A stretch of 64,000 nucleotides of DNA from Cyanobium sp. M30B3 (GTDB lineage: Bacteria; Cyanobacteriota; Cyanobacteriia; PCC-6307; Cyanobiaceae): contig CP073761.1 in NCBI GenBank assembly GCA_018399015.1, positions 992,001-1,056,000 on the forward strand. The letters run 5' to 3'. Below are positions 1 through 64,000 of the stretch, piece by piece. Every line of letters begins with the position of its first letter. The stretch's first letter is position 1. The translations under genes were made by a program, and so were the position numbers. Under the pieces are notes generated by a model that had not been told where the DNA came from, ran no database searches, and worked only from the letters and a program-made list of their open reading frames with translations.

Positions 1-122
1 GGGATGCCGTGGCGTCCGGGGATCGCGAGCGCAGCTTCCAGCTGGAGGTGTGGACCTTCACCCTGGCCCGGATCCGCCGGATCGAGCGGATGATGAAGGA
101 TCAGAAGCGGCCAGGGGACTGA
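1..122 (+). CDS. 3' end of an unidentified protein (partial)
   Basis: An open frame enters from the left edge (first full codon at base 3) and stops at TGA 120-122, giving 39 C-terminal residues. The tail is basic and looks helical (LARIRRIERMMKDQKR near its end). I do not recognise the family from this fragment. It converges on cysS. Composition matches the neighbouring genes. The frame could be a chance extension, but its length, the amphipathic tail and the lack of a better competing frame favour a real gene end. Confidence 0.5.
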   Translation, partial: DAVASGDRERSFQLEVWTFTLARIRRIERMMKDQKRPGD

Positions 123-184
123 GCCGGTTGGGCCTGGGGCCTGCTGTGGGGGACTGGCACCCTGGGCTGCTGCCGTGCCCCGGC

Positions 185-1696
185 TCAGCCCCGCAGCCAT
201 TCGGTGACGCCGCCGGGCCGGTCGATCAGCTCGATGCCCTGCTCCTTGAGCTGGGTGCGGATCCGGTCGGCCGTGGCGAAGTCGCGGCTGGCCTTGGCGG
301 CCTGGCGCCGGGCGATCAGGGCCTCGATCTCGGCCTGGCTGGGCCCGCCGGCCTCCCCCCGGGTCGCGGCTGCCAGCGGCTCGGGTCTGAGGCCCAGCAC
401 TGCGGCCAGCTCCTGCAGCAGAGCTGCCTGGGCGAGCAGGGCGGGTGCCTGGGCCTCCTCGGCTGCCGCCTGATCGCCGCGTTCGAGCCGGTTGGCCAGG
501 CCCCGCAGGGGGCGGGCCAGATCGAACAGCACCGCCAGGGCCGCCGCGGTGTTGAGGTCGTCGTCCATGGCCGCCACAAAGCGCGCCCGGGCGGCGGCCA
601 GGTCGGCAGGGAGCCCGGCTGGATCGCTGGCCAGCTGGGCTGGGGTTGGCGTGTCGGCAGGGAGTGGTTGGCGATCGAGCACGGCCGCTCGGGTGACACG
701 CTTGGCCAGCTCCAGGGCGGCGTTGAGGCCCTTCCAGCCTGTGGAGGCCGCTTCCAGGGCCTCGGCGGTGAAGTCGAGCGGTTTGCGGTAGTGAGCCTGC
801 AACACGAACAGCCGCAGGGTCATCGGTGAGACGCCCGATTCGAGCAGGGCGCGGATGGTGGTGAAGTTGCCGAGCGACTTGCTCATCTTTTCGCCGCCCA
901 CATTCACCATGCCGTTGTGCAGCCAGTAGTGGGCCAGCTCCCGGCCGCTGGCCGCCTCCGACTGGGCGATCTCGTTCTCGTGGTGCGGAAACACCAGGTC
1001 GGCGCCGCCCAGGTGGATGTCGATCGTGTCGCCCAGCTCCTCGCGCACCATCGCCGAGCACTCGATGTGCCAGCCGGGCCGGCCCGGACCCCAGGGGGAT
1101 TCAAAACTGGGCTCCCCGGGCTTGGCCCCCTTCCACAGGGCGAAGTCGAAGGGGTGCTGCTTGCGCGCCTCCTCCTCGGTCGCCACCCGTCCGGAGGCGT
1201 TCTCCTGCTGCTCGGCCAGATCGCGGCCGCTCAGCTTGCCGTAGCCGGCGTGTTTCATCACGGCGAAATACACGTCGCCGTCGGCGGAGTAGGCGGCGCC
1301 TTTGGCTTCCAGCTCCTGAATCAACAGCCGGATTGCATCGAGGGAGCGGGTGGCGCGGGGCATGCGGTCGGCCGGCAGGATGTTGAGCCGGGCCATGTCG
1401 GCCACGAAGGCCCCGATGTTGCGCTCGCTCACCGCCTCCATCGAGCTGCCCTCTTCCGCGGCGCGTCTGAGGATCTTGTCGTCGATGTCGGTGTAGTTCT
1501 GTACAAATATGACGGTGTAGCCGCTCCAGATCAGGTAGCGGCGCAGCACGTCCCAGTTGATGTAGCTGCGGGCGTGGCCCAGGTGGCAGAGGTCGTACAC
1601 CGTGACCCCGCAGCAGTAGATGCTCACCCGGCCGGGCTCGATCGGCCGGAACGCCTCCACGCGCCGGGTGAGGGTGTTGCTGAGCTGCAGGGTCAC
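185..1696 (-). CDS. cysS: Cysteinyl-tRNA synthetase
   Basis: Class I aminoacyl-tRNA synthetase that charges tRNA-Cys with cysteine in the cytoplasm. The Rossmann catalytic domain carries the HIGH-type signature as HLGH (residues 38-41 from the chosen start), the zinc-ligand region with CCG at 28-30, WHIECSAM and FPHHENE, and a KMSKS loop ([12 protein letters not shown]) around residue 270. A DALR-type helical domain and a C-terminal anticodon region ending in DRPGG follow. The open frame extends upstream to an ATG at 1780, but those 28 residues are low-complexity Ala/Pro/Arg. Family members begin about where the GTG at 1696 starts ([11 protein letters not shown]), so I chose that GTG. About 503 aa, normal length. 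It diverges from the YdcF-like gene at 1832. Confidence 0.96.
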
Positions 1697-1831
1697 GGGG
1701 TCCAGCGGGCTGGGTCTGGATCGTGCCACAGCGGCCCGGACGGGTCCCACGGCAGCAGCGGCTGAGCCCAGGATTGGCACGGCTCATCCGCCAGCTTCAC
1801 GCGCCAGCCCCAACCCCTGCTTCTCCCCACC

Positions 1832-2608
1832 ATGTTCCTGCTGAGCAAGCTTCTGCCGCTGCTGGTGCTGCCCCTGGGCCTGGCGCTGCTGCTGCTGCTG
1901 TATGGCGTCCTCCGCTCCAGGCGCTGGACCGCCCGGGCTGCCCTGGTGATCCTCTGGCTGTTCGCCACCCCCCTCACGGGCGAGTTGCTCTGGCGCAGCC
2001 TGGAGTGGCCGCACCGGCGGCAGACGGCGGCGGCGATGCTGGCGGCAGAGCGGGGCGAGCGGTTGGCGGCGGTGGTGGTGCTGGGGGGCGGGCGCCATCC
2101 GGCGCCGGGCCCGGCCCGGGTGAGTGAGTGGGGAGATGCCGACCGCTTCTTCGCCGGCATCGAGGCCTATCAGCAGCTCCGCCAGCAGGGCCACAGGCCG
2201 CTGCTGTTCTTCACCGGCGGCTGGTGGCCCACCATGCCCGAGCTGCCGCCCGAGGGGGATGTGCTGCGCCGCCAGGCGTTGGCCTTCGGCCTGCCGGCAG
2301 CCGATCTGCGCAGCACGGCCCGGGTGCGCAACACGGCCGAGGAGGCGCGGGAGATCGCCGCCCAGCTGCCCGCCGGCAGCGCCGTGGTGCTGGTGACCTC
2401 GGCCTTCCACATGGCCCGCGCCCAGCGGCTGTTCGAAGGCCGGGGCCTGCGGGTGCTGCCGTTCCCGGTGGACTTCCAGGCCACGGGCGGCTGGGCGGGC
2501 TCGCCCCTGCGGGATCCGCTGCGCTACCTGCCGTCCTCCGGGGGGCTCGACAGCAGCAGCCGGGCCCTGCGCGAGTGGATCGGCCGGCTGGTCTACGGCA
2601 TCCGCTGA
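1832..2608 (+). CDS. YdcF/SanA/ElyC-family membrane protein (DUF218)
   Basis: 258 aa. Two hydrophobic segments at about residues 3-25 and 35-55 anchor the protein. A DUF218 domain follows from about residue 70, with the characteristic strand VVVLGGG, a TGG turn after LLFF, a basic-acidic NTAEEA segment and VVLVTSAFHMARA. Relatives such as ElyC and SanA affect envelope integrity, but the molecular function of most members is unknown. The C-terminal half ends with REWIGRLVYG, a tail usual for this family. The gene diverges from cysS and converges on polA with a 36-base gap. The ATG at 1832 leaves the first membrane helix intact. Family assignment is firm; a specific role cannot be given. Confidence 0.9.
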   Translation: MFLLSKLLPLLVLPLGLALLLLLYGVLRSRRWTARAALVILWLFATPLTGELLWRSLEWPHRRQTAAAMLAAERGERLAAVVVLGGGRHPAPGPARVSEWGDADRFFAGIEAYQQLRQQGHRPLLFFTGGWWPTMPELPPEGDVLRRQALAFGLPAADLRSTARVRNTAEEAREIAAQLPAGSAVVLVTSAFHMARAQRLFEGRGLRVLPFPVDFQATGGWAGSPLRDPLRYLPSSGGLDSSSRALREWIGRLVYGIR

Positions 2609-2644
2609 CGGCGGCTCGCGGGAGCCACGGCCCCCGGCTGGCCC

Positions 2645-5600
2645 CTACTTCGCGTCCATCCAGTTGGCGCCGATGCCGGTCTCCACCACCAGGGGCACGC
2701 TGAGCTCCACGGCGTGCTCCATGGTGTGGCGGGTGAGGGCCAGCACCGGCTCGACGGCCTCGGGGGCGGCTTCCAGCACCAGTTCATCGTGCACCTGCAG
2801 CAGCAGCCGGGCTGGCAGGCCGTCGGCCGTGAGTTTGTGATGCAGCTGCACCATGGCCAGCTTGATGATGTCGGCGCTGGAGCCCTGGATCGGGGCGTTG
2901 GCGGCCGCCCGCAGCTGCTGGCCCTCCATGCCGGCGCGGCGGGCCACCTCCAGGTCGATCTCCAGGGGGTCCTTGCCCAGCAGCCGGCCCAGGCCACCCG
3001 GGTCGAAGGCGAAGGGGCGGCGGCGGCCCAGGATCGTCTCCACGAAGCCCTGGCTCAACGCCAGCCGCTCCTGCAGCTCCAGAAAGGCGAACACCCTGGG
3101 GTAGCGCTGTTTGTATTTGCTCAGGAAGTCCTTGGCCTCGGCCTGGCTCACCCCGGTTTCGCGGGCGAAGCGCTGGGCGCCCATGCCGTACACCACGCCG
3201 AAGTTGATGGTCTTGCCCAGGCGGCGTTCATCGGGCGAGATGCTCTCCTTCTCCAGCAGCAGCCGGGCGGTGAGGGCGTGCACGTCATCGCCCGTGCGGT
3301 AGGCCTCCACCAGCGCCTCCTCGCCGGAGAGGTGGGCCAGGATGCGCAGCTCGATCTGGGAGTAGTCGGCGCTGATCAGCCGCCAGCCCTCCTGGGGCAG
3401 GAAGGCCTTGCGGATGCGCCGCGAAAACTCGGTGCGCACCGGGATGTTCTGCAGGTTGGGGTTGCTGCTGCTCAGGCGGCCGGTGGCGGTGACCGCCTGG
3501 TTGAAGTCGGTGTGCACCCGGCCGGTTTCCGGCTCCACCAGCGCCGGCAGGGCATCCACGTAGGTGCTCTTGAGCTTGCTGAGGGTGCGGTGCTCGAGCA
3601 CCAGCGCCACCACGGGGTGGTCGGCCTCGAGCTTCTCCAGCACGGTGGCATCGGTGCTCCAGCCCGTCTTGGTGCGGCGGGATTTCTTGCGATCCAGCCC
3701 GAGCGTGTCGAACAGCAGCTCGCCCAGCTGCTTGGGGGAGGCGAGGTTGAAGTCGACGCCGGCGGCGGCCCTGGCCTCGGCCTCCAGGCGCTCCAGGGTG
3801 GCGCTCAGCTCCTGGCTCAGCTCGCCCAGGTAGGCCGTGTCGATGCGGATCCCCGTGGCCTCCATCGCCGCCAGCACCGGCTCCAGCGGCAGCTCCAGCT
3901 GCTCCAGCAGCAGCGGCAGCTTCTCGCCGAGTGCAGCCAGCTGGGCGCGCAGCAGCCCCGTCAGCCGCCAGGTGAGGTGCACATCCATGCCGCAGTACTG
4001 GGCGGCGGCCGCGATCGGCACCGCGGCGAACGTGGCCCCCTTGGCCACCAGCTCGCCGTAGCTGGTGGGCCGGAAGCCGACGTTGCGCTCAGCCAGCTCC
4101 TCGAGGCCGTGCTTGGCGTTGGCATCGCGCAGGTAGTCGGCCAGCAGCGTGTCCATCACCACGCCCTCCAGGGCCAGGCCGTGGCGCAGCAGGATCAACC
4201 GGTCGTACTTGGCGTTCTGCAGGGTTTTGGGGTGCTGGGCGCTGGCCAGCCAGGGGGCCAGGGCGCTGAGCACCGCAGCCAGGGGCAGCTGCTCGGGCGC
4301 GGGCGGTGGCTCGCTGAGCAGATCCTCCGCCGGCGGCGGCTGGTGGCCGATCGGGATGTAGGCCAGCTCGGCGGGGCCTTCGCCCCAGGCCAGGCCGATG
4401 CCCACCAGCTCGGCGCGGAAGGGGTTGAGGGCGGTGGTCTCGGTGTCGAGGGCGACCGGCGCGGCCGGATCGGTGGCCGCCTGCAGGCGGGCCACCAGGG
4501 CCTCCAGGGCCGCGGTGCTGGTGATCAGCTCGGGGGTGAGCTGGGGGGTGGCGGGTGCTGCCGCAGGCTCGGCGGCGGGGCCGGCCCCCTCCGGCGTGGC
4601 CTCACCCCGGGTTGCATCGCTGGTTGCAGCGCCAGGCCCTTCCGCGGCGGCTGTGACGGCCGCGCCGCCCATGGGGCTGGCCTCCTCGCTGGGCTCCGGC
4701 GGTGTGGCGGAGAACAGCTGGGCGAATTTGCCCACCTGTTTCGCCAGGGAATGGAGTTCCAGCTCCTCGAGGCTGCCCGCCAGGGACGCGCTGTTCACCG
4801 TGCCCAGCGCCAGCCGCGGCTCCTCGGGCAGCGGGATCCCCACCAGGATCTCGGCCAGCATGCGCGAGCGGTAGGCGTTCTCCTTGCCCTCGCGCAGCTT
4901 CTGGAGCAGGGCGCCCTTAAGCACGCCCTTGGGGTCTTTCGCCTTCGGACCGGCCTGTTCCAGCTGGTCGAGGGCGGCGTAGATGCCGTCCACGTGCTCG
5001 TAGGCGGCCAGCAGGTTGATGGCCGTTTTCGGGCCCACGCCGCGCACGCCCGGGATGTTGTCGGAGCTGTCGCCGGTGAGCGCCTTGAGGTCGACGACCT
5101 CCTCCGGCGTGACGCCCAGCTTGGCGATCACCCCCTCGCGGCGCATCTCGGTGGGGCCGCTGTTCCTGGCGTAGGGGCCACCGCCCATGTAGAGCACGGC
5201 GATGTCACGCGCGTCGTCCACCAGCTGGAACAGGTCGCGGTCGCCCGAGAGGATGCGCACCCGCCAGCCCTCCGTGGCGGCGCGGTTGGCCAGGGTGCCG
5301 AGCACGTCGTCGGCCTCGTAGCCCGGCGCCATCGCCAGCGGGATGTCGAGCCCCTCCTGCAGGATCCGCTGCAGGTTGGCGAGGTCGGCGAAGAACTCCT
5401 CCGGCGCCTCGTCGCGGTGGGCCTTGTAGGCCGCGTCGGCCTCGTGGCGGAAGGTGGGCTCGGCCGTGTCGAAGGCCACCACCAGGCCATCGGGCTTGAG
5501 CCCCTTGCAGTTGTCGAGCAGGGCCTTGAGGAAGCCGTAGGTCACCGAGGTGGGCACCCCCTCCTGGGTGCTCAGGCCGCCATCGCCCCCCTTGGTGAAG

Positions 5601-5737
5601 GCGTAGTAGCTGCGGAAGGCCAGCGAGTGGCCGTCGATCAGCAGCAGCAGCGGTTTGGCGGCGCCCTGGGGCGGGGACGGCACGGGCTGTTCGCTCGCCG
5701 CCGCGGCCTGCTTCGCCCTCTCTGCCGCCGCGCTCAC
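2645..5737 (-). CDS. polA: DNA polymerase I
   Basis: 1030-aa three-domain DNA polymerase I for Okazaki-fragment processing and repair. An N-terminal 5'-nuclease domain (about residues 28-300) contains LLLIDGHSLAFRSYYAF, GYEADDVLG and SGDRDLFQLV. An Ala/Pro-rich linker (about 345-400) leads to a 3'-5' proofreading domain that keeps DTETT (Exo I Asp-x-Glu), NAKYDR (Exo II) and YCGMD (Exo III), so proofreading should be active. The polymerase domain has motif A (ADYSQIELRILAH), motif B (KTINFGVVYGM) and motif C (QVHDELVLE). The linker is longer than usual. It lies downstream of the mscS gene on the same strand, 45 bases away. The first ATG gives a short Ala-rich extension before the nuclease domain, so a slightly later start is possible. 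Confidence 0.98.
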   Translation of the reverse strand: MSAAAERAKQAAAASEQPVPSPPQGAAKPLLLLIDGHSLAFRSYYAFTKGGDGGLSTQEGVPTSVTYGFLKALLDNCKGLKPDGLVVAFDTAEPTFRHEADAAYKAHRDEAPEEFFADLANLQRILQEGLDIPLAMAPGYEADDVLGTLANRAATEGWRVRILSGDRDLFQLVDDARDIAVLYMGGGPYARNSGPTEMRREGVIAKLGVTPEEVVDLKALTGDSSDNIPGVRGVGPKTAINLLAAYEHVDGIYAALDQLEQAGPKAKDPKGVLKGALLQKLREGKENAYRSRMLAEILVGIPLPEEPRLALGTVNSASLAGSLEELELHSLAKQVGKFAQLFSATPPEPSEEASPMGGAAVTAAAEGPGAATSDATRGEATPEGAGPAAEPAAAPATPQLTPELITSTAALEALVARLQAATDPAAPVALDTETTALNPFRAELVGIGLAWGEGPAELAYIPIGHQPPPAEDLLSEPPPAPEQLPLAAVLSALAPWLASAQHPKTLQNAKYDRLILLRHGLALEGVVMDTLLADYLRDANAKHGLEELAERNVGFRPTSYGELVAKGATFAAVPIAAAAQYCGMDVHLTWRLTGLLRAQLAALGEKLPLLLEQLELPLEPVLAAMEATGIRIDTAYLGELSQELSATLERLEAEARAAAGVDFNLASPKQLGELLFDTLGLDRKKSRRTKTGWSTDATVLEKLEADHPVVALVLEHRTLSKLKSTYVDALPALVEPETGRVHTDFNQAVTATGRLSSSNPNLQNIPVRTEFSRRIRKAFLPQEGWRLISADYSQIELRILAHLSGEEALVEAYRTGDDVHALTARLLLEKESISPDERRLGKTINFGVVYGMGAQRFARETGVSQAEAKDFLSKYKQRYPRVFAFLELQERLALSQGFVETILGRRRPFAFDPGGLGRLLGKDPLEIDLEVARRAGMEGQQLRAAANAPIQGSSADIIKLAMVQLHHKLTADGLPARLLLQVHDELVLEAAPEAVEPVLALTRHTMEHAVELSVPLVVETGIGANWMDAK

Positions 5738-5782
5738 GGGTGGTTCTGCCGATCGAGCGCCCAGCCTGGCAGAGCTGGGGCT

Positions 5783-7846
5783 TCAGGGCCTGGTGGCGGC
5801 GGTCTGCCCCTTCTCGAGCAGCACCTCATGGCGCGGCAGGCCGAGGCGGATGCCCTCGCGATCGAAGGCCTCCTTCACCCGCAGCCGGAACTCGCGCCCC
5901 ACCGGCCACTGGGCCAGGGGCAGGGTCTGGATCCACACCCGGATCAGGCAGCCGGACTGGCGCAGTTCATCCACCCCCAGCACCTCCGGGGTGCCGAGGA
6001 TGGAGTCGGCCCAGTCGGGATCGTGGCGCATGCCCTCCGCCACCTGCCGGATCAGCTCCAGCACCGCCCGCAGGTCCTCGTCGGCCGCCACCTCCACTAG
6101 GAAGTTCACCCGCGACCAGTCCTTGGTGAGGTTCTCCACGGCGCGGATCTGGCCGTTGGGCAGGCTGGTGAGCTGGCCATCGATGCCGCGCAGCTGGCTG
6201 TTGAACAGATTCATGTTCTCCACGAAGCCGCTGTGGGGTGGGATGGTCACCACATCGCCGATCGCGAAGCGGTCGGTGAGGATGATCAGCAGGCCCTGCA
6301 TGAAGTCTTCGAGGATGTTGCGCAGGAGCAGGCCTGCGCCCACGGCCAGCACCCCGGCACCGGTGAGGATCGACTGGTTGATCCCCACGATCAGCAGCGT
6401 CAGCACGATGCCCACACTGATGCACACGATCGTGGCCGTGTTCCTGAGCATCTTGGTGTAGGTCACCGCCTGCAGCGCGTAGCGCCGAGAGCTGGGGTTG
6501 CGGAGCGTTGACTCGATCGTCCAGGTGTTCACGCTGTGGTCGATCACCAGCAGCAGCAGCCAGCGCACCACGATCACGCCCAGCCACATCAGCGGCACGC
6601 TCACCGACCGGGACAACAGCAGCAACGAGCCGATGCGGGTGGCGGGAAAGAAGAACGCGATCGCCCCGATGCCCCCCACCACCAGGCTGAGCTGCAGCAG
6701 CCCTGAGATCAGCAGCGCCATCTCCAGGAGGTTGCGGGCCTGGTTGCGTAAGCCCTGCTGGCGCAGGCTGGGGATCGAGAGGGTTTCGAACAGGCGCCCG
6801 GTGCCCTCGATCAGCAGCTGGGGCTGACGGCCGGCGCGGCGGCCCAGCCGTTTCAGCCAGTGCTGCGGTTGCCGGGGCGGGGGCGCCTGCGGGTGCCGAC
6901 CCTCGCCGGCAACGGCTGCCGCACCGTCCGGACTGACGGCATCGGCGTCCCCGGAGCGGGGCGACTCCAGGCTGCCGCTGAAGGCGGCCATCACCTCCCG
7001 CTTGGCGGAGTCGCGCAGGGCCTCGCTGTTGTCGCGCAGGCGGCGCAGGGCCAGGCGGAGGGCCCGGCGGATCGCGGTCAGGGTCAGCAGCAGGGCCAGC
7101 ACCAGGCCACCCACCTTCGCCGCCAGCAGCAGCCGGCCGGCCGGAAAGCGGCGATCGAACTCCACCCCCCACAGCGATTCGCTGATCACCGTCTGGAAGA
7201 TCGTCTTCCAGTGTTCGGCCAGTTCCAGCTCCGTGCTGCCGACGTGGGCGGCGTCGGGCTCGGTGACGCTCACCAGGATCGAGGGGCCCAGGCCCAGATC
7301 AGGGGCGGCGGGCACGAACACCACCGGCACATCGTTGCGGAACCCCACCGCCACCGTGGGGGTGAGGGGGTGGGGCACCTGGCGGTTGAAGACGTTCCAG
7401 AAATTCCGGTCGGCCCGCTCGCGGATGGCCATCGCCTGCTCCCGTCGCTCCGGCGCCAGGGCGGCGCCATCGCCCTCGAGGGTGGAGCGCAGCTGCTGAA
7501 TCACCTCCTTGACGCTGCGCTCCACCGTGGCCGCCCGCCGCTCCACCGCCAGCGCGGCGGCCCGGTCGCCCATGCCGGCGTCGGGCTCGATCGCCAGGGT
7601 GATCAGGTTGAGCACGTCGTGGCGAAACACCACGGTGCTGCACCAGAGGCGGCCGCAGGCGAAGGCCGTGTTGCGCTGGACGAGTCTCTCCTCCGCGGGG
7701 GCGTCGCTGCCGCTGCCGGCGGGCATGCCCAGAAAGGCCGCCGCCGGACGGCTCTGCAGCAGGCTCACGCCCAGCAGCAGGCCCAGGCCCGGCAGCAGCG
7801 CCAGCCGCCAGAGCTGTCCGCGATTCCGGCCCCGGTTCAGCCCCAT
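5783..7846 (-). CDS. MscS-family mechanosensitive channel, large form
   Basis: 687 aa. An N-terminal hydrophobic signal/anchor (about 13-35) is followed by an extracytoplasmic region of some 190 residues containing a conserved two-Cys stretch (FACGRLWCSTVVF). Several membrane helices come next, and an MscS pore/beta domain occupies the last 200 or so residues: GAGLLLRNILEDFMQG, DRFAIGDVVTI, LTSLPNGQIRAVENLTKDW. Proteins of this type open under membrane tension and release solutes on hypo-osmotic shock; the long N-terminal domain makes it a YbdG/MscK-like multidomain form rather than a minimal MscS. It is transcribed toward polA and diverges from the DUF1643 gene with a 68-base spacer. Channel family is clear; gating properties are inferred. 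Confidence 0.93.
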   Translation of the reverse strand: MGLNRGRNRGQLWRLALLPGLGLLLGVSLLQSRPAAAFLGMPAGSGSDAPAEERLVQRNTAFACGRLWCSTVVFRHDVLNLITLAIEPDAGMGDRAAALAVERRAATVERSVKEVIQQLRSTLEGDGAALAPERREQAMAIRERADRNFWNVFNRQVPHPLTPTVAVGFRNDVPVVFVPAAPDLGLGPSILVSVTEPDAAHVGSTELELAEHWKTIFQTVISESLWGVEFDRRFPAGRLLLAAKVGGLVLALLLTLTAIRRALRLALRRLRDNSEALRDSAKREVMAAFSGSLESPRSGDADAVSPDGAAAVAGEGRHPQAPPPRQPQHWLKRLGRRAGRQPQLLIEGTGRLFETLSIPSLRQQGLRNQARNLLEMALLISGLLQLSLVVGGIGAIAFFFPATRIGSLLLLSRSVSVPLMWLGVIVVRWLLLLVIDHSVNTWTIESTLRNPSSRRYALQAVTYTKMLRNTATIVCISVGIVLTLLIVGINQSILTGAGVLAVGAGLLLRNILEDFMQGLLIILTDRFAIGDVVTIPPHSGFVENMNLFNSQLRGIDGQLTSLPNGQIRAVENLTKDWSRVNFLVEVAADEDLRAVLELIRQVAEGMRHDPDWADSILGTPEVLGVDELRQSGCLIRVWIQTLPLAQWPVGREFRLRVKEAFDREGIRLGLPRHEVLLEKGQTAATRP

Positions 7847-7914
7847 CGCTCCGATCCCTTCTCCAGATACCCAGGCGGCTGCCCGCCCGGTGCGTCAGGG
7901 TTTCAGGGTACGGG

Positions 7915-8538
7915 GTGTGTTCTGTGCGCCAGGCCTGCTTCAGCACCTGTGGTCGCTATCGCTGGTGGCTGGAGCGGCAGTGGGCGCCAGAGCGGCCGCG
8001 GCTGCTGTTCATCGGCCTCAACCCCTCCCGGGCCGATGGGCAGCGCGACGATCCCACCCTGCGGCGCCTGCTGGGATTTGCCGAGCGCTGGGGCTATGGC
8101 GCCCTGGAGGTGCTCAACCTGTTCGCCCGCATCGGCCCCTCGCCGGCGCTGCTGCACCGGGCCGCCGACCCGGTGGGCGCCGACACCGACGCCTGGATCC
8201 AGGCCCGACTCGCCGCCCAGCCGGAGGTGGCCCTGTGGCTGGGCTGGGGCAACCGCGGCAGCTGGGCCTGCCGCGACCAGGCGGTGCTGGCTCTCCTGCA
8301 GACGTGGCTGGCGGCGGAGAGCACCGGCCGCCCATGCCTTTGCCTGGGAGTCACCGCCAGCGGCCGGCCCCGCCATCCCCTCTACCTGCCCGGGGATCTG
8401 CAGCCGCAGCCCTGGCGCTGGCCGGCCCTTGCGGCGCTAGGGCATCCTGAGGGCTGCCCTGGCCCGGAGCCATGTCGCGCATCCCCCGGCGCTATGCCGT
8501 CCACCTCCATCTCAGTGGCGGCCAGACGGAGACCGTGA
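7915..8538 (+). CDS. DUF1643 domain protein
   Basis: 207 aa from a GTG start. The DUF1643 core is easy to see: RLLFIGLNPSRADGQRDDPT near residue 30, then GALEVLNLFA, a region around WLGWGN, and PLYLPGDLQPQPW near the end. The family is widespread in bacteria and phages; its biochemical function is not established. After about residue 175 the sequence becomes Pro/Ser/Arg-rich and overlaps the next gene by 67 bases in another frame, so the tail is probably non-conserved read-through. No membrane or secretion signal is visible. It shares the plus-strand run with the small protein and antiporter genes that follow. Confidence 0.82.
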   Translation: MCSVRQACFSTCGRYRWWLERQWAPERPRLLFIGLNPSRADGQRDDPTLRRLLGFAERWGYGALEVLNLFARIGPSPALLHRAADPVGADTDAWIQARLAAQPEVALWLGWGNRGSWACRDQAVLALLQTWLAAESTGRPCLCLGVTASGRPRHPLYLPGDLQPQPWRWPALAALGHPEGCPGPEPCRASPGAMPSTSISVAARRRP

Positions 8539-8720
8539 TGTTCGCCACCCTGGACGCCTTCCAGCAGTGGTATGGCGGGGTGCTCACCGCCGCCGCCACG
8601 GCCGACACCTACGTGAACGTGCCGATCTCCGAGCTGGAGGGGGAGTACCTGGTGGTGCGCCCCAGCGCCGTGATCGCGATCCGGGTGGAGCCCCGGTTCA
8701 ACGCCCTCGACGATGAATGA
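8472..8720 (+). CDS. Small conserved hypothetical protein (82 aa)
   Basis: 82 aa, start ATG 8472. Not assigned to a named family. It reads as a compact alpha/beta domain: a hydrophobic strand YAVHLHLSGG, an amphipathic helix around FATLDAFQQWYGGVL, then strands with YLVVRPSAVIAIRVEP. This resembles small soluble proteins common in Synechococcus and Cyanobium. The start lies inside the 3' end of the DUF1643 gene, and the stop overlaps the antiporter start as ATGA (8717-8720), suggesting translational coupling with the transporter. The balanced, non-repetitive composition differs from shadow frames, which supports a real gene. Function unknown. Confidence 0.7.
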   Translation: MSRIPRRYAVHLHLSGGQTETVMFATLDAFQQWYGGVLTAAATADTYVNVPISELEGEYLVVRPSAVIAIRVEPRFNALDDE

Positions 8721-10003
8721 CGCCTGAGCGGCTGGGGCTGCTCTGGGGCGTCACCGTGTTCGCGGGGGCGCTGGCCCAGGCCCTGGCCTGGCTCACCGGC
8801 CTGCCTGGCGTGGTGCTGCTGCTCAGTGCCGGCCTGCTGATCGGCCGGGCGGGCTTTGGCCTGGTGGAACCACTCGATCTGGGCAGCGGCCTGGGCACGA
8901 TCACCGGCCTGCTGGTGAGCCTGGTGCTGTTCGAGGGCGGGCTGAACCTGCGGCTGCCCGCCGACGGCACCCGCCAGGCCGTGCTGCGCATCTGCGCTGT
9001 GCGGCTGGTGCTGGCCCTGCTGGGCGGCCTGCTGGTGGCCCATTGGCTGGCGGGCCTCAACTGGGCCCTGGCCGCCGTGTTCAGCGCGATCGTGCTGGCC
9101 ACCGGGCCCACGGTGGTGAACCCGCTGGTGCGGCAGATCCGGCTGACGCCCCCCCTGGGGGAGGTGCTGGAGGGGGAGGGCCTGGTGCTCGAACCGATCG
9201 GGGCGGTGCTGGCCCTGTTGCTGCTCGAACTCACCCTCGGCGATCTGCAGGGCTGGCGGGGGCTGGCCACGGGGTTGCTGGTGCGGCTTGGCGGTGGGGT
9301 GGCGATCGGGGCGGCCTCCGGCTGGCTGCTGGCCGAGGCCCTGCGCCGCATCCCCGCCCAGCAGGCCAGCGCCCTGCGGCTGCAGCTCACCCTGGGCAGC
9401 CTGTTCCTGATGTTCACCGGCTGTGAGCTGCTGCTGCCGGAGTCCGGCCTGCCCGCGGCCGTGGCGGCGGGGGTGGTGGTGGGCCGCCGGCCGGACACCG
9501 ATGCCGCCGGGCTGGATGATCTGATCCGCCAGCTGGCCCAGCTGGCGATCACCATGCTGTTCCCCCTGCTGGCCGCCGACGTGAGCTTTGCCCAGCTCAG
9601 CCCGCTGGGCTGGGGCGGGGTGGCCTGTGTGCTGGCGATGATGCTGCTGCAGCGGCCCCTGGCGATCGGCCTGGCCACCTGGGGCATGGGCTTCACCCTC
9701 AGGCAGCAGGCGCTGCTGGCCTGGCTGGCGCCCCGGGGGGTGGTCACCGCGGCGGTGGCCAGCCTGTTCGCCATCCGCCTGGAGCAGGCCGGTGTGCTGG
9801 GGGCCGGACGGCTGCAGGGCCTGGTGTTCCTCACCATCCTGCTCACCGTGGGACTGCAGGGGCTCAGCGCCGGGCCGCTGGCCCGCAGGCTGGGGCTGGT
9901 GGAGCCAGAGCCAGGTGCTTCCCAGGCTTCTGCCTCAGAGGCCGGCCCGGATGCGGGGCAGGGCATCGCCGCTGCGTTGCAGCAGCAGCCAGGTGGTGAG
10001 TAG
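8717..10003 (+). CDS. CPA-family sodium/proton antiporter
   Basis: 428-aa polytopic membrane protein with about 12 hydrophobic segments. Recognisable monovalent cation:proton antiporter features are LFEGGLNLR near residue 73, [16 protein letters not shown] near 130 (in the place where classical NhaP proteins have ATDP), [15 protein letters not shown] soon after, and [16 protein letters not shown] toward the end. It probably exchanges Na+ or K+ for H+ across the cytoplasmic or thylakoid membrane; the ion cannot be told from sequence. It starts on the ATGA overlap with the preceding 82-aa gene. The final 23 residues read into the 3' end of gltX on the opposite strand (69-base convergent overlap) and have no hydrophobic character. 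Confidence 0.9.
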
Positions 10004-11458
10004 GTCGGGGCCCTGCAGGCTGCCCAGCAGGGCGGCGCGCAGGCTCTTCATGAGTACCCCCTTCTTGACGCTGGCCGCAGCTGCCGCCTCGCCCAGCAGG
10101 GTCTGGGCCTGATCGGCGCTCAGAGGCTCTCCCGGATCGCGGGCCTCCAGCGCTGCCGCCAGGGCCGCCAGCGCTGGCCTGGCACCCTCCGCGGCCAGCT
10201 GGCCCTCGGCCGCCGCATTGCGCGGGGGGCGCTCGAAGAACGGCTCCGCCTGCTCCACGCCATCGGCCAGCAGGGTGAGCGAGGGGGCCAGCAGCTCGAT
10301 CAGCTCCAGCTGCCAGGCCGGATCGGCGTGGAGGGGATTGGCATCAGGGGCAGCGGCCCTGGCCGCGTGTGGCTCCACCAGCCAGCCCCGCGCCGCCCAG
10401 AGGGGCAGCAGCTGCGCGCGCAGCGCCGCCGCTCCCTGCTCGCGCAACACCTGGCCGTTGAGCCAGTTGAGCTTGTCCCAGTCGAAGCGGGCACCCGCTC
10501 TGTTCACCCGCTCGAAGCCGAAGACCGCGGCGGCCTCCGCCAGGGAGAAGCGCTCATCCATGCCCTCCGGCGGCGACCAGCCCAGCAGGGTCATGTAGTT
10601 GGCCAGGGCGCCGGCGGTGTAGCCCATGGCGCGGAAGTCGCTGATCGAGGTCACGCCGTCGCGCTTGGAGAGCTTCTTGCCCTCCTTGTTGAGGATCAGC
10701 GGCGTGTGGGCAAAGATCGGCGCGGGGTGGCCCAGGGCCTCGTAGAGCAGCAGCTGCTTGGCGGTGTTGGCGATGTGGTCCTCGCCGCGGATCACGTGGC
10801 TGATGGCCATCGCCGCGTCGTCCACCACCACCACCAGGTTGTAGAGGGGATCGCCGATCTGATCGGCCGGGGCGCGCCGGGCGATCACCATGTCGCCGCC
10901 CAGGTCGGCGCCGCTCCAGCGCATCGTGCCGCGCACCAGGTCGCTCCAGGTGATCGTGCGGCTGTCATCGATGCGGAAGCGGATCACCGCCTCGCGGCCC
11001 TCGGCGATGAAGGCCTGCTCCTGCTCGGGGGTGAGGTGGCGGTGGCGGTTGTCATAGCGGGGGGCCTGCTTGCTGGCGGCCTGCTGCTCGCGCATCGCCG
11101 TGAGCTCGGCCTCGCTGGCGTAGCAGCGGTAGGCGTGGCCGGAATCGAGCAGCTGCTGGATGGCGTTGCGGTGCAGCGCCACCCGCTCGCTCTGGATCAC
11201 CGGCTCGCCGTCCCATTGCAGGCCCAGCCACTGCAGACCCTCAAGGATGTTGGCGGTGTATGCGGGCTTGCTGCGCTCTTTGTCGGTGTCTTCGATGCGC
11301 AGCAAGAATTCACCGCCGTGGTGGCGGGCGAAAAGCCAGTTGAACACCGCCGTGCGGGCGGTGCCGATGTGCAGGGTGCCGGTGGGGCTGGGGGCCAGGC
11401 GCACGCGGATCGCTTGCACCGGGTTGGCTTGCACACCCAAGGCCTGCTCAGCTGCCAC
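9935..11458 (-). CDS. gltX: Glutamyl-tRNA synthetase
   Basis: Class I synthetase for tRNA-Glu, which in cyanobacteria also feeds tetrapyrrole synthesis through Glu-tRNA. Signatures are [18 protein letters not shown] (HIGH motif) at the N-terminus, [42 protein letters not shown], and the KMSKS-equivalent KKLSKRDG. The anticodon-binding helical part follows with GWSPPEG and [10 protein letters not shown]. The open frame reaches an ATG at 11509, but that codon lies inside the tRNA-Asp gene. I therefore chose the in-frame GTG at 11458; later GTG codons just before IRVRLAPSP are also possible. The 3' end overlaps the antiporter tail. hemL, a later step of the same pathway, is also in this window (52.2 kb). 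Confidence 0.97.
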
Positions 11459-11482
11459 CGGCGGATCTCCTGGGGTTGAAAA

Positions 11483-11556
11483 CGGGACTGACGGGGCTCG
11501 AACCCGCAACTTCCGCCGTGACAGGGCGGTGCTCTAACCGATTGAACTACAGTCCC
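11483..11556 (-). tRNA. trnD: tRNA-Asp (GUC)
   Basis: A 74-nt cloverleaf on the minus strand. The acceptor stem starts GGGACTG and closes with CAGTCCC plus a G discriminator. The D arm carries AGTTCAATCGGTTAGAGC, the anticodon stem is CCGCC/GGCGG with loop CTGTCAC, giving anticodon GUC, and the T arm has GGTTCGAGCC. CCA is not encoded. It lies just upstream of gltX on the same strand and limits how far the gltX start can extend. Confidence 0.97.
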
Positions 11557-11749
11557 AGGATTGACCTGGACCAGGATGGGCCTGGCAGTTGGACATTCAG
11601 CGGCAGAAGCCAGCTGAATCGGGTTTGATTGATCCCTTAGGGATCAGGGCATTGTCGCTGCCGCGCAACGACCTTGAAAGTATCCATCGCCGCCCCCCCC
11701 CTCGTCAACTGTCCGTGCAGCGGGCTGCTGCGCGGTGTTTCCGACCAGT
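11557..11749. other. Spacer between tRNA-Asp and terminator
   Basis: No convincing gene. It contains a short palindrome, TGATCCC-TTA-GGGATCA, at 11630-11646 with seven-base arms. Possible open frames here are short and not protein-like. The A+T content is a little higher than in surrounding genes. The region presumably carries the tRNA-Asp promoter, but I see no clear -10/-35 pair. Confidence 0.5.
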
Positions 11750-11800
11750 AAAAAACCCACGGCAGAAGCAGTGGGCGCAGGTCAATGGTTCTGCCGTGGG
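11750..11800 (-). terminator. Rho-independent terminator after the 62-aa gene
   Basis: On the minus strand a perfect 12-base inverted repeat (CCCACGGCAGAA at 11789-11800, read as the complement, and TTCTGCCGTGGG at 11756-11767) encloses a 21-nt loop. It is followed directly by six T residues (complement of 11750-11755). It lies 11 bases after the stop codon of the 62-aa gene ending at 11812, exactly where an intrinsic terminator is expected. It is the cleanest intrinsic terminator I found in the window. Confidence 0.88.
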
Positions 11801-11811
11801 GAACACAGCTT

Positions 11812-12000
11812 TCAAGGACGGAAACCGGCCGGTTCGATCAAGCGCACCTGATTACCGCGGGCAGTGAATTCCCTGCCCTGATCGCTTTGCACAACAACAC
11901 GGCCACCGGATTTGACCCGGATGACACGGGCACGAACCCAGCCCAGGGCAGCGGATTCGAGCACCTTAACCACATCTCCGGGTTGAAGATCCAACTCCAT
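11812..12000 (-). CDS. Small conserved cyanobacterial protein, SH3/KOW-like
   Basis: 62 aa, start ATG 12000 (MELDLQPGDVVKVLESA); an upstream in-frame ATG adds ten hydrophobic residues but is less likely. The sequence alternates short strands with turn residues: LQPGDVVKV, GWVRARVIRV, GRVVVQSDQ, REFTARGNQVRLIEP. This reads as a small beta barrel of the SH3/KOW type, a fold often binding RNA or protein. I recall similar short proteins in picocyanobacteria but cannot name a function. It sits between tRNA-Trp and tRNA-Asp on the same strand and has its own strong terminator downstream. Confidence 0.78.
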   Translation of the reverse strand: MELDLQPGDVVKVLESAALGWVRARVIRVKSGGRVVVQSDQGREFTARGNQVRLIEPAGFRP

Positions 12001-12098
12001 GTTCGGGAAGGAAAACAGCAGGGCAAACAAGGACGGAAGCAGAACATCCTCGAAGTAAACCCATTCCTGGGGATCGGGGATGGAAGGTGATTCCGTCT

Positions 12099-12205
12099 AC
12101 TGGGGAGATCGAACGCGCCGTGGAGGACTTGAACCCCCGACATCAGGTTTTGGAGACCTGCGTTCTACCAACTGAACTAACGGCGCAGAGCCCGATCTCC
12201 CCAGT
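12099..12205. repeat. 13-bp perfect inverted repeat flanking tRNA-Trp
   Basis: ACTGGGGAGATCG at 12099-12111 and its exact reverse complement CGATCTCCCCAGT at 12193-12205 bracket the tRNA-Trp gene almost symmetrically, 2 bases beyond one end and 6 beyond the other. In the precursor transcript the leader and trailer could pair into a 13-bp stem extending from the acceptor stem. No T-run follows, so this is not a normal terminator. Confidence 0.85.
12114..12186 (-). tRNA. trnW: tRNA-Trp (CCA)
   Basis: A 73-nt cloverleaf on the minus strand. The acceptor stem GCGCCGT pairs with ACGGCGC, with a G discriminator. The D arm has AGTTCAGTTGGTAGAAC, the anticodon stem is CAGGT/ACCTG with loop CTCCAAA, giving anticodon CCA, and the T arm contains GGGGGTTCAAGTCC. 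The 3' CCA is not encoded. It lies downstream of rplS and upstream of the 62-aa gene, all in one direction. Confidence 0.97.
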
Positions 12206-12241
12206 TGGAGGTGGTGAGGCCAGCTCCTGGTGGAACTGATC

Positions 12242-12745
12242 TCAGCGGTCGAAGCGTTGCTTGACGCGGGTGGCTTTACCCACACGGTCGCGCAGATAGA
12301 AGAGCTTCGCCCGGCGAACCTTACCGCGCCGCTCCACCTTCACGGAAGCGACCTGGGGGCTGTGGAGCATGAACACCCGCTCCACGCCAACACCCTGGAA
12401 GATGCGACGCACCGTGATGGTGGCATTCAGGCCACCATGGCGCTTGGCGATCACCACGCCCTCGTAGGGCTGCACGCGCTCCTTGTTGCCCTCGCGGATG
12501 CGCACACCCACCTTCACGGTGTCGCCCACATAGATGTCAGGCAGTTCGGACTTGAGCTGTTCGGCTTCAAAGGCCCGGATCAGATCGGCGGCGCACAGCT
12601 TGCCGGTGCTCACGGCCACGGCGGAGGGCTTGGCGTCCGCGGTGGAGGGTTCGGTTGCCGACGGCTCAGTGCTGGCTGGTTCAGGCGCTTGCTGTGCTGC
12701 GTCAACAGCAGCATCCACGGCGGGCTCTACGGTTTCGGGTGTCAT
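12242..12745 (-). CDS. rplS: 50S ribosomal protein L19
   Basis: Ribosomal protein at the 30S-50S interface. The conserved L19 body is complete: [51 protein letters not shown] and [19 protein letters not shown]. The start is ATG 12745 ([15 protein letters not shown]), giving about 167 aa. The frame continues upstream to 12913 but that part is not protein-like. An acidic Ala/Glu/Pro-rich extension of some 50 residues precedes the core ([20 protein letters not shown]), longer than in most bacteria. tRNA-Trp follows 55 bases downstream on the same strand. Confidence 0.97.
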
Positions 12746-12852
12746 CGACGTCAGGGTCTCGCTTGGGACGGCTGGGCTTGCGCAGATTGGAACGGGCTGG
12801 CTGCGGCTGGGCCGAGACAGCTGACCAAACCGCCACTGTAACGGCTGGGGGG

Positions 12853-13167
12853 TCAGCCCAGCCCCCGGCGCCAGCGCTGCATCAGCAGGGCCCCCCCGGT
12901 GGCCAGCATCCACAGCAAGCCCAGGCCATTCACCACCACGTACACCGTTTCACCGGTGCTGCCGAACCACCGCGTGAGCCACTCGCCCTCATGCAACACC
13001 ATCAGCAGATGGGCCCGATCGCGATCCAGCCCGCCCCAGTCGCGCAGCAGGCGGTAGCCGAGGCCCGTGGCCACGGTGATCAGCAGGGGCAGCAACACCA
13101 GGGGGGCCAGGGTGGCGTGGGCCTGGCGCAGCCGTGCGGCCAGCGGTCTGGGTTTGCTTGCGGGCAC
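12853..13167 (-). CDS. Small two-helix membrane protein, PepSY-associated type
   Basis: 104 aa from GTG 13167. The open frame runs further upstream but there it is antisense to map and not protein-like. Two strong membrane helices are visible (about residues 20-40, [20 protein letters not shown], and 75-95, [20 protein letters not shown]), separated by a short loop with HEGEW. A basic tail follows. The pattern resembles the small PepSY-associated membrane proteins found in cyanobacteria, which I suggest with moderate confidence. It diverges from map with a 60-base spacer. Function unknown. Confidence 0.7.
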
Positions 13168-13227
13168 AGGGGGGCTGCAACCGTTGATAGCTTGCCCTGA
13201 GTGGTCAACCCGCCCCCAAGCTGCCCG

Positions 13228-14124
13228 ATGAACCTCTTTGCCGACCTGCTGGCCAGCACCACCGGCACGGGCCGCAGCCCGGCCGGCGGCGGGGGCATGG
13301 GCCAGGACAGCAAGCCCAGACCCCTCGTGCAGACCGGCCCGCGCATCCAGAAGAGCCGCCGGGGCGTGGAGGTGAAGAGCGCCCGTGAAATTGAGACCAT
13401 GCGCCAGGCCAGCCGCATCGTGGCCACCGTGCTGCGCGAGATCATGGACCTGGCCGCCCCCGGCCTCAGCACCGGTGACCTCGACGCCCACGCGGAGAAG
13501 CGCATCCGCGAGATGGGCGCCACCCCCAGCTTCAAGGGTTACCACGGCTTTCCGGCGAGCATCTGCGCCTCGATCAACAACGAGGTGGTGCACGGCATTC
13601 CCAGCGGCAAGCGGGTGATCCAGGCCGGCGACCTGGTGAAGATCGACACCGGGGCCTACTTCGACGGCTACCACGGCGACAGCTGCGTCACCATCTGCGT
13701 GGGTGAGGAGACCCCCGAGGAAGCCCGCCGACTCTCACGGGTGGCCCAGGAGTCACTGATGCAGGGCCTGGCCCAGATCCGCGCCGGCCACAGCCTGTTT
13801 GACATCGCCGCCGCCGTGCAGGACCACGTGGAGGCCCACGGCTATGCCGTGGTGGAGGACTACACGGGCCACGGTGTGGGCCGCAACCTGCACGAGGAGC
13901 CCTCGGTGTTCAACTACCGCACCCGTGAGCTTCCCAACATGAAGCTGCGGGCGGGCATGACCCTGGCGGTGGAGCCGATCCTCAACGCCGGCAGCAAGGC
14001 CTGCCGCACCCTGCGCGACCGCTGGACAGTGGTGACCGTGGACGGCAGCCTCTCGGCCCAGTGGGAGCACACCATCGCCGTGACCAGCGATGGCTGTGAG
14101 ATCCTCACCGATCGGGATTTCTAG
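13228..14124 (+). CDS. map: Methionine aminopeptidase, type I
   Basis: Removes the initiator methionine from nascent proteins in the cytoplasm. All five metal ligands of the pita-bread fold are visible: two Asp in [15 protein letters not shown], His in [12 protein letters not shown], Glu in LAVEPIL and Glu in WEHTIAVT. The catalytic His is in [22 protein letters not shown]. The start is ATG 13228 (MNLFADLL), 298 aa; an upstream in-frame codon at 13201 adds nine residues. An N-terminal extension of about 45 residues rich in Gly, Ser and Arg (ending [11 protein letters not shown]) precedes the catalytic domain. Its stop codon overlaps that of the convergent SDR gene. Confidence 0.97.
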
Positions 14125-14861
14125 GCTCCGGGTCTGGTGAGGAGCCGGAAATAGAGCCAGCGGCCCAGGCTGGCCAGCGGCATCAGCACGTAGGTGAGCG
14201 GGTTCGGGGTGACGATGACCAGGTTGCAGCCGAGCTGGGCCTGACGGAGGATCTGGCCGGCCACGAAGTCGGCGCCCATCACTCCCACCGGGTTGAGGGC
14301 AGAGCGGAACGGCCCCAGCACCAGTCGGCGGATGCGCAGCTGGGGGCCGGCCAGATCCAGGGCCCGCAGGCTCACCAGCTGGCCCAGCAACCGTTTGCTC
14401 AGCTCATAGAGAGGACTGAGGGCGGGCTGGATCTCGGCTTCGGAGGTGTTGATCCACACCTCGGCCCGGGGTCTGGAAGGGGTGGACTGGGCCGCGGCCT
14501 GCCGTTCGGCCACCACCGCCGCGAACAGCTCCAGCAGTCGCCAGCTGCTCAGGGCGTTCACCTCCAGGGAGCGCTGGCAGGCATCTCGGCTGCGGTCGCC
14601 GTACACATTGATGCCGTGGTTGAGCACCAGGATGTCCACCTCCGCCAGCAGGGGGCGCAGGCGGTCCTCATCGCCCACACACCAGGTTTCGTCCCGCACG
14701 GGAATGGCCTGGCCGCTGCCATCGCGCAGGTCCAGCTCGCGGGGGCCGCAGCTCAGGCCGATCAGGCGGGCACCCCGGCTGTGCCACTGGCGCAGCAGGG
14801 CCTGGCCCAGGGCTCCGCTGGCGCCGGTGATCGCAACGCAGGGACTGTTCAACACCGCCAC
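14121..14861 (-). CDS. Short-chain dehydrogenase/reductase
   Basis: 246 aa. The Rossmann glycine motif GASGALGQA lies at the N-terminus, NHGIN occupies the position of the usual NNAG, and the active-site set is complete: a Ser region (INTSEAEIQ) followed by YELSK, which matches YxxxK. The C-terminal part becomes hydrophobic ([22 protein letters not shown]), suggesting membrane association, as in cyanobacterial SDRs related to the reductase half of sterol-desaturase fusions. Substrate unknown. The TAG stop shares the CTAG tetranucleotide with the map stop (14121-14124). Confidence 0.85.
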
Positions 14862-14968
14862 ACCCCAGGGCCAGGGCCTCAGTCCCCACTATGGGCGACA
14901 CCCTCGGAACCCTCTGCCAGCGGTGCCGAGGCTAGGGTCGAGTGGGCGTTCTGGCTGCCGGGCCATCC

Positions 14969-15361
14969 ATGATCTCCGCCGCGGACCTCGTCCCCACTCC
15001 TCCCGAGCTGGAGCCCCAGATCCTCCTGTTCGCCCCCTACTGCGGTGGGGTGGCCTATCGCCACCTGCTGCAGCCGGCGGTGGCCCAGCTCCACCAGGGG
15101 GAATGGCGGGGTGAGCGGCGCCTGGCCGATGGCCGCAGCCACCCCTTCACCCTCTGCTGGCAGGGCGAGCCCGCGCCGCTCGAGCCCCTGGCCTGCACGC
15201 TGACGTTTCCCCAGCTCCCCGATGTCGGCTACAGCTTCACCATTCCGGCCTGCGAGGTTGTGTATTGGTTGATGCAGCGCGAGGACGGCCAGTTTCCTCA
15301 GAGCTTCTGGCGCTGGTTGCTCACCGGCGAACAACCGGTCAGCACGGAACCTGGCAGCTGA
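14969..15361 (+). CDS. Conserved hypothetical protein (130 aa)
   Basis: 130 aa from ATG 14969; an upstream in-frame ATG at 14942 adds nine weak residues. No named family recognised. The body is rich in aromatic and hydrophobic residues without a membrane helix: PQILLFAPYCGGVAYRHLL, ERRLADGRSHPFTLCWQG, LTFPQLPDVGYSFTIPACEVVYWL, then SFWRWLLTG. It looks like a globular soluble domain and similar proteins are, as I recall, shared among Synechococcus and Cyanobium. It lies between the SDR (divergent) and the DRTGG-domain gene (same strand, 47 bases on). Confidence 0.75.
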   Translation: MISAADLVPTPPELEPQILLFAPYCGGVAYRHLLQPAVAQLHQGEWRGERRLADGRSHPFTLCWQGEPAPLEPLACTLTFPQLPDVGYSFTIPACEVVYWLMQREDGQFPQSFWRWLLTGEQPVSTEPGS

Positions 15362-15408
15362 ATCCATGCAGCGGGTCACCTAATTTGTGATCAGCCGCAG
15401 CTCGCTTC

Positions 15409-16506
15409 ATGGCCCCGACTCTGCTGATCGGCTCCTGTGAACCCTTCAGCGGTAAGTCCGCCGTGGTGCTGGGGTTGGGACGCCAGCTGATCAGGGCGGG
15501 CGTGCCCCTGCGCTTCGGCAAACCGCTGGCCACCACGCCGGATCCCGGCCTGATGCCCCCAGGCGATGCCCTGCTGGATGCGGATGTGCGCTTTGTGGGC
15601 ACCACCCTGGGCCTGGCCGACGAGCGCCTGATTCCCTCGCTGCACGCGCTGGAGCCAGGGTCGGCGCAGGGGCGCATGCTCAGCGGCGACCTGGCCCCAG
15701 GACCGGGCTTCGAGCAGTTGCGCCGGCAACTGGCGGAGGGCTCAGAGGGTTCCCTGGCCCTGCTGGAGGCGGCGGGCAGCCTCTACGAGGGTCTGCTCTA
15801 TGGCCTCAGTCTGGCCGAGCTGGCCAGCGGTCTGGGGGCGGATGTGCTGCTGGTGCATCCCTGGGATGACAGCCGCAGCCTCGATCCCCTGCTGGCTGCC
15901 CGGCGGGAACTCGGCCAGCGCCTGGCCGGGGTGGTGCTCAATGCCGTCAACCCCGATGCCATTGCCCCGATCCGCGAGCAGGTGGCGCCGGCCCTTGCGC
16001 GGTTGGGACTGCCGGTGCTCGGCGTGATGCCCCGCAGTCCCCTGCTGCGCAGCGTCACAGTGGAAGAGCTGGCGCGGCGCCTGGAGGCCCAGGTGCTGTG
16101 TTGCCACGACCGGCTCGATCTGCTGGTGGAGACGCTCTCCATCGGCGCCATGAATGTGAATTCAGCGATGGAGTTCTTCCGCCGCCGCCGCAACATGGCC
16201 GTGGTCACCGGGGCTGACCGCACCGACATCCAGCTGGCCGCCCTGGAGGCCTCCACCCAGTGCCTGATCCTCACCGGAGCCGGAGAGCCCCTGCCCCAGC
16301 TGGTGTCCCGGGCGGAGGAGCTGGAGGTGCCCCTGTTGAAGGTGGAGCACGACACCCTCACCACCGTGGAGGTGATCGAGCAGGCCTTCGGGCATGTGCG
16401 CCTGCACGAGGCGGTGAAGGCCAGCTACGCCGTGCGACTGGTGGAGGAGCACTGCGACTTCAGCGGGCTGTTCGCCCGGCTTGGCCTGCCTGCCGCCACT
16501 CCCTGA
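15409..16506 (+). CDS. Phosphotransacetylase-like/DRTGG domain protein
   Basis: 365 aa. The N-terminal half is a P-loop-type AAA_26 (BioD/CobQ-like) domain: LLIGSCEPFSGKSAVVLGLGRQL near residue 5, LLEAAGSLYEGLLYGLS, then VLLVHPWDDS and GVVLNAVNPDA. The C-terminal half is a DRTGG-type regulatory domain (MNVNSAMEFFRRRRNMAVVTGADRTDIQLAALEAS), as in the N-terminal part of long phosphate acetyltransferases. The acetyl-transfer domain itself is absent, so this is not a full Pta. A regulatory or cofactor-related role is possible, but no substrate can be named. It is a conserved cyanobacterial arrangement in my recollection. Confidence 0.82.
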   Translation: MAPTLLIGSCEPFSGKSAVVLGLGRQLIRAGVPLRFGKPLATTPDPGLMPPGDALLDADVRFVGTTLGLADERLIPSLHALEPGSAQGRMLSGDLAPGPGFEQLRRQLAEGSEGSLALLEAAGSLYEGLLYGLSLAELASGLGADVLLVHPWDDSRSLDPLLAARRELGQRLAGVVLNAVNPDAIAPIREQVAPALARLGLPVLGVMPRSPLLRSVTVEELARRLEAQVLCCHDRLDLLVETLSIGAMNVNSAMEFFRRRRNMAVVTGADRTDIQLAALEASTQCLILTGAGEPLPQLVSRAEELEVPLLKVEHDTLTTVEVIEQAFGHVRLHEAVKASYAVRLVEEHCDFSGLFARLGLPAATP

Positions 16507-16550
16507 TCAACCTGCAGCGCTGCTAGCTTCAAGCAGCCGCCCGTGGGCCT

Positions 16551-17066
16551 GTGGTGACCCGGTCTCTGGATATTCCCTCACTGGATCGGATCGACACGCT
16601 GGCCCAGGAGCTGGCCATGCTCCAGGACCGCAGCAAGCGGCGCATCGCCATCCTCGGCAGCCGCCATGTGCCTGTGGTGTCCATTCACCTGGTGGAGCTG
16701 GTGGCCCGCTCCCTGGCCCAGGAGGGCCACAGCCTGATCACCTCCGGTGCCCAGGGGGTGAATGCGGCCGTGATCCGCAGCGTGCTCGACATTGATCCGG
16801 GCCGCCTCACCGTGCTCCTGCCCCAGAGCCTCGACCGCCAGCCGGCTGAATCGCGTGACCAGCTCGAGCAGGTGTTGCACCTGGTGGAGAAGCCCGAGCA
16901 CGATGAGTTGCCGTTGCCGATGGCCAGCAGCCTCTGCAACCAGGAGATCATCAGCCGCTGCGACCAGCTGATCTGCTACGCCTTTCACGACAGCGAAACC
17001 CTGCTGGCCAGCGTGCGTGTGGCCGAAGATATGGGCAAGGTGGTGAGCCTGATGTTCTTCGACTGA
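16551..17066 (+). CDS. DprA/LOG-like Rossmann protein (recombination-mediator A-like)
   Basis: 171 aa from GTG 16551. A nucleotide-binding Rossmann fold is visible: RRIAILGSRHVPVVSIHLVELVARSLAQEGHSLITSGAQGVNAAVI, resembling the SMF/DprA family, where a G-S/A-R segment and a SGAQGID-like loop are typical. Later segments are RLTVLLPQSL and CDQLICYAFHDSETLLASVRVAEDMGKVV. Cyanobacterial versions are commonly labelled DNA recombination-mediator protein A; a link to DNA uptake is inferred from that family only. It is half the length of full DprA and lacks its flanking domains. It follows the DRTGG gene by 44 bases. Confidence 0.72.
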   Translation: MVTRSLDIPSLDRIDTLAQELAMLQDRSKRRIAILGSRHVPVVSIHLVELVARSLAQEGHSLITSGAQGVNAAVIRSVLDIDPGRLTVLLPQSLDRQPAESRDQLEQVLHLVEKPEHDELPLPMASSLCNQEIISRCDQLICYAFHDSETLLASVRVAEDMGKVVSLMFFD

Positions 17067-17075
17067 CGACCGCCC

Positions 17076-17645
17076 TCACCCCGGCCCGAAGGCCACCTGG
17101 CAGGCGGCATGGAGCAGCTGGGCAGCGGCGGCGCTGCTGGGATCGCTGCCATTAAGACGGCCGTTCTGGCAGTCGGCCGTCATGCTGAACTGCTCGCCAT
17201 TGCGTAGCACCACGAAGGTCACCTGCCGGTCGCTGGGAACGGACAGGGAGCCATAGACGAGTTGATCGCTGCTGTTCGCCACGGCGATCGCGTTCTGCTT
17301 GGCGTCAATGGCCGTGGTCACGGCGCGGTTGATCTCAGCCGCTGCGGCCAGATTGGGCAGGCCCCAGGCGGCCGACTGGGGCGGCCACCAACCCCAGGTG
17401 GGCACGTTGTTCTGCCAGCCGATCCCATACCAGCCGTGGCTCCAGGGGCGGCGACGCTGCCAGTCATGCCTTGCCCAGGAGGTTGGCTGGCGGACGGTTG
17501 TGCCGGCGCTGGCCTGGGCCAGGTGGGGTCTGGCGTCAACGGCCTGGGGGGCGCTGGCCATCAGCAGGGTGAGCATGGCCAGGAGCCAGCCCCCGCTCCG
17601 CTTGCCCGGTGAGCGTTGAAGGCCGGTGGTGAGGGGCGGAATCAT
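17076..17645 (-). CDS. Secreted hypothetical protein
   Basis: 189 aa from ATG 17645; the frame continues upstream through the ArsR promoter region, so the later start is preferred. A basic N-terminus (SPGKRSGG) is followed by a hydrophobic core (WLLAMLTLLMASAP) and a likely cleavage after VDA, a classic Sec signal peptide. The mature part has a Trp/Arg-rich stretch (about residues 58-95) and a C-terminal domain with SLSVPSDRQVTFVVLRNGEQFSMTADCQNGRLNGS, two cysteines that may pair, and LLHAACQVAFG. No family recognised. It diverges from arsR, suggesting possible joint regulation. Confidence 0.78.
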   Translation of the reverse strand: MIPPLTTGLQRSPGKRSGGWLLAMLTLLMASAPQAVDARPHLAQASAGTTVRQPTSWARHDWQRRRPWSHGWYGIGWQNNVPTWGWWPPQSAAWGLPNLAAAAEINRAVTTAIDAKQNAIAVANSSDQLVYGSLSVPSDRQVTFVVLRNGEQFSMTADCQNGRLNGSDPSSAAAAQLLHAACQVAFGPG

Positions 17646-17671
17646 CGGAGGAAGGGCTTGGGCTGAACGTG

Positions 17672-17714
17672 TGGGGCATCCTGCCCCAGTTGTGGCCAGG
17701 AGCTGGGGCATAAT
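17672..17714. promoter_or_regulatory. Candidate ArsR operator and -10 element
   Basis: A perfect palindrome TGGGGCA-TCC-TGCCCCA spans 17672-17688, and the half-site TGGGGCA recurs at 17704-17710. The latter runs into CATAAT (17709-17714), a plausible -10 box for the ArsR-family gene. The elements lie between the divergent secreted-protein and ArsR genes, where an autoregulatory operator is expected. No good -35 is visible. Confidence 0.5.
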
Positions 17715-17739
17715 GCCTGTATCGTCATATCCCGCTTTT

Positions 17740-18078
17740 ATGGGCGCTCCGGGTTCCATGCCTTCCCCAGAGCTGCTGGAGGAATACAGCCAGTTCTTTC
17801 GCCTGCTCAGCGAGCCTGCCCGTTTGCAGTTGCTCTGTCAGCTGAAGCAGGGCCCCATGGACGTGGCCAGCCTGATCAAGGCCACGGGTTTTTCGCAGTC
17901 GCACATCAGCCGCCAGCTCGGCCAGCTGCAGAGGGCCGGGCTGCTGCGCTGCACCCGGGACGGGGCCCGCACCATCTGGCAGGTGGAGGGGGATCTGGTG
18001 GACGAACTCTGCGCCCTGGTGCAAACGCGCCTCACCCAGCGGCTTCGCGACCAGCTGGCCCAGCTGCAGGCCGCCTGA
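17740..18078 (+). CDS. ArsR-family winged-helix transcriptional regulator
   Basis: About 112 aa from ATG 17740; ATG 17758 is an equally good start, and ATG 17713 overlaps a likely -10 box. The fold is a compact winged helix: LLEEYSQFFRLLSEPARLQLLCQL, then the recognition segment DVASLIKATGFSQSHISRQLGQLQRAGLL, and a wing ending TIWQVEGD. No Cys pair of the classical arsenic-sensing type (ELCVCDL) is present in the helix-turn-helix, so it probably senses something other than As(III)/Sb(III) or uses another site. It diverges from a secreted-protein gene across a palindromic spacer. Confidence 0.88.
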   Translation: MGAPGSMPSPELLEEYSQFFRLLSEPARLQLLCQLKQGPMDVASLIKATGFSQSHISRQLGQLQRAGLLRCTRDGARTIWQVEGDLVDELCALVQTRLTQRLRDQLAQLQAA

Positions 18079-18084
18079 GGGCCG

Positions 18085-18510
18085 TCAGCCGGCCAGAACC
18101 GCCTTCAATCCCTCCGCATAGAGGAGGCCGCTGCAGGTGAGTCCACCGGCCCAGCAGAGGCCGCGCAGGGGGGGGATATTGCCCACGTAGGCGCCGATGT
18201 AGGCCAGCCGCAGCGCAGGGTGGAGCCAGGCCGCCACGATCGCCAGCGGGCTGCCCACACCAGCCAGCAGGCAGAGCAGGGCTGCCGGAGCATGCAGCGT
18301 GAACGCCTCGAAGCAGTTCTGGTGGGCCCAGGCCGCCCGCTTGCCCCAGGCCGGCAGCCGCTCGAACATCGCCCGTGGAGCGGCCAGGTCGGCCATCTGG
18401 AAATTGGCCTGGGAGCGGGCGGCCCCCAGGGGCACGGTGCTGAACACCACCACCCCGGCGGCCAGCAGCAGCGACCAGGCAAAGGGGGCGAGCGCGGTGG
18501 TGGAGGCCAT
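18085..18510 (-). CDS. MAPEG-family membrane protein
   Basis: 141 aa from ATG 18510; ATG codons at 18534 and 18537 are alternatives. About four membrane helices are visible. The first is MASTTALAPFAWSLLLAAGVVVF. The diagnostic MAPEG segment [18 protein letters not shown] lies near residue 65, followed by AYIGAYVGNIPPLRGLCWAGG. MAPEG proteins include glutathione-linked membrane enzymes; bacterial members are mostly uncharacterised. It converges on arsR with a 6-base gap and diverges from the YajQ gene. Confidence 0.82.
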   Translation of the reverse strand: MASTTALAPFAWSLLLAAGVVVFSTVPLGAARSQANFQMADLAAPRAMFERLPAWGKRAAWAHQNCFEAFTLHAPAALLCLLAGVGSPLAIVAAWLHPALRLAYIGAYVGNIPPLRGLCWAGGLTCSGLLYAEGLKAVLAG

Positions 18511-18664
18511 GGCGAACGGGGGAGCTGGAAGCATCATCCAGTCTGAGCGGTCTGTGCTCCCCCCTTTCAAGCACGATGGCAGCCCCGGGAGGTGCGGGCC
18601 GGAGCAGCAGCGCTTTTCTAGGCTCCGGGGACATCTCCCGCTGCCCCAGGCCGCAACCGTTCCA

Positions 18665-19162
18665 ATGGCTGACACCTTTTCCTTCGACGTGGTCTCCGAC
18701 TTCGACCGCCAGGAACTGGTGAACACGCTCGACCAGGTGCGCCGTGAGGTGAGCCAGCGCTACGACCTCAAGGACTCCGGTACCGAGATCGAGCTGGAGG
18801 AGACCAGCCTCACGATCATCACCGCCAGTGACATGACCCTGCAGGCGGTGAGCGATGTGCTCCTGCAGAAGGCCACCAAGCGCAACCTCTCGCTGAAGAT
18901 CTTCGACTTCCAGGACCCGGAGGCCGTGGGCGGCAACAAGGTGAAGCAGGTGGTGAAGTTGCGCAAGGGCCTCAGCCAGGAGCTCGCCAAGAAGCTGAGC
19001 AAGGCCGTGCGCGACAGCATCAAGAAGGTCACGGTGGCGATCCAGGGCGAGAGCCTGCGGATCACCAGCAAGAGCAAAGATGATCTGCAGCAGGTGATCG
19101 CCCTGCTGCGCGAGCAGGAGCAGGATCTGGAGGTGCCGCTCCAGTTCGAGAACTACCGCTGA
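18665..19162 (+). CDS. YajQ family nucleotide-binding protein
   Basis: 165 aa, start ATG 18665 (MADTFSFDVVSDFDRQELVN). The full UPF0234/YajQ signature is present: two ferredoxin-like halves with QRYDLKDSGTEIELEE, TASDMTLQAVSDVL, GLSQELAKKLSKAVRDSIKKVTVAIQ and the family-typical end LREQEQDLEVPLQFENYR. YajQ proteins bind nucleotides, and members in Xanthomonas and Pseudomonas bind cyclic di-GMP; whether this one does is not known. Standard length, soluble. The longer open frame upstream is antisense to MAPEG and not coding. It is followed after 29 bases by the DUF47-PiT pair. Confidence 0.96.
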   Translation: MADTFSFDVVSDFDRQELVNTLDQVRREVSQRYDLKDSGTEIELEETSLTIITASDMTLQAVSDVLLQKATKRNLSLKIFDFQDPEAVGGNKVKQVVKLRKGLSQELAKKLSKAVRDSIKKVTVAIQGESLRITSKSKDDLQQVIALLREQEQDLEVPLQFENYR

Positions 19163-19191
19163 CGGACCCCTTGAGCACGGCCCATGCCCGC

Positions 19192-19854
19192 ATGCATCAT
19201 CCCTCTGGACTGTTCGCCAAGACCCGCTCCCTGGAGCTGCGCATCGATGAGTTCCTCGACAAGGTGGCCGAGGGGGGGATCCTGTTTGAGCGGGGGATGG
19301 TGCTGCTGCTGGAGCGGGGGCTCGTGCCGGAGACCGAGGAGAAGCTGCAGCAGCTGATCCAGCTCAAGGAGCGCTGCAACCAGCTGCGCCGTCGGGTGGT
19401 GGACACCCTCTACAGCGAGATGCTGATTCCCGACTTCCGCGGCGATGTGCTGCGCCTGCTCAGCCATCTCTACGCCTTGCTGGATTCGCTCAAGAACGCC
19501 TTCCAGGAGTTCCTGATTGAGTACGCCGGCGTGCTCAGCCGGCGCGAGGCGATTGCCGATGTGAAAGACCTGGTGGCAGTGGTGGTGCAGAGCGTGCAGG
19601 CGGCGGTGCTGGGGGCGCGGGCCTTTTTCCGCAACCCGGAGGCCGTGCGCGACCACATCAACCAGATCCGGGTGTACGAGGCGGAGGCCGATGCCATCAC
19701 CCTGCGCCTCAAGAGCGCCCTGTTCGCCTCCGACCGGGCCCTGGAGCAGAAGCTGCTGGGCCGGGATGCCCTGGCGGTGATCGATGGCCTGGCCGACCTG
19801 GCCGAGGAGATCAGCGACGAGCTCTCGATCCTGGCGATCAAGCGGGCTTTCTGA
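19192..19854 (+). CDS. DUF47/PhoU-like phosphate transport regulator
   Basis: 220 aa from ATG 19192; a TTG at 19171 is an alternative start. All-helical protein of the DUF47 family (PhoU-like): GLFAKTRSLELRIDEFLDKVAEGGILF at the N-terminus, a long helix KERCNQLRRRVVDTLYSEMLIPDFRGDV, and IRVYEAEADAITLRLKSALF. Such proteins are encoded directly before PiT permeases and appear to control their activity. Here the stop TGA abuts the GTG start of the permease with no gap, so the two are almost certainly translated together. Confidence 0.9.
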   Translation: MHHPSGLFAKTRSLELRIDEFLDKVAEGGILFERGMVLLLERGLVPETEEKLQQLIQLKERCNQLRRRVVDTLYSEMLIPDFRGDVLRLLSHLYALLDSLKNAFQEFLIEYAGVLSRREAIADVKDLVAVVVQSVQAAVLGARAFFRNPEAVRDHINQIRVYEAEADAITLRLKSALFASDRALEQKLLGRDALAVIDGLADLAEEISDELSILAIKRAF

Positions 19855-20925
19855 GTGCTGGCCACCGGTCTGCTGTTTCTCTCCAGCGGCCTGTTCCTGG
19901 GCTGGTCGCTGGGGGCCAACGACGCCTCCAACGTGTTCGGCTCGGCCGTGGGCAGCCGCATGCTGCGCTTCTCCACCGCCGCCCTGCTCTGCAGCGTGTT
20001 CGTGATCCTGGGGGCGGTGAGCGCCGGCGCCGGCGCCAGTGGTGGCCTCGGCCAGCTCGGTGCGGTGAATGCCCTGGCCGGCTCCTTCACCACCGCCCTG
20101 GCCGCCGCCCTCACCGTGGCCGGGATGACCCGGGCCGGCCTGCCGGTGTCCTCCACCCAGGCGGTGGTGGGGGCGATCGTGGGATGGAACTGGTTCAGCG
20201 GTTCGGCCACCGACCTCAGCCAGCTCAGCCGCATCGTGGCCACCTGGGTGGTGTGTCCGGTGCTGGCGGCCCTCACGGCCGCCGCCCTCTACCTGCTGGG
20301 GGCCCTGCTGCTGCGCCGCAGCCGGCTGCATCTGCTGCGCCTGGATGCCGGCCTGCGGCTGGGCCTGATCCTGGCTGGCGTGTTCGGCTCCTACAGCCTG
20401 GGCGCCAACAACATCGGCAACGTGATGGGGGTGTTCGTGCCCGCCGCTCCCTTCCCTGCCGTGAACCTGCCCGGGGGGCTGGTGTTCAGCGGCACCCAGC
20501 AGCTGTTCCTGCTGGGCGGCCTGGCGATCGCCGTGGGCGTCTACACCCACTCGCGCCAGGTGATGCTCACCGTGGGCGACCGGCTGATGCCCCTCTCCCC
20601 CTTCGGGGCGCTGGTGGTGGTGCTGGCCAATGCCCTGGTGCTGTTTCTGTTCTCCTCCCAGGGGCTCTCCGATGCGGTGGCGGGGCTGGGGTTGCCGCGG
20701 ATACCCCTGATCCCGGTGTCCAGTTCCCAGGCCGTGATCGGCGCGGTGGTGGGCGTGGCCCTGCTGCAGGGGCGGCGCGGCCTGCGCCAGGTGCGCTGGT
20801 GGATGCTGGCCCGCATCGCCTCCGGCTGGGTGTCCACCCCGGTGCTGGCGGCGCTGCTCGGGTATGTGCTGCTGTTCGTGGTGCAGAACGTGTTCGGCCA
20901 GGTGGTGGTTGAGCCGCTCGGCTGA
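19855..20925 (+). CDS. PiT-family inorganic phosphate transporter
   Basis: 356 aa from GTG 19855. The inverted-repeat signature of PiT carriers appears twice: LGWSLGANDASNVFGSAVG near residue 20 and GSYSLGANNIGNVMG near 180. Two further matching segments are GLPVSSTQAVVGAIVG and IPVSSSQAVIGAVVG. About ten membrane helices. These proteins take up phosphate (with a cation or as metal-phosphate) at low affinity in the cytoplasmic membrane. It forms an operon with the DUF47 gene immediately before it. Length is near the short end of the family. Confidence 0.93.
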   Translation: MLATGLLFLSSGLFLGWSLGANDASNVFGSAVGSRMLRFSTAALLCSVFVILGAVSAGAGASGGLGQLGAVNALAGSFTTALAAALTVAGMTRAGLPVSSTQAVVGAIVGWNWFSGSATDLSQLSRIVATWVVCPVLAALTAAALYLLGALLLRRSRLHLLRLDAGLRLGLILAGVFGSYSLGANNIGNVMGVFVPAAPFPAVNLPGGLVFSGTQQLFLLGGLAIAVGVYTHSRQVMLTVGDRLMPLSPFGALVVVLANALVLFLFSSQGLSDAVAGLGLPRIPLIPVSSSQAVIGAVVGVALLQGRRGLRQVRWWMLARIASGWVSTPVLAALLGYVLLFVVQNVFGQVVVEPLG

Positions 20926-20993
20926 GCTCGGCCTGTCGCCTGAGCCGGGCCCGGCACTCCAGTGCAAGAGAGCTGGGCCCTTACGCTGCCGCC

Positions 20994-24805
<3,812 letters not shown>

Positions 24806-24809
<4 letters not shown>

Positions 24810-26679
24810 CGCCCACCGGATCCCTGCCCGTTCACGCCAGCCTTCGCCTGGGCAGGTCTGCTCCCGTGCTGCTGGCCCTGCTGCTGGGCCTGCCGTTGCC
24901 GCAGGCGGGCCGGGCCAACCCCCTGCAGGAGGGCCGCCAGCGCTTTCAGCCCCAGGGGGCGCCCGGGGGCATGGTGGCCAGCCAGGAGCGGCTGGCCTCG
25001 GAGGCGGGCGCGGCCGTGCTGCGCCAGGGGGGCAACGCGGTGGACGCGGCGGTGGCCACGGCCTTCGCCCTGGCGGTGACCCTGCCCCAGGCCGGCAACC
25101 TGGGCGGCGGCGGCTTCGCCGTGCTCTGGCTGCCGGGTCCCTCCCCGCCCGTGGACGCGGCTGCCTGCCCGCCCGCCGGCCCGGCGCGAGCGGTCCTGAG
25201 CTGGCGATCGGCCGCGGCGTCGCCGTGGCGGTGAACTTCCGGGAGACCGCTCCCCTGGCCGCCACCCCGGACATGTTCCTGGGCCCAGGTGGCCAGGTCG
25301 ACCGCCAGCGGGCCACCCGCAGCCTGCTGAGCACCGCCGTGCCCGGCACCCCCGCCGGCCTGCTGCTGGCCCAGCGCTGCTACGGCCGCCTGCCCCTGGC
25401 CCGGGTGATGGCGCCGGCGATCGCGCTGGCCGAGCGGGGCTTTGCCGTGGGGCCCGAACTGAGCCGTTCTTTGCGCCAGGCGGCGCCGTTGCTCCAGGCC
25501 GACCCCACCTCCCGCCAGCTGTTCTTCCAGCCGCCGCGCCAGGTGGGGGGCGAGCCCCAGCCCTACCGGCCTGGTGAGCTGCTGCGCCAACCCCAGCTGG
25601 CCGCCAGCCTGCGCCGCATTGCCGCTGCTGGCGAGGACGGCTTCTACCGCGGCCCCAGCGCCCAGGCCCTGGTGCGGCTGATGCGGGAGCGGGGCGGCCT
25701 GATCCGCCAGGCCGATCTCGATGCCTACCGGGCCCAGCTGGTGCGGCCCCTGCGGGGTGAATTCCGCGGCGCCAGCGTGCTGGGCATGCCACCGCCGAGC
25801 AGCGGTGGCGTCACCCTGCTGCAGCTGCTGCAGATCCTCGAGCCCCTGCCCCTGGAGCGCTGGGGGCTGAACAGCGCCGCCGGCATCCATGCCCTGGTGG
25901 AGGCGATGAACCTGGCCTACCGCGACCGCAACCAGTGGCTGGGCGACCCGGATCAGGTGGCCATTCCCCTGGAGCGCCTGCTGAGTGCGGCGTACGCCAG
26001 TGAGCTGCGCGGCCAGCTGGATCTCAACCGGCACCGTCCGGCCGCCACCCTGGCCCCGCCCGCGGCTTCCCGCCGGGAGGGCCCCAATACCACCCACCTC
26101 TCGGTGGCCGACCGCAACGGCGGCCTGGTGGCCCTCACCACCACCCTCAACTTCGCCTACGGCAACGGCGTGAGCGTGCCGGGAGCCGGCTTCCTGCTCA
26201 ACAACGAGATGGACGACTTCACCGCCAGCCCCGGCCAGCCCAATGCCTATGGCCTGGTGCAGGGGGAGGCCAACGCCATCGCCCCCGGGCGGCGCCCGCT
26301 GAGTTCGATGAGCCCCACCCTGGTGTTCCGGGCCGATGGCACGCCCTGGCTGGCCACCGGCAGCCCCGGCGGCAGCCGCATCATCACCACCGTGCTGCAG
26401 GTGCTGCTGGGCCGGCTGGTGCACGGCCTCAACCTGGCCTCAGCCGTGGCCAGCCCCCGGGTGCACAGCCAGCTCTGGCCCGACCGGATCAGCCATGAGC
26501 AGGGCATCAGCCCCGACACCCTGGAGCTGCTGCGCCGCCGCGGCCACCGGCTGCAGCTGGCCCCGGCCATGGGCTCGGCCAACAGCGTGGAGGTGCTGCC
26601 GATGGCTGCAGAAGGCTCTGGCGGCAGCCTGGGGGTGGCCGACCCGCGCCGGCTGGATGCGGCCGCAGTGGCTGAATAG
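24806..26679 (+). pseudogene. ggt: Gamma-glutamyltransferase, interrupted by a one-base frameshift
   Basis: The N-terminus is read from ATG 24806 (signal peptide with [14 protein letters not shown], then [31 protein letters not shown] and [15 protein letters not shown]). Near 25140-25150 the coding frame moves by -1. The rest is read in the other frame: [22 protein letters not shown], catalytic Thr region GPNTTHLSVAD, LNNEMDDF, PLSSMSPTLVF and GSPGGSRIITTVLQ. One C missing from the run ctccccgccc would rejoin the halves as PGPSPARGRGC. All other motifs are intact, so this is a recent mutation, a sequencing error or, less likely, frameshift expression. Intact protein would be periplasmic, about 624 aa, and act on glutathione beside the 5-oxoprolinase. 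Confidence 0.88.
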
Positions 26680-26713
26680 GGCGCTGCCGGGCCAGCCAGC
26701 AGGCAGCTCGGCC

Positions 26714-27229
26714 TCAGCTGGCCGGGGCGCTCGGCGCGGTGATCAGGTTCACGGCCGAGAAGGCCAGACCGATGCCGAACAGCAGGCCGATCGCCCAGAG
26801 GCTGTCGCTGGGCCACTGGGCGATCAGCATGCCGCCCAGCACGGCGGTGACGATGCCATCGAGCAGTACCAGGCCCCGGGCTGGCGCCTGGCTGGTGGCG
26901 GCGGCGGCCAGTTCCATCACCCCCTCAAAGGCCAGCAGGAGGCCCACAAACAGGGTGAGGCTCACCTCGCTCTCGATCGGGAAGGCCAGCACCCAGATGC
27001 CGCCGCCCAGGTAGAGCAGGCCGGAGAGCAGGCGGAACAGCTTGCCCTTCACGTCGCTTTCGCCGGTGAGGCGCAGCACCTGCGACACGCCGGCGATCAC
27101 CGCCGCCGCGCCCACCGCGATCGTGAGCAGGGTGGCCGAAGCGAACGGCAGGGCGATCGACAGGCCGGCCGCCGCGAACAGGGCGACCGCCGTGATCCAG
27201 CGCAGTTGGGGGGAGGCGGGAGCCGTCAC
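26714..27229 (-). CDS. HdeD-family membrane protein
   Basis: 171 aa from GTG 27229; an ATG at 27301 would add 24 residues. Six membrane helices in three pairs, with the family look of HdeD (DUF308): ITAVALFAAAGLSIALPF, TIAVGAAAVIAGVSQVLRL, LLSGLLYLGGGIWVLAFP, LTLFVGLLLAFEGVMELAAA, GLVLLDGIVTAVLGGMLIAQWP and AIGLLFGIGLAFSAVNLI. HdeD is linked to acid resistance in E. coli; its molecular role is unknown. It converges on the broken ggt gene and diverges from the oxidase operon. Confidence 0.88.
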   Translation of the reverse strand: MTAPASPQLRWITAVALFAAAGLSIALPFASATLLTIAVGAAAVIAGVSQVLRLTGESDVKGKLFRLLSGLLYLGGGIWVLAFPIESEVSLTLFVGLLLAFEGVMELAAAATSQAPARGLVLLDGIVTAVLGGMLIAQWPSDSLWAIGLLFGIGLAFSAVNLITAPSAPAS

Positions 27230-27461
27230 TGGACGAGGGACAAACCAGCACAGTAGGAGCCTGGATGTTGCGTCACAGCCAGCTGTCGACCATCTAGCCA
27301 TGGGCTTCCGGTTCTGGATCCCTGGTCGGGTTCAGGCCCATGGGCGAGCTGGATCAGGGTTCGCTGATCGACGGTGGCGATCTCTATGGCGAAAGATCAC
27401 AGCTCCGGCCTGCCCGACCTCCGCTTCCGCAAGGTGAAGTGGATCGCTCGATCCGCCGCCC
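27230..27461. other. Divergent spacer upstream of the oxidase operon
   Basis: No convincing gene. Short frames here (for instance from the ATG at 27300) have no recognisable content and end close to the DUF2231 start. The stretch should hold the promoters for hdeD and for the DUF2231-ctaCDE operon, but I cannot point to clear boxes. Confidence 0.4.
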
Positions 27462-27959
27462 ATGTTTGAGCTGCTGCCGCCGCTCAACGATCACAACCTG
27501 CCCTGGATGGATACGGTCCATCCAATTGTGGTGCATTTCGTGATCGCCATGGCCGTGATTGCCGTGCTGTTCGACCTGATCGGCAGCCTCGCCCGCCGTC
27601 CCGGCCTGTTTGAGGTGAGCTTCTGGAATCTGCTGGTGGCCACGGTGGCCATTTTCGTGGCGATCATCTTCGGCCAGGTGGAGGCAGGGCTGGCCGAGCC
27701 CTACGGCGCCTCCCGCGAGATCCTCAATCTGCACAGCACGATCGGCTGGTCGCTGGCGGGGGTGCTGGCGGTGCTCACGGCCTGGCGCTATGTGATCCGC
27801 AGCAAGGACCCCACGCGCCTGCCGGTGGCCTTCCTGGGTGCCGGTGGCCTGCTGGTGGCGCTGGTGGCCGTGCAGGTGACCCTCGGCAACCAGCTGATCT
27901 GGACCTATGGCCTCCACACCGTGCCGGTGGTGGAGGCGATCCGTGCGGGATTGGTGTGA
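27462..27959 (+). CDS. DUF2231 membrane protein, first copy
   Basis: 165 aa. Four membrane helices with the DUF2231 pattern, in which conserved His residues lie near helix ends: MDTVHPIVVHFVIAMAVIAVLFDLIG near residue 16, then VEAGLAEPYG, ILNLHSTIGWSLAGVLAVLTAWRY and a final helix before IWTYGLHTVPV. The family is of unknown function; the paired His residues could coordinate heme or metal. It heads the terminal oxidase operon and overlaps the second copy as TGATG (27957-27961). Confidence 0.85.
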   Translation: MFELLPPLNDHNLPWMDTVHPIVVHFVIAMAVIAVLFDLIGSLARRPGLFEVSFWNLLVATVAIFVAIIFGQVEAGLAEPYGASREILNLHSTIGWSLAGVLAVLTAWRYVIRSKDPTRLPVAFLGAGGLLVALVAVQVTLGNQLIWTYGLHTVPVVEAIRAGLV

Positions 27960-28528
27960 TGGGAGCGAACGGCCTGCCCTACGCCCTGCCGATTCACCCG
28001 AATCTGGTGCACTTCACGATCGGCCTGTTCGTGATCGCGGTCACCTTTGATCTGGCCGGGGCCCTCTATCCGCTGGAGAAGCGGCTGTTCCGCTTTCTGC
28101 AGCTGCCGGTCACCCGCGCCGGTCTGCACGACGTGGGCTGGTTCAACCTGCTGGCCTGCGCCGGCGTGACCTTCTTCACCGTGGGGGCGGGCTTCTACGA
28201 GATGTTGCTGGCCCGACCGATCGCGGGTGTGCGCAGCAGCATCGGCCTCGACAGCGCCACCACGATGCTGTGGCATGGCGTGGGCGGGGTGGCCATCCTG
28301 TTGGTGATCGTGGCGATGACCGTGTGGCGCGGGTACCAGCGTTTTGCCTGGCGCCGCGATCTGGGCCGGCAGGTGCAGTGGAGCTACCTGCTGGTGGGGC
28401 TGGGGCTGTTCGGCGTGATCGGCCTGCACGGCACCCTCGGCGCCGAGCTGGCGGCCGAATTCGGCGTGCACATCACCGCCGACCAGCTGCTGGCCGCCGG
28501 CGCCGACCTTCGCGAGGCCCTGCCATGA
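27959..28528 (+). CDS. DUF2231 membrane protein, second copy
   Basis: 189 aa from ATG 27959; the GTG just before is less likely. The same layout as the first copy: LPIHPNLVHFTIGLFVIAVTFDLAGAL, FNLLACAGVTFFTVGAGFYEMLLARP, TTMLWHGVGGVAILLVIVAMTVWRG and a final helix LLVGLGLFGVIGLHGTLG. Histidines sit at matching positions in the helices, consistent with gene duplication. It overlaps ctaC as ATGA (28525-28528), so the two DUF2231 proteins are coupled to oxidase synthesis and may assist cofactor insertion or assembly; that is inference. Confidence 0.85.
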   Translation: MGANGLPYALPIHPNLVHFTIGLFVIAVTFDLAGALYPLEKRLFRFLQLPVTRAGLHDVGWFNLLACAGVTFFTVGAGFYEMLLARPIAGVRSSIGLDSATTMLWHGVGGVAILLVIVAMTVWRGYQRFAWRRDLGRQVQWSYLLVGLGLFGVIGLHGTLGAELAAEFGVHITADQLLAAGADLREALP

Positions 28529-29487
28529 CAGCGAGTTCCCCGCGGCGCTTCCCCGCCTCCGGCCTGGCCCTGATCGCGGCGGCCGTGGGCCTCGACCTCT
28601 GGGCGAGTGTGGCGGTCGCCCGCCTCTCCCACAGCTGGCTGCCGGTGCCGGCCTCCAGCGCCGCCCCGCTGGTCGACGACCTGTTCGCCCTGGAGAGCGG
28701 CATCGGCACCTTCATCTTTCTGGGCTGCTGCGGCGTGATCCTCTGGACGCTGCTGTTCAACCGCGCCCCCAAGTACGACCTGGAGAACGGCGATCCGATC
28801 GAGGGCAATCTGCGCCTGGAGATCACCTGGACGGTGATTCCGCTGGTGCTGGTGATGGCGATCGCCTGGCATGCGATCAACGTGAATCACACCCTGGCCA
28901 CCCTGGGTGGCAAGCTGCGCACCACCGGCGGCCACAGCCATGGCGGTGAGCTGGTGGCCCAGCTGCCCACTGGCGGGACAGGGGAGTCCGCGGCCCTGGA
29001 GGCGGTGGGGCCGATCGAGGTGATCGCCCGCCAGTGGTCGTGGGAGTTTGGCTATCCCGATGGGGTGCGCAGCACCGAGCTGCACCTGCCGGTGAACCGC
29101 CAGGCCGAGTTCCGCCTGATCTCCCTGGATGTGCTGCACGGCTTTTTCATCCCGGCCTTCCGGCTCAAGCAGGACCTGATCCCTGGCAGCGAGATCACCT
29201 ACCGGCTCACCCCCACCCGGGAGGGCCGCTACCGGCTGCGCGATTCCCAGTTCAGCGGCGGCTACTTCGCCAGCAACCAGACCGATGTGGTGGTGGAGAG
29301 TGAGCAGGCCTACCAGGCCTGGCTGGACGCGGCGGCCCGGCTGCCCCTGCAGGAGGCGCCCAACCCCGCCGATGCGCTCTACCGCCGCCGGCTGGAGCGG
29401 GGCGACCGGGGCTGGGCGGTGGTGCCGCCGGCACCGCCGCCCCGGGTGAACGTGAGCGCCGACCCGGCGGCGCCCCACGAGGCCTGA
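28525..29487 (+). CDS. ctaC: Terminal oxidase subunit II without CuA ligands (ARTO type)
   Basis: 320 aa. Three hydrophobic segments (about 12-33, 60-80 and 95-117) precede a cupredoxin-like external domain. Typical subunit II features are ITWTVIPLVLVMAIAW, RQWSWEFGYPDG and DVLHGFFIPAFRLKQDLIPG, with His205. In the place where cytochrome c oxidases have the CuA motif CxxxC plus His and Met, this protein reads RDSQFSGGYFASNQTD (about 239-254), with no cysteine at all. Loss of CuA is the mark of quinol-oxidising enzymes and of the cyanobacterial alternative respiratory terminal oxidase (ARTO). Electrons therefore probably come from plastoquinol rather than cytochrome c. It overlaps the second DUF2231 gene. 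Confidence 0.93.
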   Translation: MTASSPRRFPASGLALIAAAVGLDLWASVAVARLSHSWLPVPASSAAPLVDDLFALESGIGTFIFLGCCGVILWTLLFNRAPKYDLENGDPIEGNLRLEITWTVIPLVLVMAIAWHAINVNHTLATLGGKLRTTGGHSHGGELVAQLPTGGTGESAALEAVGPIEVIARQWSWEFGYPDGVRSTELHLPVNRQAEFRLISLDVLHGFFIPAFRLKQDLIPGSEITYRLTPTREGRYRLRDSQFSGGYFASNQTDVVVESEQAYQAWLDAAARLPLQEAPNPADALYRRRLERGDRGWAVVPPAPPPRVNVSADPAAPHEA

Positions 29488-29548
29488 TCACAGCCTCGGT
29501 TCCCTCTCGCAACCTTCGTCGTCCACCCAACGCTCACCTCCCCAGCCC

Positions 29549-31246
29549 ATGGCCTCCTCCTCCGGCCTCTCCTACGACCCGCGGGTGCTGAAGGCGCCCC
29601 ATCCGGTGCCCGGCGCGCCGGACAACTGGAAGCGCTTCTTCAGCTTCAACACCGATGCCAAGGTGATCGGCATCCAGTACATCGTGACCTCCCTGTTCTT
29701 CCTGCTGGTGGGCGGGCTGCTGGCGATGATCATGCGCGGCGAACTGATCACGCCGCCCGCTGATCTGGTGGATCCCAGCGTGTACAACGGGCTCTACACG
29801 ATGCACGGAACGGTGATGCTGTTCCTGTTTCTGTTCCCGATCCTCAACGGTTTCAACAACCTCTTGATTCCGCCGATGATCGGCGCGCCCGACATGGCCT
29901 TTCCGCGGCTGAACGCGATTGCCTTCTGGCTGGTGCCGCTGTTCGGGGTGATCCTGATGGCCAGTTTCCTGATTCCCGGCGGTCCCTCGGGATCAGGCTG
30001 GTGGGCCTACCCGCCGGTGAGCCTGCAGAACCCCCTGGGCCACTTCATCAACGGCCAGTTCCTCTGGATCCTGGCGGTGGCCCTCTCGGGGGTGAGCTCG
30101 ATCATGGGAGCGGTGAACTTCTGCACCACGATCCTGCGCATGCGGGCGCCGGGGATGACCTTCTTCCGCATGCCGATCTTCTGCTGGACGGCCCTGGCGG
30201 CCCAGACGATCCAGCTGGTGGGACTGCCGGTGCTCACCGGCGGTGCCCTGATGCTGCTGTTTGATCTGAGCTTCGGCACCAGTTTCTTCCGGCCGGAGGG
30301 TGGCGGCGATCCGATGCTCTATCAGCACTTCTTCTGGTTTTATTCCCACCCGGCGGTGTATGTGATGGTGCTGCCGGTGTTCGGTATCTTCTCGGAGCTG
30401 TTTCCGGTGTATGCCCGCAAGCCGCTGTTCGGCTATGAGGTGGTGGCGATCGCCTCCTTCGGCATCACCGTCCTCAGCCTGATCGTGTGGGTGCACCACA
30501 TGTTCTACAGCGGCACGCCCCAGTGGATGCGCAACCTGTTCATGGTCACCACCATGCTGATTGCTGTGCCCACGGGCATCAAGGTGTTCGCCTGGATCGC
30601 CACCCTCTGGCGCGGCCGGCTGCGGCTGAGCACGCCGATGCTGTTCTGCCTGGGCGGACTGGTGAACTTCATCTTCGCCGGCATCACCGGCATCATGCTG
30701 GCCACCGTTCCGGTGGATATCCATGTGGGCAACACCTATTTCGTGGTGGGGCATTTTCACTACGTGATCTTCAACACGATCACCTTCGGCGTGTTCGCCG
30801 GCGTGTACCACTGGTTCCCCAAGTTCACCGGCCGGATGTATTACGAGGGCCTGGGCAAGCTGCACTTCGCCCTCACCTTCATCGGCAGCGCCCTCAACTT
30901 CCTGCCGATGCATTGGGCCGGCCTGATGGGGATGCCGCGCCGGGTGGCCTCCTACGACCCCGAATTCGCCCTGGCGAATGTGCTGGCCAGCCTCGGTGCC
31001 TTCCTGGTGGGGGTGGCCACGATTCCCTTCATCCTCAACATGGTGAGCTCCTGGGCCCGGGGTCCGAAGGCGCCGCCCAACCCCTGGCAGGCGATCGGTC
31101 TGGAGTGGCTGCTGCCCTCGCCGCCGCCGGCCGAGAACTTCGAACACGACGTGCCCACCGTGATCAGCGGCCCCTACGGCTATGGCCTCAACCACCCCCT
31201 TGTGGAGAACGAGGCCCACTACATCGCCCGCTCTCAGGAGGCCTGA
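29549..31246 (+). CDS. ctaD: Heme-copper oxidase subunit I (ARTO type)
   Basis: 565 aa, 12 or more membrane helices. All redox ligands are present: His86 in MHGTVM (low-spin heme), His267 with Tyr271 in YSHPAVYV (CuB ligand and crosslinked Tyr), His316-His317 in VHHMF (CuB), and His402/His404 in HFHYV (high-spin and low-spin heme). YSHPAVY instead of GHPEVY distinguishes it from ordinary mitochondrial-type aa3 subunits: the Glu after HP is Ala. It reduces O2 to water with proton pumping. It lies 61 bases after ctaC and 4 bases before ctaE. The heme type (a or o) cannot be told, as no ctaA or ctaB lies in the window. Confidence 0.97.
   Translation: MASSSGLSYDPRVLKAPHPVPGAPDNWKRFFSFNTDAKVIGIQYIVTSLFFLLVGGLLAMIMRGELITPPADLVDPSVYNGLYTMHGTVMLFLFLFPILNGFNNLLIPPMIGAPDMAFPRLNAIAFWLVPLFGVILMASFLIPGGPSGSGWWAYPPVSLQNPLGHFINGQFLWILAVALSGVSSIMGAVNFCTTILRMRAPGMTFFRMPIFCWTALAAQTIQLVGLPVLTGGALMLLFDLSFGTSFFRPEGGGDPMLYQHFFWFYSHPAVYVMVLPVFGIFSELFPVYARKPLFGYEVVAIASFGITVLSLIVWVHHMFYSGTPQWMRNLFMVTTMLIAVPTGIKVFAWIATLWRGRLRLSTPMLFCLGGLVNFIFAGITGIMLATVPVDIHVGNTYFVVGHFHYVIFNTITFGVFAGVYHWFPKFTGRMYYEGLGKLHFALTFIGSALNFLPMHWAGLMGMPRRVASYDPEFALANVLASLGAFLVGVATIPFILNMVSSWARGPKAPPNPWQAIGLEWLLPSPPPAENFEHDVPTVISGPYGYGLNHPLVENEAHYIARSQEA
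31236..31241 (+). promoter_or_regulatory. Shine-Dalgarno site of ctaE
   Basis: AGGAGG lies nine bases before ATG 31251. It is an unusually complete site in a window where starts mostly lack one. It decides in favour of ATG 31251 over the upstream in-frame ATG at 31182, which lies within ctaD. Confidence 0.75.
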
Positions 31247-31250
31247 TCCG

Positions 31251-31826
31251 ATGAGCAGCACCCCGGCGAGCCATGCCCACGGCGGTCACAACCTCACCGG
31301 CATGGTGATCTTTCTGCTCTCCGAGAGCATCATCTTTCTGGCTTTCTTTGCCGGCTATGCCGTGTTGAAGAGCTCATCCCCGGTGTGGCTGCCGGCGGGA
31401 GTGGACGGGCTGGAGGTGCGTGAGCCACTGATCAACACTGTGATTCTGGTGAGCAGCAGCTTTGTGGCCTACTTCGCTGAGCGGGCACTGCGCCGCCACA
31501 ACCTCTGGGGCTTTCGAGCCCTCTGGGGGCTCACCATGGCCATGGGAGCCTATTTCGTGTTCGGCCAGGCGGTGGAATGGGCCGGTCTGCCGTTTTCCCT
31601 GCAGAGCGGTATCTACGGTGGCAGCTTCTACCTCCTCACCGGTTTTCATGGCCTGCATGTGATCACCGGCGTGCTGCTGATGGGGCTGATGCTGGTGCGC
31701 TCTTTCCTGCCGGGGAATTACGACAACGGCGACGCCGGCGTCACGATGGTGTCGCTGTTCTGGCACTTTGTGGATGTGATCTGGATCATCCTGTTTGTGC
31801 TGATTTACGTGTGGCAGCGTTCCTGA
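31251..31826 (+). CDS. ctaE: Heme-copper oxidase subunit III
   Basis: 191 aa, five membrane helices, normal for bacterial subunit III of the short type. Key segments are GMVIFLLSESIIFLAFFAGYAVL, EPLINTVILVSSSFVAYFAERAL, YGGSFYLLTGFHGLHVITGVLLMG and FWHFVDVIWIILFVLIYVW; the Glu in LSES and the FHGLHV motif are characteristic. The protein stabilises the oxidase core. It starts four bases after the ctaD stop behind a strong ribosome-binding site, and the GMC gene follows ten bases after its stop, so the operon may continue. Confidence 0.95.
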   Translation: MSSTPASHAHGGHNLTGMVIFLLSESIIFLAFFAGYAVLKSSSPVWLPAGVDGLEVREPLINTVILVSSSFVAYFAERALRRHNLWGFRALWGLTMAMGAYFVFGQAVEWAGLPFSLQSGIYGGSFYLLTGFHGLHVITGVLLMGLMLVRSFLPGNYDNGDAGVTMVSLFWHFVDVIWIILFVLIYVWQRS

Positions 31827-31836
31827 GGCGATCGCG

Positions 31837-33348
31837 ATGATCATTGACGACACCCTCTACGACGTGGTGGTGATCGGCAGCGGCGCTGCCGGCGGCACCC
31901 TGGCGGCCGAGCTGGCCGAGGCCGGCCGGCGGGTGCTGGTGCTGGAGCGCGGCCACCGGCTGCCGCTGCTGGATCAGAACGTGGCCGATATCGACCTGTT
32001 CCGCAAGCAGCGCTACCACCCCGAAGCGCCCTGGTTCGGCAGCGACGGCGATCCCTTCAACCCCCAGATGGTGTACGCCCGCGGCGGCAACACCAAGATC
32101 TGGGCGGCGGTGCTGGAGCGGCTGCGCGAGGCCGAGTTCGAGGGGGTGGCGATGCAGGAGGGCCGCTCCCCTGACTGGGGGCTGCGCTACGGCGATCTGG
32201 CTCCGTACTACGACCGGGCCGAGAGCCTCTACCGCGTGCACGGGATGGCGGGTGAGGACCCCACCGCCCCACCCCGCGCCGCTGCCTACCCCCATGTCCC
32301 CCGGCCGCTGGAGCCGGTGCTGGAAACGCTGCGTGGTGACCTGCAACGCCAGGGAGTCCGCCCCTACAGCCTGCCGCTGAGCTGGAGCGAGAGCGCGGAG
32401 GATCCCACGGGCGATGCCGAGCTGTTCGGCCTGGATCGGGCCCTGACACCCTCTGCTCCGGGGGCGATTCCGGCGGTGCTGCGCAGCGGTGCGCTGGTGG
32501 AGGCCCTGCATGTGGACGCCTCCGGCCGGCAGGTGAAGGGGGTGGAGGCGCGCATCGGCGACGAGCGCTGGCTGTTCCAGGGCCAGCAGGTGGTGCTGGC
32601 CGCCGGCGCCATCAACAGCGCCGCGATCCTGCTGCGCTCGGGCCTGGCCAATGGCTCGGGCCAGGTGGGCCGCAACCTGATGAAGCCCCAGCTCACGGCG
32701 ATCCTGCAGCGGGCCAGTGCCCCGAATTCGGGGCGCTATGCCCCAGCCCTCGGTGTCACCGACTACTACTGGGGCGACAAGAACGTCGACTACGCCCTGG
32801 GCTCGATCCGCAACGGTGGCGGCGTGCTGCAGGATCCGCTGTTTGCCGAGTCGCCGCCGCTGCTCTCCCTGGTGAGCCGGCTGCTGCCCGACGGGGCGCT
32901 GGAGTGGCTGGCCGACCGCTCGATCACCTGGTGGGCGATGACGCCGGTGCTGCCCGATCCCGACAACCGGGTGACGGTGACGGGCGAACGCATCGACGTG
33001 GCTTACATCGCCAACAACCGCGAGGCCCACGACCGGCTGGTGTACCGCTGGCTGGACACAATCCAGAAAACCGAGGCCGACCCCCTCACCACGGTGGTGC
33101 AGCGGGCGCCGATCTATCCCCGCGGTGAGGCGCCCCTGAGCGTGATGGGCTACGCCTGCGGTACCTGCCGGATGGGGCCAGATTCCGCCAGCTCGGTGGT
33201 GAACCCCGAGGGCCGCTGCCACGAGCTGGCCAACCTCTGGATCGCCGATGCCAGCGTGTTTCCCAGCTGCCCGGCCGTGGGCCCGGGCCTCACGGTGATC
33301 GCCCATGCCCTGCGCCTCGGCGAGCATCTGCAGGCGGCCCTGCCATGA
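31837..33348 (+). CDS. GMC-type FAD oxidoreductase with degenerate active site
   Basis: 503 aa. N-terminal FAD-binding motif VVVIGSGAAGGTLAAELAEAG, LVLERGH, YARGGNTKIW, and a GMC C-terminal domain with ACGTCRMGPDSASSVV and LWIADASVF. Two active-site residues differ from the norm. The catalytic His three residues before GTC is Tyr439, and the Asn/His before the second proline is Gly482 (VGPGLT). The Cys-rich insert found in the second GMC protein here is also absent. FAD binding should be retained but ordinary alcohol oxidation by the His/Asn pair is doubtful. No export signal. It overlaps the GH63-like gene as ATGA and follows ctaE by ten bases. Confidence 0.88.
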   Translation: MIIDDTLYDVVVIGSGAAGGTLAAELAEAGRRVLVLERGHRLPLLDQNVADIDLFRKQRYHPEAPWFGSDGDPFNPQMVYARGGNTKIWAAVLERLREAEFEGVAMQEGRSPDWGLRYGDLAPYYDRAESLYRVHGMAGEDPTAPPRAAAYPHVPRPLEPVLETLRGDLQRQGVRPYSLPLSWSESAEDPTGDAELFGLDRALTPSAPGAIPAVLRSGALVEALHVDASGRQVKGVEARIGDERWLFQGQQVVLAAGAINSAAILLRSGLANGSGQVGRNLMKPQLTAILQRASAPNSGRYAPALGVTDYYWGDKNVDYALGSIRNGGGVLQDPLFAESPPLLSLVSRLLPDGALEWLADRSITWWAMTPVLPDPDNRVTVTGERIDVAYIANNREAHDRLVYRWLDTIQKTEADPLTTVVQRAPIYPRGEAPLSVMGYACGTCRMGPDSASSVVNPEGRCHELANLWIADASVFPSCPAVGPGLTVIAHALRLGEHLQAALP

Positions 33349-36065
33349 CCAGCGGGTCCGCCGGGCTGGCCGGCTCCGCCGAGGGGAGTTCGGAGGCCCG
33401 GCGCATCGCCGAGCGCGACAGCGGCCAGGTTTCCTGGGACCTGTGGGGCAGTTACCTGCCCGAGCGCCAGTGGGGCACGGTGCGGGAGGACTACTCCGCC
33501 GATGCCGACGCCTGGACCTCCTTCCCCCACGACCATGCCCGCTCACGGGCGTACCGCTGGGGAGAGGACGGCCTGCTGGGGATCTGCGATGCCCAGTGCC
33601 GCCTCTGTTTCTCCCTGGCCCTCTGGAACGGCCAGGACCCGATCCTCAAGGAGCGGCCCTACGGCCTGGGCAACCCGGAGGGCAACCACGGCGAGGACAT
33701 CAAGGACTACTTCTTCCATCTCGCCAACACCCCCACCCACAGCTTCATGCGGGGGCTCTACAAGTACCCCCAGACGCGCTTCCCCTACGAGCGACTGCTG
33801 GCGGAAAACGCCGCGCGCGGCCGCCAGCAGCCGGAGTACGAGCTGGTGGACACGGGCATCTTCGCGGAGGGGCGCTATTTCGATGTGTTCATCGAGTACG
33901 CCAAGGCCTCGGCCAACGACCTGCTCATCCGCATCCGGGCGATCAACCGCGGTCCCGATGCCGCTCCCCTCACCCTGCTGCCCACCCTCTGGCTGCGCAA
34001 CACCTGGAGCTGGGGCTATCCCGATGAAGCCCGCGAGCCCTTGCGGCTGAAGGGTGATCAGCTCCGCAGCCCGGCGCGGGGCGAACTGCCGGCCTATGGG
34101 CTGCTGCTCGACCCTGAGGCCGCCTGCCCTTCGCTGCGCTGGCTGTTCACCGACAACGAGACGAACCACCAGCGGCTCTACGGCCAGCCCAATCCCACCC
34201 CCTTTCAGAAGGACGGCTTCCACCGCTGGCTGATCGATGGCGAGGCGGGGGCCGTGAATCCGGCCGGGGAGGGCACCAAGGCGGCGCCGCTGCTCCAGCG
34301 CACCCTCCAGCCCGGCGAGACCTGGACCGTGCAGCTGCGCCTGTGCCAGGCCGGGGAGCAGACCGCCGACAGGGACGCCGCCGGGGCCTTCGGCCCTGCA
34401 TTTGCGGCGGTGTTCGCGGCCCGGGAGCAGGAGTGGCAGGCCTACATGGCCCAGTGCGTGCCGGGGCTCGCGGCGGAGGATCGCCTGATCCACAACAGCG
34501 CCATCGCCGGGCTGCTGTGGTGCAAGAAGTACTACGGCTGGAGCGTGCTGCGCTGGCTGGAGGGGGACCCCACCCAGCCGCCGCCGCCGCGAGCGCGGCT
34601 GCATACCGAAACAGCCCAGTGGAGCCGGCTGCACGCCCACAACGTGATCTCCATGCCGGATGCATGGGAATACCCCTACTTCTGCCAGTGGGATCTGATG
34701 TTCCAGGCGATGGCCTTCACGATCGTGGATCCGGCCACCGCCAAGCAGCAGGCGATGCTGCTGCGCTCCCCCCATTTCACCGCTCCCAACGCCCAGACGC
34801 CGGCCTACGAGTGGGCCCTCTCCGACGCCAATCCGCCGATCGGCGCCTGGGCGGTGATGCGCATCTTCCAGATCGAGCGCCGCCAGAATGGCGGCAGCGG
34901 TGATCTGGCCTTTCTGCGCGCCGCCCTGCGCAAGCTCACCCTGGAATACGGCTGGTGGGCCAACCGCAACGACCGTTCCGGCGACAACGTGTTCGAGGGG
35001 GGCTTCCTCGGCCTGGACAACATCGCTGTGTTCGACCGGCGCTTTCCCCTCGCCGATGGCAGCCACATCGAGCAGTGCGACGGCACGGCCTGGATGGCCT
35101 CGCTGAGCCTCAATCTGCTCAACATCGCCGTGGAGCTGAGCCGGGAAGAGCCGGAATACGCCGATCTGTGTGAGCGCTTCGTGCTGGATTTCGTGCAGCT
35201 GGCCCTCACCCTCAATGCCCCGTCCGAGCGGGACTACCTGAACTGGGATGAGCAGGACGGCTTCTACTACGACGTGATCAAACGCCCCGATGGCAGCACC
35301 GATTACCTGCGCACCCGCTCGGTGTCAGGCCTGGTGCCGCTGCTGGCCGTCGCCAGCTACGACGTGGAGACGGTGGCCCGCCTGCCGGTGCTGGACGTGC
35401 TGCAGAGCATGGCCTGGTTCGTGCACGAACGCACCACGCCCACCTGGCTGGCCGCCAACCTGGGCCAGTGGCACAACGACCGCCTGCTATTCACCCTGGT
35501 GCCGGAGGGTCGCCTGCGGCGCATCTGCGAACGGCTGTTCGATGAGGAGGAGTTTCTCTCTCCCTATGGCATCCGGGCGCTCTCCAAGGTGTATGAGCAA
35601 GCCCCTTACCGCTACAGCGAGGGCAGCCAGAGTGACGTGCTCGCCTACAGCCCGGCCGACAGCCCGGTGGCGATGTTCGGCGGCAACTCCAACTGGCGCG
35701 GACCGGTGTGGATGCCGATCAACTTCCTGCTGATTGAATCGCTGCAGAAATATGCTCACTTTTACGGCGACAGCTTCAAGGTGGAATTTCCCACCCGCTC
35801 CGGCAACTGGATCACCCTCTGGGACGCTTCGCTGCAGCTGCAATCCCGCCTGGTGAACATCTTCCGGCGCGACGGCCAGGGGAGGCGGGCGTTCAACGGT
35901 GATGTGGAGCTGTTCCAGAGCGACCCCCACTGGCGGGATCTGATCCTGTTCAACGAATACTTCCATGGCGATAACGGCCGCGGCGTGGGTGCCTCGCACC
36001 AGACCGGCTGGACAGCCCTGGTGGCCAAGATGATCAACCAACTGAACCGTTATCCCACCGGTTGA
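33345..36065 (+). CDS. GH63-like glucosidase (MGH1 domain)
   Basis: 906 aa. Soluble, no signal peptide. An N-terminal beta-rich part (ERDSGQVSWDLWGSYLPERQWGTVREDYS, then SFPHDHARSRAYRWGEDGLLG) precedes an (alpha/alpha)6 barrel of the MGH1/GH63 type. Barrel motifs are PYFCQWDLMFQAMAF (the WD general-acid region), FLGLDNIAVFDR, CDGTAWMASLSLNLL, NSNWRGPVWMPINFLLIESL and GVGASHQTGWTALVAK. Family members cleave alpha-glucosidic bonds in oligosaccharides, glycerate glucosides or glycans; the substrate here cannot be assigned. It sits between two GMC flavoprotein genes, overlapping the first by four bases, so its product may be passed to an oxidoreductase. Confidence 0.88.
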   Translation: MTSGSAGLAGSAEGSSEARRIAERDSGQVSWDLWGSYLPERQWGTVREDYSADADAWTSFPHDHARSRAYRWGEDGLLGICDAQCRLCFSLALWNGQDPILKERPYGLGNPEGNHGEDIKDYFFHLANTPTHSFMRGLYKYPQTRFPYERLLAENAARGRQQPEYELVDTGIFAEGRYFDVFIEYAKASANDLLIRIRAINRGPDAAPLTLLPTLWLRNTWSWGYPDEAREPLRLKGDQLRSPARGELPAYGLLLDPEAACPSLRWLFTDNETNHQRLYGQPNPTPFQKDGFHRWLIDGEAGAVNPAGEGTKAAPLLQRTLQPGETWTVQLRLCQAGEQTADRDAAGAFGPAFAAVFAAREQEWQAYMAQCVPGLAAEDRLIHNSAIAGLLWCKKYYGWSVLRWLEGDPTQPPPPRARLHTETAQWSRLHAHNVISMPDAWEYPYFCQWDLMFQAMAFTIVDPATAKQQAMLLRSPHFTAPNAQTPAYEWALSDANPPIGAWAVMRIFQIERRQNGGSGDLAFLRAALRKLTLEYGWWANRNDRSGDNVFEGGFLGLDNIAVFDRRFPLADGSHIEQCDGTAWMASLSLNLLNIAVELSREEPEYADLCERFVLDFVQLALTLNAPSERDYLNWDEQDGFYYDVIKRPDGSTDYLRTRSVSGLVPLLAVASYDVETVARLPVLDVLQSMAWFVHERTTPTWLAANLGQWHNDRLLFTLVPEGRLRRICERLFDEEEFLSPYGIRALSKVYEQAPYRYSEGSQSDVLAYSPADSPVAMFGGNSNWRGPVWMPINFLLIESLQKYAHFYGDSFKVEFPTRSGNWITLWDASLQLQSRLVNIFRRDGQGRRAFNGDVELFQSDPHWRDLILFNEYFHGDNGRGVGASHQTGWTALVAKMINQLNRYPTG

Positions 36066-36121
36066 TCCCCTCTGCGGAGGGGGTTGCCCGGGTTGACGGA
36101 CTGTTCTCCGCTGCCGCTGCG

Positions 36122-37756
36122 ATGGCCCAGGCCCCTTCCCCGGTTTCTCTCACCGGTGTGCACGCCTCCGTGCCGCCGGTCGCGGCCCAGCTGGAGGTGG
36201 GCCACGGCGATCACTTTGACGTGGTGATCATCGGCAGTGGCGCCGGCGGCGGCACCCTGGCCCGGGCCCTGGCTCCCACGGGCCTCAGGATCCTGGTGCT
36301 GGAGCGCGGTGACTGGCTGCCCCAGGAACCCCAGAACTGGGATGCCGAAGAGGTGTTTCAGAAGAACCGCTACGTGTCCAAGGACACCTGGTTCGACAAG
36401 CACGGCAAGCCCTTCCAGCCGGGCAGCCACTACTTCGTGGGCGGCGCCACCAAGATGTACGGCGCCGCCCACTTCCGCCTGCGCCAGCAGGATTTCGAAG
36501 AGATGGCGCACCACGACGGCATCTCGCCGGCCTGGCCCCTGCGCTACAGCGACTTCGAGCCCTGGTATCAGCGGGCCGAGGAGATGTACCAGGTGCATGG
36601 CCAGCGCGGGGAGGACCCCACCGAGCCCCCCTGCAGCGGGCCCTATCCCCATCCGCCGGTGGCCCACGAGCCGCGCATGCAGAAGCTGGTGGATGACCTG
36701 CGGGCGGCGGGACTCCACCCCTTCCATGCCCCCAGCGGCGTGCTGCTCGATGAGGCGAGCATGCCCTTCAGCCGCTGCCGTCGCTGCAACTGCTGCGACG
36801 GCTTCCCCTGCCTGGTGCATGCCAAGAGCGACGCCGAGGTGCTGGGGGTGCGGCCTGCCCTGGCCAGTGCGAACGTGTCGCTGCTCACCCGCGCCGAAGT
36901 GCGCCGGCTGCACACCGACCCCTCGGGCCGCTCGGTGACGGCGGTGGACCTGCAGCGCGATGGCGAGTCCCTGCAGGTGAGCGGAGATGTGGTGGTGGTG
37001 AGCTGCGGGGCGGCCAACAGCGCCCGCCTGCTGCTGATGTCGGCCAACGACCGGCACCCGCGCGGCCTGGCCAATGGCTCCGACCGGGTGGGCCGCCACT
37101 ACATGTTCCACAACAGCAAGGCGATGGTGGCCCTGGCCCACGAGCCCAACACCACCGTGTTTCAGAAAACGGTGTCGATCAACGACTGGTATTTCGGCGA
37201 TGCCGAGTTCGCCTATCCGATGGGCAACATCCAGATGACCGGCAAGACCAACGGCACGATCATGAAGGGCTATGCGCCGCTGGAAACCTTCCTCATGCCG
37301 GGCTGGTCGATGGACAGGATCGCCGAACACGCCCTCGACTTCTGGATCTCATCGGAGGATCTGCCCGACCCGGACAACCGGGTGACGGTGGACGCCGAGG
37401 GGCGCATCCAGCTGAGCTACACCGCCAACAACCAGAGCGCCTCCAATCATCTGGTGAAGCGGCTCACCGCCATGCTCGACCGGCTCTATCTGCGCAACCA
37501 CCTGGTGGAGCGCCAGATCTACATCAAGAGCACGATGTCGATCGCCGCGGTGGGGCACCAGGCGGGCACCTGCCGCTTCGGCAGCGATCCGGCCACCTCG
37601 GTGCTGGATCTCCACTGCAAGGCCCACGAGCTCGACAACCTCTACGTGGTGGACACCAGCTTCATGCCCACCATCGGCGCGGTGAATCCCTCGCTCACGG
37701 CGATTGCCAATGCCCTGCGGGTGGCGGAGCATCTGCGCGGGCGGTTCGGCCGGTAG
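36122..37756 (+). CDS. GMC-type FAD oxidoreductase with Cys-rich insert
   Basis: 544 aa from ATG 36122; a TTG at 36062 extends the frame but has no support. FAD motif VVIIGSGAGGGTLARALAPTG near residue 38, FVGGATKMYGAAHFRL, and a complete catalytic pair: His479 in GHQAGTCRFG and Asn522 in NPSLTAIANAL. A cysteine-rich insert carries Cys219, 222, 224, 225 and 230 (CRRCNCCDGFPC) followed by HAKSDAEV. Related FAD-dependent sugar dehydrogenases use a Cys cluster nearby for iron-sulfur binding, so an electron-transfer centre is possible. No Tat or Sec signal. Probable sugar or polyol dehydrogenase acting with the GH63-like protein and the quinol oxidase; substrate unknown. Confidence 0.9.
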   Translation: MAQAPSPVSLTGVHASVPPVAAQLEVGHGDHFDVVIIGSGAGGGTLARALAPTGLRILVLERGDWLPQEPQNWDAEEVFQKNRYVSKDTWFDKHGKPFQPGSHYFVGGATKMYGAAHFRLRQQDFEEMAHHDGISPAWPLRYSDFEPWYQRAEEMYQVHGQRGEDPTEPPCSGPYPHPPVAHEPRMQKLVDDLRAAGLHPFHAPSGVLLDEASMPFSRCRRCNCCDGFPCLVHAKSDAEVLGVRPALASANVSLLTRAEVRRLHTDPSGRSVTAVDLQRDGESLQVSGDVVVVSCGAANSARLLLMSANDRHPRGLANGSDRVGRHYMFHNSKAMVALAHEPNTTVFQKTVSINDWYFGDAEFAYPMGNIQMTGKTNGTIMKGYAPLETFLMPGWSMDRIAEHALDFWISSEDLPDPDNRVTVDAEGRIQLSYTANNQSASNHLVKRLTAMLDRLYLRNHLVERQIYIKSTMSIAAVGHQAGTCRFGSDPATSVLDLHCKAHELDNLYVVDTSFMPTIGAVNPSLTAIANALRVAEHLRGRFGR

Positions 37757-37774
37757 TCGGCTGTTGGTGGGCCC

Positions 37775-38914
37775 TCAGGCTGCCGGAGGCTGATCCATCC
37801 AGGCCAGGTGCTCCAGGATCAGGGCCACCACGGTGCTGCGATGGCGCGGGGAGAAGGGGCCGCCGCGGCCGTTGTGGCCCATGCCGGCCACCACCTCCCG
37901 CTTCACCCGACCGGCGAAGCGGGCCTTGTTCCAGTTGGAGAGGGGCAGCAGGGAGGAGCGGCCGGGGAACAGCAGCGGTCCCAGGGCGGCCACCGGATCG
38001 CGGCTGCCCACCACCATGGCGATGCCGGCCACCTGGTCGAGCCGCTGGTTGCCGCTGAACACGCCGCAGCAGGTGAGGATCTGCACCGGGCAGCGGCAGA
38101 GCACCTGGAGAACGTCGGCCATGCCCATGGCCATCTCGCCGCCGCCGCTGTAGCCCAGCAGCACGATCCGCTGGCCACTGCCCTGGCGCAGGCCGGCCTC
38201 CACCAGCCGCCGCGCCACCTTCAGGGCCAGTTCGTAGTTGAGGATCGGCCCGTAGCGGCGGTCGGCGGAGATCCCCACCTTGATCACGTTGTTGGCCTGT
38301 ACCAGGGCCGCGCAGATGGCGTTCACCAGCCGGTTGGGGTGGTGCTCCTGCAGGGCGAACAGCCGTCGCCAGAACCAGCGGCTACCGGCGTCGGCGGCCA
38401 GCTCCGCCGGGCTGATCGTGTAGGTCTGCACCCCTTCGATCAACGCGGTGCCGGCCGGCAGCCCGGCCGCCAGTTCCGCCAGCAGCGCCGCCACCCGCGG
38501 CGGATGTTCCTCCACGCTCTGGTGGATGCCGTCGAGATACACCACGAAGCGATCGGCCGGCGCCGGCTGCGATGCGGTGGCGGTGAAGGTGGCGGTGGAG
38601 GCGGCTCCCTCGGGCGGATCGCCCTGGGCGAACAGGCTGGCCGGATCGGGCAGCCCGCCCAGCCAGCCGTTCCAGAAGGCGTATTGCCCCGCCACCGAAT
38701 AGATGCCCGTGATCGGCACCAGCAGGCCCACCAGCCAGGCCAGCAGCAGGGCCAGCTCCTGCAGGTCGTTGCTGCCCACCCGCCCGAACCGTTCCAGTCC
38801 GCCATGGACCAGGGCACCGGCCACCAGCACCCCGCCTACCAGCAGGCAGCCGCCGATGCTGATCCGCAGCAGGCGTCGCCCCAGGGCAAAGAAGCGGGCG
38901 GCCCGGCTGCTCAT
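37775..38914 (-). CDS. Membrane-anchored alpha/beta hydrolase-like protein
   Basis: 379 aa from ATG 38914 (MSSRAARFFALGRRLLR); the longer upstream frame is antisense-type sequence. Two membrane helices at about residues 15-40 and 52-72 (LLLAWLVGLLVPITGIYSV) anchor a soluble domain. That domain has RFVVYLDGIHQ, a nucleophile elbow GYSGGGEMAMG, a candidate acid in VVGSRDPVAALG and a candidate base His in GMGHNGRGG, the order of a Ser-Asp-His triad. Substrate unknown; not a clear lipase, esterase or peptidase. Its start overlaps the stop of the upstream membrane-protein gene as ATGA (38911-38914). Converges on the second GMC gene. Confidence 0.8.
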   Translation of the reverse strand: MSSRAARFFALGRRLLRISIGGCLLVGGVLVAGALVHGGLERFGRVGSNDLQELALLLAWLVGLLVPITGIYSVAGQYAFWNGWLGGLPDPASLFAQGDPPEGAASTATFTATASQPAPADRFVVYLDGIHQSVEEHPPRVAALLAELAAGLPAGTALIEGVQTYTISPAELAADAGSRWFWRRLFALQEHHPNRLVNAICAALVQANNVIKVGISADRRYGPILNYELALKVARRLVEAGLRQGSGQRIVLLGYSGGGEMAMGMADVLQVLCRCPVQILTCCGVFSGNQRLDQVAGIAMVVGSRDPVAALGPLLFPGRSSLLPLSNWNKARFAGRVKREVVAGMGHNGRGGPFSPRHRSTVVALILEHLAWMDQPPAA

Positions 38915-39447
38915 CGGCCCAGGGTGTCGGCCAGGCGCCGGTAGCCCCGCTGCCAGCCCTGGTAAAAGAGCGCGCTCACCAGCAGCAGGCCGAGGGCGTA
39001 GCCGGGGGTGGCCAGGGCCAGGGCCTGGCCCGCCGGCAGATCGAAGCGGGCCTGCAGCACGGCCACCACGTTCAGGTGAATCAGCACCCAGATGGTCACG
39101 GCGATCAGGTCGCTCACATAAGGCGCCGCCACCAGCACGTAGAGCACGCCGGGCAGCAGGGCGGCCCCCAGGCTCTCGAACAGCGCCCAGGGCTGCAGCG
39201 GACCCTGCACCACCACCGCCAGCAGGGCCATGTCCACCAGGGTGGCCAGCAGCAGGGCCACCGCCAGCACCAGGGCATCGAGCAGCAGCTGCACCACGAT
39301 CTGGCGGGGGGTGAGCTGGTTGGCCACCAGGGCGAACAGGTGGGCCAGCGACATCGACAGCCCCACCAGCAGCAGGATCTCCCAGCCGCGATCGAACTGC
39401 AGGAGCCAATGGCCCAGCCCGGCCAGTGCCGCTTCCAGTTCAGCCAC
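38911..39447 (-). CDS. Polytopic membrane protein of unknown function
   Basis: 178 aa with about four to five membrane helices, including WEILLLVGLSMSLAHLFALVANQL, LLLDALVLAVALLLATLVDMALLAVVV, LLPGVLYVLVAAPYVSDLIAVTIWVLIHLNVVAVL and YALGLLLVSALFYQGW. It resembles Yip1- or CAAX-like integral membrane proteins only in general shape; no motif lets me name a family. It is coupled to the downstream hydrolase by a four-base ATGA overlap, suggesting the two proteins act together at the membrane. It follows doxX on the same strand only if read from the divergent side; the gap to the doxX stop is 38 bases. Confidence 0.72.
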   Translation of the reverse strand: MAELEAALAGLGHWLLQFDRGWEILLLVGLSMSLAHLFALVANQLTPRQIVVQLLLDALVLAVALLLATLVDMALLAVVVQGPLQPWALFESLGAALLPGVLYVLVAAPYVSDLIAVTIWVLIHLNVVAVLQARFDLPAGQALALATPGYALGLLLVSALFYQGWQRGYRRLADTLGR

Positions 39448-39485
39448 GCTCTTCAGCCACCCGCTTCAGCCAAGCAGATCACTGC

Positions 39486-39983
39486 TCAGTCGAGCGCCAG
39501 GTCGAGCAGATCGGCGATCAACAGGTTGTCGAGGGAGAACAGGCCGCCTCCGCAGCCGATCAGCACCAGGCACATCACCACATACATCGCCGCCTTCTCC
39601 CAGCTGGGGGGGTCCCCCACCCCCATCGGCCCGGCGTAGTCGCCTGCTGGGATCTGGTAGGGGTCGGGGGCGATGAAGGGAAAGCCGGAGCGGATCTCCA
39701 GCACCATGGCGTAGGCCATCGACACCAGGATCGCCAGGGCGGCCAGGGGGGTGAGCAGGCCGGGCAGCAGGGCGATGCCAGCGCCGAACATCGAGGCGGC
39801 GGAGAGGAAGCACAGCCAGCGGGGGGTGTTCAGGGCGGTGGCCCAGGTGTCCAGGTTGCGCAGCTTGGGCCAGCCATGGCGGATGAAGCACACGCCCAGG
39901 AACAGGCGCAGGAGCAGCAGGGCCGCCTGGGCGGCGGTTGAGGGGGCAGCCGGCACCAGCAGCTCCACCACCGTGATCTCCAT
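39486..39983 (-). CDS. DoxX-family membrane protein
   Basis: 165 aa from ATG 39983. Four membrane helices with DoxX features: LLLLRLFLGVCFIRHGWPKLRNL near residue 22, FLSAASMFGAGIALLPGLLTPLAALAILVSMAYAMVLEI, a loop with an unusual FPFIAPDPYQIPAGDYAGPMG, and MYVVMCLVLIGCGGGLFSLDNLL. DoxX proteins are often tied to quinone or thiol redox reactions, but this member is uncharacterised. It diverges from glgX with an 87-base spacer. The following two minus-strand genes may share its transcript. Confidence 0.88.
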   Translation of the reverse strand: MEITVVELLVPAAPSTAAQAALLLLRLFLGVCFIRHGWPKLRNLDTWATALNTPRWLCFLSAASMFGAGIALLPGLLTPLAALAILVSMAYAMVLEIRSGFPFIAPDPYQIPAGDYAGPMGVGDPPSWEKAAMYVVMCLVLIGCGGGLFSLDNLLIADLLDLALD

Positions 39984-40070
39984 GGGGCCCAGCCGGATCT
40001 GCCCTGCAACGTAGGCAGCAGGCCCCGCTCTGGCCACCATGGGCGGGTGACCCCACACCCGTGGCCGGCC

Positions 40071-42164
40071 ATGACCGATCCCCATCCGGCCCTCGCCGCC
40101 GGCAGCAGCGCGCCCCTGGGCGCGACGCTCCGGCAGGGTGGGGTGAATTTCAGCATCCATGCACGCCAGCACGAGCGCGTGGAGCTCTGTCTGTTCCAGG
40201 GGGTCGACGATCCCGAGCCGGCCGCGGTGATCCCCTTCGCCGGCGAGCGCCACCACAGCGGCTCCTACTGGCATGGCTGGCTGGCGGGGGTGGAGCCGGG
40301 CCAGCTCTACGGCTATCGCCTCCCCAGCGATCCCGACTGCCTGCTGCTCGATCCCTACGCCCTGGCGGTGGCGGTGCCGCAGGGCTACGGCCGGCAGCGG
40401 GGCCAGCGCCGCCAGGGTGCGCCTGGCGCGGGGGGTGGCTGGGCCGGCGCGATCAAGAGTGTGGTGGCCGACCCCAGCCGCTACGACTGGCAGGGCGATC
40501 GGCCCCTGCGCCGGCCCGCCCGCGAGACGGTGATCTACGAGCTGCACCTGCGCGGCTTCACGGCCGATCCCAGTTCCGGCGTGCCCCGGGAGCGGGCCGG
40601 CACCTACGCCGGGCTGATCGAGAAGATCCCCTACCTGCAGCAGCTGGGCATCACCGCCGTGGAGCTGCTGCCGGTGTTCGCCTTCGATGCCCAGGCGGCA
40701 CCGCCAGGGCTGAGCAACCACTGGGGCTACCAGCCCATCAGCGTGCTGGCTCCCCACCCGGGCTATGCCGCCGGCAGCGATCCGCTGGCGGCCCTCGATC
40801 AGTTCCGCGATCTGGTGAAGGCCCTGCACCGCGCCGGCATCGAAGTGATCCTCGATGTGGTGTTCAACCACACCGCCGAGGGCTCGATGGCCGGCCCGGG
40901 GCCGGGACCCACCCTCTCCTACCGGGGGCTGGCCCCCCGCGACTACTACCTGCTGCAGAGCGATGGCGGCGGCGGCCTGGCTGATCTGGACGTGACCGGC
41001 TGCGGCAACACCCTCAACGCCAACAACCCGGTGGTGCGCCGCCTGATCCGCCACAGCCTGCGCCACTGGGTGGAGCACATGCACGTGGATGGCTTCCGCT
41101 TCGATCTGGCCGCCGTGCTCTCCCGCGATGAGGAGGGCAACCCCGAGCCGCGGCCGCCGATCCTGCTGGATCTCGACAGCGATCCTGTGCTGGCCGGCAC
41201 CAAGCTGATCGCCGAGGCCTGGGATGCCGCCGGCCTCTACGAGGTGGGCAGCTTCGTGGGCGAGCGCTGGCAGGAGTGGAACGGCCGCTTTCGCGACGAC
41301 CTGCGCCACTTCCTCAAGGGCGATGCGGGCTTTGCCTGGGCGGCGGCCCAGCGCCTGATCGGCAGCCCGGATGTGTACGGGCAGCGCGGCCGGGAGGCGG
41401 AGCTGAGCGTGAACTTCATCACCTGCCACGACGGCTTCACCCTGGCCGACTGGGTGAGCTACGACAGCAAGCACAACGGGGCCAACGGCGAGGACAACCG
41501 CGATGGCTCCGATGACAACGCCAGCTGGAACTGCGGGGTGGAGGGTCCCACGCAGGATCCGGAGGTGCTGGCCCTGCGCAGCAGGCAGATGCGCAACGCC
41601 CTCTGCCTGCTGCTGCTTTCCGCCGGCACGCCGATGCTGGCCATGGGCGATGAGGTGGGCCGCAGCCAGCGGGGCAACAACAACGCCTACTGCCAGGACA
41701 ATCCGCTCAGCTGGTTCGACTGGACGCTGGTGGAGCGCCAGGCCGACCTGCTGCGCTTCACCCGCACCCTGAACGCCTTCCGCCAGCGGCGGGATGTGGT
41801 GCTCGATCACGACAACCTCTCCCTGGCCGAACTGCTGCACCGCTGTGCGCTGGAATGGCACGGCGTGGAGCCCTTCCAGCCCGACTGGGGGCCCGATTCC
41901 CATTCCCTGGCTGTGGGCTACACCAGCGTTGGCCATCGCTTCCGCCTGCACCTGATGGTGAATGCCTGGTGGCAGCCGCTGCGGTTCGCCCTGCCGTCCA
42001 CGGGCCTGGCGGATGGGCGTTGGCACCGCTGGATCGACACCGCCCTGCCCAGTCCGGACGACATCGTGGCCTGGGGGGACACGCCGCCCCTGGCCGACCA
42101 CGCCTACGCCGTGCAGCCCCGCTCGGTGGTGGCGCTGCTGGGGCGGGTGGCTGAGGCCAGCTGA
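40071..42164 (+). CDS. glgX: Glycogen debranching enzyme (isoamylase type)
   Basis: 697 aa from ATG 40071; GTG 40047 is an alternative. Cleaves alpha-1,6 branches of glycogen in the cytoplasm. An N-terminal CBM48-type domain (SAPLGATLRQGGVNFSIHA, SGSYWHGWLAGVEPGQLYGYR) precedes a GH13 barrel with DVVFNHTAEG, the nucleophile Asp345 in HVDGFRFDLA, the acid/base Glu382 in LIAEAWD and the stabilising Asp454 in CHDGFTLADWVSY. KHNGANGEDNRDGSDDNASWNCG and NNNAYCQDN are typical of GlgX/TreX. Length is normal. It overlaps the ClC channel gene as TGATG (42162-42166). Supplies linear maltodextrins for the sugar metabolism genes nearby. Confidence 0.95.
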   Translation: MTDPHPALAAGSSAPLGATLRQGGVNFSIHARQHERVELCLFQGVDDPEPAAVIPFAGERHHSGSYWHGWLAGVEPGQLYGYRLPSDPDCLLLDPYALAVAVPQGYGRQRGQRRQGAPGAGGGWAGAIKSVVADPSRYDWQGDRPLRRPARETVIYELHLRGFTADPSSGVPRERAGTYAGLIEKIPYLQQLGITAVELLPVFAFDAQAAPPGLSNHWGYQPISVLAPHPGYAAGSDPLAALDQFRDLVKALHRAGIEVILDVVFNHTAEGSMAGPGPGPTLSYRGLAPRDYYLLQSDGGGGLADLDVTGCGNTLNANNPVVRRLIRHSLRHWVEHMHVDGFRFDLAAVLSRDEEGNPEPRPPILLDLDSDPVLAGTKLIAEAWDAAGLYEVGSFVGERWQEWNGRFRDDLRHFLKGDAGFAWAAAQRLIGSPDVYGQRGREAELSVNFITCHDGFTLADWVSYDSKHNGANGEDNRDGSDDNASWNCGVEGPTQDPEVLALRSRQMRNALCLLLLSAGTPMLAMGDEVGRSQRGNNNAYCQDNPLSWFDWTLVERQADLLRFTRTLNAFRQRRDVVLDHDNLSLAELLHRCALEWHGVEPFQPDWGPDSHSLAVGYTSVGHRFRLHLMVNAWWQPLRFALPSTGLADGRWHRWIDTALPSPDDIVAWGDTPPLADHAYAVQPRSVVALLGRVAEAS

Positions 42165-43585
42165 TGACCGCCCGGATCGCCGTGCTGATCTGGCTGCTGC
42201 TGGGCATCGGCATGGCCCTGCTGGAGTGGCCCTACCAGGCCCTCTCCGAGCTGGGCTTCCGCCTGCAGCGCTGGGGTTGGTCGCTGGCGGGGCTGGAGAG
42301 CGGCGGGGGCGGCGTTGGTGCCGAACCCCATCTGGGCCAGGCCCTGCTGCTGGTGTTCGGGGCCAGCGCCCTGCTGTTCTGGCTGGCCTGGGGTCCCCTG
42401 GCCGCGGGCCGGGGCGGTGGGGTGGCGCCCCTGCTGGCCCTCGATCGGGCCGCGCCGCCCCTGCCGGCCGACGCCGAGGCCCTCTGGCTGGAGAAGCTCA
42501 GCCTGCGCAGCCAGCTGGTGCGCCTGCCCCTGATGCTGCTCACCCACGCCGGGGGGCTGGCGGTGGGGGTGGAGTCACCGTCGGTGGCGATCGGGGCCAG
42601 CGCCTCCCTGGCGATCCGGCGGCGGTGGCCCCGCTTCCGCCCCCTGGCGGCGCTGCCGCTGCCGGCCGTGGCCGTGATCGGCGGGGCCGCCGGTCTGGGG
42701 GTGGCCTTCCGTTCGCCGCTGCTGGCCGTCAGCTATGCCCTGGAGGAAGTGGGTCGGCGCAGCGGGGTGGGTCTGCTGGGGCCGACGCTGCTGGTGTCGG
42801 GTGCCGGCGCCCTGCTGAGCACCACCCTGGGCCAGCCGGCCCGGCTCTCGGGCCTGCAGTTCGGCGCTCTGGCGGCCGATCTCTGGGGCTGGGCGGCCCT
42901 GTTCACCCTGGCCGGAGCGCTGCTGGGCGGCCTGCTGGTGCGGCTGGCGATCGGCGCGGCGGCGAGGGTGCAGCGGCTGATGGGCCGGCGCCGGTTGCTG
43001 GGCGCCCTGCTGCTGGCCCTGGCGCTCAGCGTCCTGGCGGTGCTGAGCGCGGGTCTGAGCCTCAACGACGGTTCGCTTTCCCTGGCCCCTGCCCTGGCGG
43101 GGCAGAGCGGCGGGCCTCCCCTCACCCTGTTGTGGCGGGGCCTGGCCACCCTGGTGAGCCTGGCGGCCGGGGCGCCTGGTGGGCTGATGCACGACAGCAT
43201 GACCCTGGGAGCCCTGCTCACCTCCCTGCTGCCGGGGCAGAGCGACCTGTCCACTGCCCAGCTGGGCCAGCTGGCGGCGGTGGGCGCGGTGGCCCTGTTC
43301 GCCGCAGCCCAGGGCACCCCCCTGTTCTGCGCCGCGTTTGTGTTCACCCTGCAGGGGGATCCCCAGCTGCTGCCGGCCCTGCTGCTGGCGAGCGCCGTGA
43401 GTGATGCCCTCAGCACGGGGCTGCGCGGGGAGGGTTGGAACGGCCGGCAGTGCGCCGCCCTGCTGCAGCCCCTCAGCGCACCACCAGCTGCAGGCGATGG
43501 CCGTCGGGATCGCTCACCTGCAGCCCGGCCCGAAAGCCCAGCTCCCGAGCTTCCGGGGGAGACAGAGCCACCACCGCGGGGCTGA
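42164..43585 (+). CDS. ClC-family chloride channel or transporter
   Basis: 473 aa, about ten membrane segments. ClC landmarks are VGVESPSVAIGASASLAI near residue 128 (equivalent to GREGPxVxxG, keeping the gating Glu) and GVAFRSPLLAVSYALEE near 178 (equivalent to AxFxxPLxGxLFxxEE). Later come LVSLAAGAPGGLMHDSMTLGALLTSLL (the GxFxP-like region) and AVALFAAAQGTPLFCAAFVF. It transports Cl- or another anion across the membrane; channel versus H+-exchange mode cannot be decided. The C-terminal 37 residues are Pro/Arg-rich and lie over the 3' end of the GlcG/VOC gene (113-base convergent overlap). Coupled to glgX by overlapping start and stop. Confidence 0.88.
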   Translation: MTARIAVLIWLLLGIGMALLEWPYQALSELGFRLQRWGWSLAGLESGGGGVGAEPHLGQALLLVFGASALLFWLAWGPLAAGRGGGVAPLLALDRAAPPLPADAEALWLEKLSLRSQLVRLPLMLLTHAGGLAVGVESPSVAIGASASLAIRRRWPRFRPLAALPLPAVAVIGGAAGLGVAFRSPLLAVSYALEEVGRRSGVGLLGPTLLVSGAGALLSTTLGQPARLSGLQFGALAADLWGWAALFTLAGALLGGLLVRLAIGAAARVQRLMGRRRLLGALLLALALSVLAVLSAGLSLNDGSLSLAPALAGQSGGPPLTLLWRGLATLVSLAAGAPGGLMHDSMTLGALLTSLLPGQSDLSTAQLGQLAAVGAVALFAAAQGTPLFCAAFVFTLQGDPQLLPALLLASAVSDALSTGLRGEGWNGRQCAALLQPLSAPPAAGDGRRDRSPAARPESPAPELPGETEPPPRG

Positions 43586-44870
43586 GCAGCCGGCCGCCAT
43601 GGGGCTCGATCGCCGCGGCGATCGCTTCAAGCTGCCCGATCTCCTGGCCCACCACCAGGCGCAGCTGGCCGTGGGCCCGGTCCTGGGGGCCCAGATCGGC
43701 GGGCATGGGCCGGCCGCCCTCCGGGCTGCGGTAGTCGAGGCACTCGATGCCGGCGCCACTGGGGCAGCGGTGGCTGGTGATGCGCACCTGGGTGCTGGTG
43801 AGACCATCGAGCCGGTCCTGCTCGGGCCCCTTGTTGATGCCATCGCCGCCCAAGCGCAGGCCCAGGAGCTGGTTGTAGAAGCGGCAGCTGCGTTCGGTGT
43901 CGCTGATGCCGATGGCGCTGTGGTCGATACCCAGGAACAGGCCGGTGTTTTCAGGGCTGTGCCAGCGGGCGTCGCCCTTATCTGGCGGGAATTGCAGCAG
44001 CTCCAGGCAGTGTCCTTCGGGGCCGTGCAGTTTGTAGGCCTCGATGCCGGCGGCGGCGCTGTTCCAGTCGGGCAGGCGCTGGGGCGCGGCGGAGATGGCC
44101 TGCAGGGCGCCGGCGGCGATCGCCTGGCGCAGCGAGGCGCTGGCCCGCTCCAGATCCCGCACCACCACGCAGATGTGCTGGAACCACAGGTCGTTGCTGC
44201 GGCTATCTGCGGGAAAGGGGCGGCCCGGCCGTTGGCCGGGGGGCAGGGCCTGTACCTCCAGCAACTCCAGTCGTTCGCGGCCCAGGGCCAGGCGCACCAG
44301 CTTGAGCTGGGCCCCCGGCAGGCCGATCAGGCTGGCGTAGCCAGGGCCCGGCTCGATCGCATCGAGGCGGCGGCAGCCCAGCTGGCTGCAGAAGAAGGCG
44401 GCGCAGGCCTCGGCGTCGGCGCAGCTGAAGCTCACCGCCTCCAGGTGCGGCCAGGGGGCCAGGGCGCCGGCGCCGGCCGCGGCGATCTGGCCGTCGCGCT
44501 GGGGCGTCATTCCCGACACGCCCAGGCCGCCCAGCAGCTCACCACCCCAGCGCAGGGCGATGCCGCCGCCCATGGCTGCCGCCGGCTGGCCCAGGGCCGG
44601 GGCCAGCTGCAGCAGGGCCGGCCGCTCGCCATTGATGGCCGCCTCCAGACCGGCGGTGTCGCTGCCCGTGAGGGCGGCCATGCGGGCCTTGGCGATCGCC
44701 GCCTCGGCGGCGGCGGGGCTGGCGCCATCGAGGCGCCGGAAGGCCACCAGCCGGCCGCCTCCGTCCACCACCGCGGCGGCCACCCGGGAGCCGTCCAGTC
44801 GGGCCTCGGCCAGGGCGGCCGCCAGCAGGCGCTCGGCGTCAGCGAGTTCCAGAACGAAGGCGGATCGCAT
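43473..44870 (-). CDS. GlcG/HbpS-like domain fused to two VOC domains
   Basis: 465 aa from ATG 44870; the longer open frame upstream is not protein-like. Residues 1-138 are a GlcG/HbpS (DUF336) domain: AERLLAAALAEA, VAAAVVDGGGRLVAFRRLDGA, AIAKARMAAL, GGGIALRWGGELLGGLGVSG. Residues 142-295 form a vicinal-oxygen-chelate unit with candidate metal ligands His232 and Glu290. Residues 313-465 form a second VOC unit with His317 and Glu376, but Gln461 replaces the last usual Glu. VOC proteins include glyoxalases and dioxygenases; GlcG domains bind heme or small ligands. I know of no described protein with this exact layout. It is the last gene of the RidA-cupin-SMP30-Nif11 operon, five bases after the Nif11 stop. 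Confidence 0.85.
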   Translation of the reverse strand: MRSAFVLELADAERLLAAALAEARLDGSRVAAAVVDGGGRLVAFRRLDGASPAAAEAAIAKARMAALTGSDTAGLEAAINGERPALLQLAPALGQPAAAMGGGIALRWGGELLGGLGVSGMTPQRDGQIAAAGAGALAPWPHLEAVSFSCADAEACAAFFCSQLGCRRLDAIEPGPGYASLIGLPGAQLKLVRLALGRERLELLEVQALPPGQRPGRPFPADSRSNDLWFQHICVVVRDLERASASLRQAIAAGALQAISAAPQRLPDWNSAAAGIEAYKLHGPEGHCLELLQFPPDKGDARWHSPENTGLFLGIDHSAIGISDTERSCRFYNQLLGLRLGGDGINKGPEQDRLDGLTSTQVRITSHRCPSGAGIECLDYRSPEGGRPMPADLGPQDRAHGQLRLVVGQEIGQLEAIAAAIEPHGGRLLSPAVVALSPPEARELGFRAGLQVSDPDGHRLQLVVR

Positions 44871-44875
44871 CGCGC

Positions 44876-45133
44876 TCAGCCCCACACGATCCGCATCAGC
44901 CAGAGGTGGCCCTCCAGCTCCACGCCGGCGGCGGCCGCTTCCAGATCGCCCTCGCCCAGGCGCAGGGTGGCCTCGGCCTGGTGCTTCACCAGATCCACGC
45001 CGCTGAACTGGAAGCCCAGTTCGGCCCCCAGGGCGGCGATGGCGTTGAGATTGGGGCAGCTGTTCAGCTGGGCCAGCAAGTCTGGATCGCCCTTGGCCTG
45101 CCGCAGAAAGGCTTCGAGCTGGGGATTGGCCAT
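44876..45133 (-). CDS. Nif11 domain protein
   Basis: 85 aa. The first 50 or so residues match the Nif11 pattern: an N-terminal helix NPQLEAFLRQAKGDPDLLAQLNSC, then ALGAELGFQFSGVDLVKHQ, ending with a short acidic-hydrophobic region (LEGHLWLMRIVWG). In many cyanobacteria Nif11 sequences are leader peptides of ribosomally made natural products. Here there is no Gly-Gly cleavage site followed by a Cys/Ser/Thr-rich core, and no modification enzyme lies in the window. It is thus more likely a free-standing Nif11 protein. It sits between the SMP-30 gene (36-base gap) and the GlcG/VOC gene (5-base gap). Confidence 0.85.
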   Translation of the reverse strand: MANPQLEAFLRQAKGDPDLLAQLNSCPNLNAIAALGAELGFQFSGVDLVKHQAEATLRLGEGDLEAAAAGVELEGHLWLMRIVWG

Positions 45134-45169
45134 GGGGGCACGAGGTGGGGGGGGGAGCGATGAGGGGAT

Positions 45170-46102
45170 TCAGCGTTGCCAGGTGGCGCCGCGGGTGCCC
45201 GTGAACAGGGCATAGAGGGCGGTGGAGGCGCAGAGGAACAGGCGGCTGCCGTAGCGGTCGCCGAAGCAGAGGTTGCTCACGCGCTGCGGCACCAACACCT
45301 TGCCCAGCAGGGTGCCGTCGGGGGCAATCACGTGCACGCCGTCGGCGGCGCCACACCACAGGTTGCCGTGTTCATCCACCCGGAAGCCATCGGCCCAGCC
45401 TGGCGTGATTTTGTGGAACACCTCGCCACCGCTGAGGCTGCGGCCGTCGCTGTTCACCTGGAAGCGGCGGATGTATTGACGCGGCTCGCTGGCCCCCGGG
45501 GCGCCGGATTCGGCTACATACAGCACCTGTTCATCGGGCGAGAAGGCGAGGCCGTTGGGGCCGTCGAAATCGGTGGCCACCGCCACCGCCGCCATAGCGC
45601 CCTCGCCGCTGGCGGGATCGAGCCGGTAGAGGGCGGGTGGCTGCTCAGATTCCTGGCGGCCGCCCTCGTAGTCGTTCATCAGGCCGTAGAGCGGATCGCT
45701 GAACCAGATCGAGCCGTCGCCCTTCACCACCACGTCGTTGGGGGCATTGAGGCGCTGGCCCCGGGCCTGGCTCACCAGGGTGGTGCTGGTGCCGTTGTGC
45801 TCCAGGCGGGTGAGGCAGCGGCTGCGGTGGTGGCACTGGATCAGCCGCCCCTGCAGGTCGCGGGTCTGGCCGTTGGCAAACTGCGATGGCTCCAGGAAGG
45901 TGCTCACCCCGTGCTGTTCGCTCCAGCGCAGGGTGCGGTTGCCAGGGATGTCGCTGAACAGCAGGCACCGGTGGTCGCCGAACCACACCGGCCCCTCCAG
46001 CCAGCGGAAGCCTTCAGCCAGCAGCTCCAGCTCGGCGTTGAACAGCACCAGCTGGTCGAAGCGTGGGTCGTAACTCTCCGTGCAGGTGGAGGGCTGGCTC
46101 AT
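45170..46102 (-). CDS. SMP-30/gluconolactonase family lactonase
   Basis: 310 aa, six-bladed beta-propeller. The metal-site residues of SMP-30 are all recognisable: Glu in LEGPVWFGDH, Asn in LNAPNDVVVKGDG, Asn in FDGPNGLAFSPDEQVLYVAES, and Asp in PGWADGFRVDEHGNLWCG. These enzymes hydrolyse sugar lactones such as glucono-1,5-lactone with a divalent metal. No signal peptide, so probably cytoplasmic. Its start overlaps the cupin stop as ATGA (46099-46102). A divergent glucose-1-dehydrogenase-like gene 1.1 kb away would supply its expected substrate. Confidence 0.93.
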   Translation of the reverse strand: MSQPSTCTESYDPRFDQLVLFNAELELLAEGFRWLEGPVWFGDHRCLLFSDIPGNRTLRWSEQHGVSTFLEPSQFANGQTRDLQGRLIQCHHRSRCLTRLEHNGTSTTLVSQARGQRLNAPNDVVVKGDGSIWFSDPLYGLMNDYEGGRQESEQPPALYRLDPASGEGAMAAVAVATDFDGPNGLAFSPDEQVLYVAESGAPGASEPRQYIRRFQVNSDGRSLSGGEVFHKITPGWADGFRVDEHGNLWCGAADGVHVIAPDGTLLGKVLVPQRVSNLCFGDRYGSRLFLCASTALYALFTGTRGATWQR

Positions 46103-46560
46103 CGGAAGAATCCCGGCGCTGCCTGTTTCCAGGCGTCGTCGTTGCGCTGGATGATCAACTGCACGCAGGGTTCATCCCCCACCTGGGCGGAGAGATGGCC
46201 CCGGTGGCCCTCCGGGCTGGCGATGCAGCCCTGGTCGCCGCCGAAGGAATACGCGCCGGCGCCCATGATCGCGATCTGGCCATCCATGCTCTGCACCGAC
46301 CAGGCCCCCTTGAGCACATAGATCCACTTGGGCACGTGGTTTTCATGCCAGTCGGCCGTCCAGCCCACCGGCAGGTAGGTCACAAAGGCATTGCCCTGAT
46401 CAAACAGCGGCCGGGAAAACTGGGGGGAGTCGCCGGGGCCCAGCTGGCCGAGCTGAAAATCGCTGATGGTGCACTCCTGCTGGCGGCTGATGCCGTCGTC
46501 GCCTGTCCAGAGGTGCCAGTAGGTCTCGGGTTGGGGCGCCAGGCTGAAGGGGTCGCTCAT
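46099..46560 (-). CDS. Cupin-domain protein
   Basis: 153 aa from ATG 46560. A single cupin barrel is visible: a first motif with YLPVGWTADWHENHVPKWIYVLKGAWSV (His residues in the metal-site position, plus the G-x-W turn) and a second with GAGAYSFGGDQGCIASPEGHRGHL, carrying a further His. The N-terminus has YWHLWTGDDGISRQQECTISDF. Such small cupins can be isomerases, dioxygenases or sensors of sugar-derived ligands; no specific reaction can be assigned. It lies between ridA (25-base gap) and the SMP-30 gene (4-base overlap) and is clearly part of that operon. Confidence 0.85.
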   Translation of the reverse strand: MSDPFSLAPQPETYWHLWTGDDGISRQQECTISDFQLGQLGPGDSPQFSRPLFDQGNAFVTYLPVGWTADWHENHVPKWIYVLKGAWSVQSMDGQIAIMGAGAYSFGGDQGCIASPEGHRGHLSAQVGDEPCVQLIIQRNDDAWKQAAPGFFR

Positions 46561-46585
46561 GGCTTTGGGGTTCAGGCTTTGGAGT

Positions 46586-47014
46586 TCAGTCCTTGATGGC
46601 GATGGCCGAGACCTCCAGCTGGATGCCCAGCACCAGGGCGGACACCTGCACCACGGCGCGGGAGGGGTAGGCCTGGGCGTCGGGGAAATACTCCTGCCAC
46701 ACCGCATCAAAGGTGTCGAGAGTGTTGATGTCGGTGAGATACACCGTGGCGCTCACCAGGTGCTCGAAGCCGAAACCGGCCTCCTGCAGCACGGCTTCCA
46801 TGTTGCGCATCACCTGGCGGGATTCGAGGGTGATGTCGCCATCCCCCACCTTGAGGCTGGTGATCGGATCCACCGGCAGTTGGCCGGTGATGAACAGGGT
46901 ATTGCCATGTTGGAAGCCCTGGCTGTAGGAAGCCACAGGCTTGGGGAAGCGTTCGCTGTGGATGGCTCGGCGCAGGGCTGGCGCTGGCATGGGAAAACCG
47001 CTGGCAGTCGCCAT
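46586..47014 (-). CDS. RidA/YjgF family protein
   Basis: 142 aa from ATG 47014; the frame extends to 47110 without similarity. RidA proteins hydrolyse reactive enamine/imine intermediates released by PLP enzymes. Family features are VASYSQGFQHGNTLFITGQLPVDP, SRQVMRNMEAVLQEAGFGFEHLVSATVYLTDI and the signature PSRAVVQVSALVLGIQLEVSAIA, whose Arg matches the substrate-binding Arg of active members. First gene of the minus-strand operon leading through cupin, SMP-30 and Nif11 to GlcG/VOC. Diverges from the glucose dehydrogenase gene across a 176-base spacer. Confidence 0.92.
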   Translation of the reverse strand: MATASGFPMPAPALRRAIHSERFPKPVASYSQGFQHGNTLFITGQLPVDPITSLKVGDGDITLESRQVMRNMEAVLQEAGFGFEHLVSATVYLTDINTLDTFDAVWQEYFPDAQAYPSRAVVQVSALVLGIQLEVSAIAIKD

Positions 47015-47190
47015 GAACCGTAGGGATTGAATGCCGATGGGAATTGTTTTGTCATCGATGGATGGGGCATCGGTGATGAATTGCTGATGGATGCACTCCG
47101 TTCTGTGCACGGGTGTTGCAGTTGGCTGCGCTGGGGTTGGCGGCTGTTTAGCTTTCGCAGGCTTTCCCCGTGCTGCGGCCCCTATCTGCC

Positions 47191-47997
47191 ATGACCCAGG
47201 TTAATCCCTACGCCCAGGAAACCCTGGCTAACCTGCTCAAGGGCAAGGTGATCATCGTCACCGGTGGCAACAGCGGCATTGGCAAATCGATCGTGGAGGA
47301 GGTGGCCCGCCTGGGCGCCAAGGTGGTGATCGACTACCGCTCCCATCCCGAAGCCACTGAGGCGATGGAAGAGGAGATCGGTGAACTGGGCGGCAGCAGT
47401 TTCGGTGTGCAGGCCGATGTGGGCAAGCTCGACGATTTGCAGCGGTTGGTGCAGGCGGCGGTGGACCGCTATGGCCGCCTTGATGTGATGGTGAACAACG
47501 CTGGCATTGAAACACGCACCTCGATTCTCGACACCACCCCCGATGATTTCGACAAGGTGTTGAATGTGAACCTGCGCGGTGTGTTCTTCGCCACCCAGTA
47601 TGCCGCCAAGCAAATGATTGCCCAGGGCAGCGGTGGCCGCATCATCAACATTTCATCGGTGCATGAGGACTGGCCCATGCCCAACAACACGCCCTACTGC
47701 GTGGCCAAGGGGGGCGTGCGCATGCTGACGCGCACCGCCGGCGTGGAGTTGGCGTCCAAGGGGGTCACGATTGTGAATGTGGGGCCCGGGGCGGTGGCCA
47801 CGCCGATCAACGACTCCACCATGAACAACCCCGAGCTGCTGGCCAAGCTCAACGCGGCGATTCCGATGGGGCGCATGGCCCAGCCGTCGGAAATCGCCAA
47901 GGTGGTGGCCTTCCTGGCCAGCGATGCCGCCAGCTATATCACCGCCACCAGCATCTTCGCCGACGGCGGCATCATGCAGAGCAGCCCCGGCCTGTGA
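47191..47997 (+). CDS. Glucose 1-dehydrogenase-like SDR
   Basis: 268 aa from ATG 47191 (GTG 47170 also in frame). Classical SDR: VIIVTGGNSGIGKSIVEEVARLG, ADVGKLDDLQRLV, VNNAGIETR, active-site Ser region IINISSVHEDWPMPNN and YCVAKGG (YxxxK), then NVGPGAVATPIN and a C-terminal YITATSIFADGG. The GPGAVATPIN and FADGG elements resemble Bacillus glucose 1-dehydrogenase, so oxidation of glucose to gluconolactone with NAD(P) is the favoured reaction. Substrate specificity is not proven by sequence. It diverges from the ridA operon, which encodes a gluconolactonase-like enzyme, and overlaps the pore-protein gene as GTGA. Confidence 0.88.
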   Translation: MTQVNPYAQETLANLLKGKVIIVTGGNSGIGKSIVEEVARLGAKVVIDYRSHPEATEAMEEEIGELGGSSFGVQADVGKLDDLQRLVQAAVDRYGRLDVMVNNAGIETRTSILDTTPDDFDKVLNVNLRGVFFATQYAAKQMIAQGSGGRIINISSVHEDWPMPNNTPYCVAKGGVRMLTRTAGVELASKGVTIVNVGPGAVATPINDSTMNNPELLAKLNAAIPMGRMAQPSEIAKVVAFLASDAASYITATSIFADGGIMQSSPGL

Positions 47998-48737
47998 CAC
48001 CTGGTGGCGGGACCTCCAGCCGGGAGTACACCCGAGCGGACGTCGAGCGGCTGCGCAAGCGCCATCGCGGTTACCAGCTCACCCTGGCCGTGGAAGTGCT
48101 GCTGGTTCTCTCTCTTCCCCTGGCGGAGCTGTGGCCCTGGCTGTTGTCGGCGCTGTTGGTATCGCTGGCGGTGGTGTTGATCGTGTTTCTCAGCCGCTAT
48201 TCGCTGCTGCGGCGGTCGCGCTCGGTTGTGTATGTCTTCGGTGGCCTGGCCATCACGCTGGAGCTGCTCTGGCAGGTGCTGCGCCAGCTGGATCCGCGCT
48301 GGAGTACGGCTCTCGCTGTGCCGCACGTGCTGGTGTGGGTGGTGTTTCTCACCCTGGTGCTGCTGCGCAAGGTGAAGAGCCTGGTGCGGGAGCCGTTCGT
48401 CACGGTGTCGGTGGTGATGGGCGCCGCCAGCGGCTACCTGCTGATCGGCATCGCCGGCGGCCTGCTGTTCACGGCGCTGTGGGTGTATCAGCCGGAGGCG
48501 TTCACGCTCTCCGCCCTGCCGGCGGCGGGCAGCCAGGCCGGCGGCGGCCCGCTGGGCATTGAGCCGGCCCTGATGGCGGGAGCGATGAACCTGCTCACCA
48601 CCGCGGGCACCAACCTGCTGAACCCGCGCAATGTGACCGCCCAGGTGATCAGTTCGGTGATCACCGTGGCGGGCCAGCTGTATGTGGCGATCCTGATCGC
48701 CTTAAGTCTGGGCCGCTTCCACCGGCGGCGGCACTGA
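47994..48737 (+). CDS. Ion-channel-like membrane protein with degenerate filter
   Basis: 247 aa from GTG 47994. A basic N-terminus (YTRADVERLRKRHRGYQ) is followed by about five to six membrane helices. The C-terminal region has the two-helix pore layout of potassium-channel-family proteins, with a last helix ISSVITVAGQLYVAILIALSLGRF closely resembling cyanobacterial two-TM K+ channels. At the filter position, where TxGYGD is expected, it reads TTAGTNLLNP (residues 202-211), so K+ selectivity is unlikely. It overlaps the glucose dehydrogenase stop and its 3' end overlaps the convergent NDH-2 gene by 36 bases. Function unknown. Confidence 0.75.
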   Translation: MTPGGGTSSREYTRADVERLRKRHRGYQLTLAVEVLLVLSLPLAELWPWLLSALLVSLAVVLIVFLSRYSLLRRSRSVVYVFGGLAITLELLWQVLRQLDPRWSTALAVPHVLVWVVFLTLVLLRKVKSLVREPFVTVSVVMGAASGYLLIGIAGGLLFTALWVYQPEAFTLSALPAAGSQAGGGPLGIEPALMAGAMNLLTTAGTNLLNPRNVTAQVISSVITVAGQLYVAILIALSLGRFHRRRH

Positions 48738-50117
48738 GGCCAGTTCCCGCCGCTCCAGGCCCACCTCCACGCCCATGTGCTGGCCGGCCCGGCCGGTGAT
48801 CACCAGGGCGGCGCGCTGGTTGGTGGCGATCTGCCACAGCCACTTGGTGAGCAAGGTGAGGCGGTTCTCGGTGTCGGGCATGAACGCCAGGTGGGCCAGG
48901 CCCCACACCAGCCAGCCGGGGAAGCCGCTCAGCCGCAGGCCGCGCAGGTCGGCCACGGCGAAGGTGCGACCGATCACCGCCATGCTGCCGAAATCGACAA
49001 AGCGGAACGGGGCATGCTCGCGGCCCTGGCAGCGGGCCAGGATGTCGCGGGCCACCCAGGTGCCCATCTGCACCGCCGGACCAGCCATGCCGGGCAGGGG
49101 TTTGCCATCGGCGGTGTGGCTGTAGCTGCAGAGGTCGCCCACCACGCGGATCTCCGGATGGCCCGGGATCGAAAAGTCGGGCTGCACCACCACCCGGCCG
49201 CCCCGGTCCAGCTCGCAGCCGGTGTGCTCGGCCAGCAGTTTGCCCAGGTGGGAGGCACGCACGCCGGCGGTCCAGCACACGGTGCCCCCTTCCAGGCTGC
49301 GGGTGCTGCTGCTGCCATCGGCCAGCTTGTGGCTGAGGGTCACCACGCCGGACGCGATCGACTGCACCCGCCCGCCCAGCTCCAGCTCCACCCCCAGCGA
49401 CTGCAGGTTGCGGGCGGCGGCGGCCGAGAGGCTGGGGTGCATGGCCCGCAGCACCCGGTCGCCCGGGTCGATCAGCACCACCTTGCTGAGGCCGGGGTTG
49501 AGCTGTTTGAACTCGTTGGCCACCGCCTGGCGCATCAGGTCGGCCAGCGATCCGGCCAGCTCGCAGCCGGTGGGCCCGGCGCCGATCACCAGCACGGTCT
49601 GCAGCAGCTGGCGGCGCTGGGGGTCTGGGGTCTGTTCGGCCTCCTCCAGGGCCATCAGCACCCGCCGGCGGATCTCGTCGGCGTGTTCGATGATCTTCAT
49701 CGGCGGTGCCTCGGCCCGCCACTCCTCATGGCCGAAGTAGGTGCTGCCGGAACCGGTGGCCAGGATCAGGTGGTCGTAGGCGAAGCGGCGGTCGTTGAAC
49801 ACCACCTCCTTCGCCTTGGGGTCGATCTCCTCCACCTCCCCCAGCAGGATCTGGATGTTGGGGGCCTTGCCCAGCAGCTGGCGCAGCGGTGAGGCCACGT
49901 CGGCCTCCGACACCAGGCCCGAGGCCACCTGGTAGAGCAGCGGCTGAAACAGGTTGAAGTTGCGCTTGTCGATCAGCGTCACCCGCACCGGCTTGCCGCG
50001 CAGGGCCTGGGCCGCCTTCAGCCCTGCGAAACCGCCGCCCACGATCACCACATGGGGCAGTTCAGGGCTGGTGTTCCCCGGTGGGTCCAGTTCCAGGAAG
50101 AACCGTTCCGGCGCCAT
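48702..50117 (-). CDS. ndb: Type II NADH dehydrogenase (NDH-2)
   Basis: 471 aa. Single-subunit flavoenzyme transferring electrons from NAD(P)H to quinone without proton pumping. First dinucleotide fold HVVIVGGGFAGLKAAQAL with FAD, NLFQPLLYQVASG, the conserved LILATGSGSTYFGHE, the second fold VLVIGAGPTGCELAGSLAD for NAD(P)H, and the FAD-contact segment IRVVGDLCSYS followed by GMAGPAVQMGTWVARDI. The C-terminal amphipathic part (LSGFPGWLVWGLAHLAFM) is the usual membrane anchor. Acts upstream of a quinol oxidase such as the CtaCDE enzyme here. Converges on the channel-like gene. Confidence 0.95.
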   Translation of the reverse strand: MAPERFFLELDPPGNTSPELPHVVIVGGGFAGLKAAQALRGKPVRVTLIDKRNFNLFQPLLYQVASGLVSEADVASPLRQLLGKAPNIQILLGEVEEIDPKAKEVVFNDRRFAYDHLILATGSGSTYFGHEEWRAEAPPMKIIEHADEIRRRVLMALEEAEQTPDPQRRQLLQTVLVIGAGPTGCELAGSLADLMRQAVANEFKQLNPGLSKVVLIDPGDRVLRAMHPSLSAAAARNLQSLGVELELGGRVQSIASGVVTLSHKLADGSSSTRSLEGGTVCWTAGVRASHLGKLLAEHTGCELDRGGRVVVQPDFSIPGHPEIRVVGDLCSYSHTADGKPLPGMAGPAVQMGTWVARDILARCQGREHAPFRFVDFGSMAVIGRTFAVADLRGLRLSGFPGWLVWGLAHLAFMPDTENRLTLLTKWLWQIATNQRAALVITGRAGQHMGVEVGLERRELASVPPPVEAAQT

Positions 50118-50265
50118 GGCGGTGTTGCAGGTGCCCTCAAGGTATGAACCAGTTCCAGGCTGCGGGCCGGGTGTGGGCAGTTCGTGGCATGAATCGTCGA
50201 GCGGACCTGAGTCCCCTTCCAGAACAGCGGCGTCGGTCAGCGGGGCAGGAGGTGGTCAGGCCCGA

Positions 50266-50652
50266 TCACGCCGCTGCTTCGGCAGCGTCATCCTCCTCAA
50301 CCGAGCCCAGGGGAATCAGCTGGATCTGCTTGCGCCCCAGCTTGATCTCAAACTCATCACCGGGCTTCAGGCCGAGCTGGGCGGTGTAGGCCTTGCCCAC
50401 CAGCAGGTTGCCGTTGAACTGCACTTTTGTGCCGTAGCTGAGGCTGCGCCCTGCTCGGGCCCGTCCTTTGCCGCCGCTCTCACCGAGGGTCATGCCCTTG
50501 GCCTCCAGCAGGGCCTCGTAAAAGGCGGTGAAGTTCAGCCGCTCGCTGCCATCCTTCTTGAGGCTCACGTAGCCGCACTCCCGCACCAGTTCGGACTTGG
50601 AGGCATCCCCAAGCTCTTTCACTTTGGCCAGAAGCTCTGATCCAGTCAGCAT
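50266..50652 (-). CDS. Cyanobacterial AbrB-family transcriptional regulator (cyAbrB)
   Basis: 128 aa. Typical cyAbrB layout: an N-terminal helical part (MLTGSELLAKVKELGDASKSELVRECGYVSLKKDG, then RLNFTAFYEALLEAKG), a Gly/Arg-rich hinge, and a C-terminal swapped-hairpin AbrB domain (KVQFNGNLLVGKAYTAQLGLKPGDEFEIKLGRKQIQLIPL). These proteins are found almost only in cyanobacteria and control carbon/nitrogen balance and other genes as abundant DNA-binding proteins. The gene stands alone, 148 bases downstream of the NDH-2 start region and with a 296-base spacer on its upstream side, consistent with an independent promoter. Confidence 0.95.
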   Translation of the reverse strand: MLTGSELLAKVKELGDASKSELVRECGYVSLKKDGSERLNFTAFYEALLEAKGMTLGESGGKGRARAGRSLSYGTKVQFNGNLLVGKAYTAQLGLKPGDEFEIKLGRKQIQLIPLGSVEEDDAAEAAA

Positions 50653-50948
50653 GATCTTGCGTTTGCTTTGATGGCCATCATAGGCACGATGGTCGTTTCG
50701 GAGGCTATGGGTGTGCTCTGCGACGCAGGCAATGGCGGGCCCTGATTCAAGCCGGTGGCTTTCAGGATTGGTTGCTACCGAATAATGCTTGGCACTGTGG
50801 ATTTGCAGGGTGATTCCACGTCATTCTGCGGATCCCGGGCCGTATAAGCCCGCAGGCGCGATGCCAGCTCAGCGCCCAGCCCAAGACCCGGCGGCACCTT
50901 GCCGCTGCGGTTCGGCAGGCCGCCTGGGCGATCCCGGCCCCCCAGGCT
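50653..50948. other. Intergenic region upstream of cyAbrB
   Basis: No convincing gene on either strand. The part nearest the cyAbrB start is less GC-rich than its surroundings and contains TATGAT on the minus strand (50677-50682), a possible -10 box about 25 bases before the start codon, without a clear -35. The other part is GC-rich and holds only short frames. Confidence 0.4.
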
Positions 50949-52235
50949 TCAGCTCCCCAGCAAGGTGAGCAGGAACAGCAGCACGAACACGCTCAGCACC
51001 ACCAGTCCCAACCGGGCAGTCCAGAGCAGGGCCGGCCCCAGCCGCTGGGCCGGAGCCACCTGGCGTCCCTGGATCACCCGCAGGTTCATCCAGGCCAGCA
51101 GAGGGGTGGTGAGGAACGACACGATCATGGCCAGCTGCACGAGCGTGCCCATCGAGCCCGGCCAGAGCCCGATCACGGCGGCGGCCAGGCCGAAGTGCAG
51201 CAGGATCCAGCCCTGGTGATCGCGGCGGTCGTGCACCGCCAGCCCCGTGAATCCCCGCAGCAACCGCACCCCGGCCGAGGCGGCGCGCGGGTAGCCATCC
51301 AGGCAGGTGAGGCTGGTGCTGGCCATGGTGGTGAAGGCCGCAGCGGCGATCAACGGGGTGGCCCAGCTGCCCAGGCTGGCGGTGTAGAGCTGGACCAACT
51401 GCTGGGCGAAGGGCCCGCCGGCCGCCGAAAACTCCTGGTCTGTGCCGTGCATCACCCAGGCGCCCAGCAGTAGAAACAGCACGGCCATCAGCACGGTGGC
51501 CAGGTAGCCGAGGTTGAAGTCTGCCTCCACCTCGGCCCGGCTGCCCTGGTGGCCGGAATCCTCTTCCCGGGCGTAGATCCACAGCGACGACCAGGCCGCC
51601 AGGTCGATGGGGCAGGGCATCCAGCCCATCAGGGCCACCAGGAAGGGCAGGGCCGCCGCGGTCCAGGGACTGGGGGAAAAGAAATCGACACTCGCGGCCA
51701 CCGGCCCCTGCCAGAGGATGGCGGCGGTGGCCACCGCGGTGCTCACCACCAGCAGCAGCACCACCAGTTTGCTGAAGCGGTCGAGGCTGCGGTAGTGGCC
51801 CAGCAACAGCAGCAGCAGCCCCACCGCCAGGATGGTCAGGGCCAGCGCCACCGGACTGCCCGGCAGGAAGCTGGTGGCCAGGCTGCCGGCCACGGCGGTG
51901 ACGGCGGCGATGTTGGCCACGCCGGTGGCGAAGGTGATCAGCAGATACACCGGCAGATACCAGGCTCGCTGGCGCTGGTAGCCCTCCAGCAGGCTCAGGC
52001 CGGTGACCGCCGTGAAGCGGCTGCCCACCAGCAGGAACGGGTACTTGAACAGGTTGGCGAGCAGCACCAGGCCCAGCAGCCCCAGGCCGTAGCGGGCTCC
52101 CGCCTGGGTGGTGGCCACCAGGTGGGAGCCGCCGATGGCGGCGCCGGCCAGCAGAATGCCCGGTCCCAGGACCTGGCGCAGCCCCTGCCAGGTGAGGCGT
52201 TTGCCCACCGAAGCGCCGCTGGCTGGCTGGGCCAT
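50949..52235 (-). CDS. NRAMP-family transporter lacking the DPGN motif
   Basis: 428 aa from ATG 52235; the upstream part of the frame is not protein-like. About 11 membrane helices in LeuT/NRAMP order. TM1 reads LGPGILLAGAAIGGSHLVATTQAGARYG (residues 23-50), in which the canonical metal-binding DPGN is replaced by IGGSH. TM6 has WMPCPIDLAAWSS (205-217) in the place of the MPHNVxxHS segment. These belong to a separate, little-studied NRAMP branch. Transport of a divalent metal is expected from the family, but the ion is uncertain with these substitutions. hemL lies 13 bases upstream on the same strand, so the two may be cotranscribed. Confidence 0.85.
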   Translation of the reverse strand: MAQPASGASVGKRLTWQGLRQVLGPGILLAGAAIGGSHLVATTQAGARYGLGLLGLVLLANLFKYPFLLVGSRFTAVTGLSLLEGYQRQRAWYLPVYLLITFATGVANIAAVTAVAGSLATSFLPGSPVALALTILAVGLLLLLLGHYRSLDRFSKLVVLLLVVSTAVATAAILWQGPVAASVDFFSPSPWTAAALPFLVALMGWMPCPIDLAAWSSLWIYAREEDSGHQGSRAEVEADFNLGYLATVLMAVLFLLLGAWVMHGTDQEFSAAGGPFAQQLVQLYTASLGSWATPLIAAAAFTTMASTSLTCLDGYPRAASAGVRLLRGFTGLAVHDRRDHQGWILLHFGLAAAVIGLWPGSMGTLVQLAMIVSFLTTPLLAWMNLRVIQGRQVAPAQRLGPALLWTARLGLVVLSVFVLLFLLTLLGS

Positions 52236-52248
52236 GGCCGTCTCCTGC

Positions 52249-53565
52249 TCAGGCCACCGCCGCGAAGCAGTCGCGGAAGGCGGCGATGGTGGCGTCGATG
52301 TCCTCGTCGGAGTGGGCCAGGGAGGTGAAGCCGGCCTCGAAGGCGCTTGGGGCCAGGTAGACGCCGCGCTCGAGCATGGCGCGGTGCAGCCTGCCGAAGC
52401 GGGCGGCATCGGCGGCCTTGGCGGCCTCGAAGTTGTGCACGGGTCCTTCGCAGAGGAAGAAGCCGAACATGGCGCTGATCGAGCCGCCGGTGATCGGCAA
52501 CCCGGCAGCCTTGCCTGCGTCGAGGATGCCGGCGATCAGCCGCTTCGTGATCGCGTCGAGGCGCTCATAGGTGCCGGGCTGTTTCAGCAGCTCAAGCGTT
52601 TTGATGCCGGCGGTCATCGCCAGGGGGTTGCCGCTGAGGGTGCCGGCCTGGTACATCGGCCCCGCCGGCGCCACCATCGCCATGATCTCGGCCCGGCCGC
52701 CGTAGGCACCCACCGGCAGACCGCCGCCGATCACCTTGCCCATCGTGGTGAGGTCGGGAGTGATGCCGAACCTGGCCTGGGCACCGCCATAGCTGATGCG
52801 GAAGCCCGTCATCACCTCATCGAACACCAGCAGGGCGCCGTTCTCCTTGGTGAGCTCGCGGATGCCCTCCAGGAAGCCCGGCACCGGCTGAATGAAGCCG
52901 GAATTGCCCACCACCGGCTCCAGGATCACGCCGGCAATCTCACCGGGGTTCTCGGCGAACAGCTTCTTCACCGCCTCCAGGTCGTTGTAGGGGGCGGTGA
53001 GGGTGCTGGCGGCGGTGCTGCGCGGCACGCCCGGGGAATCCGGCAGGCCCAGGGTGGCCACCCCGGAGCCGGCCTTCACCAGGAACATGTCGGCGTGGCC
53101 GTGGTAGCAGCCCTCGAACTTGATGATCTTCTCGCGGCCGGTGAAGGCGCGCATCAGCCGCAGCACCGACATGCAGGCCTCGGTGCCGCTGTTCACGAAG
53201 CGCACCATCTCCACGCTGGGCACGGCGGCGATCACCAGCTCGGCCAGCTGGTTCTCCAGCTCGCAGGGGGCGCCGAAGCTGGTGCCCTTGTCGAGGGCCT
53301 CGTGCAGGGCGGCGATCACCTCGGGGTGGGCATGGCCGCAGATGGCGGGGCCCCAGCTGCCGATGTAGTCGATATAGCGGTTGCCATCCGCATCCCAGGC
53401 GTAGGCGCCCTTGACGCGGTCAAACACGATCGGGTTGCCCCCCACCGACTTGAAGGCGCGCACCGGCGAGCTCACTCCGCCAGGCATCAGGGATTGGGCG
53501 GCGCTGAAGATCGCCTGGGAGCGGGTGGTGTTCAAGGCGGGGGCCGAAGCAGGTGCCGAAGTCAA
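52249..53565 (-). CDS. hemL: Glutamate-1-semialdehyde 2,1-aminomutase
   Basis: 438 aa. PLP enzyme converting glutamate-1-semialdehyde to 5-aminolevulinate, the committed precursor of heme, chlorophyll and bilins. Conserved segments are [79 protein letters not shown], the PLP-contact Asp in [12 protein letters not shown], and the Schiff-base Lys in [17 protein letters not shown]. Full-length. Receives glutamate activated by GltX (9.9 kb) via HemA, which is not in the window. It diverges from glcD and precedes the NRAMP gene by 13 bases. Confidence 0.98.
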
Positions 53566-53667
53566 GGCGGATCCCGGAGGGTGGGAGCAAAACCGCTGCC
53601 TATCCTGACCCAGAACCTGCCGGTTCGCTTTGACGCTCCTCCTGCAGCCCGGATCATTTCTTCACCC

Positions 53668-55176
53668 GTGAGCCACGACTGGCCTGCGCTGCAGCGACGG
53701 CTGTGGCAGGTGCTCCCCCGGCGTGCCGTGGTGGCGGCCCGCCAGGAGCTGCTGGCCTACGACTGTGATGGCCTCACCCTGCACCGCCACCAGCCGCCCC
53801 TGGTGGTGCTGCCGGAGACGACGGAGCAAGTGGCGGCCGTGCTGCGCATGTGCCACCAGCAGGGTGTGCCGTTTGTGGCCCGCGGCAGTGGCACCGGTCT
53901 CTCCGGCGGGGCGGTGGCCGAGACCGAGGCGCTGGTGGTGGCCACCAGCCGCATGCGCCGGGTGCTGCAGGTGGACCTGCCCAACCGGCGCGTGGTGGTG
54001 CAGCCGGGGGTGATCAACAGCTGGGTCACCCGGGCGGTGGCCGGCGACGGCTTCTACTTCGCCCCCGACCCCTCCAGCCAGGTGGCCTGCAGCATCGGCG
54101 GCAACGTGGCCGAGAACTCCGGCGGCGTGCACTGCCTCAAGTACGGCGTGACCAGCAACCACGTGCTGGGTCTGGAGGTGGTGCTGCCCGACGGCACGGT
54201 CACCACCCTGGGGAGCGAACTCGACGAGACCCCCGAGCTCGACCTGCGCGGTGCCTTCATCGGCAGCGAGGGCACCCTCGGTATCGCCACCGCCATCACC
54301 CTGCGCCTGCTGCGGGCTCCCCAGAGCGTGGCGGTGCTGCTGGCCGACTTCAGCAGCATGGAGGCCGCCGGGGAGGCGGTGCGGCTGGTGACGGCTGCCG
54401 GCGTGCTGCCCGCCGGCATGGAAATGATGGACCGGCTCACCATCGAGGCGGTGAACGATTACCTGGCCACCACCCGTGGCGCTGAAGCTGGCCAGGAGGC
54501 CGACCAGCCGGAGTATCCAGCCGATGCGGCGGCCGTGCTGCTGATCGAGCTCGATGGCCAGCAGCGCGAGGTGCTGGCCGCTGCGGAGCTCACCGAGCGC
54601 CTCTGCCGCCAGGCCGGCGCCCGCCAGGTGCGCCAGGCCTGGGAGGAGGCGGAGCGGGCCCGCCTGTGGAAGGGACGCAAGTCGGCCATCTCCGCCCTGG
54701 GCCGGCGTTTCCCCAGCTACTACCTGCAGGACGGCGTGGTGCCCCGCAGCGCCCTGCCGCGGGTGCTGGCCGCCATCGACCAGCTGAGCCAGCGCCATGG
54801 CCTGCCAGTGGCCAACGTGTTCCACGCCGGCGACGGCAACCTCCACCCCCTGATCCTCTACCGCGACGGCGAGGCCGGCGTGCGAGAGCGGGTGCAGGAG
54901 CTCGGTGGCGAGATCCTGAGGCTATGCGTGGAGGCTGGCGGCAGCATCAGCGGCGAGCACGGCATCGGCAGCGACAAGCGCTGCTACCTCGACTGGATGT
55001 ACGCCCCGGATGACCTGGCCACCATGCAGCTGGTGCGCCGGGCCCTGGATCCCCTCTGCCGGGCCAACCCGGGCAAGATCTTCCCCACCCCCCGCAGCTG
55101 CGGGGAATCCGCCCGCAGGGTGCAGGTGCTGCGGGCCGCCGGGGTGTCCCTGCCCGAGGCGGCGGTGGTGTTCTGA
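53668..55176 (+). CDS. glcD: FAD-linked glycolate/D-lactate dehydrogenase GlcD
   Basis: 502 aa from GTG 53668; the long open frame upstream is antisense to hemL. Oxidises glycolate (photorespiration) and often D-lactate. FAD_binding_4 domain: PETTEQVAAVLRMCHQQGVPFVARGSGTGLSGGAV, DPSSQVACSIGGNVAENSGGVHCLKYGVTSNHVLGLEVVLPDG, GSEGTLGIATAITLRLL. The C-terminal cap has LWKGRKSAISALGR, NVFHAGDGNLHP and GGSISGEHGIGSDKR, where metal and substrate residues lie. No GlcE or GlcF is adjacent, as is usual in cyanobacteria where GlcD works without neighbours. It diverges from hemL and ends 19 bases before a 12-bp tandem repeat. Confidence 0.93.
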   Translation: MSHDWPALQRRLWQVLPRRAVVAARQELLAYDCDGLTLHRHQPPLVVLPETTEQVAAVLRMCHQQGVPFVARGSGTGLSGGAVAETEALVVATSRMRRVLQVDLPNRRVVVQPGVINSWVTRAVAGDGFYFAPDPSSQVACSIGGNVAENSGGVHCLKYGVTSNHVLGLEVVLPDGTVTTLGSELDETPELDLRGAFIGSEGTLGIATAITLRLLRAPQSVAVLLADFSSMEAAGEAVRLVTAAGVLPAGMEMMDRLTIEAVNDYLATTRGAEAGQEADQPEYPADAAAVLLIELDGQQREVLAAAELTERLCRQAGARQVRQAWEEAERARLWKGRKSAISALGRRFPSYYLQDGVVPRSALPRVLAAIDQLSQRHGLPVANVFHAGDGNLHPLILYRDGEAGVRERVQELGGEILRLCVEAGGSISGEHGIGSDKRCYLDWMYAPDDLATMQLVRRALDPLCRANPGKIFPTPRSCGESARRVQVLRAAGVSLPEAAVVF

Positions 55177-55194
55177 GGCGGATGCTCAGGGGCG

Positions 55195-55254
55195 GCCCAG
55201 GCCATGGCCCAGCCCATGGCCCAGCCCATGGCCCAGCCCATGGCCCAGCCCATG
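55195..55254. repeat. 12-bp tandem repeat, five units
   Basis: The unit GCCCAGCCCATG occurs four times exactly (55207-55254), preceded by one variant unit (55195-55206, with GCCATG). It lies between the end of glcD and the convergent xth stop. On the minus strand it would encode repeated MGWA, but no real gene appears to use it. Confidence 0.9.
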
Positions 55255-55270
55255 GTCGCTCCGCATTCCC

Positions 55271-56104
55271 TCACCAGTCCGGATCGTCTTCGCCCTCGTC
55301 GCCCTCGGGCGGCCAGGCCAGGTTCACCACCACGGGGGCATGGTCGCTGGGCTGGAGGTTGCCGCGGGTGGCCTTGTGGATCAGGCAGCCCGTGGCCAGC
55401 TCCAGCAGCTCCGCGTCGAGATAGATGTGGTCGATCCGCCAGCCCTGGTCCCGCTCCCAGGCGCCGCTGCGGTAGTCCCACCAGCTCCAGTGGCCTGTCT
55501 CCGGCTCGAACACCCGGAACACGTCGTGCAGCCGCTCCCCCAGCACCTGCCGCAGGGCCTGGCGCTCGGCCGCGCTGGCCATGATGCCGCCCGTCTGCCG
55601 CTCCGGGTTGGGCAGATCCCGGTCCTCGGGGCCGATGTTGAAGTCGCCCAGCATGCATAGGGGTTCCCCCTGGGCCTCCTGGGCGGCCAGGTAGCGGCCC
55701 AGGCACGCCAGCCACTGCAATTTGTAGGTGTATTTGTCGCTCGTCAGGGAGCTGCCATTCGGCACGTAGAGATTGAGGATGCGCAACCCATCCAGGCGGG
55801 CGCTGATCACCCGCTTCTGTTGATCGAGCTCGGCCGCTGCCCCATCGCCGGGCAGCAGGGCGCTGAAGCCGATCCGCACGTCCTCCAGGGGCTGGCGGCT
55901 GAGCAGGGCCACGCCGTTGTAGGCCTTCTGGCCACTGATGGCGGCGCTGTAGCCCAGCGCGGCGAAGGCCTGGTGGGGGAACAGGGGGTCGTCCACCTTG
56001 GTCTCCTGCAGGCAGAGCACCTCCGGTTGTTCCTGCTGCAGCCAGGCCAGCACCTGGTCGAGGCGGGTGCGCACCGAATTCACGTTCCAGCTGGCGACGC
56101 GCAT
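55271..56104 (-). CDS. xth: Exodeoxyribonuclease III
   Basis: 277 aa from ATG 56104 (MRVASWNVNSVRTRL); the frame extends 23 residues further but without similarity. AP endonuclease/3'-5' exonuclease of base-excision repair. The EEP-fold signatures are WNVNSVRTRLDQVLAWL, the metal Glu in LCLQETKV, NLYVPNGS, LGDFNIGPEDRD, the WWDYRSGAWERDQGWRIDHI segment, and the catalytic His in LQPSDHAPVVVNL. Acidic tail EGDEGEDDPDW. It converges on glcD across the 12-bp tandem repeat and diverges from the secreted protein gene. Confidence 0.96.
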   Translation of the reverse strand: MRVASWNVNSVRTRLDQVLAWLQQEQPEVLCLQETKVDDPLFPHQAFAALGYSAAISGQKAYNGVALLSRQPLEDVRIGFSALLPGDGAAAELDQQKRVISARLDGLRILNLYVPNGSSLTSDKYTYKLQWLACLGRYLAAQEAQGEPLCMLGDFNIGPEDRDLPNPERQTGGIMASAAERQALRQVLGERLHDVFRVFEPETGHWSWWDYRSGAWERDQGWRIDHIYLDAELLELATGCLIHKATRGNLQPSDHAPVVVNLAWPPEGDEGEDDPDW

Positions 56105-56156
56105 GGTTAGCGGCAAAGCGCCCTTAGCATGCCGTTTGATGTCGGCAGCCCAGCCC

Positions 56157-56528
56157 ATGTCCATCCCACGCACTCCCGCCGCAACGCAGTGGGCACAGGC
56201 GAGCCTGCCCTGGGTGTGCGCCCTGCCCCTGCTGCTGGTGGCCGCCGCCTCCCGCGCCCAGGCCCAGGTGCAGGGCTACGGCCAGACCATCGACTCGCCT
56301 CAGCAGCAGCGCGTGCTCGACGACGGCATCGGCAGCCCATCCCGCAACTCTGCCCTGGACGCCACCAATCCGATCGATCTGATGAACCGGCTGCGGCGAG
56401 CCAGCGCTTTCGACAACGCCACCCCGCCGTCCGACGCCATCGATGCTGCCCTCAGGGACTTCCAGCCCCAGCCCCAGCCCCAGCCCCAGCCGCTGCGGCC
56501 GGGCTCTGGCCTGATCCAGGCCCCTTGA
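56157..56528 (+). CDS. Secreted or periplasmic hypothetical protein
   Basis: 123 aa from ATG 56157; ATG 56139 is an alternative. A Sec-type signal peptide is visible (WVCALPLLLVAAASRAQA, probable cleavage near AQA-Q). The mature part has GYGQTIDSPQQQRVLDDGIGSPSRN, then NPIDLMNRLRRASAFDNATPPSDAIDAALRDF, and a C-terminal PQ repeat from the AGCCCC tandem repeat. I recall comparable proteins in Synechococcus but no function. Its last 77 bases overlap the convergent TPR gene across that repeat. Confidence 0.72.
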   Translation: MSIPRTPAATQWAQASLPWVCALPLLLVAAASRAQAQVQGYGQTIDSPQQQRVLDDGIGSPSRNSALDATNPIDLMNRLRRASAFDNATPPSDAIDAALRDFQPQPQPQPQPLRPGSGLIQAP

Positions 56529-57297
56529 GGGTCTCCATCCCCCAGGCGGCAGCCACCCGCTCGATCTGCTCCTTCACCGTGCCGTCGCCCTGCCGGCCGC
56601 GGGCCTCCGCCAGGGTCTGCTGAGCTGCCGCCAGATCACCGCGCTCCTTCTGGAGCAGGGCCCGGGCCAGCAGGGGCCGGGGGTCACCGGCAAACCGGCC
56701 GGCCAGCTCCTGCAGGAGTGCATCGGCCCTGGCGGCCTGGCCAGCCCGCTGGTGCACCTGGGCCAGCAGCAGGCCGATGGGCAGGGCCTGCAACTTGAGG
56801 CTGGGTTCGCTGGCCCGCTTGAGGGCACCCTGCAGTTGGGCCTCGGCCTCGGCTGCCCGGCCGGTCTCCAGCTGGATCAGGGCCATCAGCTGCAAGCCCT
56901 CGATCTGGTCGGGCCGGGCGTTGAGCAACTGGCGCAGTTCCCGTTCCGCTCCGGGGCTGTCGTTCTGGTCCCGCCGCAGCTCGGCCAGCAGCAGCCGCAG
57001 CTGCCAGCGCCGGGGATCCTGGTCGGCCAGGCGCTCCAGCAGCGGGATGGCCTCGGCACGACGGTCCAGTGCCACGAGCAGTTCCAGCAGTCGCTGCTGT
57101 TCCGCAGAGCTGGCTTCGCCCTTCTCCATCCGGCCGATCAGCTGGGCCACATCCCGCTCCAGACCAGGCCGTCTGCCCGGACCGGGGCGGCCGCTGTGCA
57201 GCTGGCCGAGCCACCAGCCCAGGCCCAGGCTGGCGGCCGCCAGGGCGGCCACGCCACTGCCCAGCCAGAGAGCGCGCCTGGGGGAAACGGAGGGCAT
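56452..57297 (-). CDS. Membrane-anchored TPR-like protein
   Basis: 281 aa. One N-terminal membrane helix (WLGSGVAALAAASLGLGWWLG) anchors a helical repeat domain: repeated A-x-x-L-L-x-x-L blocks such as RAEAIPLLERLADQDPRRWQL, GAERELRQLLNARPDQIEGL, GRAAEAEAQLQGALKRASEP and GQAARADALLQELAGRFAGDP, typical of tetratricopeptide repeats. The C-terminus ends in Ala-Gly repeats produced by the AGCCCC tandem repeat, overlapping the convergent secreted protein gene. A scaffolding role at the membrane is likely; the partner is unknown. Confidence 0.82.
   Translation of the reverse strand: MPSVSPRRALWLGSGVAALAAASLGLGWWLGQLHSGRPGPGRRPGLERDVAQLIGRMEKGEASSAEQQRLLELLVALDRRAEAIPLLERLADQDPRRWQLRLLLAELRRDQNDSPGAERELRQLLNARPDQIEGLQLMALIQLETGRAAEAEAQLQGALKRASEPSLKLQALPIGLLLAQVHQRAGQAARADALLQELAGRFAGDPRPLLARALLQKERGDLAAAQQTLAEARGRQGDGTVKEQIERVAAAWGMETLKGPGSGQSPAAAAGAGAGAGAGSP
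56464..56491. repeat. AGCCCC hexanucleotide tandem repeat
   Basis: Four exact AGCCCC units plus a partial fifth. The repeat is used on both strands as protein-coding tail: Pro-Gln repeats in the plus-strand secreted protein and Ala-Gly repeats in the minus-strand TPR protein. Unit-number changes of six bases would keep both frames open. Confidence 0.88.
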
Positions 57298-57368
57298 CCA
57301 GCCGAAACGCGGTGGCAGTGGCCAGTCTGCCGGGCCGGCCCCGGGCTGGAGCCCCCTACATTGTCGGC

Positions 57369-58151
57369 ATGCGCCCCCATCCCATCCCTCACCCCATCCC
57401 CCCGGTCAGTGAGCCGCTCCAGTACCGGGCCATCGGCGTGGTGCGTGGCACCTATGTGCCGACTGATCCCGATCAGATCACCCGCGGCCAGATCCAGACC
57501 GGGGACGGGGAGCAGATCGAAGCGGTGGTACTGGGCCGCCTGCTCACCCTGATGCGGCGCCACCTCGATCTCTCCCAGCCCCACCTCTGGGTGGCCTACC
57601 CCCGCTGCCGGGAGCAGGGCGGGCTGCACCTGCAGCTGGTGGGCATCTGGGAGCCGAGCACCCTGGCCAGCCCCCCCGCCATCGCCGAGCAGGGCGCCGT
57701 GGAGCAGGGCGCCGTGGACCAGGGCGCTCAGGACGACTCGTCCAGTGCTGACCTCCCCGCCGATGCCCTGCCGGAGGGCGATGAGTATTTCTCGGTGCGG
57801 GGTGAGCTGATCTTCACCAAGCCCGAAACCGGCGACCTCGTGATCAAGGTGCGCCAGCTGCCCCGGGCGGATGGGCAGCGGCCTGCCCCATTCAAGCTGC
57901 AGCTGCGCGGTGCGATCCCACTCGAGCACCTGCGCCATTTCGTGGCCATCGATGGCCGGCGCCAGGGCCAGCAGCTGCTGGTGGAGCGCTTCGAGGTGAT
58001 CGCGCCGGTGGTCCAGCGGGGCAATCGGGGTGGCAAGGGGCGCCGCGATGGCCGAGGGGCCGGCGGCAGCCGCCAGCCCCAGGCCGTTGCGCCTGCCGGC
58101 GAGCGGGCGGCGGCCCCCGCTCGCTCGGCAGTGACCCGTCCCGGCCGTTGA
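57369..58151 (+). CDS. Conserved cyanobacterial hypothetical protein
   Basis: 260 aa from ATG 57369. A conserved N-terminal part reads YRAIGVVRGTYVPTDPDQITRG, then IEAVVLGRLLTLMRRHLDLSQPHLWVAYPRCREQG and LHLQLVGIWEP. A second part has FSVRGELIFTKPETGDLVIKVRQ and FKLQLRGAIPLEHLRHFVAI, LLVERFEVI. The middle carries a short acidic AEQGAVEQGAVDQGA repeat, and the C-terminus is a basic Arg/Gly/Ala tail (from about 218) that may bind nucleic acid. I recognise the pattern as a widespread cyanobacterial protein of unknown function. It precedes the membrane protease gene by 16 bases. Confidence 0.8.
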   Translation: MRPHPIPHPIPPVSEPLQYRAIGVVRGTYVPTDPDQITRGQIQTGDGEQIEAVVLGRLLTLMRRHLDLSQPHLWVAYPRCREQGGLHLQLVGIWEPSTLASPPAIAEQGAVEQGAVDQGAQDDSSSADLPADALPEGDEYFSVRGELIFTKPETGDLVIKVRQLPRADGQRPAPFKLQLRGAIPLEHLRHFVAIDGRRQGQQLLVERFEVIAPVVQRGNRGGKGRRDGRGAGGSRQPQAVAPAGERAAAPARSAVTRPGR

Positions 58152-58167
58152 ATCCCGGCCAACGCCG

Positions 58168-58812
58168 ATGACCTCCCCCCTGGCCGCCGGAGCTGCTGTG
58201 GTGCTGGTCACCCTGGTGGCGGTGGTGGGTCCCCTGGTGGGCCTTTCCCCCTGGTGGATCACCGCTGGGGTGGGGCTGCTCCTGGGCGGGCTCAGCCTCG
58301 ATGCTGCCTCCTTCTCCGGCCGCGGGGGTCACCTGCTGGCTGAAGCCCTGCCGGGCGGCCAGGCCCGCCTGCGCCGGATCGCCGTGCATGAGGCCGGCCA
58401 CCTGCTGGTGGCCGGGGCTGAGGGGATGGCGGTTCGGCGGGTGCTGATCGGCAGCCTGGCCTGCCTGCGGGCCGGCATGGCTGCCGGCGGTGTCACCGAA
58501 TTTCCCCCCCCGGACCACGCCAAGCTGCCGCTGGAGGAGCTGCGTCGCTGGAGCCGGGTGCTGCAGGCAGGCATGGCTGCCGAGCAGGTGATCTACGGCG
58601 GCAGCGCCGGCGGCGCCGACGACCGCGCCCTGCTGGGGAGGATCTGGGGGCTCTCCGGGTACGACGTGGACACGGCCCAGCGGGAGCAGCGGCGGGCGCG
58701 CCGGGAAACCGAGCAGGCCCTGCGCCGCCAGCGGCAGGAGCTGGAGCAGCAGGCCGATCGCCTGCTCCTGGCGGCCCCCAGGCTGGGGCGCCCCGCGCCT
58801 GCAGAGGCCTGA
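58168..58812 (+). CDS. Membrane M41-like zinc peptidase without an ATPase domain
   Basis: 214 aa. Two N-terminal membrane helices (about 5-24 and 28-46) precede a peptidase M41-like domain. The zinc motif HEAGH is at residues 74-78, and the third-ligand segment GGADDRALLGRI (148-159) matches the FtsH motif GAxxD. The C-terminal part is a long charged helix (EQRRARRETEQALRRQRQELEQQ). FtsH's AAA+ ATPase is absent, so this would be an energy-independent peptidase or a regulatory homologue. Cyanobacteria and plants have related small FtsH-like proteins. It sits two bases before larC. Confidence 0.82.
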   Translation: MTSPLAAGAAVVLVTLVAVVGPLVGLSPWWITAGVGLLLGGLSLDAASFSGRGGHLLAEALPGGQARLRRIAVHEAGHLLVAGAEGMAVRRVLIGSLACLRAGMAAGGVTEFPPPDHAKLPLEELRRWSRVLQAGMAAEQVIYGGSAGGADDRALLGRIWGLSGYDVDTAQREQRRARRETEQALRRQRQELEQQADRLLLAAPRLGRPAPAEA

Positions 58813-58813
58813 G

Positions 58814-60043
58814 ATGGCCCTGGCCCTGATCGACTGCCCCACGGGCCTGGCCGGCAACATGCTGCTGGCAGCCCTGTTCGATCTGGGGGTTCCCCCCAGC
58901 GTGCTCGACCAACCGCTGGCGGCGCTGGGGCTCAGCGGCAGCTACAGGCTGGAGCTGCGGGAGCGGGACAGCCGGGGTTTGCGGGGGCTGCACCTCGATG
59001 TGCAGGTGCTGGAGCCGCAGCCAGCCCATCGCCATTGGAGTCGCCTGCGACCCCAGTTGGAGCAGGCTCCGCTGCAGCCGGCCCTGCGGGAGCGGGTGCT
59101 GGGCGTGTTCGCCCTGCTGGCCGAGGCGGAGGGGGCGGTGCATGGCCACCCCCCGGAGGCGGTGCATTTCCACGAGGTGGGGGCGATCGATGCCCTGGTG
59201 GATGTGGTGGGTGTCTGCGCCGGGTTCCTGCACCTGGGGGTGGATCAGCTGGTGTGCACCCCTCCCCCCGCAGGTCACGGCAGCGTGCGCACCGCCCATG
59301 GGCTGCTGCCCCTGCCCGCCCCGGCGGTGCTGGAGATCGCCCGGGTCCGGGGGGTTCCCCTGGCCAGCGCCGCCGGTTTCCCCGCCGCCGAGCTCACCAC
59401 CCCCACGGGCCTGGCCCTGGCCGCCTGCTGGGCCGAGCACTTCGGGCCCCACCCCGGCCACAGGCCCCTGCGGGTGGGGGTGGGGCTGGGCAGCCGCCAG
59501 CTGGATCGCCCCAACCTGTTGCGGCTCGTGCTGGCCGAGCCCCTGCCGGCGGACGGCGAGCTCCAGCCGGCTCCTGCGCCCCAGCTGGAGAGCGTGCTGG
59601 TGCAGCAGGCCCAGATCGACGATGCCACCCCCGAAGATCTGGCCGTCCTGCTGGAGGCCCTGCGGGAGGCCGGCGGCCTGGAGGTGTTCTGCCAGCCCGT
59701 GCAGATGAAAAAGGGGCGCTCCGGCTGGCTGGTGACGGCGCTGGTTCCCCCTGGTGAACCGGCCACCCGGCTGCGGCTGGTGTGGTGGCGGCACAGCACC
59801 AGCCTGGGGCTGCGCGAGCGCCTGGAGCAGCGCTGGGTGCTGCCCCGCCGCATGGTCACGCTGGACACTCCCCTCGGCGAGGTGCGCCTGAAGCAGGCCC
59901 TCCTGCCCGATGGCCGCTGGCGCTCCAAACCGGAGCATGATGATCTGCTAGCCCTGGCCCGCCGCCATGGGCTCGCACTCGACCAGGTCCGTGCCAGCGT
60001 GAGTGCCCTGATCGATCCGCCTCCGTCCGCACCCGGTTCGTGA
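58814..60043 (+). CDS. larC: Nickel insertion protein LarC
   Basis: 409 aa, single continuous frame (in Lactobacillus larC is read through a programmed frameshift). LarC inserts nickel into the pyridinium pincer cofactor of lactate racemase and related enzymes. DUF111 features are LIDCPTGLAGNMLLAALFDLG, a His-rich segment HGHPPEAVHFHEVGAIDALVDVVG, CTPPPAGHGSVRTAHGLLPLPAPAVLEI, AELTTPTGLALA, a middle QAQIDDATPEDLAVLLE, and PVQMKKGRSGWLVTALVPP. No larA, larB or larE lies in the window. It overlaps the next gene as GTGA (60040-60043). Confidence 0.94.
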   Translation: MALALIDCPTGLAGNMLLAALFDLGVPPSVLDQPLAALGLSGSYRLELRERDSRGLRGLHLDVQVLEPQPAHRHWSRLRPQLEQAPLQPALRERVLGVFALLAEAEGAVHGHPPEAVHFHEVGAIDALVDVVGVCAGFLHLGVDQLVCTPPPAGHGSVRTAHGLLPLPAPAVLEIARVRGVPLASAAGFPAAELTTPTGLALAACWAEHFGPHPGHRPLRVGVGLGSRQLDRPNLLRLVLAEPLPADGELQPAPAPQLESVLVQQAQIDDATPEDLAVLLEALREAGGLEVFCQPVQMKKGRSGWLVTALVPPGEPATRLRLVWWRHSTSLGLRERLEQRWVLPRRMVTLDTPLGEVRLKQALLPDGRWRSKPEHDDLLALARRHGLALDQVRASVSALIDPPPSAPGS

Positions 60044-61119
60044 TCAAGCTTCCCCGGCTCCAGCTCCCACGTCCGCAGCTGCCGCGCAGCCCCTTGATCC
60101 CGCCACCGGGCCTGGGTCGTCTCCTGCGGGTGGCGCGGCGGGTCGACTGGCCCCGGGGGCTCAGGCTGCCGCCGCTGCCGGGGGGAATCTCCCTGTGGAT
60201 CACCCTGCTCAGCCTGGGATTTCTGCTGGCTGCCCTGTTCGGCCATGGCCGGGCCATGGTCCAGCTCAGCCTGGATCCCCAGGGCTGGGCGTGGCTGGTG
60301 CTGGGGGTGGGTATCAGCCTGCTCAGCCTGCTGGCCAATGGGCTCGGCCTGGGTGTGGTGCTGCGCTGGCTGGGTCTGCGCCCCCGCTGGCTGGAGCTGA
60401 TCCAGCTCTACCTGGCCACCAACCTGCGCAAGTACCTGCCTGGGGGGATCTGGCACCTCAGCGCCCGGGTGCAGCGCCTGCGCTCTCCGGAGGGGGTGCT
60501 GCAGACGCCGGCACCCCTGGGGCTGGCCCTGGTGGGGGTGCTGCTTGATCCCCTGGTGGCGGCGGTGGCGGCCCTCAGCCTCACCGCCCTGGCTCGCTGG
60601 CAGGGGGGGCTGGCCCTGCTGGGGGTGCTGCCCCTGCTGCTGCTCTGGCCCCGCTGGCTCACACCGTTGCTCAGGCGACTGGAGTGGCGCCAGGCCCGGC
60701 GCCTCCAGCTCGACGGGGAGCTCTCCGCCCAGGGCACGGATTCCCTGCCGCCCGTGCTGAGCAGCTCCCTGGGGGGGTACCCCCTGGTGCCGCTGCTGGC
60801 CCAGCTGGCTTTCGTGCTGCTGCGCTTTGGAGGATTTGTCTGCTGTGTGCTGGCGTTTGACCTGCAGGCCGCCCTCAGCTGGCCCGCCTGGCTGGCGGGC
60901 TTCGCCCTGGCCTGGACTGCGGGGCTGCTGGTCCCGGGTGCCCCTGGTGGTCTCGGTGTGTTTGAGGCCACCCTGCTGCTGCGGCTGGGCGGCGCGATTC
61001 CGGAGGCGCCGCTGCTGGCCATCGCCCTCAGCTACCGCCTGGTGGTCAGCCTGGCCGACCTCCTGGCCGCCAGCCTGGTGCAGCTGGATGGCTGGATCGA
61101 CCAGCGGGTGCAGGCCTGA
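60040..61119 (+). CDS. UPF0104/LPG-synthase-like membrane protein
   Basis: 359 aa from GTG 60040, coupled to larC by a GTGA overlap. An Arg/Pro-rich cytosolic N-terminus (LPRLQLPRPQLPRSP) precedes about eight membrane helices of the lysylphosphatidylglycerol-synthase transmembrane family (YbhN-like): ATNLRKYLPGGIWHLSARVQRL is the conserved loop, and GFALAWTAGLLVPGAPGGLGVFEATLLLRLG the characteristic P-GGLGxxE motif. LALSYRLVVSLADLLAASLVQL follows. Bacterial members act as lipid flippases or are unknown; the synthase catalytic domain is absent. Confidence 0.85.
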   Translation: MIKLPRLQLPRPQLPRSPLIPPPGLGRLLRVARRVDWPRGLRLPPLPGGISLWITLLSLGFLLAALFGHGRAMVQLSLDPQGWAWLVLGVGISLLSLLANGLGLGVVLRWLGLRPRWLELIQLYLATNLRKYLPGGIWHLSARVQRLRSPEGVLQTPAPLGLALVGVLLDPLVAAVAALSLTALARWQGGLALLGVLPLLLLWPRWLTPLLRRLEWRQARRLQLDGELSAQGTDSLPPVLSSSLGGYPLVPLLAQLAFVLLRFGGFVCCVLAFDLQAALSWPAWLAGFALAWTAGLLVPGAPGGLGVFEATLLLRLGGAIPEAPLLAIALSYRLVVSLADLLAASLVQLDGWIDQRVQA

Positions 61120-61135
61120 AGCCGCTGGCCCGGAG

Positions 61136-61165
61136 TTGGCAACTGTTCGCAACTGCGCCTACTAT
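61136..61165 (+). promoter_or_regulatory. Predicted sigma-70 promoter of the Fur-family gene
   Basis: TTGGCA (61136-61141) and TACTAT (61160-61165) are separated by 18 bases, close to the housekeeping consensus, and lie 23 bases before the GTG start at 61188. A direct repeat GCAACTG at 61139-61145 and 61149-61155 sits between the boxes and may be an operator. Confidence 0.6.
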
Positions 61166-61187
61166 TGAGAAGTGTGGGAGCGATCTG

Positions 61188-61706
61188 GTGGCCAACATCT
61201 CGACCAGGGCGCCCCAGGTCGGCCGAGCTGCTGCTGTCGCTGAGACCCAGTCAGGGCTGCCCCCCGCGGTGGCCAGCGATGCCCTGCGCAGCACGCTGCA
61301 CGACCGGGGCCAGCGACTCACACCCCAGCGCCAGCGCGTGCTCACCCTGTTCGAACAGAGCGGTGCCGGCAGCCATCTCAGTGCCGAGGAGGTGCACCAG
61401 CGCCTGCTGGCCCAGCAGGAGAAGGTGTCCCTGGCCACGGTGTATCGCACCCTGCGACTGCTGAGCTCCATGGGGCTGCTGCAGGAACTGGAGCTGCCGG
61501 AGGGAGGGCGGCGCTATGAACTGGCCTCCGATGCCCACCGCGATCACCACCATCTCGTGTGCGTGCGTTGTGGCTGCACGGAGGAGTTCGAGGATCCAGC
61601 GGTGCTGGTGGCGGGGGAAGATGCCTCCGCGCGCCATGGCTTCCGCCTGCTGGAGTGCGTGCTCAACGTGCGGGCCCTGTGCCCCCGCTGCGCTGCTGAG
61701 AGTTGA
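61188..61706 (+). CDS. Fur-family metalloregulator
   Basis: 172 aa from GTG 61188. The DNA-binding winged helix has HDRGQRLTPQRQRVLTLFEQ, HLSAEEVHQRLLAQ and the recognition segment SLATVYRTLRLLSSMGLLQEL. The dimer/metal domain has the His-rich RDHHHLVCVRCGC, with structural-zinc pairs Cys125/Cys128 and Cys165/Cys168 (CVRC and CPRC). Two CxxC pairs fit Fur, Zur or PerR; the type cannot be decided without key ligand alignment. An N-terminal extension of about 30 residues is longer than usual. It has its own promoter and converges on the AraC gene. Confidence 0.92.
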   Translation: MANISTRAPQVGRAAAVAETQSGLPPAVASDALRSTLHDRGQRLTPQRQRVLTLFEQSGAGSHLSAEEVHQRLLAQQEKVSLATVYRTLRLLSSMGLLQELELPEGGRRYELASDAHRDHHHLVCVRCGCTEEFEDPAVLVAGEDASARHGFRLLECVLNVRALCPRCAAES

Positions 61707-61739
61707 AGCGGTGGGGCAGCCGCTGGGCTGGAACCGGGT

Positions 61740-62789
61740 TCAGCCGCCCAGCTGGTGCCGCTTGCCCTCGCGCAGCAGCTGGGAGGGCGGTAGTCCGTAG
61801 TGACCGCGGAAATCACGGCTGAACACCGCCAGGCTGCTGAAGCCGTAGCGCTTGGCGATCCCGGCCACCGAATCACCCGGCGACGGATTCAGCAGATCCT
61901 GGCGGGCCTGTTCGAGCCGCTGCTGGCGTACCCACTGAATCGGTCCACAGCCGAAGCGCTGCTGAAAGGCGAGCTGCAGATTCCGCCGCGAGTAACCGCT
62001 GCGTTCCTCCAGCTGGCTGAGCTTGATCGGGGTGTGCAGGTTGGCCCGCGACCACTCCAGCAGGTCGTCGAAGATCTGCTCGCGGCTGCTGCGTGCGCTG
62101 GGTTCGTTCTGGATGATCTGGGCCAGATTCGGGCAGAGCAGCAGGGCAAGGGTGCGATAGATCAGGTCGTCAATGTTGAGTAGATCGAGGTCGCCGCTGT
62201 CGCGCAGATCGTGTTGATCAAGCAGGCGAAACGATTGCTTCAGAACAGCGATGAGTTGCTGGCTGCGCTTGTCTTTGGTGTGAATCCCCCGGCAGAAATC
62301 AAGCTGGCTGGTGAAACGGCGCTCCGAAATGCCGATGCCGGCAATGGCTGCAGCTGTTTTTTTGAGGCGCTGTAGATCAATGTCAAAGACGACCCCATTA
62401 AAGTGGTCTCTGATGGTGTACTTGTATTCTCTTCCTGGGCAGAAGAAGAAAGGGCGATCTTGGCGGATGGGCAGCTTCTGACCTTCGCATTCATAATCGA
62501 CTCCGCCACTGAGAATCAGATTGACCGATCCGATTCCCTCGCGGGCACCGATCGTTCCCTGGATCGGCGTGGTGAAGCCGCCGGAAAGCAGCAGGTCGCC
62601 AGCCTTGCAGGTGCTGGTGCGATGCATGAAACTGGATTCGTATCCCTGGCGGGGGCCGAAATCGAGAACGGCATAGTGCTGAGCAAGGCGTTCGGCCAGG
62701 GCCTGGGGGTCCTGGTCCACATGGGCAATCTGATTGTTGAACGGCAACCGGGGGAGTGGGCTCTGGGCGAGCACGTTTTGAGTCAGCAT
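61740..62789 (-). CDS. AraC-family transcriptional regulator
   Basis: 349 aa. An N-terminal effector-binding region of about 245 residues with a cupin-like first part (CKAGDLLLSGGFTTPIQG, RPFFFCPGREYKYTI) is followed by the AraC double helix-turn-helix: TPIKLSQLEERSGYSRRNLQLAFQQRFGCGPIQWVRQQRLEQARQDLL and SVAGIAKRYGFSSLAVFSRDFRGHYGLPPSQLL. The layout resembles regulators of the OruR/CbrC kind with a long N-terminus. Codon use at the N-terminal half is slightly less GC-rich than neighbours, hinting at transfer. Five 13-bp repeats begin 21 bases upstream of its start and are a likely autoregulatory site. Target genes are unknown. Confidence 0.93.
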   Translation of the reverse strand: MLTQNVLAQSPLPRLPFNNQIAHVDQDPQALAERLAQHYAVLDFGPRQGYESSFMHRTSTCKAGDLLLSGGFTTPIQGTIGAREGIGSVNLILSGGVDYECEGQKLPIRQDRPFFFCPGREYKYTIRDHFNGVVFDIDLQRLKKTAAAIAGIGISERRFTSQLDFCRGIHTKDKRSQQLIAVLKQSFRLLDQHDLRDSGDLDLLNIDDLIYRTLALLLCPNLAQIIQNEPSARSSREQIFDDLLEWSRANLHTPIKLSQLEERSGYSRRNLQLAFQQRFGCGPIQWVRQQRLEQARQDLLNPSPGDSVAGIAKRYGFSSLAVFSRDFRGHYGLPPSQLLREGKRHQLGG

Positions 62790-62810
62790 CTCATGGCCTC
62801 TGCTGCGTAG

Positions 62811-62875
62811 GTCAACTGCGGTGTTTAACTGCGGCGGTTAACTGAGTTGGTCAACTGTGTTGCTTAACTGAGTTG
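62811..62875. repeat. Five 13-bp tandem repeats upstream of araC-type gene
   Basis: Units at 62811, 62824, 62837, 62850 and 62863 share the core YAACTG (GTCAACTGCGGTG, TTTAACTGCGGCG, GTTAACTGAGTTG, GTCAACTGTGTTG, CTTAACTGAGTTG) with exact 13-base spacing. They begin 21 bases upstream of the AraC-type start codon. Spacing slightly over one helical turn suggests an array of sites for a regulator binding side by side. Confidence 0.85.
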
Positions 62876-63294
62876 TTTGTTGATGCGAAGACTTTCGGAC
62901 TTGGCAGTCGTCGATCTCTGTTGGAATTGTCAGTTGGAGATGTCAGAGACAACAGCACCAGTTGTGAAAGCCGTCATTGATCCGAATTTTGGAATCCGAT
63001 TTTAGCAGTTGTGCTGATCTCCCGACCTGAGCAAAACGACTCACCCCGTCCATGGCCCATGGTTCATGGCCATCATGTGTCCCCTGAACGTGATGTCTGG
63101 AACCAGGCATCCGGGTTGGGCGGGATGGGGCCTGGAGGGGGAGGCGGCGGATGTTTGCGTGAAGTATCAATTTGTTCGCGATCTTCGATTGATTTGTTGC
63201 GAAGTGTTCCCTCCTGTGCGCGTTGGTTTGTGGATTGCAACACTGCCTGGGCCGACTCGTCCGCTCTCGCCTCGTCGTCAGCGCCCCCCTCTCG
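62876..63294. other. Long AT-richer intergenic region
   Basis: No supported gene in 419 bases; the frame from ATG 63066 is 80 aa but has no recognisable content. The part 62876-63020 is clearly less GC-rich than the rest of the window and includes an imperfect palindrome TCCGAATTTTGGA at about 62980. A cluster of ATGGCC/GGCCAT inverted motifs lies near 63050-63075. It should contain promoters for the AraC gene and for the DUF1622-DUF202 pair. Confidence 0.5.
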
Positions 63295-63669
63295 ATGGTT
63301 GCCTCTGAGCATCTGGTCTCGTCCCTGGCCCTTGGGCTCCGTCCGGCCCTTGAAGGTCTGTCGGTGATCACGGTGGCCCTCGGGGTGCTGGGCAGTCTGC
63401 GGCTGATGGGGCGGCGCCGCTCCCTTGAAGCCATTCGCCTGCATCTGGGCCGCTGGCTGTCGATGGCCCTGGAATTCCAGCTGGCCGCCGATATCGTAGC
63501 CACCACGGTGAGCCCCAATGGCGAGGCGTTGATTCAGCTGGCTGCCGTGGCGCTGATCCGCAGCTTCCTCAATGTGTTCCTGGCCCGTGAGATCGCCCAG
63601 GAGCGGGCTGAGGAGGCCCGGGCCGCAGGGGGCGACTCGGCTGCTCAACTTGCCTTTCCCCGGTTGTGA
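63295..63669 (+). CDS. DUF1622 membrane protein
   Basis: 124 aa from ATG 63295; an in-frame ATG at 63223 adds 24 unlikely residues. DUF1622 pattern: a first helix ALEGLSVITVALGVLGSL, the conserved amphipathic IRLHLGRWLSMALEFQLAADIVATTVSPN, and a second helix LIQLAAVALIRSFLNVFLAREI, followed by the typical charged E-rich tail. The family is of unknown function and is often found beside DUF202 proteins, as here, where the stop overlaps the next start as GTGA (63666-63669). Confidence 0.88.
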   Translation: MVASEHLVSSLALGLRPALEGLSVITVALGVLGSLRLMGRRRSLEAIRLHLGRWLSMALEFQLAADIVATTVSPNGEALIQLAAVALIRSFLNVFLAREIAQERAEEARAAGGDSAAQLAFPRL

Positions 63670-64000
63670 ATCTCACCAACGAACTGGCCCGCCAGCGCAA
63701 CCGCGATGCCGCGGAGCGCACCCTGATGGCCTGGATCCGCACCTGTCTGTCCTTGATCAGCTTCGGATTCGGTCTCGACAAGATCGTGGCTGCCATTGAC
63801 CGGGCCACGGGTGATCCAGGGCCCAGGCCGGGGGTGATCGCAGTAGCACTCTCCTTTGTGTTCACCGGCATCCTGGCGATGGCTGCCGCCACCGTTCAGC
63901 ACACCCGGGAGCTCAAGCGGCTCAGCCGGGCTGACTATGTGTATGCGGAATCCACTCGGATCGCCGCGGCCACAGCCACGCTGATCACGCTGATCGGGCT
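63666..64000 (+). CDS. DUF202 (YidH-like) membrane protein, 5' part
   Basis: At least 111 residues from GTG 63666, running off the window end. N-terminal DUF202 signature: NELARQRNRDAAERTLMAWIRTCLSLISFGFGLDKIV, where the AxxRTxxAWxRT-like segment is diagnostic, then a second helix VIAVALSFVFTGILAMAAATVQH and the start of a third (AAATATLITLIG). Function unknown; predicted inner membrane protein. Coupled to DUF1622 by a GTGA overlap. Confidence 0.85.
   Translation, partial: MNLTNELARQRNRDAAERTLMAWIRTCLSLISFGFGLDKIVAAIDRATGDPGPRPGVIAVALSFVFTGILAMAAATVQHTRELKRLSRADYVYAESTRIAAATATLITLIG

Follow-up and report, generated by a model that had tools for sequence, protein, structure and literature searches.

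The locus under study raises the question of whether five closely spaced genes on the minus strand of Cyanobium sp. M30B3 constitute a unit of their own and, if so, what this unit does. The window, i.e., the whole stretch of 64,000 nucleotides that was analysed, had been given a sequence-only reading in which these genes form an operon that could serve either an oxidative glucose branch with built-in detoxification or the synthesis or breakdown of an unusual metabolite. All five open reading frames (RidA, cupin, SMP-30, Nif11 and an HbpS(GlcG)-VOC-VOC fusion) were confirmed in the window (Table 1), and the spacings of 25, -4, 36 and 5 bases were measured exactly as claimed. The divergent glucose-dehydrogenase-like SDR was also located; it scores above the cut-off of the NCBIfam glucose 1-dehydrogenase model PRK07231 (232 vs. 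215) and below that of PRK08936 (252 vs. 420). A scan of the RidA/SDR intergenic region revealed no sigma70-like match, and the promoter and terminator scan gave no signal exceeding the shuffles. A type-2 NADH dehydrogenase-like gene lies close to the SDR gene in several relatives.

Table 1. Features of the window discussed in the text
Feature	Position	Strand	Remarks
coxB, ARTO-type	28525..29487	+	CuA motif absent; start read by eye
coxA (COX1)	29549..31246	+	one of the genome's two COX1 copies
coxC	31251..31826	+	start read by eye
GMC2 flavoprotein	31837..33348	+	10 bases past coxC
GH63/MGH1-like glycoside hydrolase	33345..36065	+	4-base overlap with GMC2
GMC1 flavoprotein	36122..37756	+	start read by eye; core module gene
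DoxX membrane protein	39486..39983	-	core module gene
Glycogen-debranching enzyme (isoamylase-type)	40047..42164	+	
HbpS/GlcG-VOC-VOC fusion	43473..44870	-	VOC part belongs to the core
Two-domain VOC of fusion	43476-44456	-	H-E-H-E set invariant
HbpS/GlcG domain of fusion	44457-44870	-	
Nif11-domain small protein	44876..45133	-	conserved tail; no variable RiPP core
SMP-30/gluconolactonase-like lactonase (predicted)	45170..46102	-	4-base overlap with cupin; core module gene
Cupin, subfamily without a name	46099..46560	-	core module gene
RidA (Rid family)	46586..47014	-	Arg kept; Ser at Glu120 position
Intergenic region, RidA/SDR divergent	47015..47190	.	
SDR oxidoreductase, glucose-1-dehydrogenase-like	47191..47997	+	
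Type-2 NADH dehydrogenase-like protein	48702..50117	-	NDH2_C match below cut-off

Gene neighbourhoods were counted up to 9 kb from the lactonase gene at 31 cyanobacterial and 49 non-cyanobacterial loci, with genes in GC-rich loci called by codon usage. The cyanobacterial loci carry genes for the SDR (30), cupin (29), Nif11 (28), VOC (28), HbpS (26) and RidA (17), and the non-cyanobacterial ones for the cupin (49), VOC (47), DoxX (46), GMC (45) and SDR (19). The set recurs in other genomes, and therefore the objection that it might be unique to Cyanobium sp. M30B3 fails. Nevertheless, the five genes first named are not the unit but one half of a larger recurring gene set, whose core, as seen in the 49 non-cyanobacterial loci, consists of a GMC flavoprotein, DoxX, the cupin, the lactonase and the double VOC protein. 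RidA, Nif11 and HbpS were found in none of those 49 loci and were seen in the cyanobacterial version only; on the counts given, RidA was rejected as a part of the core. DoxX, the cupin and the two-domain VOC occur together in Cyanobacteria and Proteobacteria, on plasmids, and in a single locus whose title names Acidobacteria. A chance gathering of unrelated genes would agree with the variable gene order in cyanobacteria and with the frequent absence of RidA, but it is contradicted by the recurrence of the same core in the 49 non-cyanobacterial loci and on plasmids, and we find it hardly credible. GMC, DoxX and terminal-oxidase genes, which the sequence-only reading did not include, sit 3-19 kb from the operon, and 17/31 cyanobacterial loci have a glycogen-debranching gene no more than 9 kb away from the lactonase. 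The cupin was found in at least 21 of 386 genomes, with up to 10 candidates scored per genome; in five of the nine cupin genomes outside the family of the window (L092, L093, L095-L097) it has no lactonase, VOC, DoxX or GMC gene within 9 kb. A further genome search matched 29 genomes, 23 of which (above 430 bits) were taken as orthologues and six (223-399 bits) excluded; at L147, L159, L161 and L164 the putative respiration island is present without lactonase and cupin.

The predicted lactonase matches the SMP-30/gluconolactonase profile PF08450 (SGL) with 145.7 bits against a gathering score of 26.3, and its nearest solved chain by sequence is the putative gluconolactonase 3e5z. Residues E36, N122, N183 and D238, which we take to be the Glu, Asn, Asn and Asp that bind metal and substrate in SMP-30, are invariant in 25/25 aligned sequences. 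The earlier statement that both SMP-30 and RidA keep their active sites is thus borne out for the former and only in part for the latter. RidA exceeds the cut-off of TIGR00004 (118.3 bits vs. 106.25) and keeps its catalytic Arg in 21/21 sequences, two of which (L029 and L101) are the same record; the Glu120 position is occupied by Ser in all 21 and by Asp in a second RidA of the same genome (Arg105 and Glu120 in archetypal numbering). Since RidA was not found near the lactonase in 14 of the 31 cyanobacterial and in any of the 49 other loci and lacks Glu120, the detoxification part of the proposed glucose branch is weak; what finds support is a conserved operon, plausibly involved in oxidising a sugar to its lactone. 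Nif11 matches the leader model TIGR03798 (55.5 bits vs. a cut-off of 32.3). It is unlikely to be a RiPP precursor, because its tail is conserved across 33 sequences (except in those that are truncated or have diverged, L028 and L031 among them), no GG cleavage signal with a variable core behind it occurs, and no maturase was found among the 16 window proteins scanned.

Which enzyme would supply the lactone is addressed by the genes beyond the operon. In the window, coxBAC is followed by GMC2, the GH63-like hydrolase and then GMC1; in several relatives the DoxX gene directly follows VOC. The window GMC scores above the gathering scores of both GMC_oxred_N (43.7 vs. 23) and GMC_oxred_C (72.4 vs. 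24.6). By sequence, the FAD-dependent dehydrogenases of glucose and fructose come closest to GMC1 (E 9e-42), the nearest solved structure being the FAD glucose dehydrogenase of B. cepacia. His479 and Asn522, presumably the catalytic His/Asn pair, are kept in 100% and 98%, respectively, of 57 of the 59 aligned rows (L026_10 and L051_12, 45% identical or less, were dropped). Three of the four aligned FAD-GDH cysteines, which we assume to be the iron-sulphur cysteines of FAD-GDH/FDH, are present in GMC1 of the window, and only C295 and C499 are more than 95% kept over the 57 rows. No small or cytochrome subunit was seen among the window proteins scanned. Glycosidase genes accompany the module in 10/49 non-cyanobacterial loci and in six of the eight plasmid regions viewed, the neighbouring enzyme being GH63-like in the window and GH15, GH39 or PF10091 elsewhere.

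These data bear on the possibility of a soluble, NAD(P)-linked glucose branch, in which the SDR would make gluconolactone, SMP-30 would open it, RidA and VOC would clear side products and the respiratory genes would be mere neighbours. Such a branch is consistent with the SDR score against PRK07231 and with the presence of the SDR gene near the lactonase in nearly all cyanobacterial loci and in 19 of the others, as well as with the finding of GMC1 within 9 kb in only 15/31 cyanobacterial loci, a count kept low in many cases by flanks that end at about 8 kb. However, GMC is commoner than SDR outside cyanobacteria (45 vs. 19 of 49), RidA was not found there, and the linkage with CuA-less oxidases is repeated. 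As to the further use of gluconate, GntK was not found in the genome search, which also counts against such a branch, Eda and Edd gave matches below cut-off only, and one FGGY kinase match was above cut-off. We therefore consider this explanation rather unlikely, and we think that GMC, not the SDR, is the main oxidase.

The cupin scores 22.2 bits against Cupin_2 (PF07883), below the gathering score of 27.2, and its AlphaFold model matches cupin folds; the best match is SznF (Z 10.0), and neither sequence nor fold pointed to an informative solved relative, a lack from which nothing follows. One of the fold matches (Z 8.8) is vitamin-K carboxylase, which uses quinol in the membrane and carries a jelly-roll domain, so that DoxX and the cupin may form a quinone-facing unit, although this model-based match is weak if taken alone. 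The fusion protein matches both the HbpS-like (94 bits vs. 25) and the Glyoxalase (38 bits vs. 21) profiles. Its two-domain VOC part, modelled with a pLDDT of 96.5, resembles maize glyoxalase I (6bnx, Z 24.1 over 255 residues) and also dichlorohydroquinone dioxygenase (Z 21.7); compared with PDB sequences, part of it gave weak matches only, including FosA and methylmalonyl-CoA epimerase. H94, E152, H179 and E238 are invariant in 46/46 sequences and, by analogy, are probably metal ligands. The GMC, VOC and cupin families include ring-cleaving, oxygenating or alcohol-oxidase enzymes, and together with the dioxygenase match this would suit a pathway that makes or degrades a metabolite other than a sugar, in which VOC and cupin would cleave rings or add oxygen and GMC would oxidise an alcohol. 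Nevertheless, the VOC protein carries the H-E-H-E set that binds the metal in glyoxalase I and not the 2-His-1-carboxylate of extradiol dioxygenases, and glycosidase genes are its neighbours; we give this proposal little credence.

The oxidase genes of the window provide the link to respiration. By the definition in PMC6616624, subunit II of the quinol-oxidising ARTO, the alternative respiratory terminal oxidase of cyanobacteria, lacks CuA. The cox copy of the window was assigned to the ARTO type because the CuA site is absent from its CoxB. In 20/20 second-cox loci sampled from the family, hand-picked among the second COX1 copies listed, the gap from coxC to GMC2 is -4 to 63 bases. Of 18 cupin-bearing cyanobacterial genomes that were searched, 13 have a COX1 gene no further than 20 kb from the cupin and five have none there; the other three of the 21 genomes matched by the cupin (G133, G356 and G358) were excluded for weaker cupins with no lactonase, VOC, DoxX or GMC gene near. 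Among the 18, G119, G161, G330, G064 and G300 have none of these four genes within 9 kb of the cupin, and G119 and G161 (cupin only) are two of the four genomes with COX1 near among the nine outside the family of the window. CoxB near the module or cupin is CuA-less in 14/14 cyanobacterial genomes examined (in 11 of them the lactonase is close by, in three only part of the module; the G372 copy stands outside the comparison), whereas other cox copies, from ten genomes, have CuA in 14/17. Other oxidases near the module are CuA-less in 6/7, the one beside L067 having CuA. In the non-cyanobacterial loci, COX1 occurs within about 8 kb in 4 of 38, against 0.62 expected (the other 11 of the 49 loci, mostly on short contigs, were omitted), and cyo genes adjoin the module in three of the eight plasmid regions viewed, with a 4-base overlap of GMC and cyoA in Roseomonas. 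The constancy of the CuA-less coxBAC-GMC2 pair, the highest in the family sample, and the lack of a clear set of gluconate-using genes would also fit an oxygen or redox sink, in which sugar is burnt to remove O2 or to oxidise a quinone pool that has become over-reduced, with the carbon product discarded. This would leave the conserved lactonase, cupin and VOC genes unexplained, and we judge it distinctly improbable.

The reading that we prefer, with confidence and doubt about evenly balanced, sees in the operon the soluble half of a respiratory module that oxidises sugar and is linked to quinone. What is observed of this module is its gene content, order, recurrence, conserved residues and absent CuA motif; from these we infer the substrate, the electron route and every reaction of the following chain. 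A neighbouring glycosidase would free a glucose-type sugar, which the FAD enzyme GMC1, and probably also GMC2, would oxidise, most likely at C1, to the lactone. The electrons would pass to plastoquinone or ubiquinone, perhaps via DoxX, whose role is likewise conjectural, and from the quinone to a CuA-less quinol oxidase, i.e., an ARTO-type coxBAC in cyanobacteria and cyoABCD in proteobacteria. The SMP-30 enzyme would open the lactone by hydrolysis, and the two-domain VOC metalloenzyme, the cupin and the SDR could act on the product or on side products, these reactions of cupin and VOC being putative; RidA, HbpS and Nif11 would be cyanobacterial accessories. Several observations speak against this reading: the five cupin-bearing genomes with no COX1 near, the cupins outside the family that lack the other module genes, most other loci having no oxidase in their flanks of about 8 kb, the CuA of the oxidase beside L067, the island without lactonase and cupin, the results for GntK, Eda and Edd, the broad range of alcohols that GMC enzymes accept, and the iron-sulphur cysteines that are not kept. 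A bolder and tentative proposal, which we regard as less likely than not, is that in picocyanobacteria ARTO serves a dedicated sugar dehydrogenase as its terminal oxidase, with a coxBAC-GMC2 operon, a membrane-attached GMC1-DoxX quinone reductase feeding ARTO, and the lactonase-cupin-VOC operon handling the product. If true, ARTO would gain a testable electron source, photoautotrophic picocyanobacteria a respiratory use of sugar, and the orphan proteins DoxX, cupin and two-domain VOC a shared job.

The claim that no published system has this content agrees with the open-licence papers that were searched, in which none was met, as judged by titles and term counts; among the matches listed, none had both ARTO and a GMC oxidoreductase. 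Proteobacteria are known to have sugar dehydrogenases linked to quinone, but none known to us is built with DoxX, cupin and VOC or is coupled to ARTO. The closest, the FAD-dependent glucose/fructose dehydrogenases of Burkholderia and Gluconobacter, oxidise sugar in membrane respiration and share the GMC catalytic subunit, aligned over nearly its full length; they differ in that the iron-sulphur cysteines are not kept across the family studied here and in its constant neighbours DoxX, cupin, lactonase and VOC. GMC enzymes as such oxidise many alcohols. With known SMP-30/gluconolactonases, the lactonase shares the beta-propeller family and the four site residues, and it differs in having a cupin gene nearby in 29/31 cyanobacterial and 49/49 other loci. 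The VOC part shares its fold and one complete H-E-H-E set with the two-domain glyoxalase I of maize type, with only 16% identity, and is fused to HbpS/GlcG in the window. With ARTO/Qox, the window shares the coxBAC order, a CoxB without CuA and the status of one of two cox copies; unlike known ARTO, its coxBAC runs into a GMC dehydrogenase gene. Finally, the bo3-type ubiquinol oxidase cyoABCD, which adjoins the same module in plasmid regions of Roseomonas, Caballeronia and Paraburkholderia and at L065 and L077, is of another type than the cyanobacterial coxBAC, and therefore the pairing of module and oxidase probably arose more than once or survived replacement of the oxidase.

The five-gene operon (RidA, cupin, SMP-30 lactonase, Nif11 and an HbpS-VOC fusion) is one part of a larger, real and recurrent system, which is likely a quinone-linked, sugar-oxidising respiratory module, the substrate being one that we infer. 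In the window (992001-1056000 of a single-contig genome of 3.18 Mb), the five genes and spacings claimed by the sequence-only reading were borne out, and family searches supported its gene labels, the cupin resting on fold only. The lactonase search retained 80 loci, of which 31 were taken as cyanobacterial on the basis of their titles and of 75-91% identity to the window lactonase (one, L020, is titled Bifidobacterium and probably misbinned). Records titled Cyanobium, Vulcanococcus and Synechococcaceae are among the nearest relatives of the window lactonase. The 49 other loci share 56-66% identity, nearly all being titled Proteobacteria and one, L079, Acidobacteria. Component profiles were run on all 80 loci, counting within 9 kb of the lactonase. 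Among the 31 they found SDR in 30, cupin in 29, Nif11, VOC and DoxX in 28 each, HbpS in 26 and RidA in 17, and GMC1, a GMC flavoprotein, in 15, many copies being cut off by flanks of about 8 kb. Among the 49 they found cupin in all, VOC in 47, DoxX in 46, GMC in 45, SDR in 19, and RidA, Nif11 or HbpS in none; several misses are loci on short contigs. These counts therefore define a common core of GMC, DoxX, cupin, lactonase and VOC, most commonly in that order on a single strand, and the operon is the cyanobacterial edition of this core module. Thus the expected recurrence elsewhere holds, although the conserved set is this core and not the five genes originally named. Fusion of HbpS to VOC is exceptional, a gene call of fused size occurring in 5/31 cyanobacterial loci; in the window, the 3' end of the fused gene overlaps a convergent CLC channel ORF by 113 bases (43473-43585). 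Extra SMP-30 paralogues, 33-37% identical, lie upstream of the lactonase in L015, L020, L027 and L031.

In the window, debranching enzyme and CLC channel genes separate DoxX from the operon; a number of related genomes have DoxX immediately after VOC, with GMC1 convergent to it. The plus strand upstream of GMC1 carries a GH63-like hydrolase, a second flavoprotein (GMC2) and coxBAC, with 10 bases between coxC and GMC2 and a 4-base overlap between GMC2 and GH63.

Positions of the features in the window
Feature	Position	Strand	Remark
coxBAC-GMC2	28525-33348	+	CoxB without CuA
GMC1	36122-37756		core gene outside five-gene operon
DoxX	39486-39983		core gene outside five-gene operon
CLC channel ORF	42164-43585	+	convergent to HbpS-VOC gene

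The continuation of CuA-less coxBAC into GMC2 is shared with all 20 second-cox loci sampled in the family Cyanobiaceae (18 from genomes without the lactonase orthologue), where CoxB lacks CuA in 20/20 and GMC2 begins -4 to 63 bases after coxC, counted to the nearest start codon, in 20/20. Outside the family, a GMC gene lies 9 bases 3' of coxC in the cyanobacterium G054 (L134), and GMC2 is therefore a steady partner of the CuA-less oxidase. Further layers on this pair are GH63-GMC1, DoxX, VOC and SDR, then lactonase and cupin: GH63 and GMC1 come next in seven of the 20 loci, and L147, L159, L161 and L164 have VOC, SDR and DoxX with lactonase and cupin not near, a DMT-type transporter being read by eye in the gap in two of these four.

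With the cupin as search marker, COX1 (the coxA family) was found within 20 kb in 13 of 18 cupin-bearing cyanobacterial genomes, namely all nine of the window's family and G123, G119, G161 and G054, and not within that distance in G370, G330, G064, G300 and G328. Of the nine cupin genomes outside the family, four have COX1 within 12 kb against 0.12 expected under the chance model; since G119 and G161 belong to one genus, roughly three of these count as independent (P about 2e-4). The cupin of G119 and of G161 stands with GH15 and an SDR gene, and lactonase, VOC, DoxX and GMC are absent within 9 kb. In 38 other genomes COX1 occurs in four loci against 0.62 expected (P 0.004), and two further loci (L073, L075) have other subunits of cyo, a bo3-type ubiquinol oxidase, at the edge. 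A plasmid search gave 18 records matching the cupin, and cyo genes adjoin the module in three of eight plasmid regions viewed; in a Roseomonas plasmid region GMC and cyoA share a 4-base overlap. In L122, an Acidiphilium plasmid, what is annotated as the lactonase amounts to a short fragment on the far side of IS elements, and DoxX is preceded by a CyoA-like piece (14272-14583 and 8848-9507). In a census of 121 family genomes, all 23 with the lactonase orthologue have at least two COX1, against 73/121 overall (hypergeometric 2e-6, kinship uncorrected). Many loci of the module show no oxidase linkage.

In none of the 14 cyanobacterial genomes checked does the CoxB that lies near the module, or near its cupin, carry the CuA motif; the lactonase is near in the window, G366, G282, G215, G175, G324, G264, G336, G466, G431 and G054, and only part of the module in G123, G119 and G161. 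Among 17 other cox copies (from ten of the 14 genomes and G300), CuA is present in 14 and absent in three. CyoA adjoining the module also lacks CuA in L065, L075, L077, L121, L123 and L124 (that of L124 only partly inside the locus; L075 and L121 belong to a single species). Subunit II of L067 carries CuA, a counter-example to this pattern, and none was found within the locus for L052 and L073.

The closest solved structure to GMC1, which keeps the catalytic His and Asn, is the FAD glucose dehydrogenase 6a2u (E 9e-42), followed by fructose dehydrogenase, and the lactonase keeps all four site residues. The VOC model (pLDDT 96.5) best matches maize glyoxalase I (Z 24.1), and its four putative metal-binding residues are the same in all 46 sequences. 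A modified motif, H-x-N-x3-Q/K, is conserved in the cupin, for which sequence and fold comparison found no close solved relative. Since the SDR scores above the cut-off of one glucose 1-dehydrogenase model, NAD-linked oxidation by this enzyme stays alive as a rival, if a rather improbable one. Under the quinone-linked reading DoxX would be an electron carrier, a role suggested by its superfamily. The gluconate-route search found one FGGY kinase, no GntK, and Eda and Edd matches under the cut-off only.

Glycosidase genes adjoin the module in 10/49 loci (GH15 in six, GH39 with PF10091 in three, GH63 in one), and a cyclic-glucan-synthase-like gene lies by it in L049, L058, L065, L071 and L080 (GH94; PF10091 in L071). 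Both GH15 and GH63 enzymes act with inversion and liberate beta-glucose, which is the anomer used by FAD glucose dehydrogenases; this chemistry fits the sugar-oxidation reading and proves nothing. A GH15 gene of glucodextranase type stands close to or next to the cupin in some cyanobacteria of other families than the window's, namely in L118, L087, L088 and L091-L093.

Against three proteobacterial lactonases the window enzyme shows 56-60% identity, whereas its identity to the Nostoc, Gloeothece and L094 enzymes is only 43-45%; its closer match to the proteobacterial set makes transfer between proteobacteria and picocyanobacteria likely, for which the plasmid copies offer a route. The cupin occurs in at least 21 of 386 cyanobacterial genomes of a phylum-wide draw, so the module is accessory.

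The system is undescribed in the open-licence literature searched, in line with the sequence-only reading, which knew of no published system with the content of the five genes. Details of plasma-membrane respiration are termed debatable in one source (PMC7796093), and a review describes Qox/ARTO as oxidases without CuA that take electrons from plastoquinol (PMC6616624).
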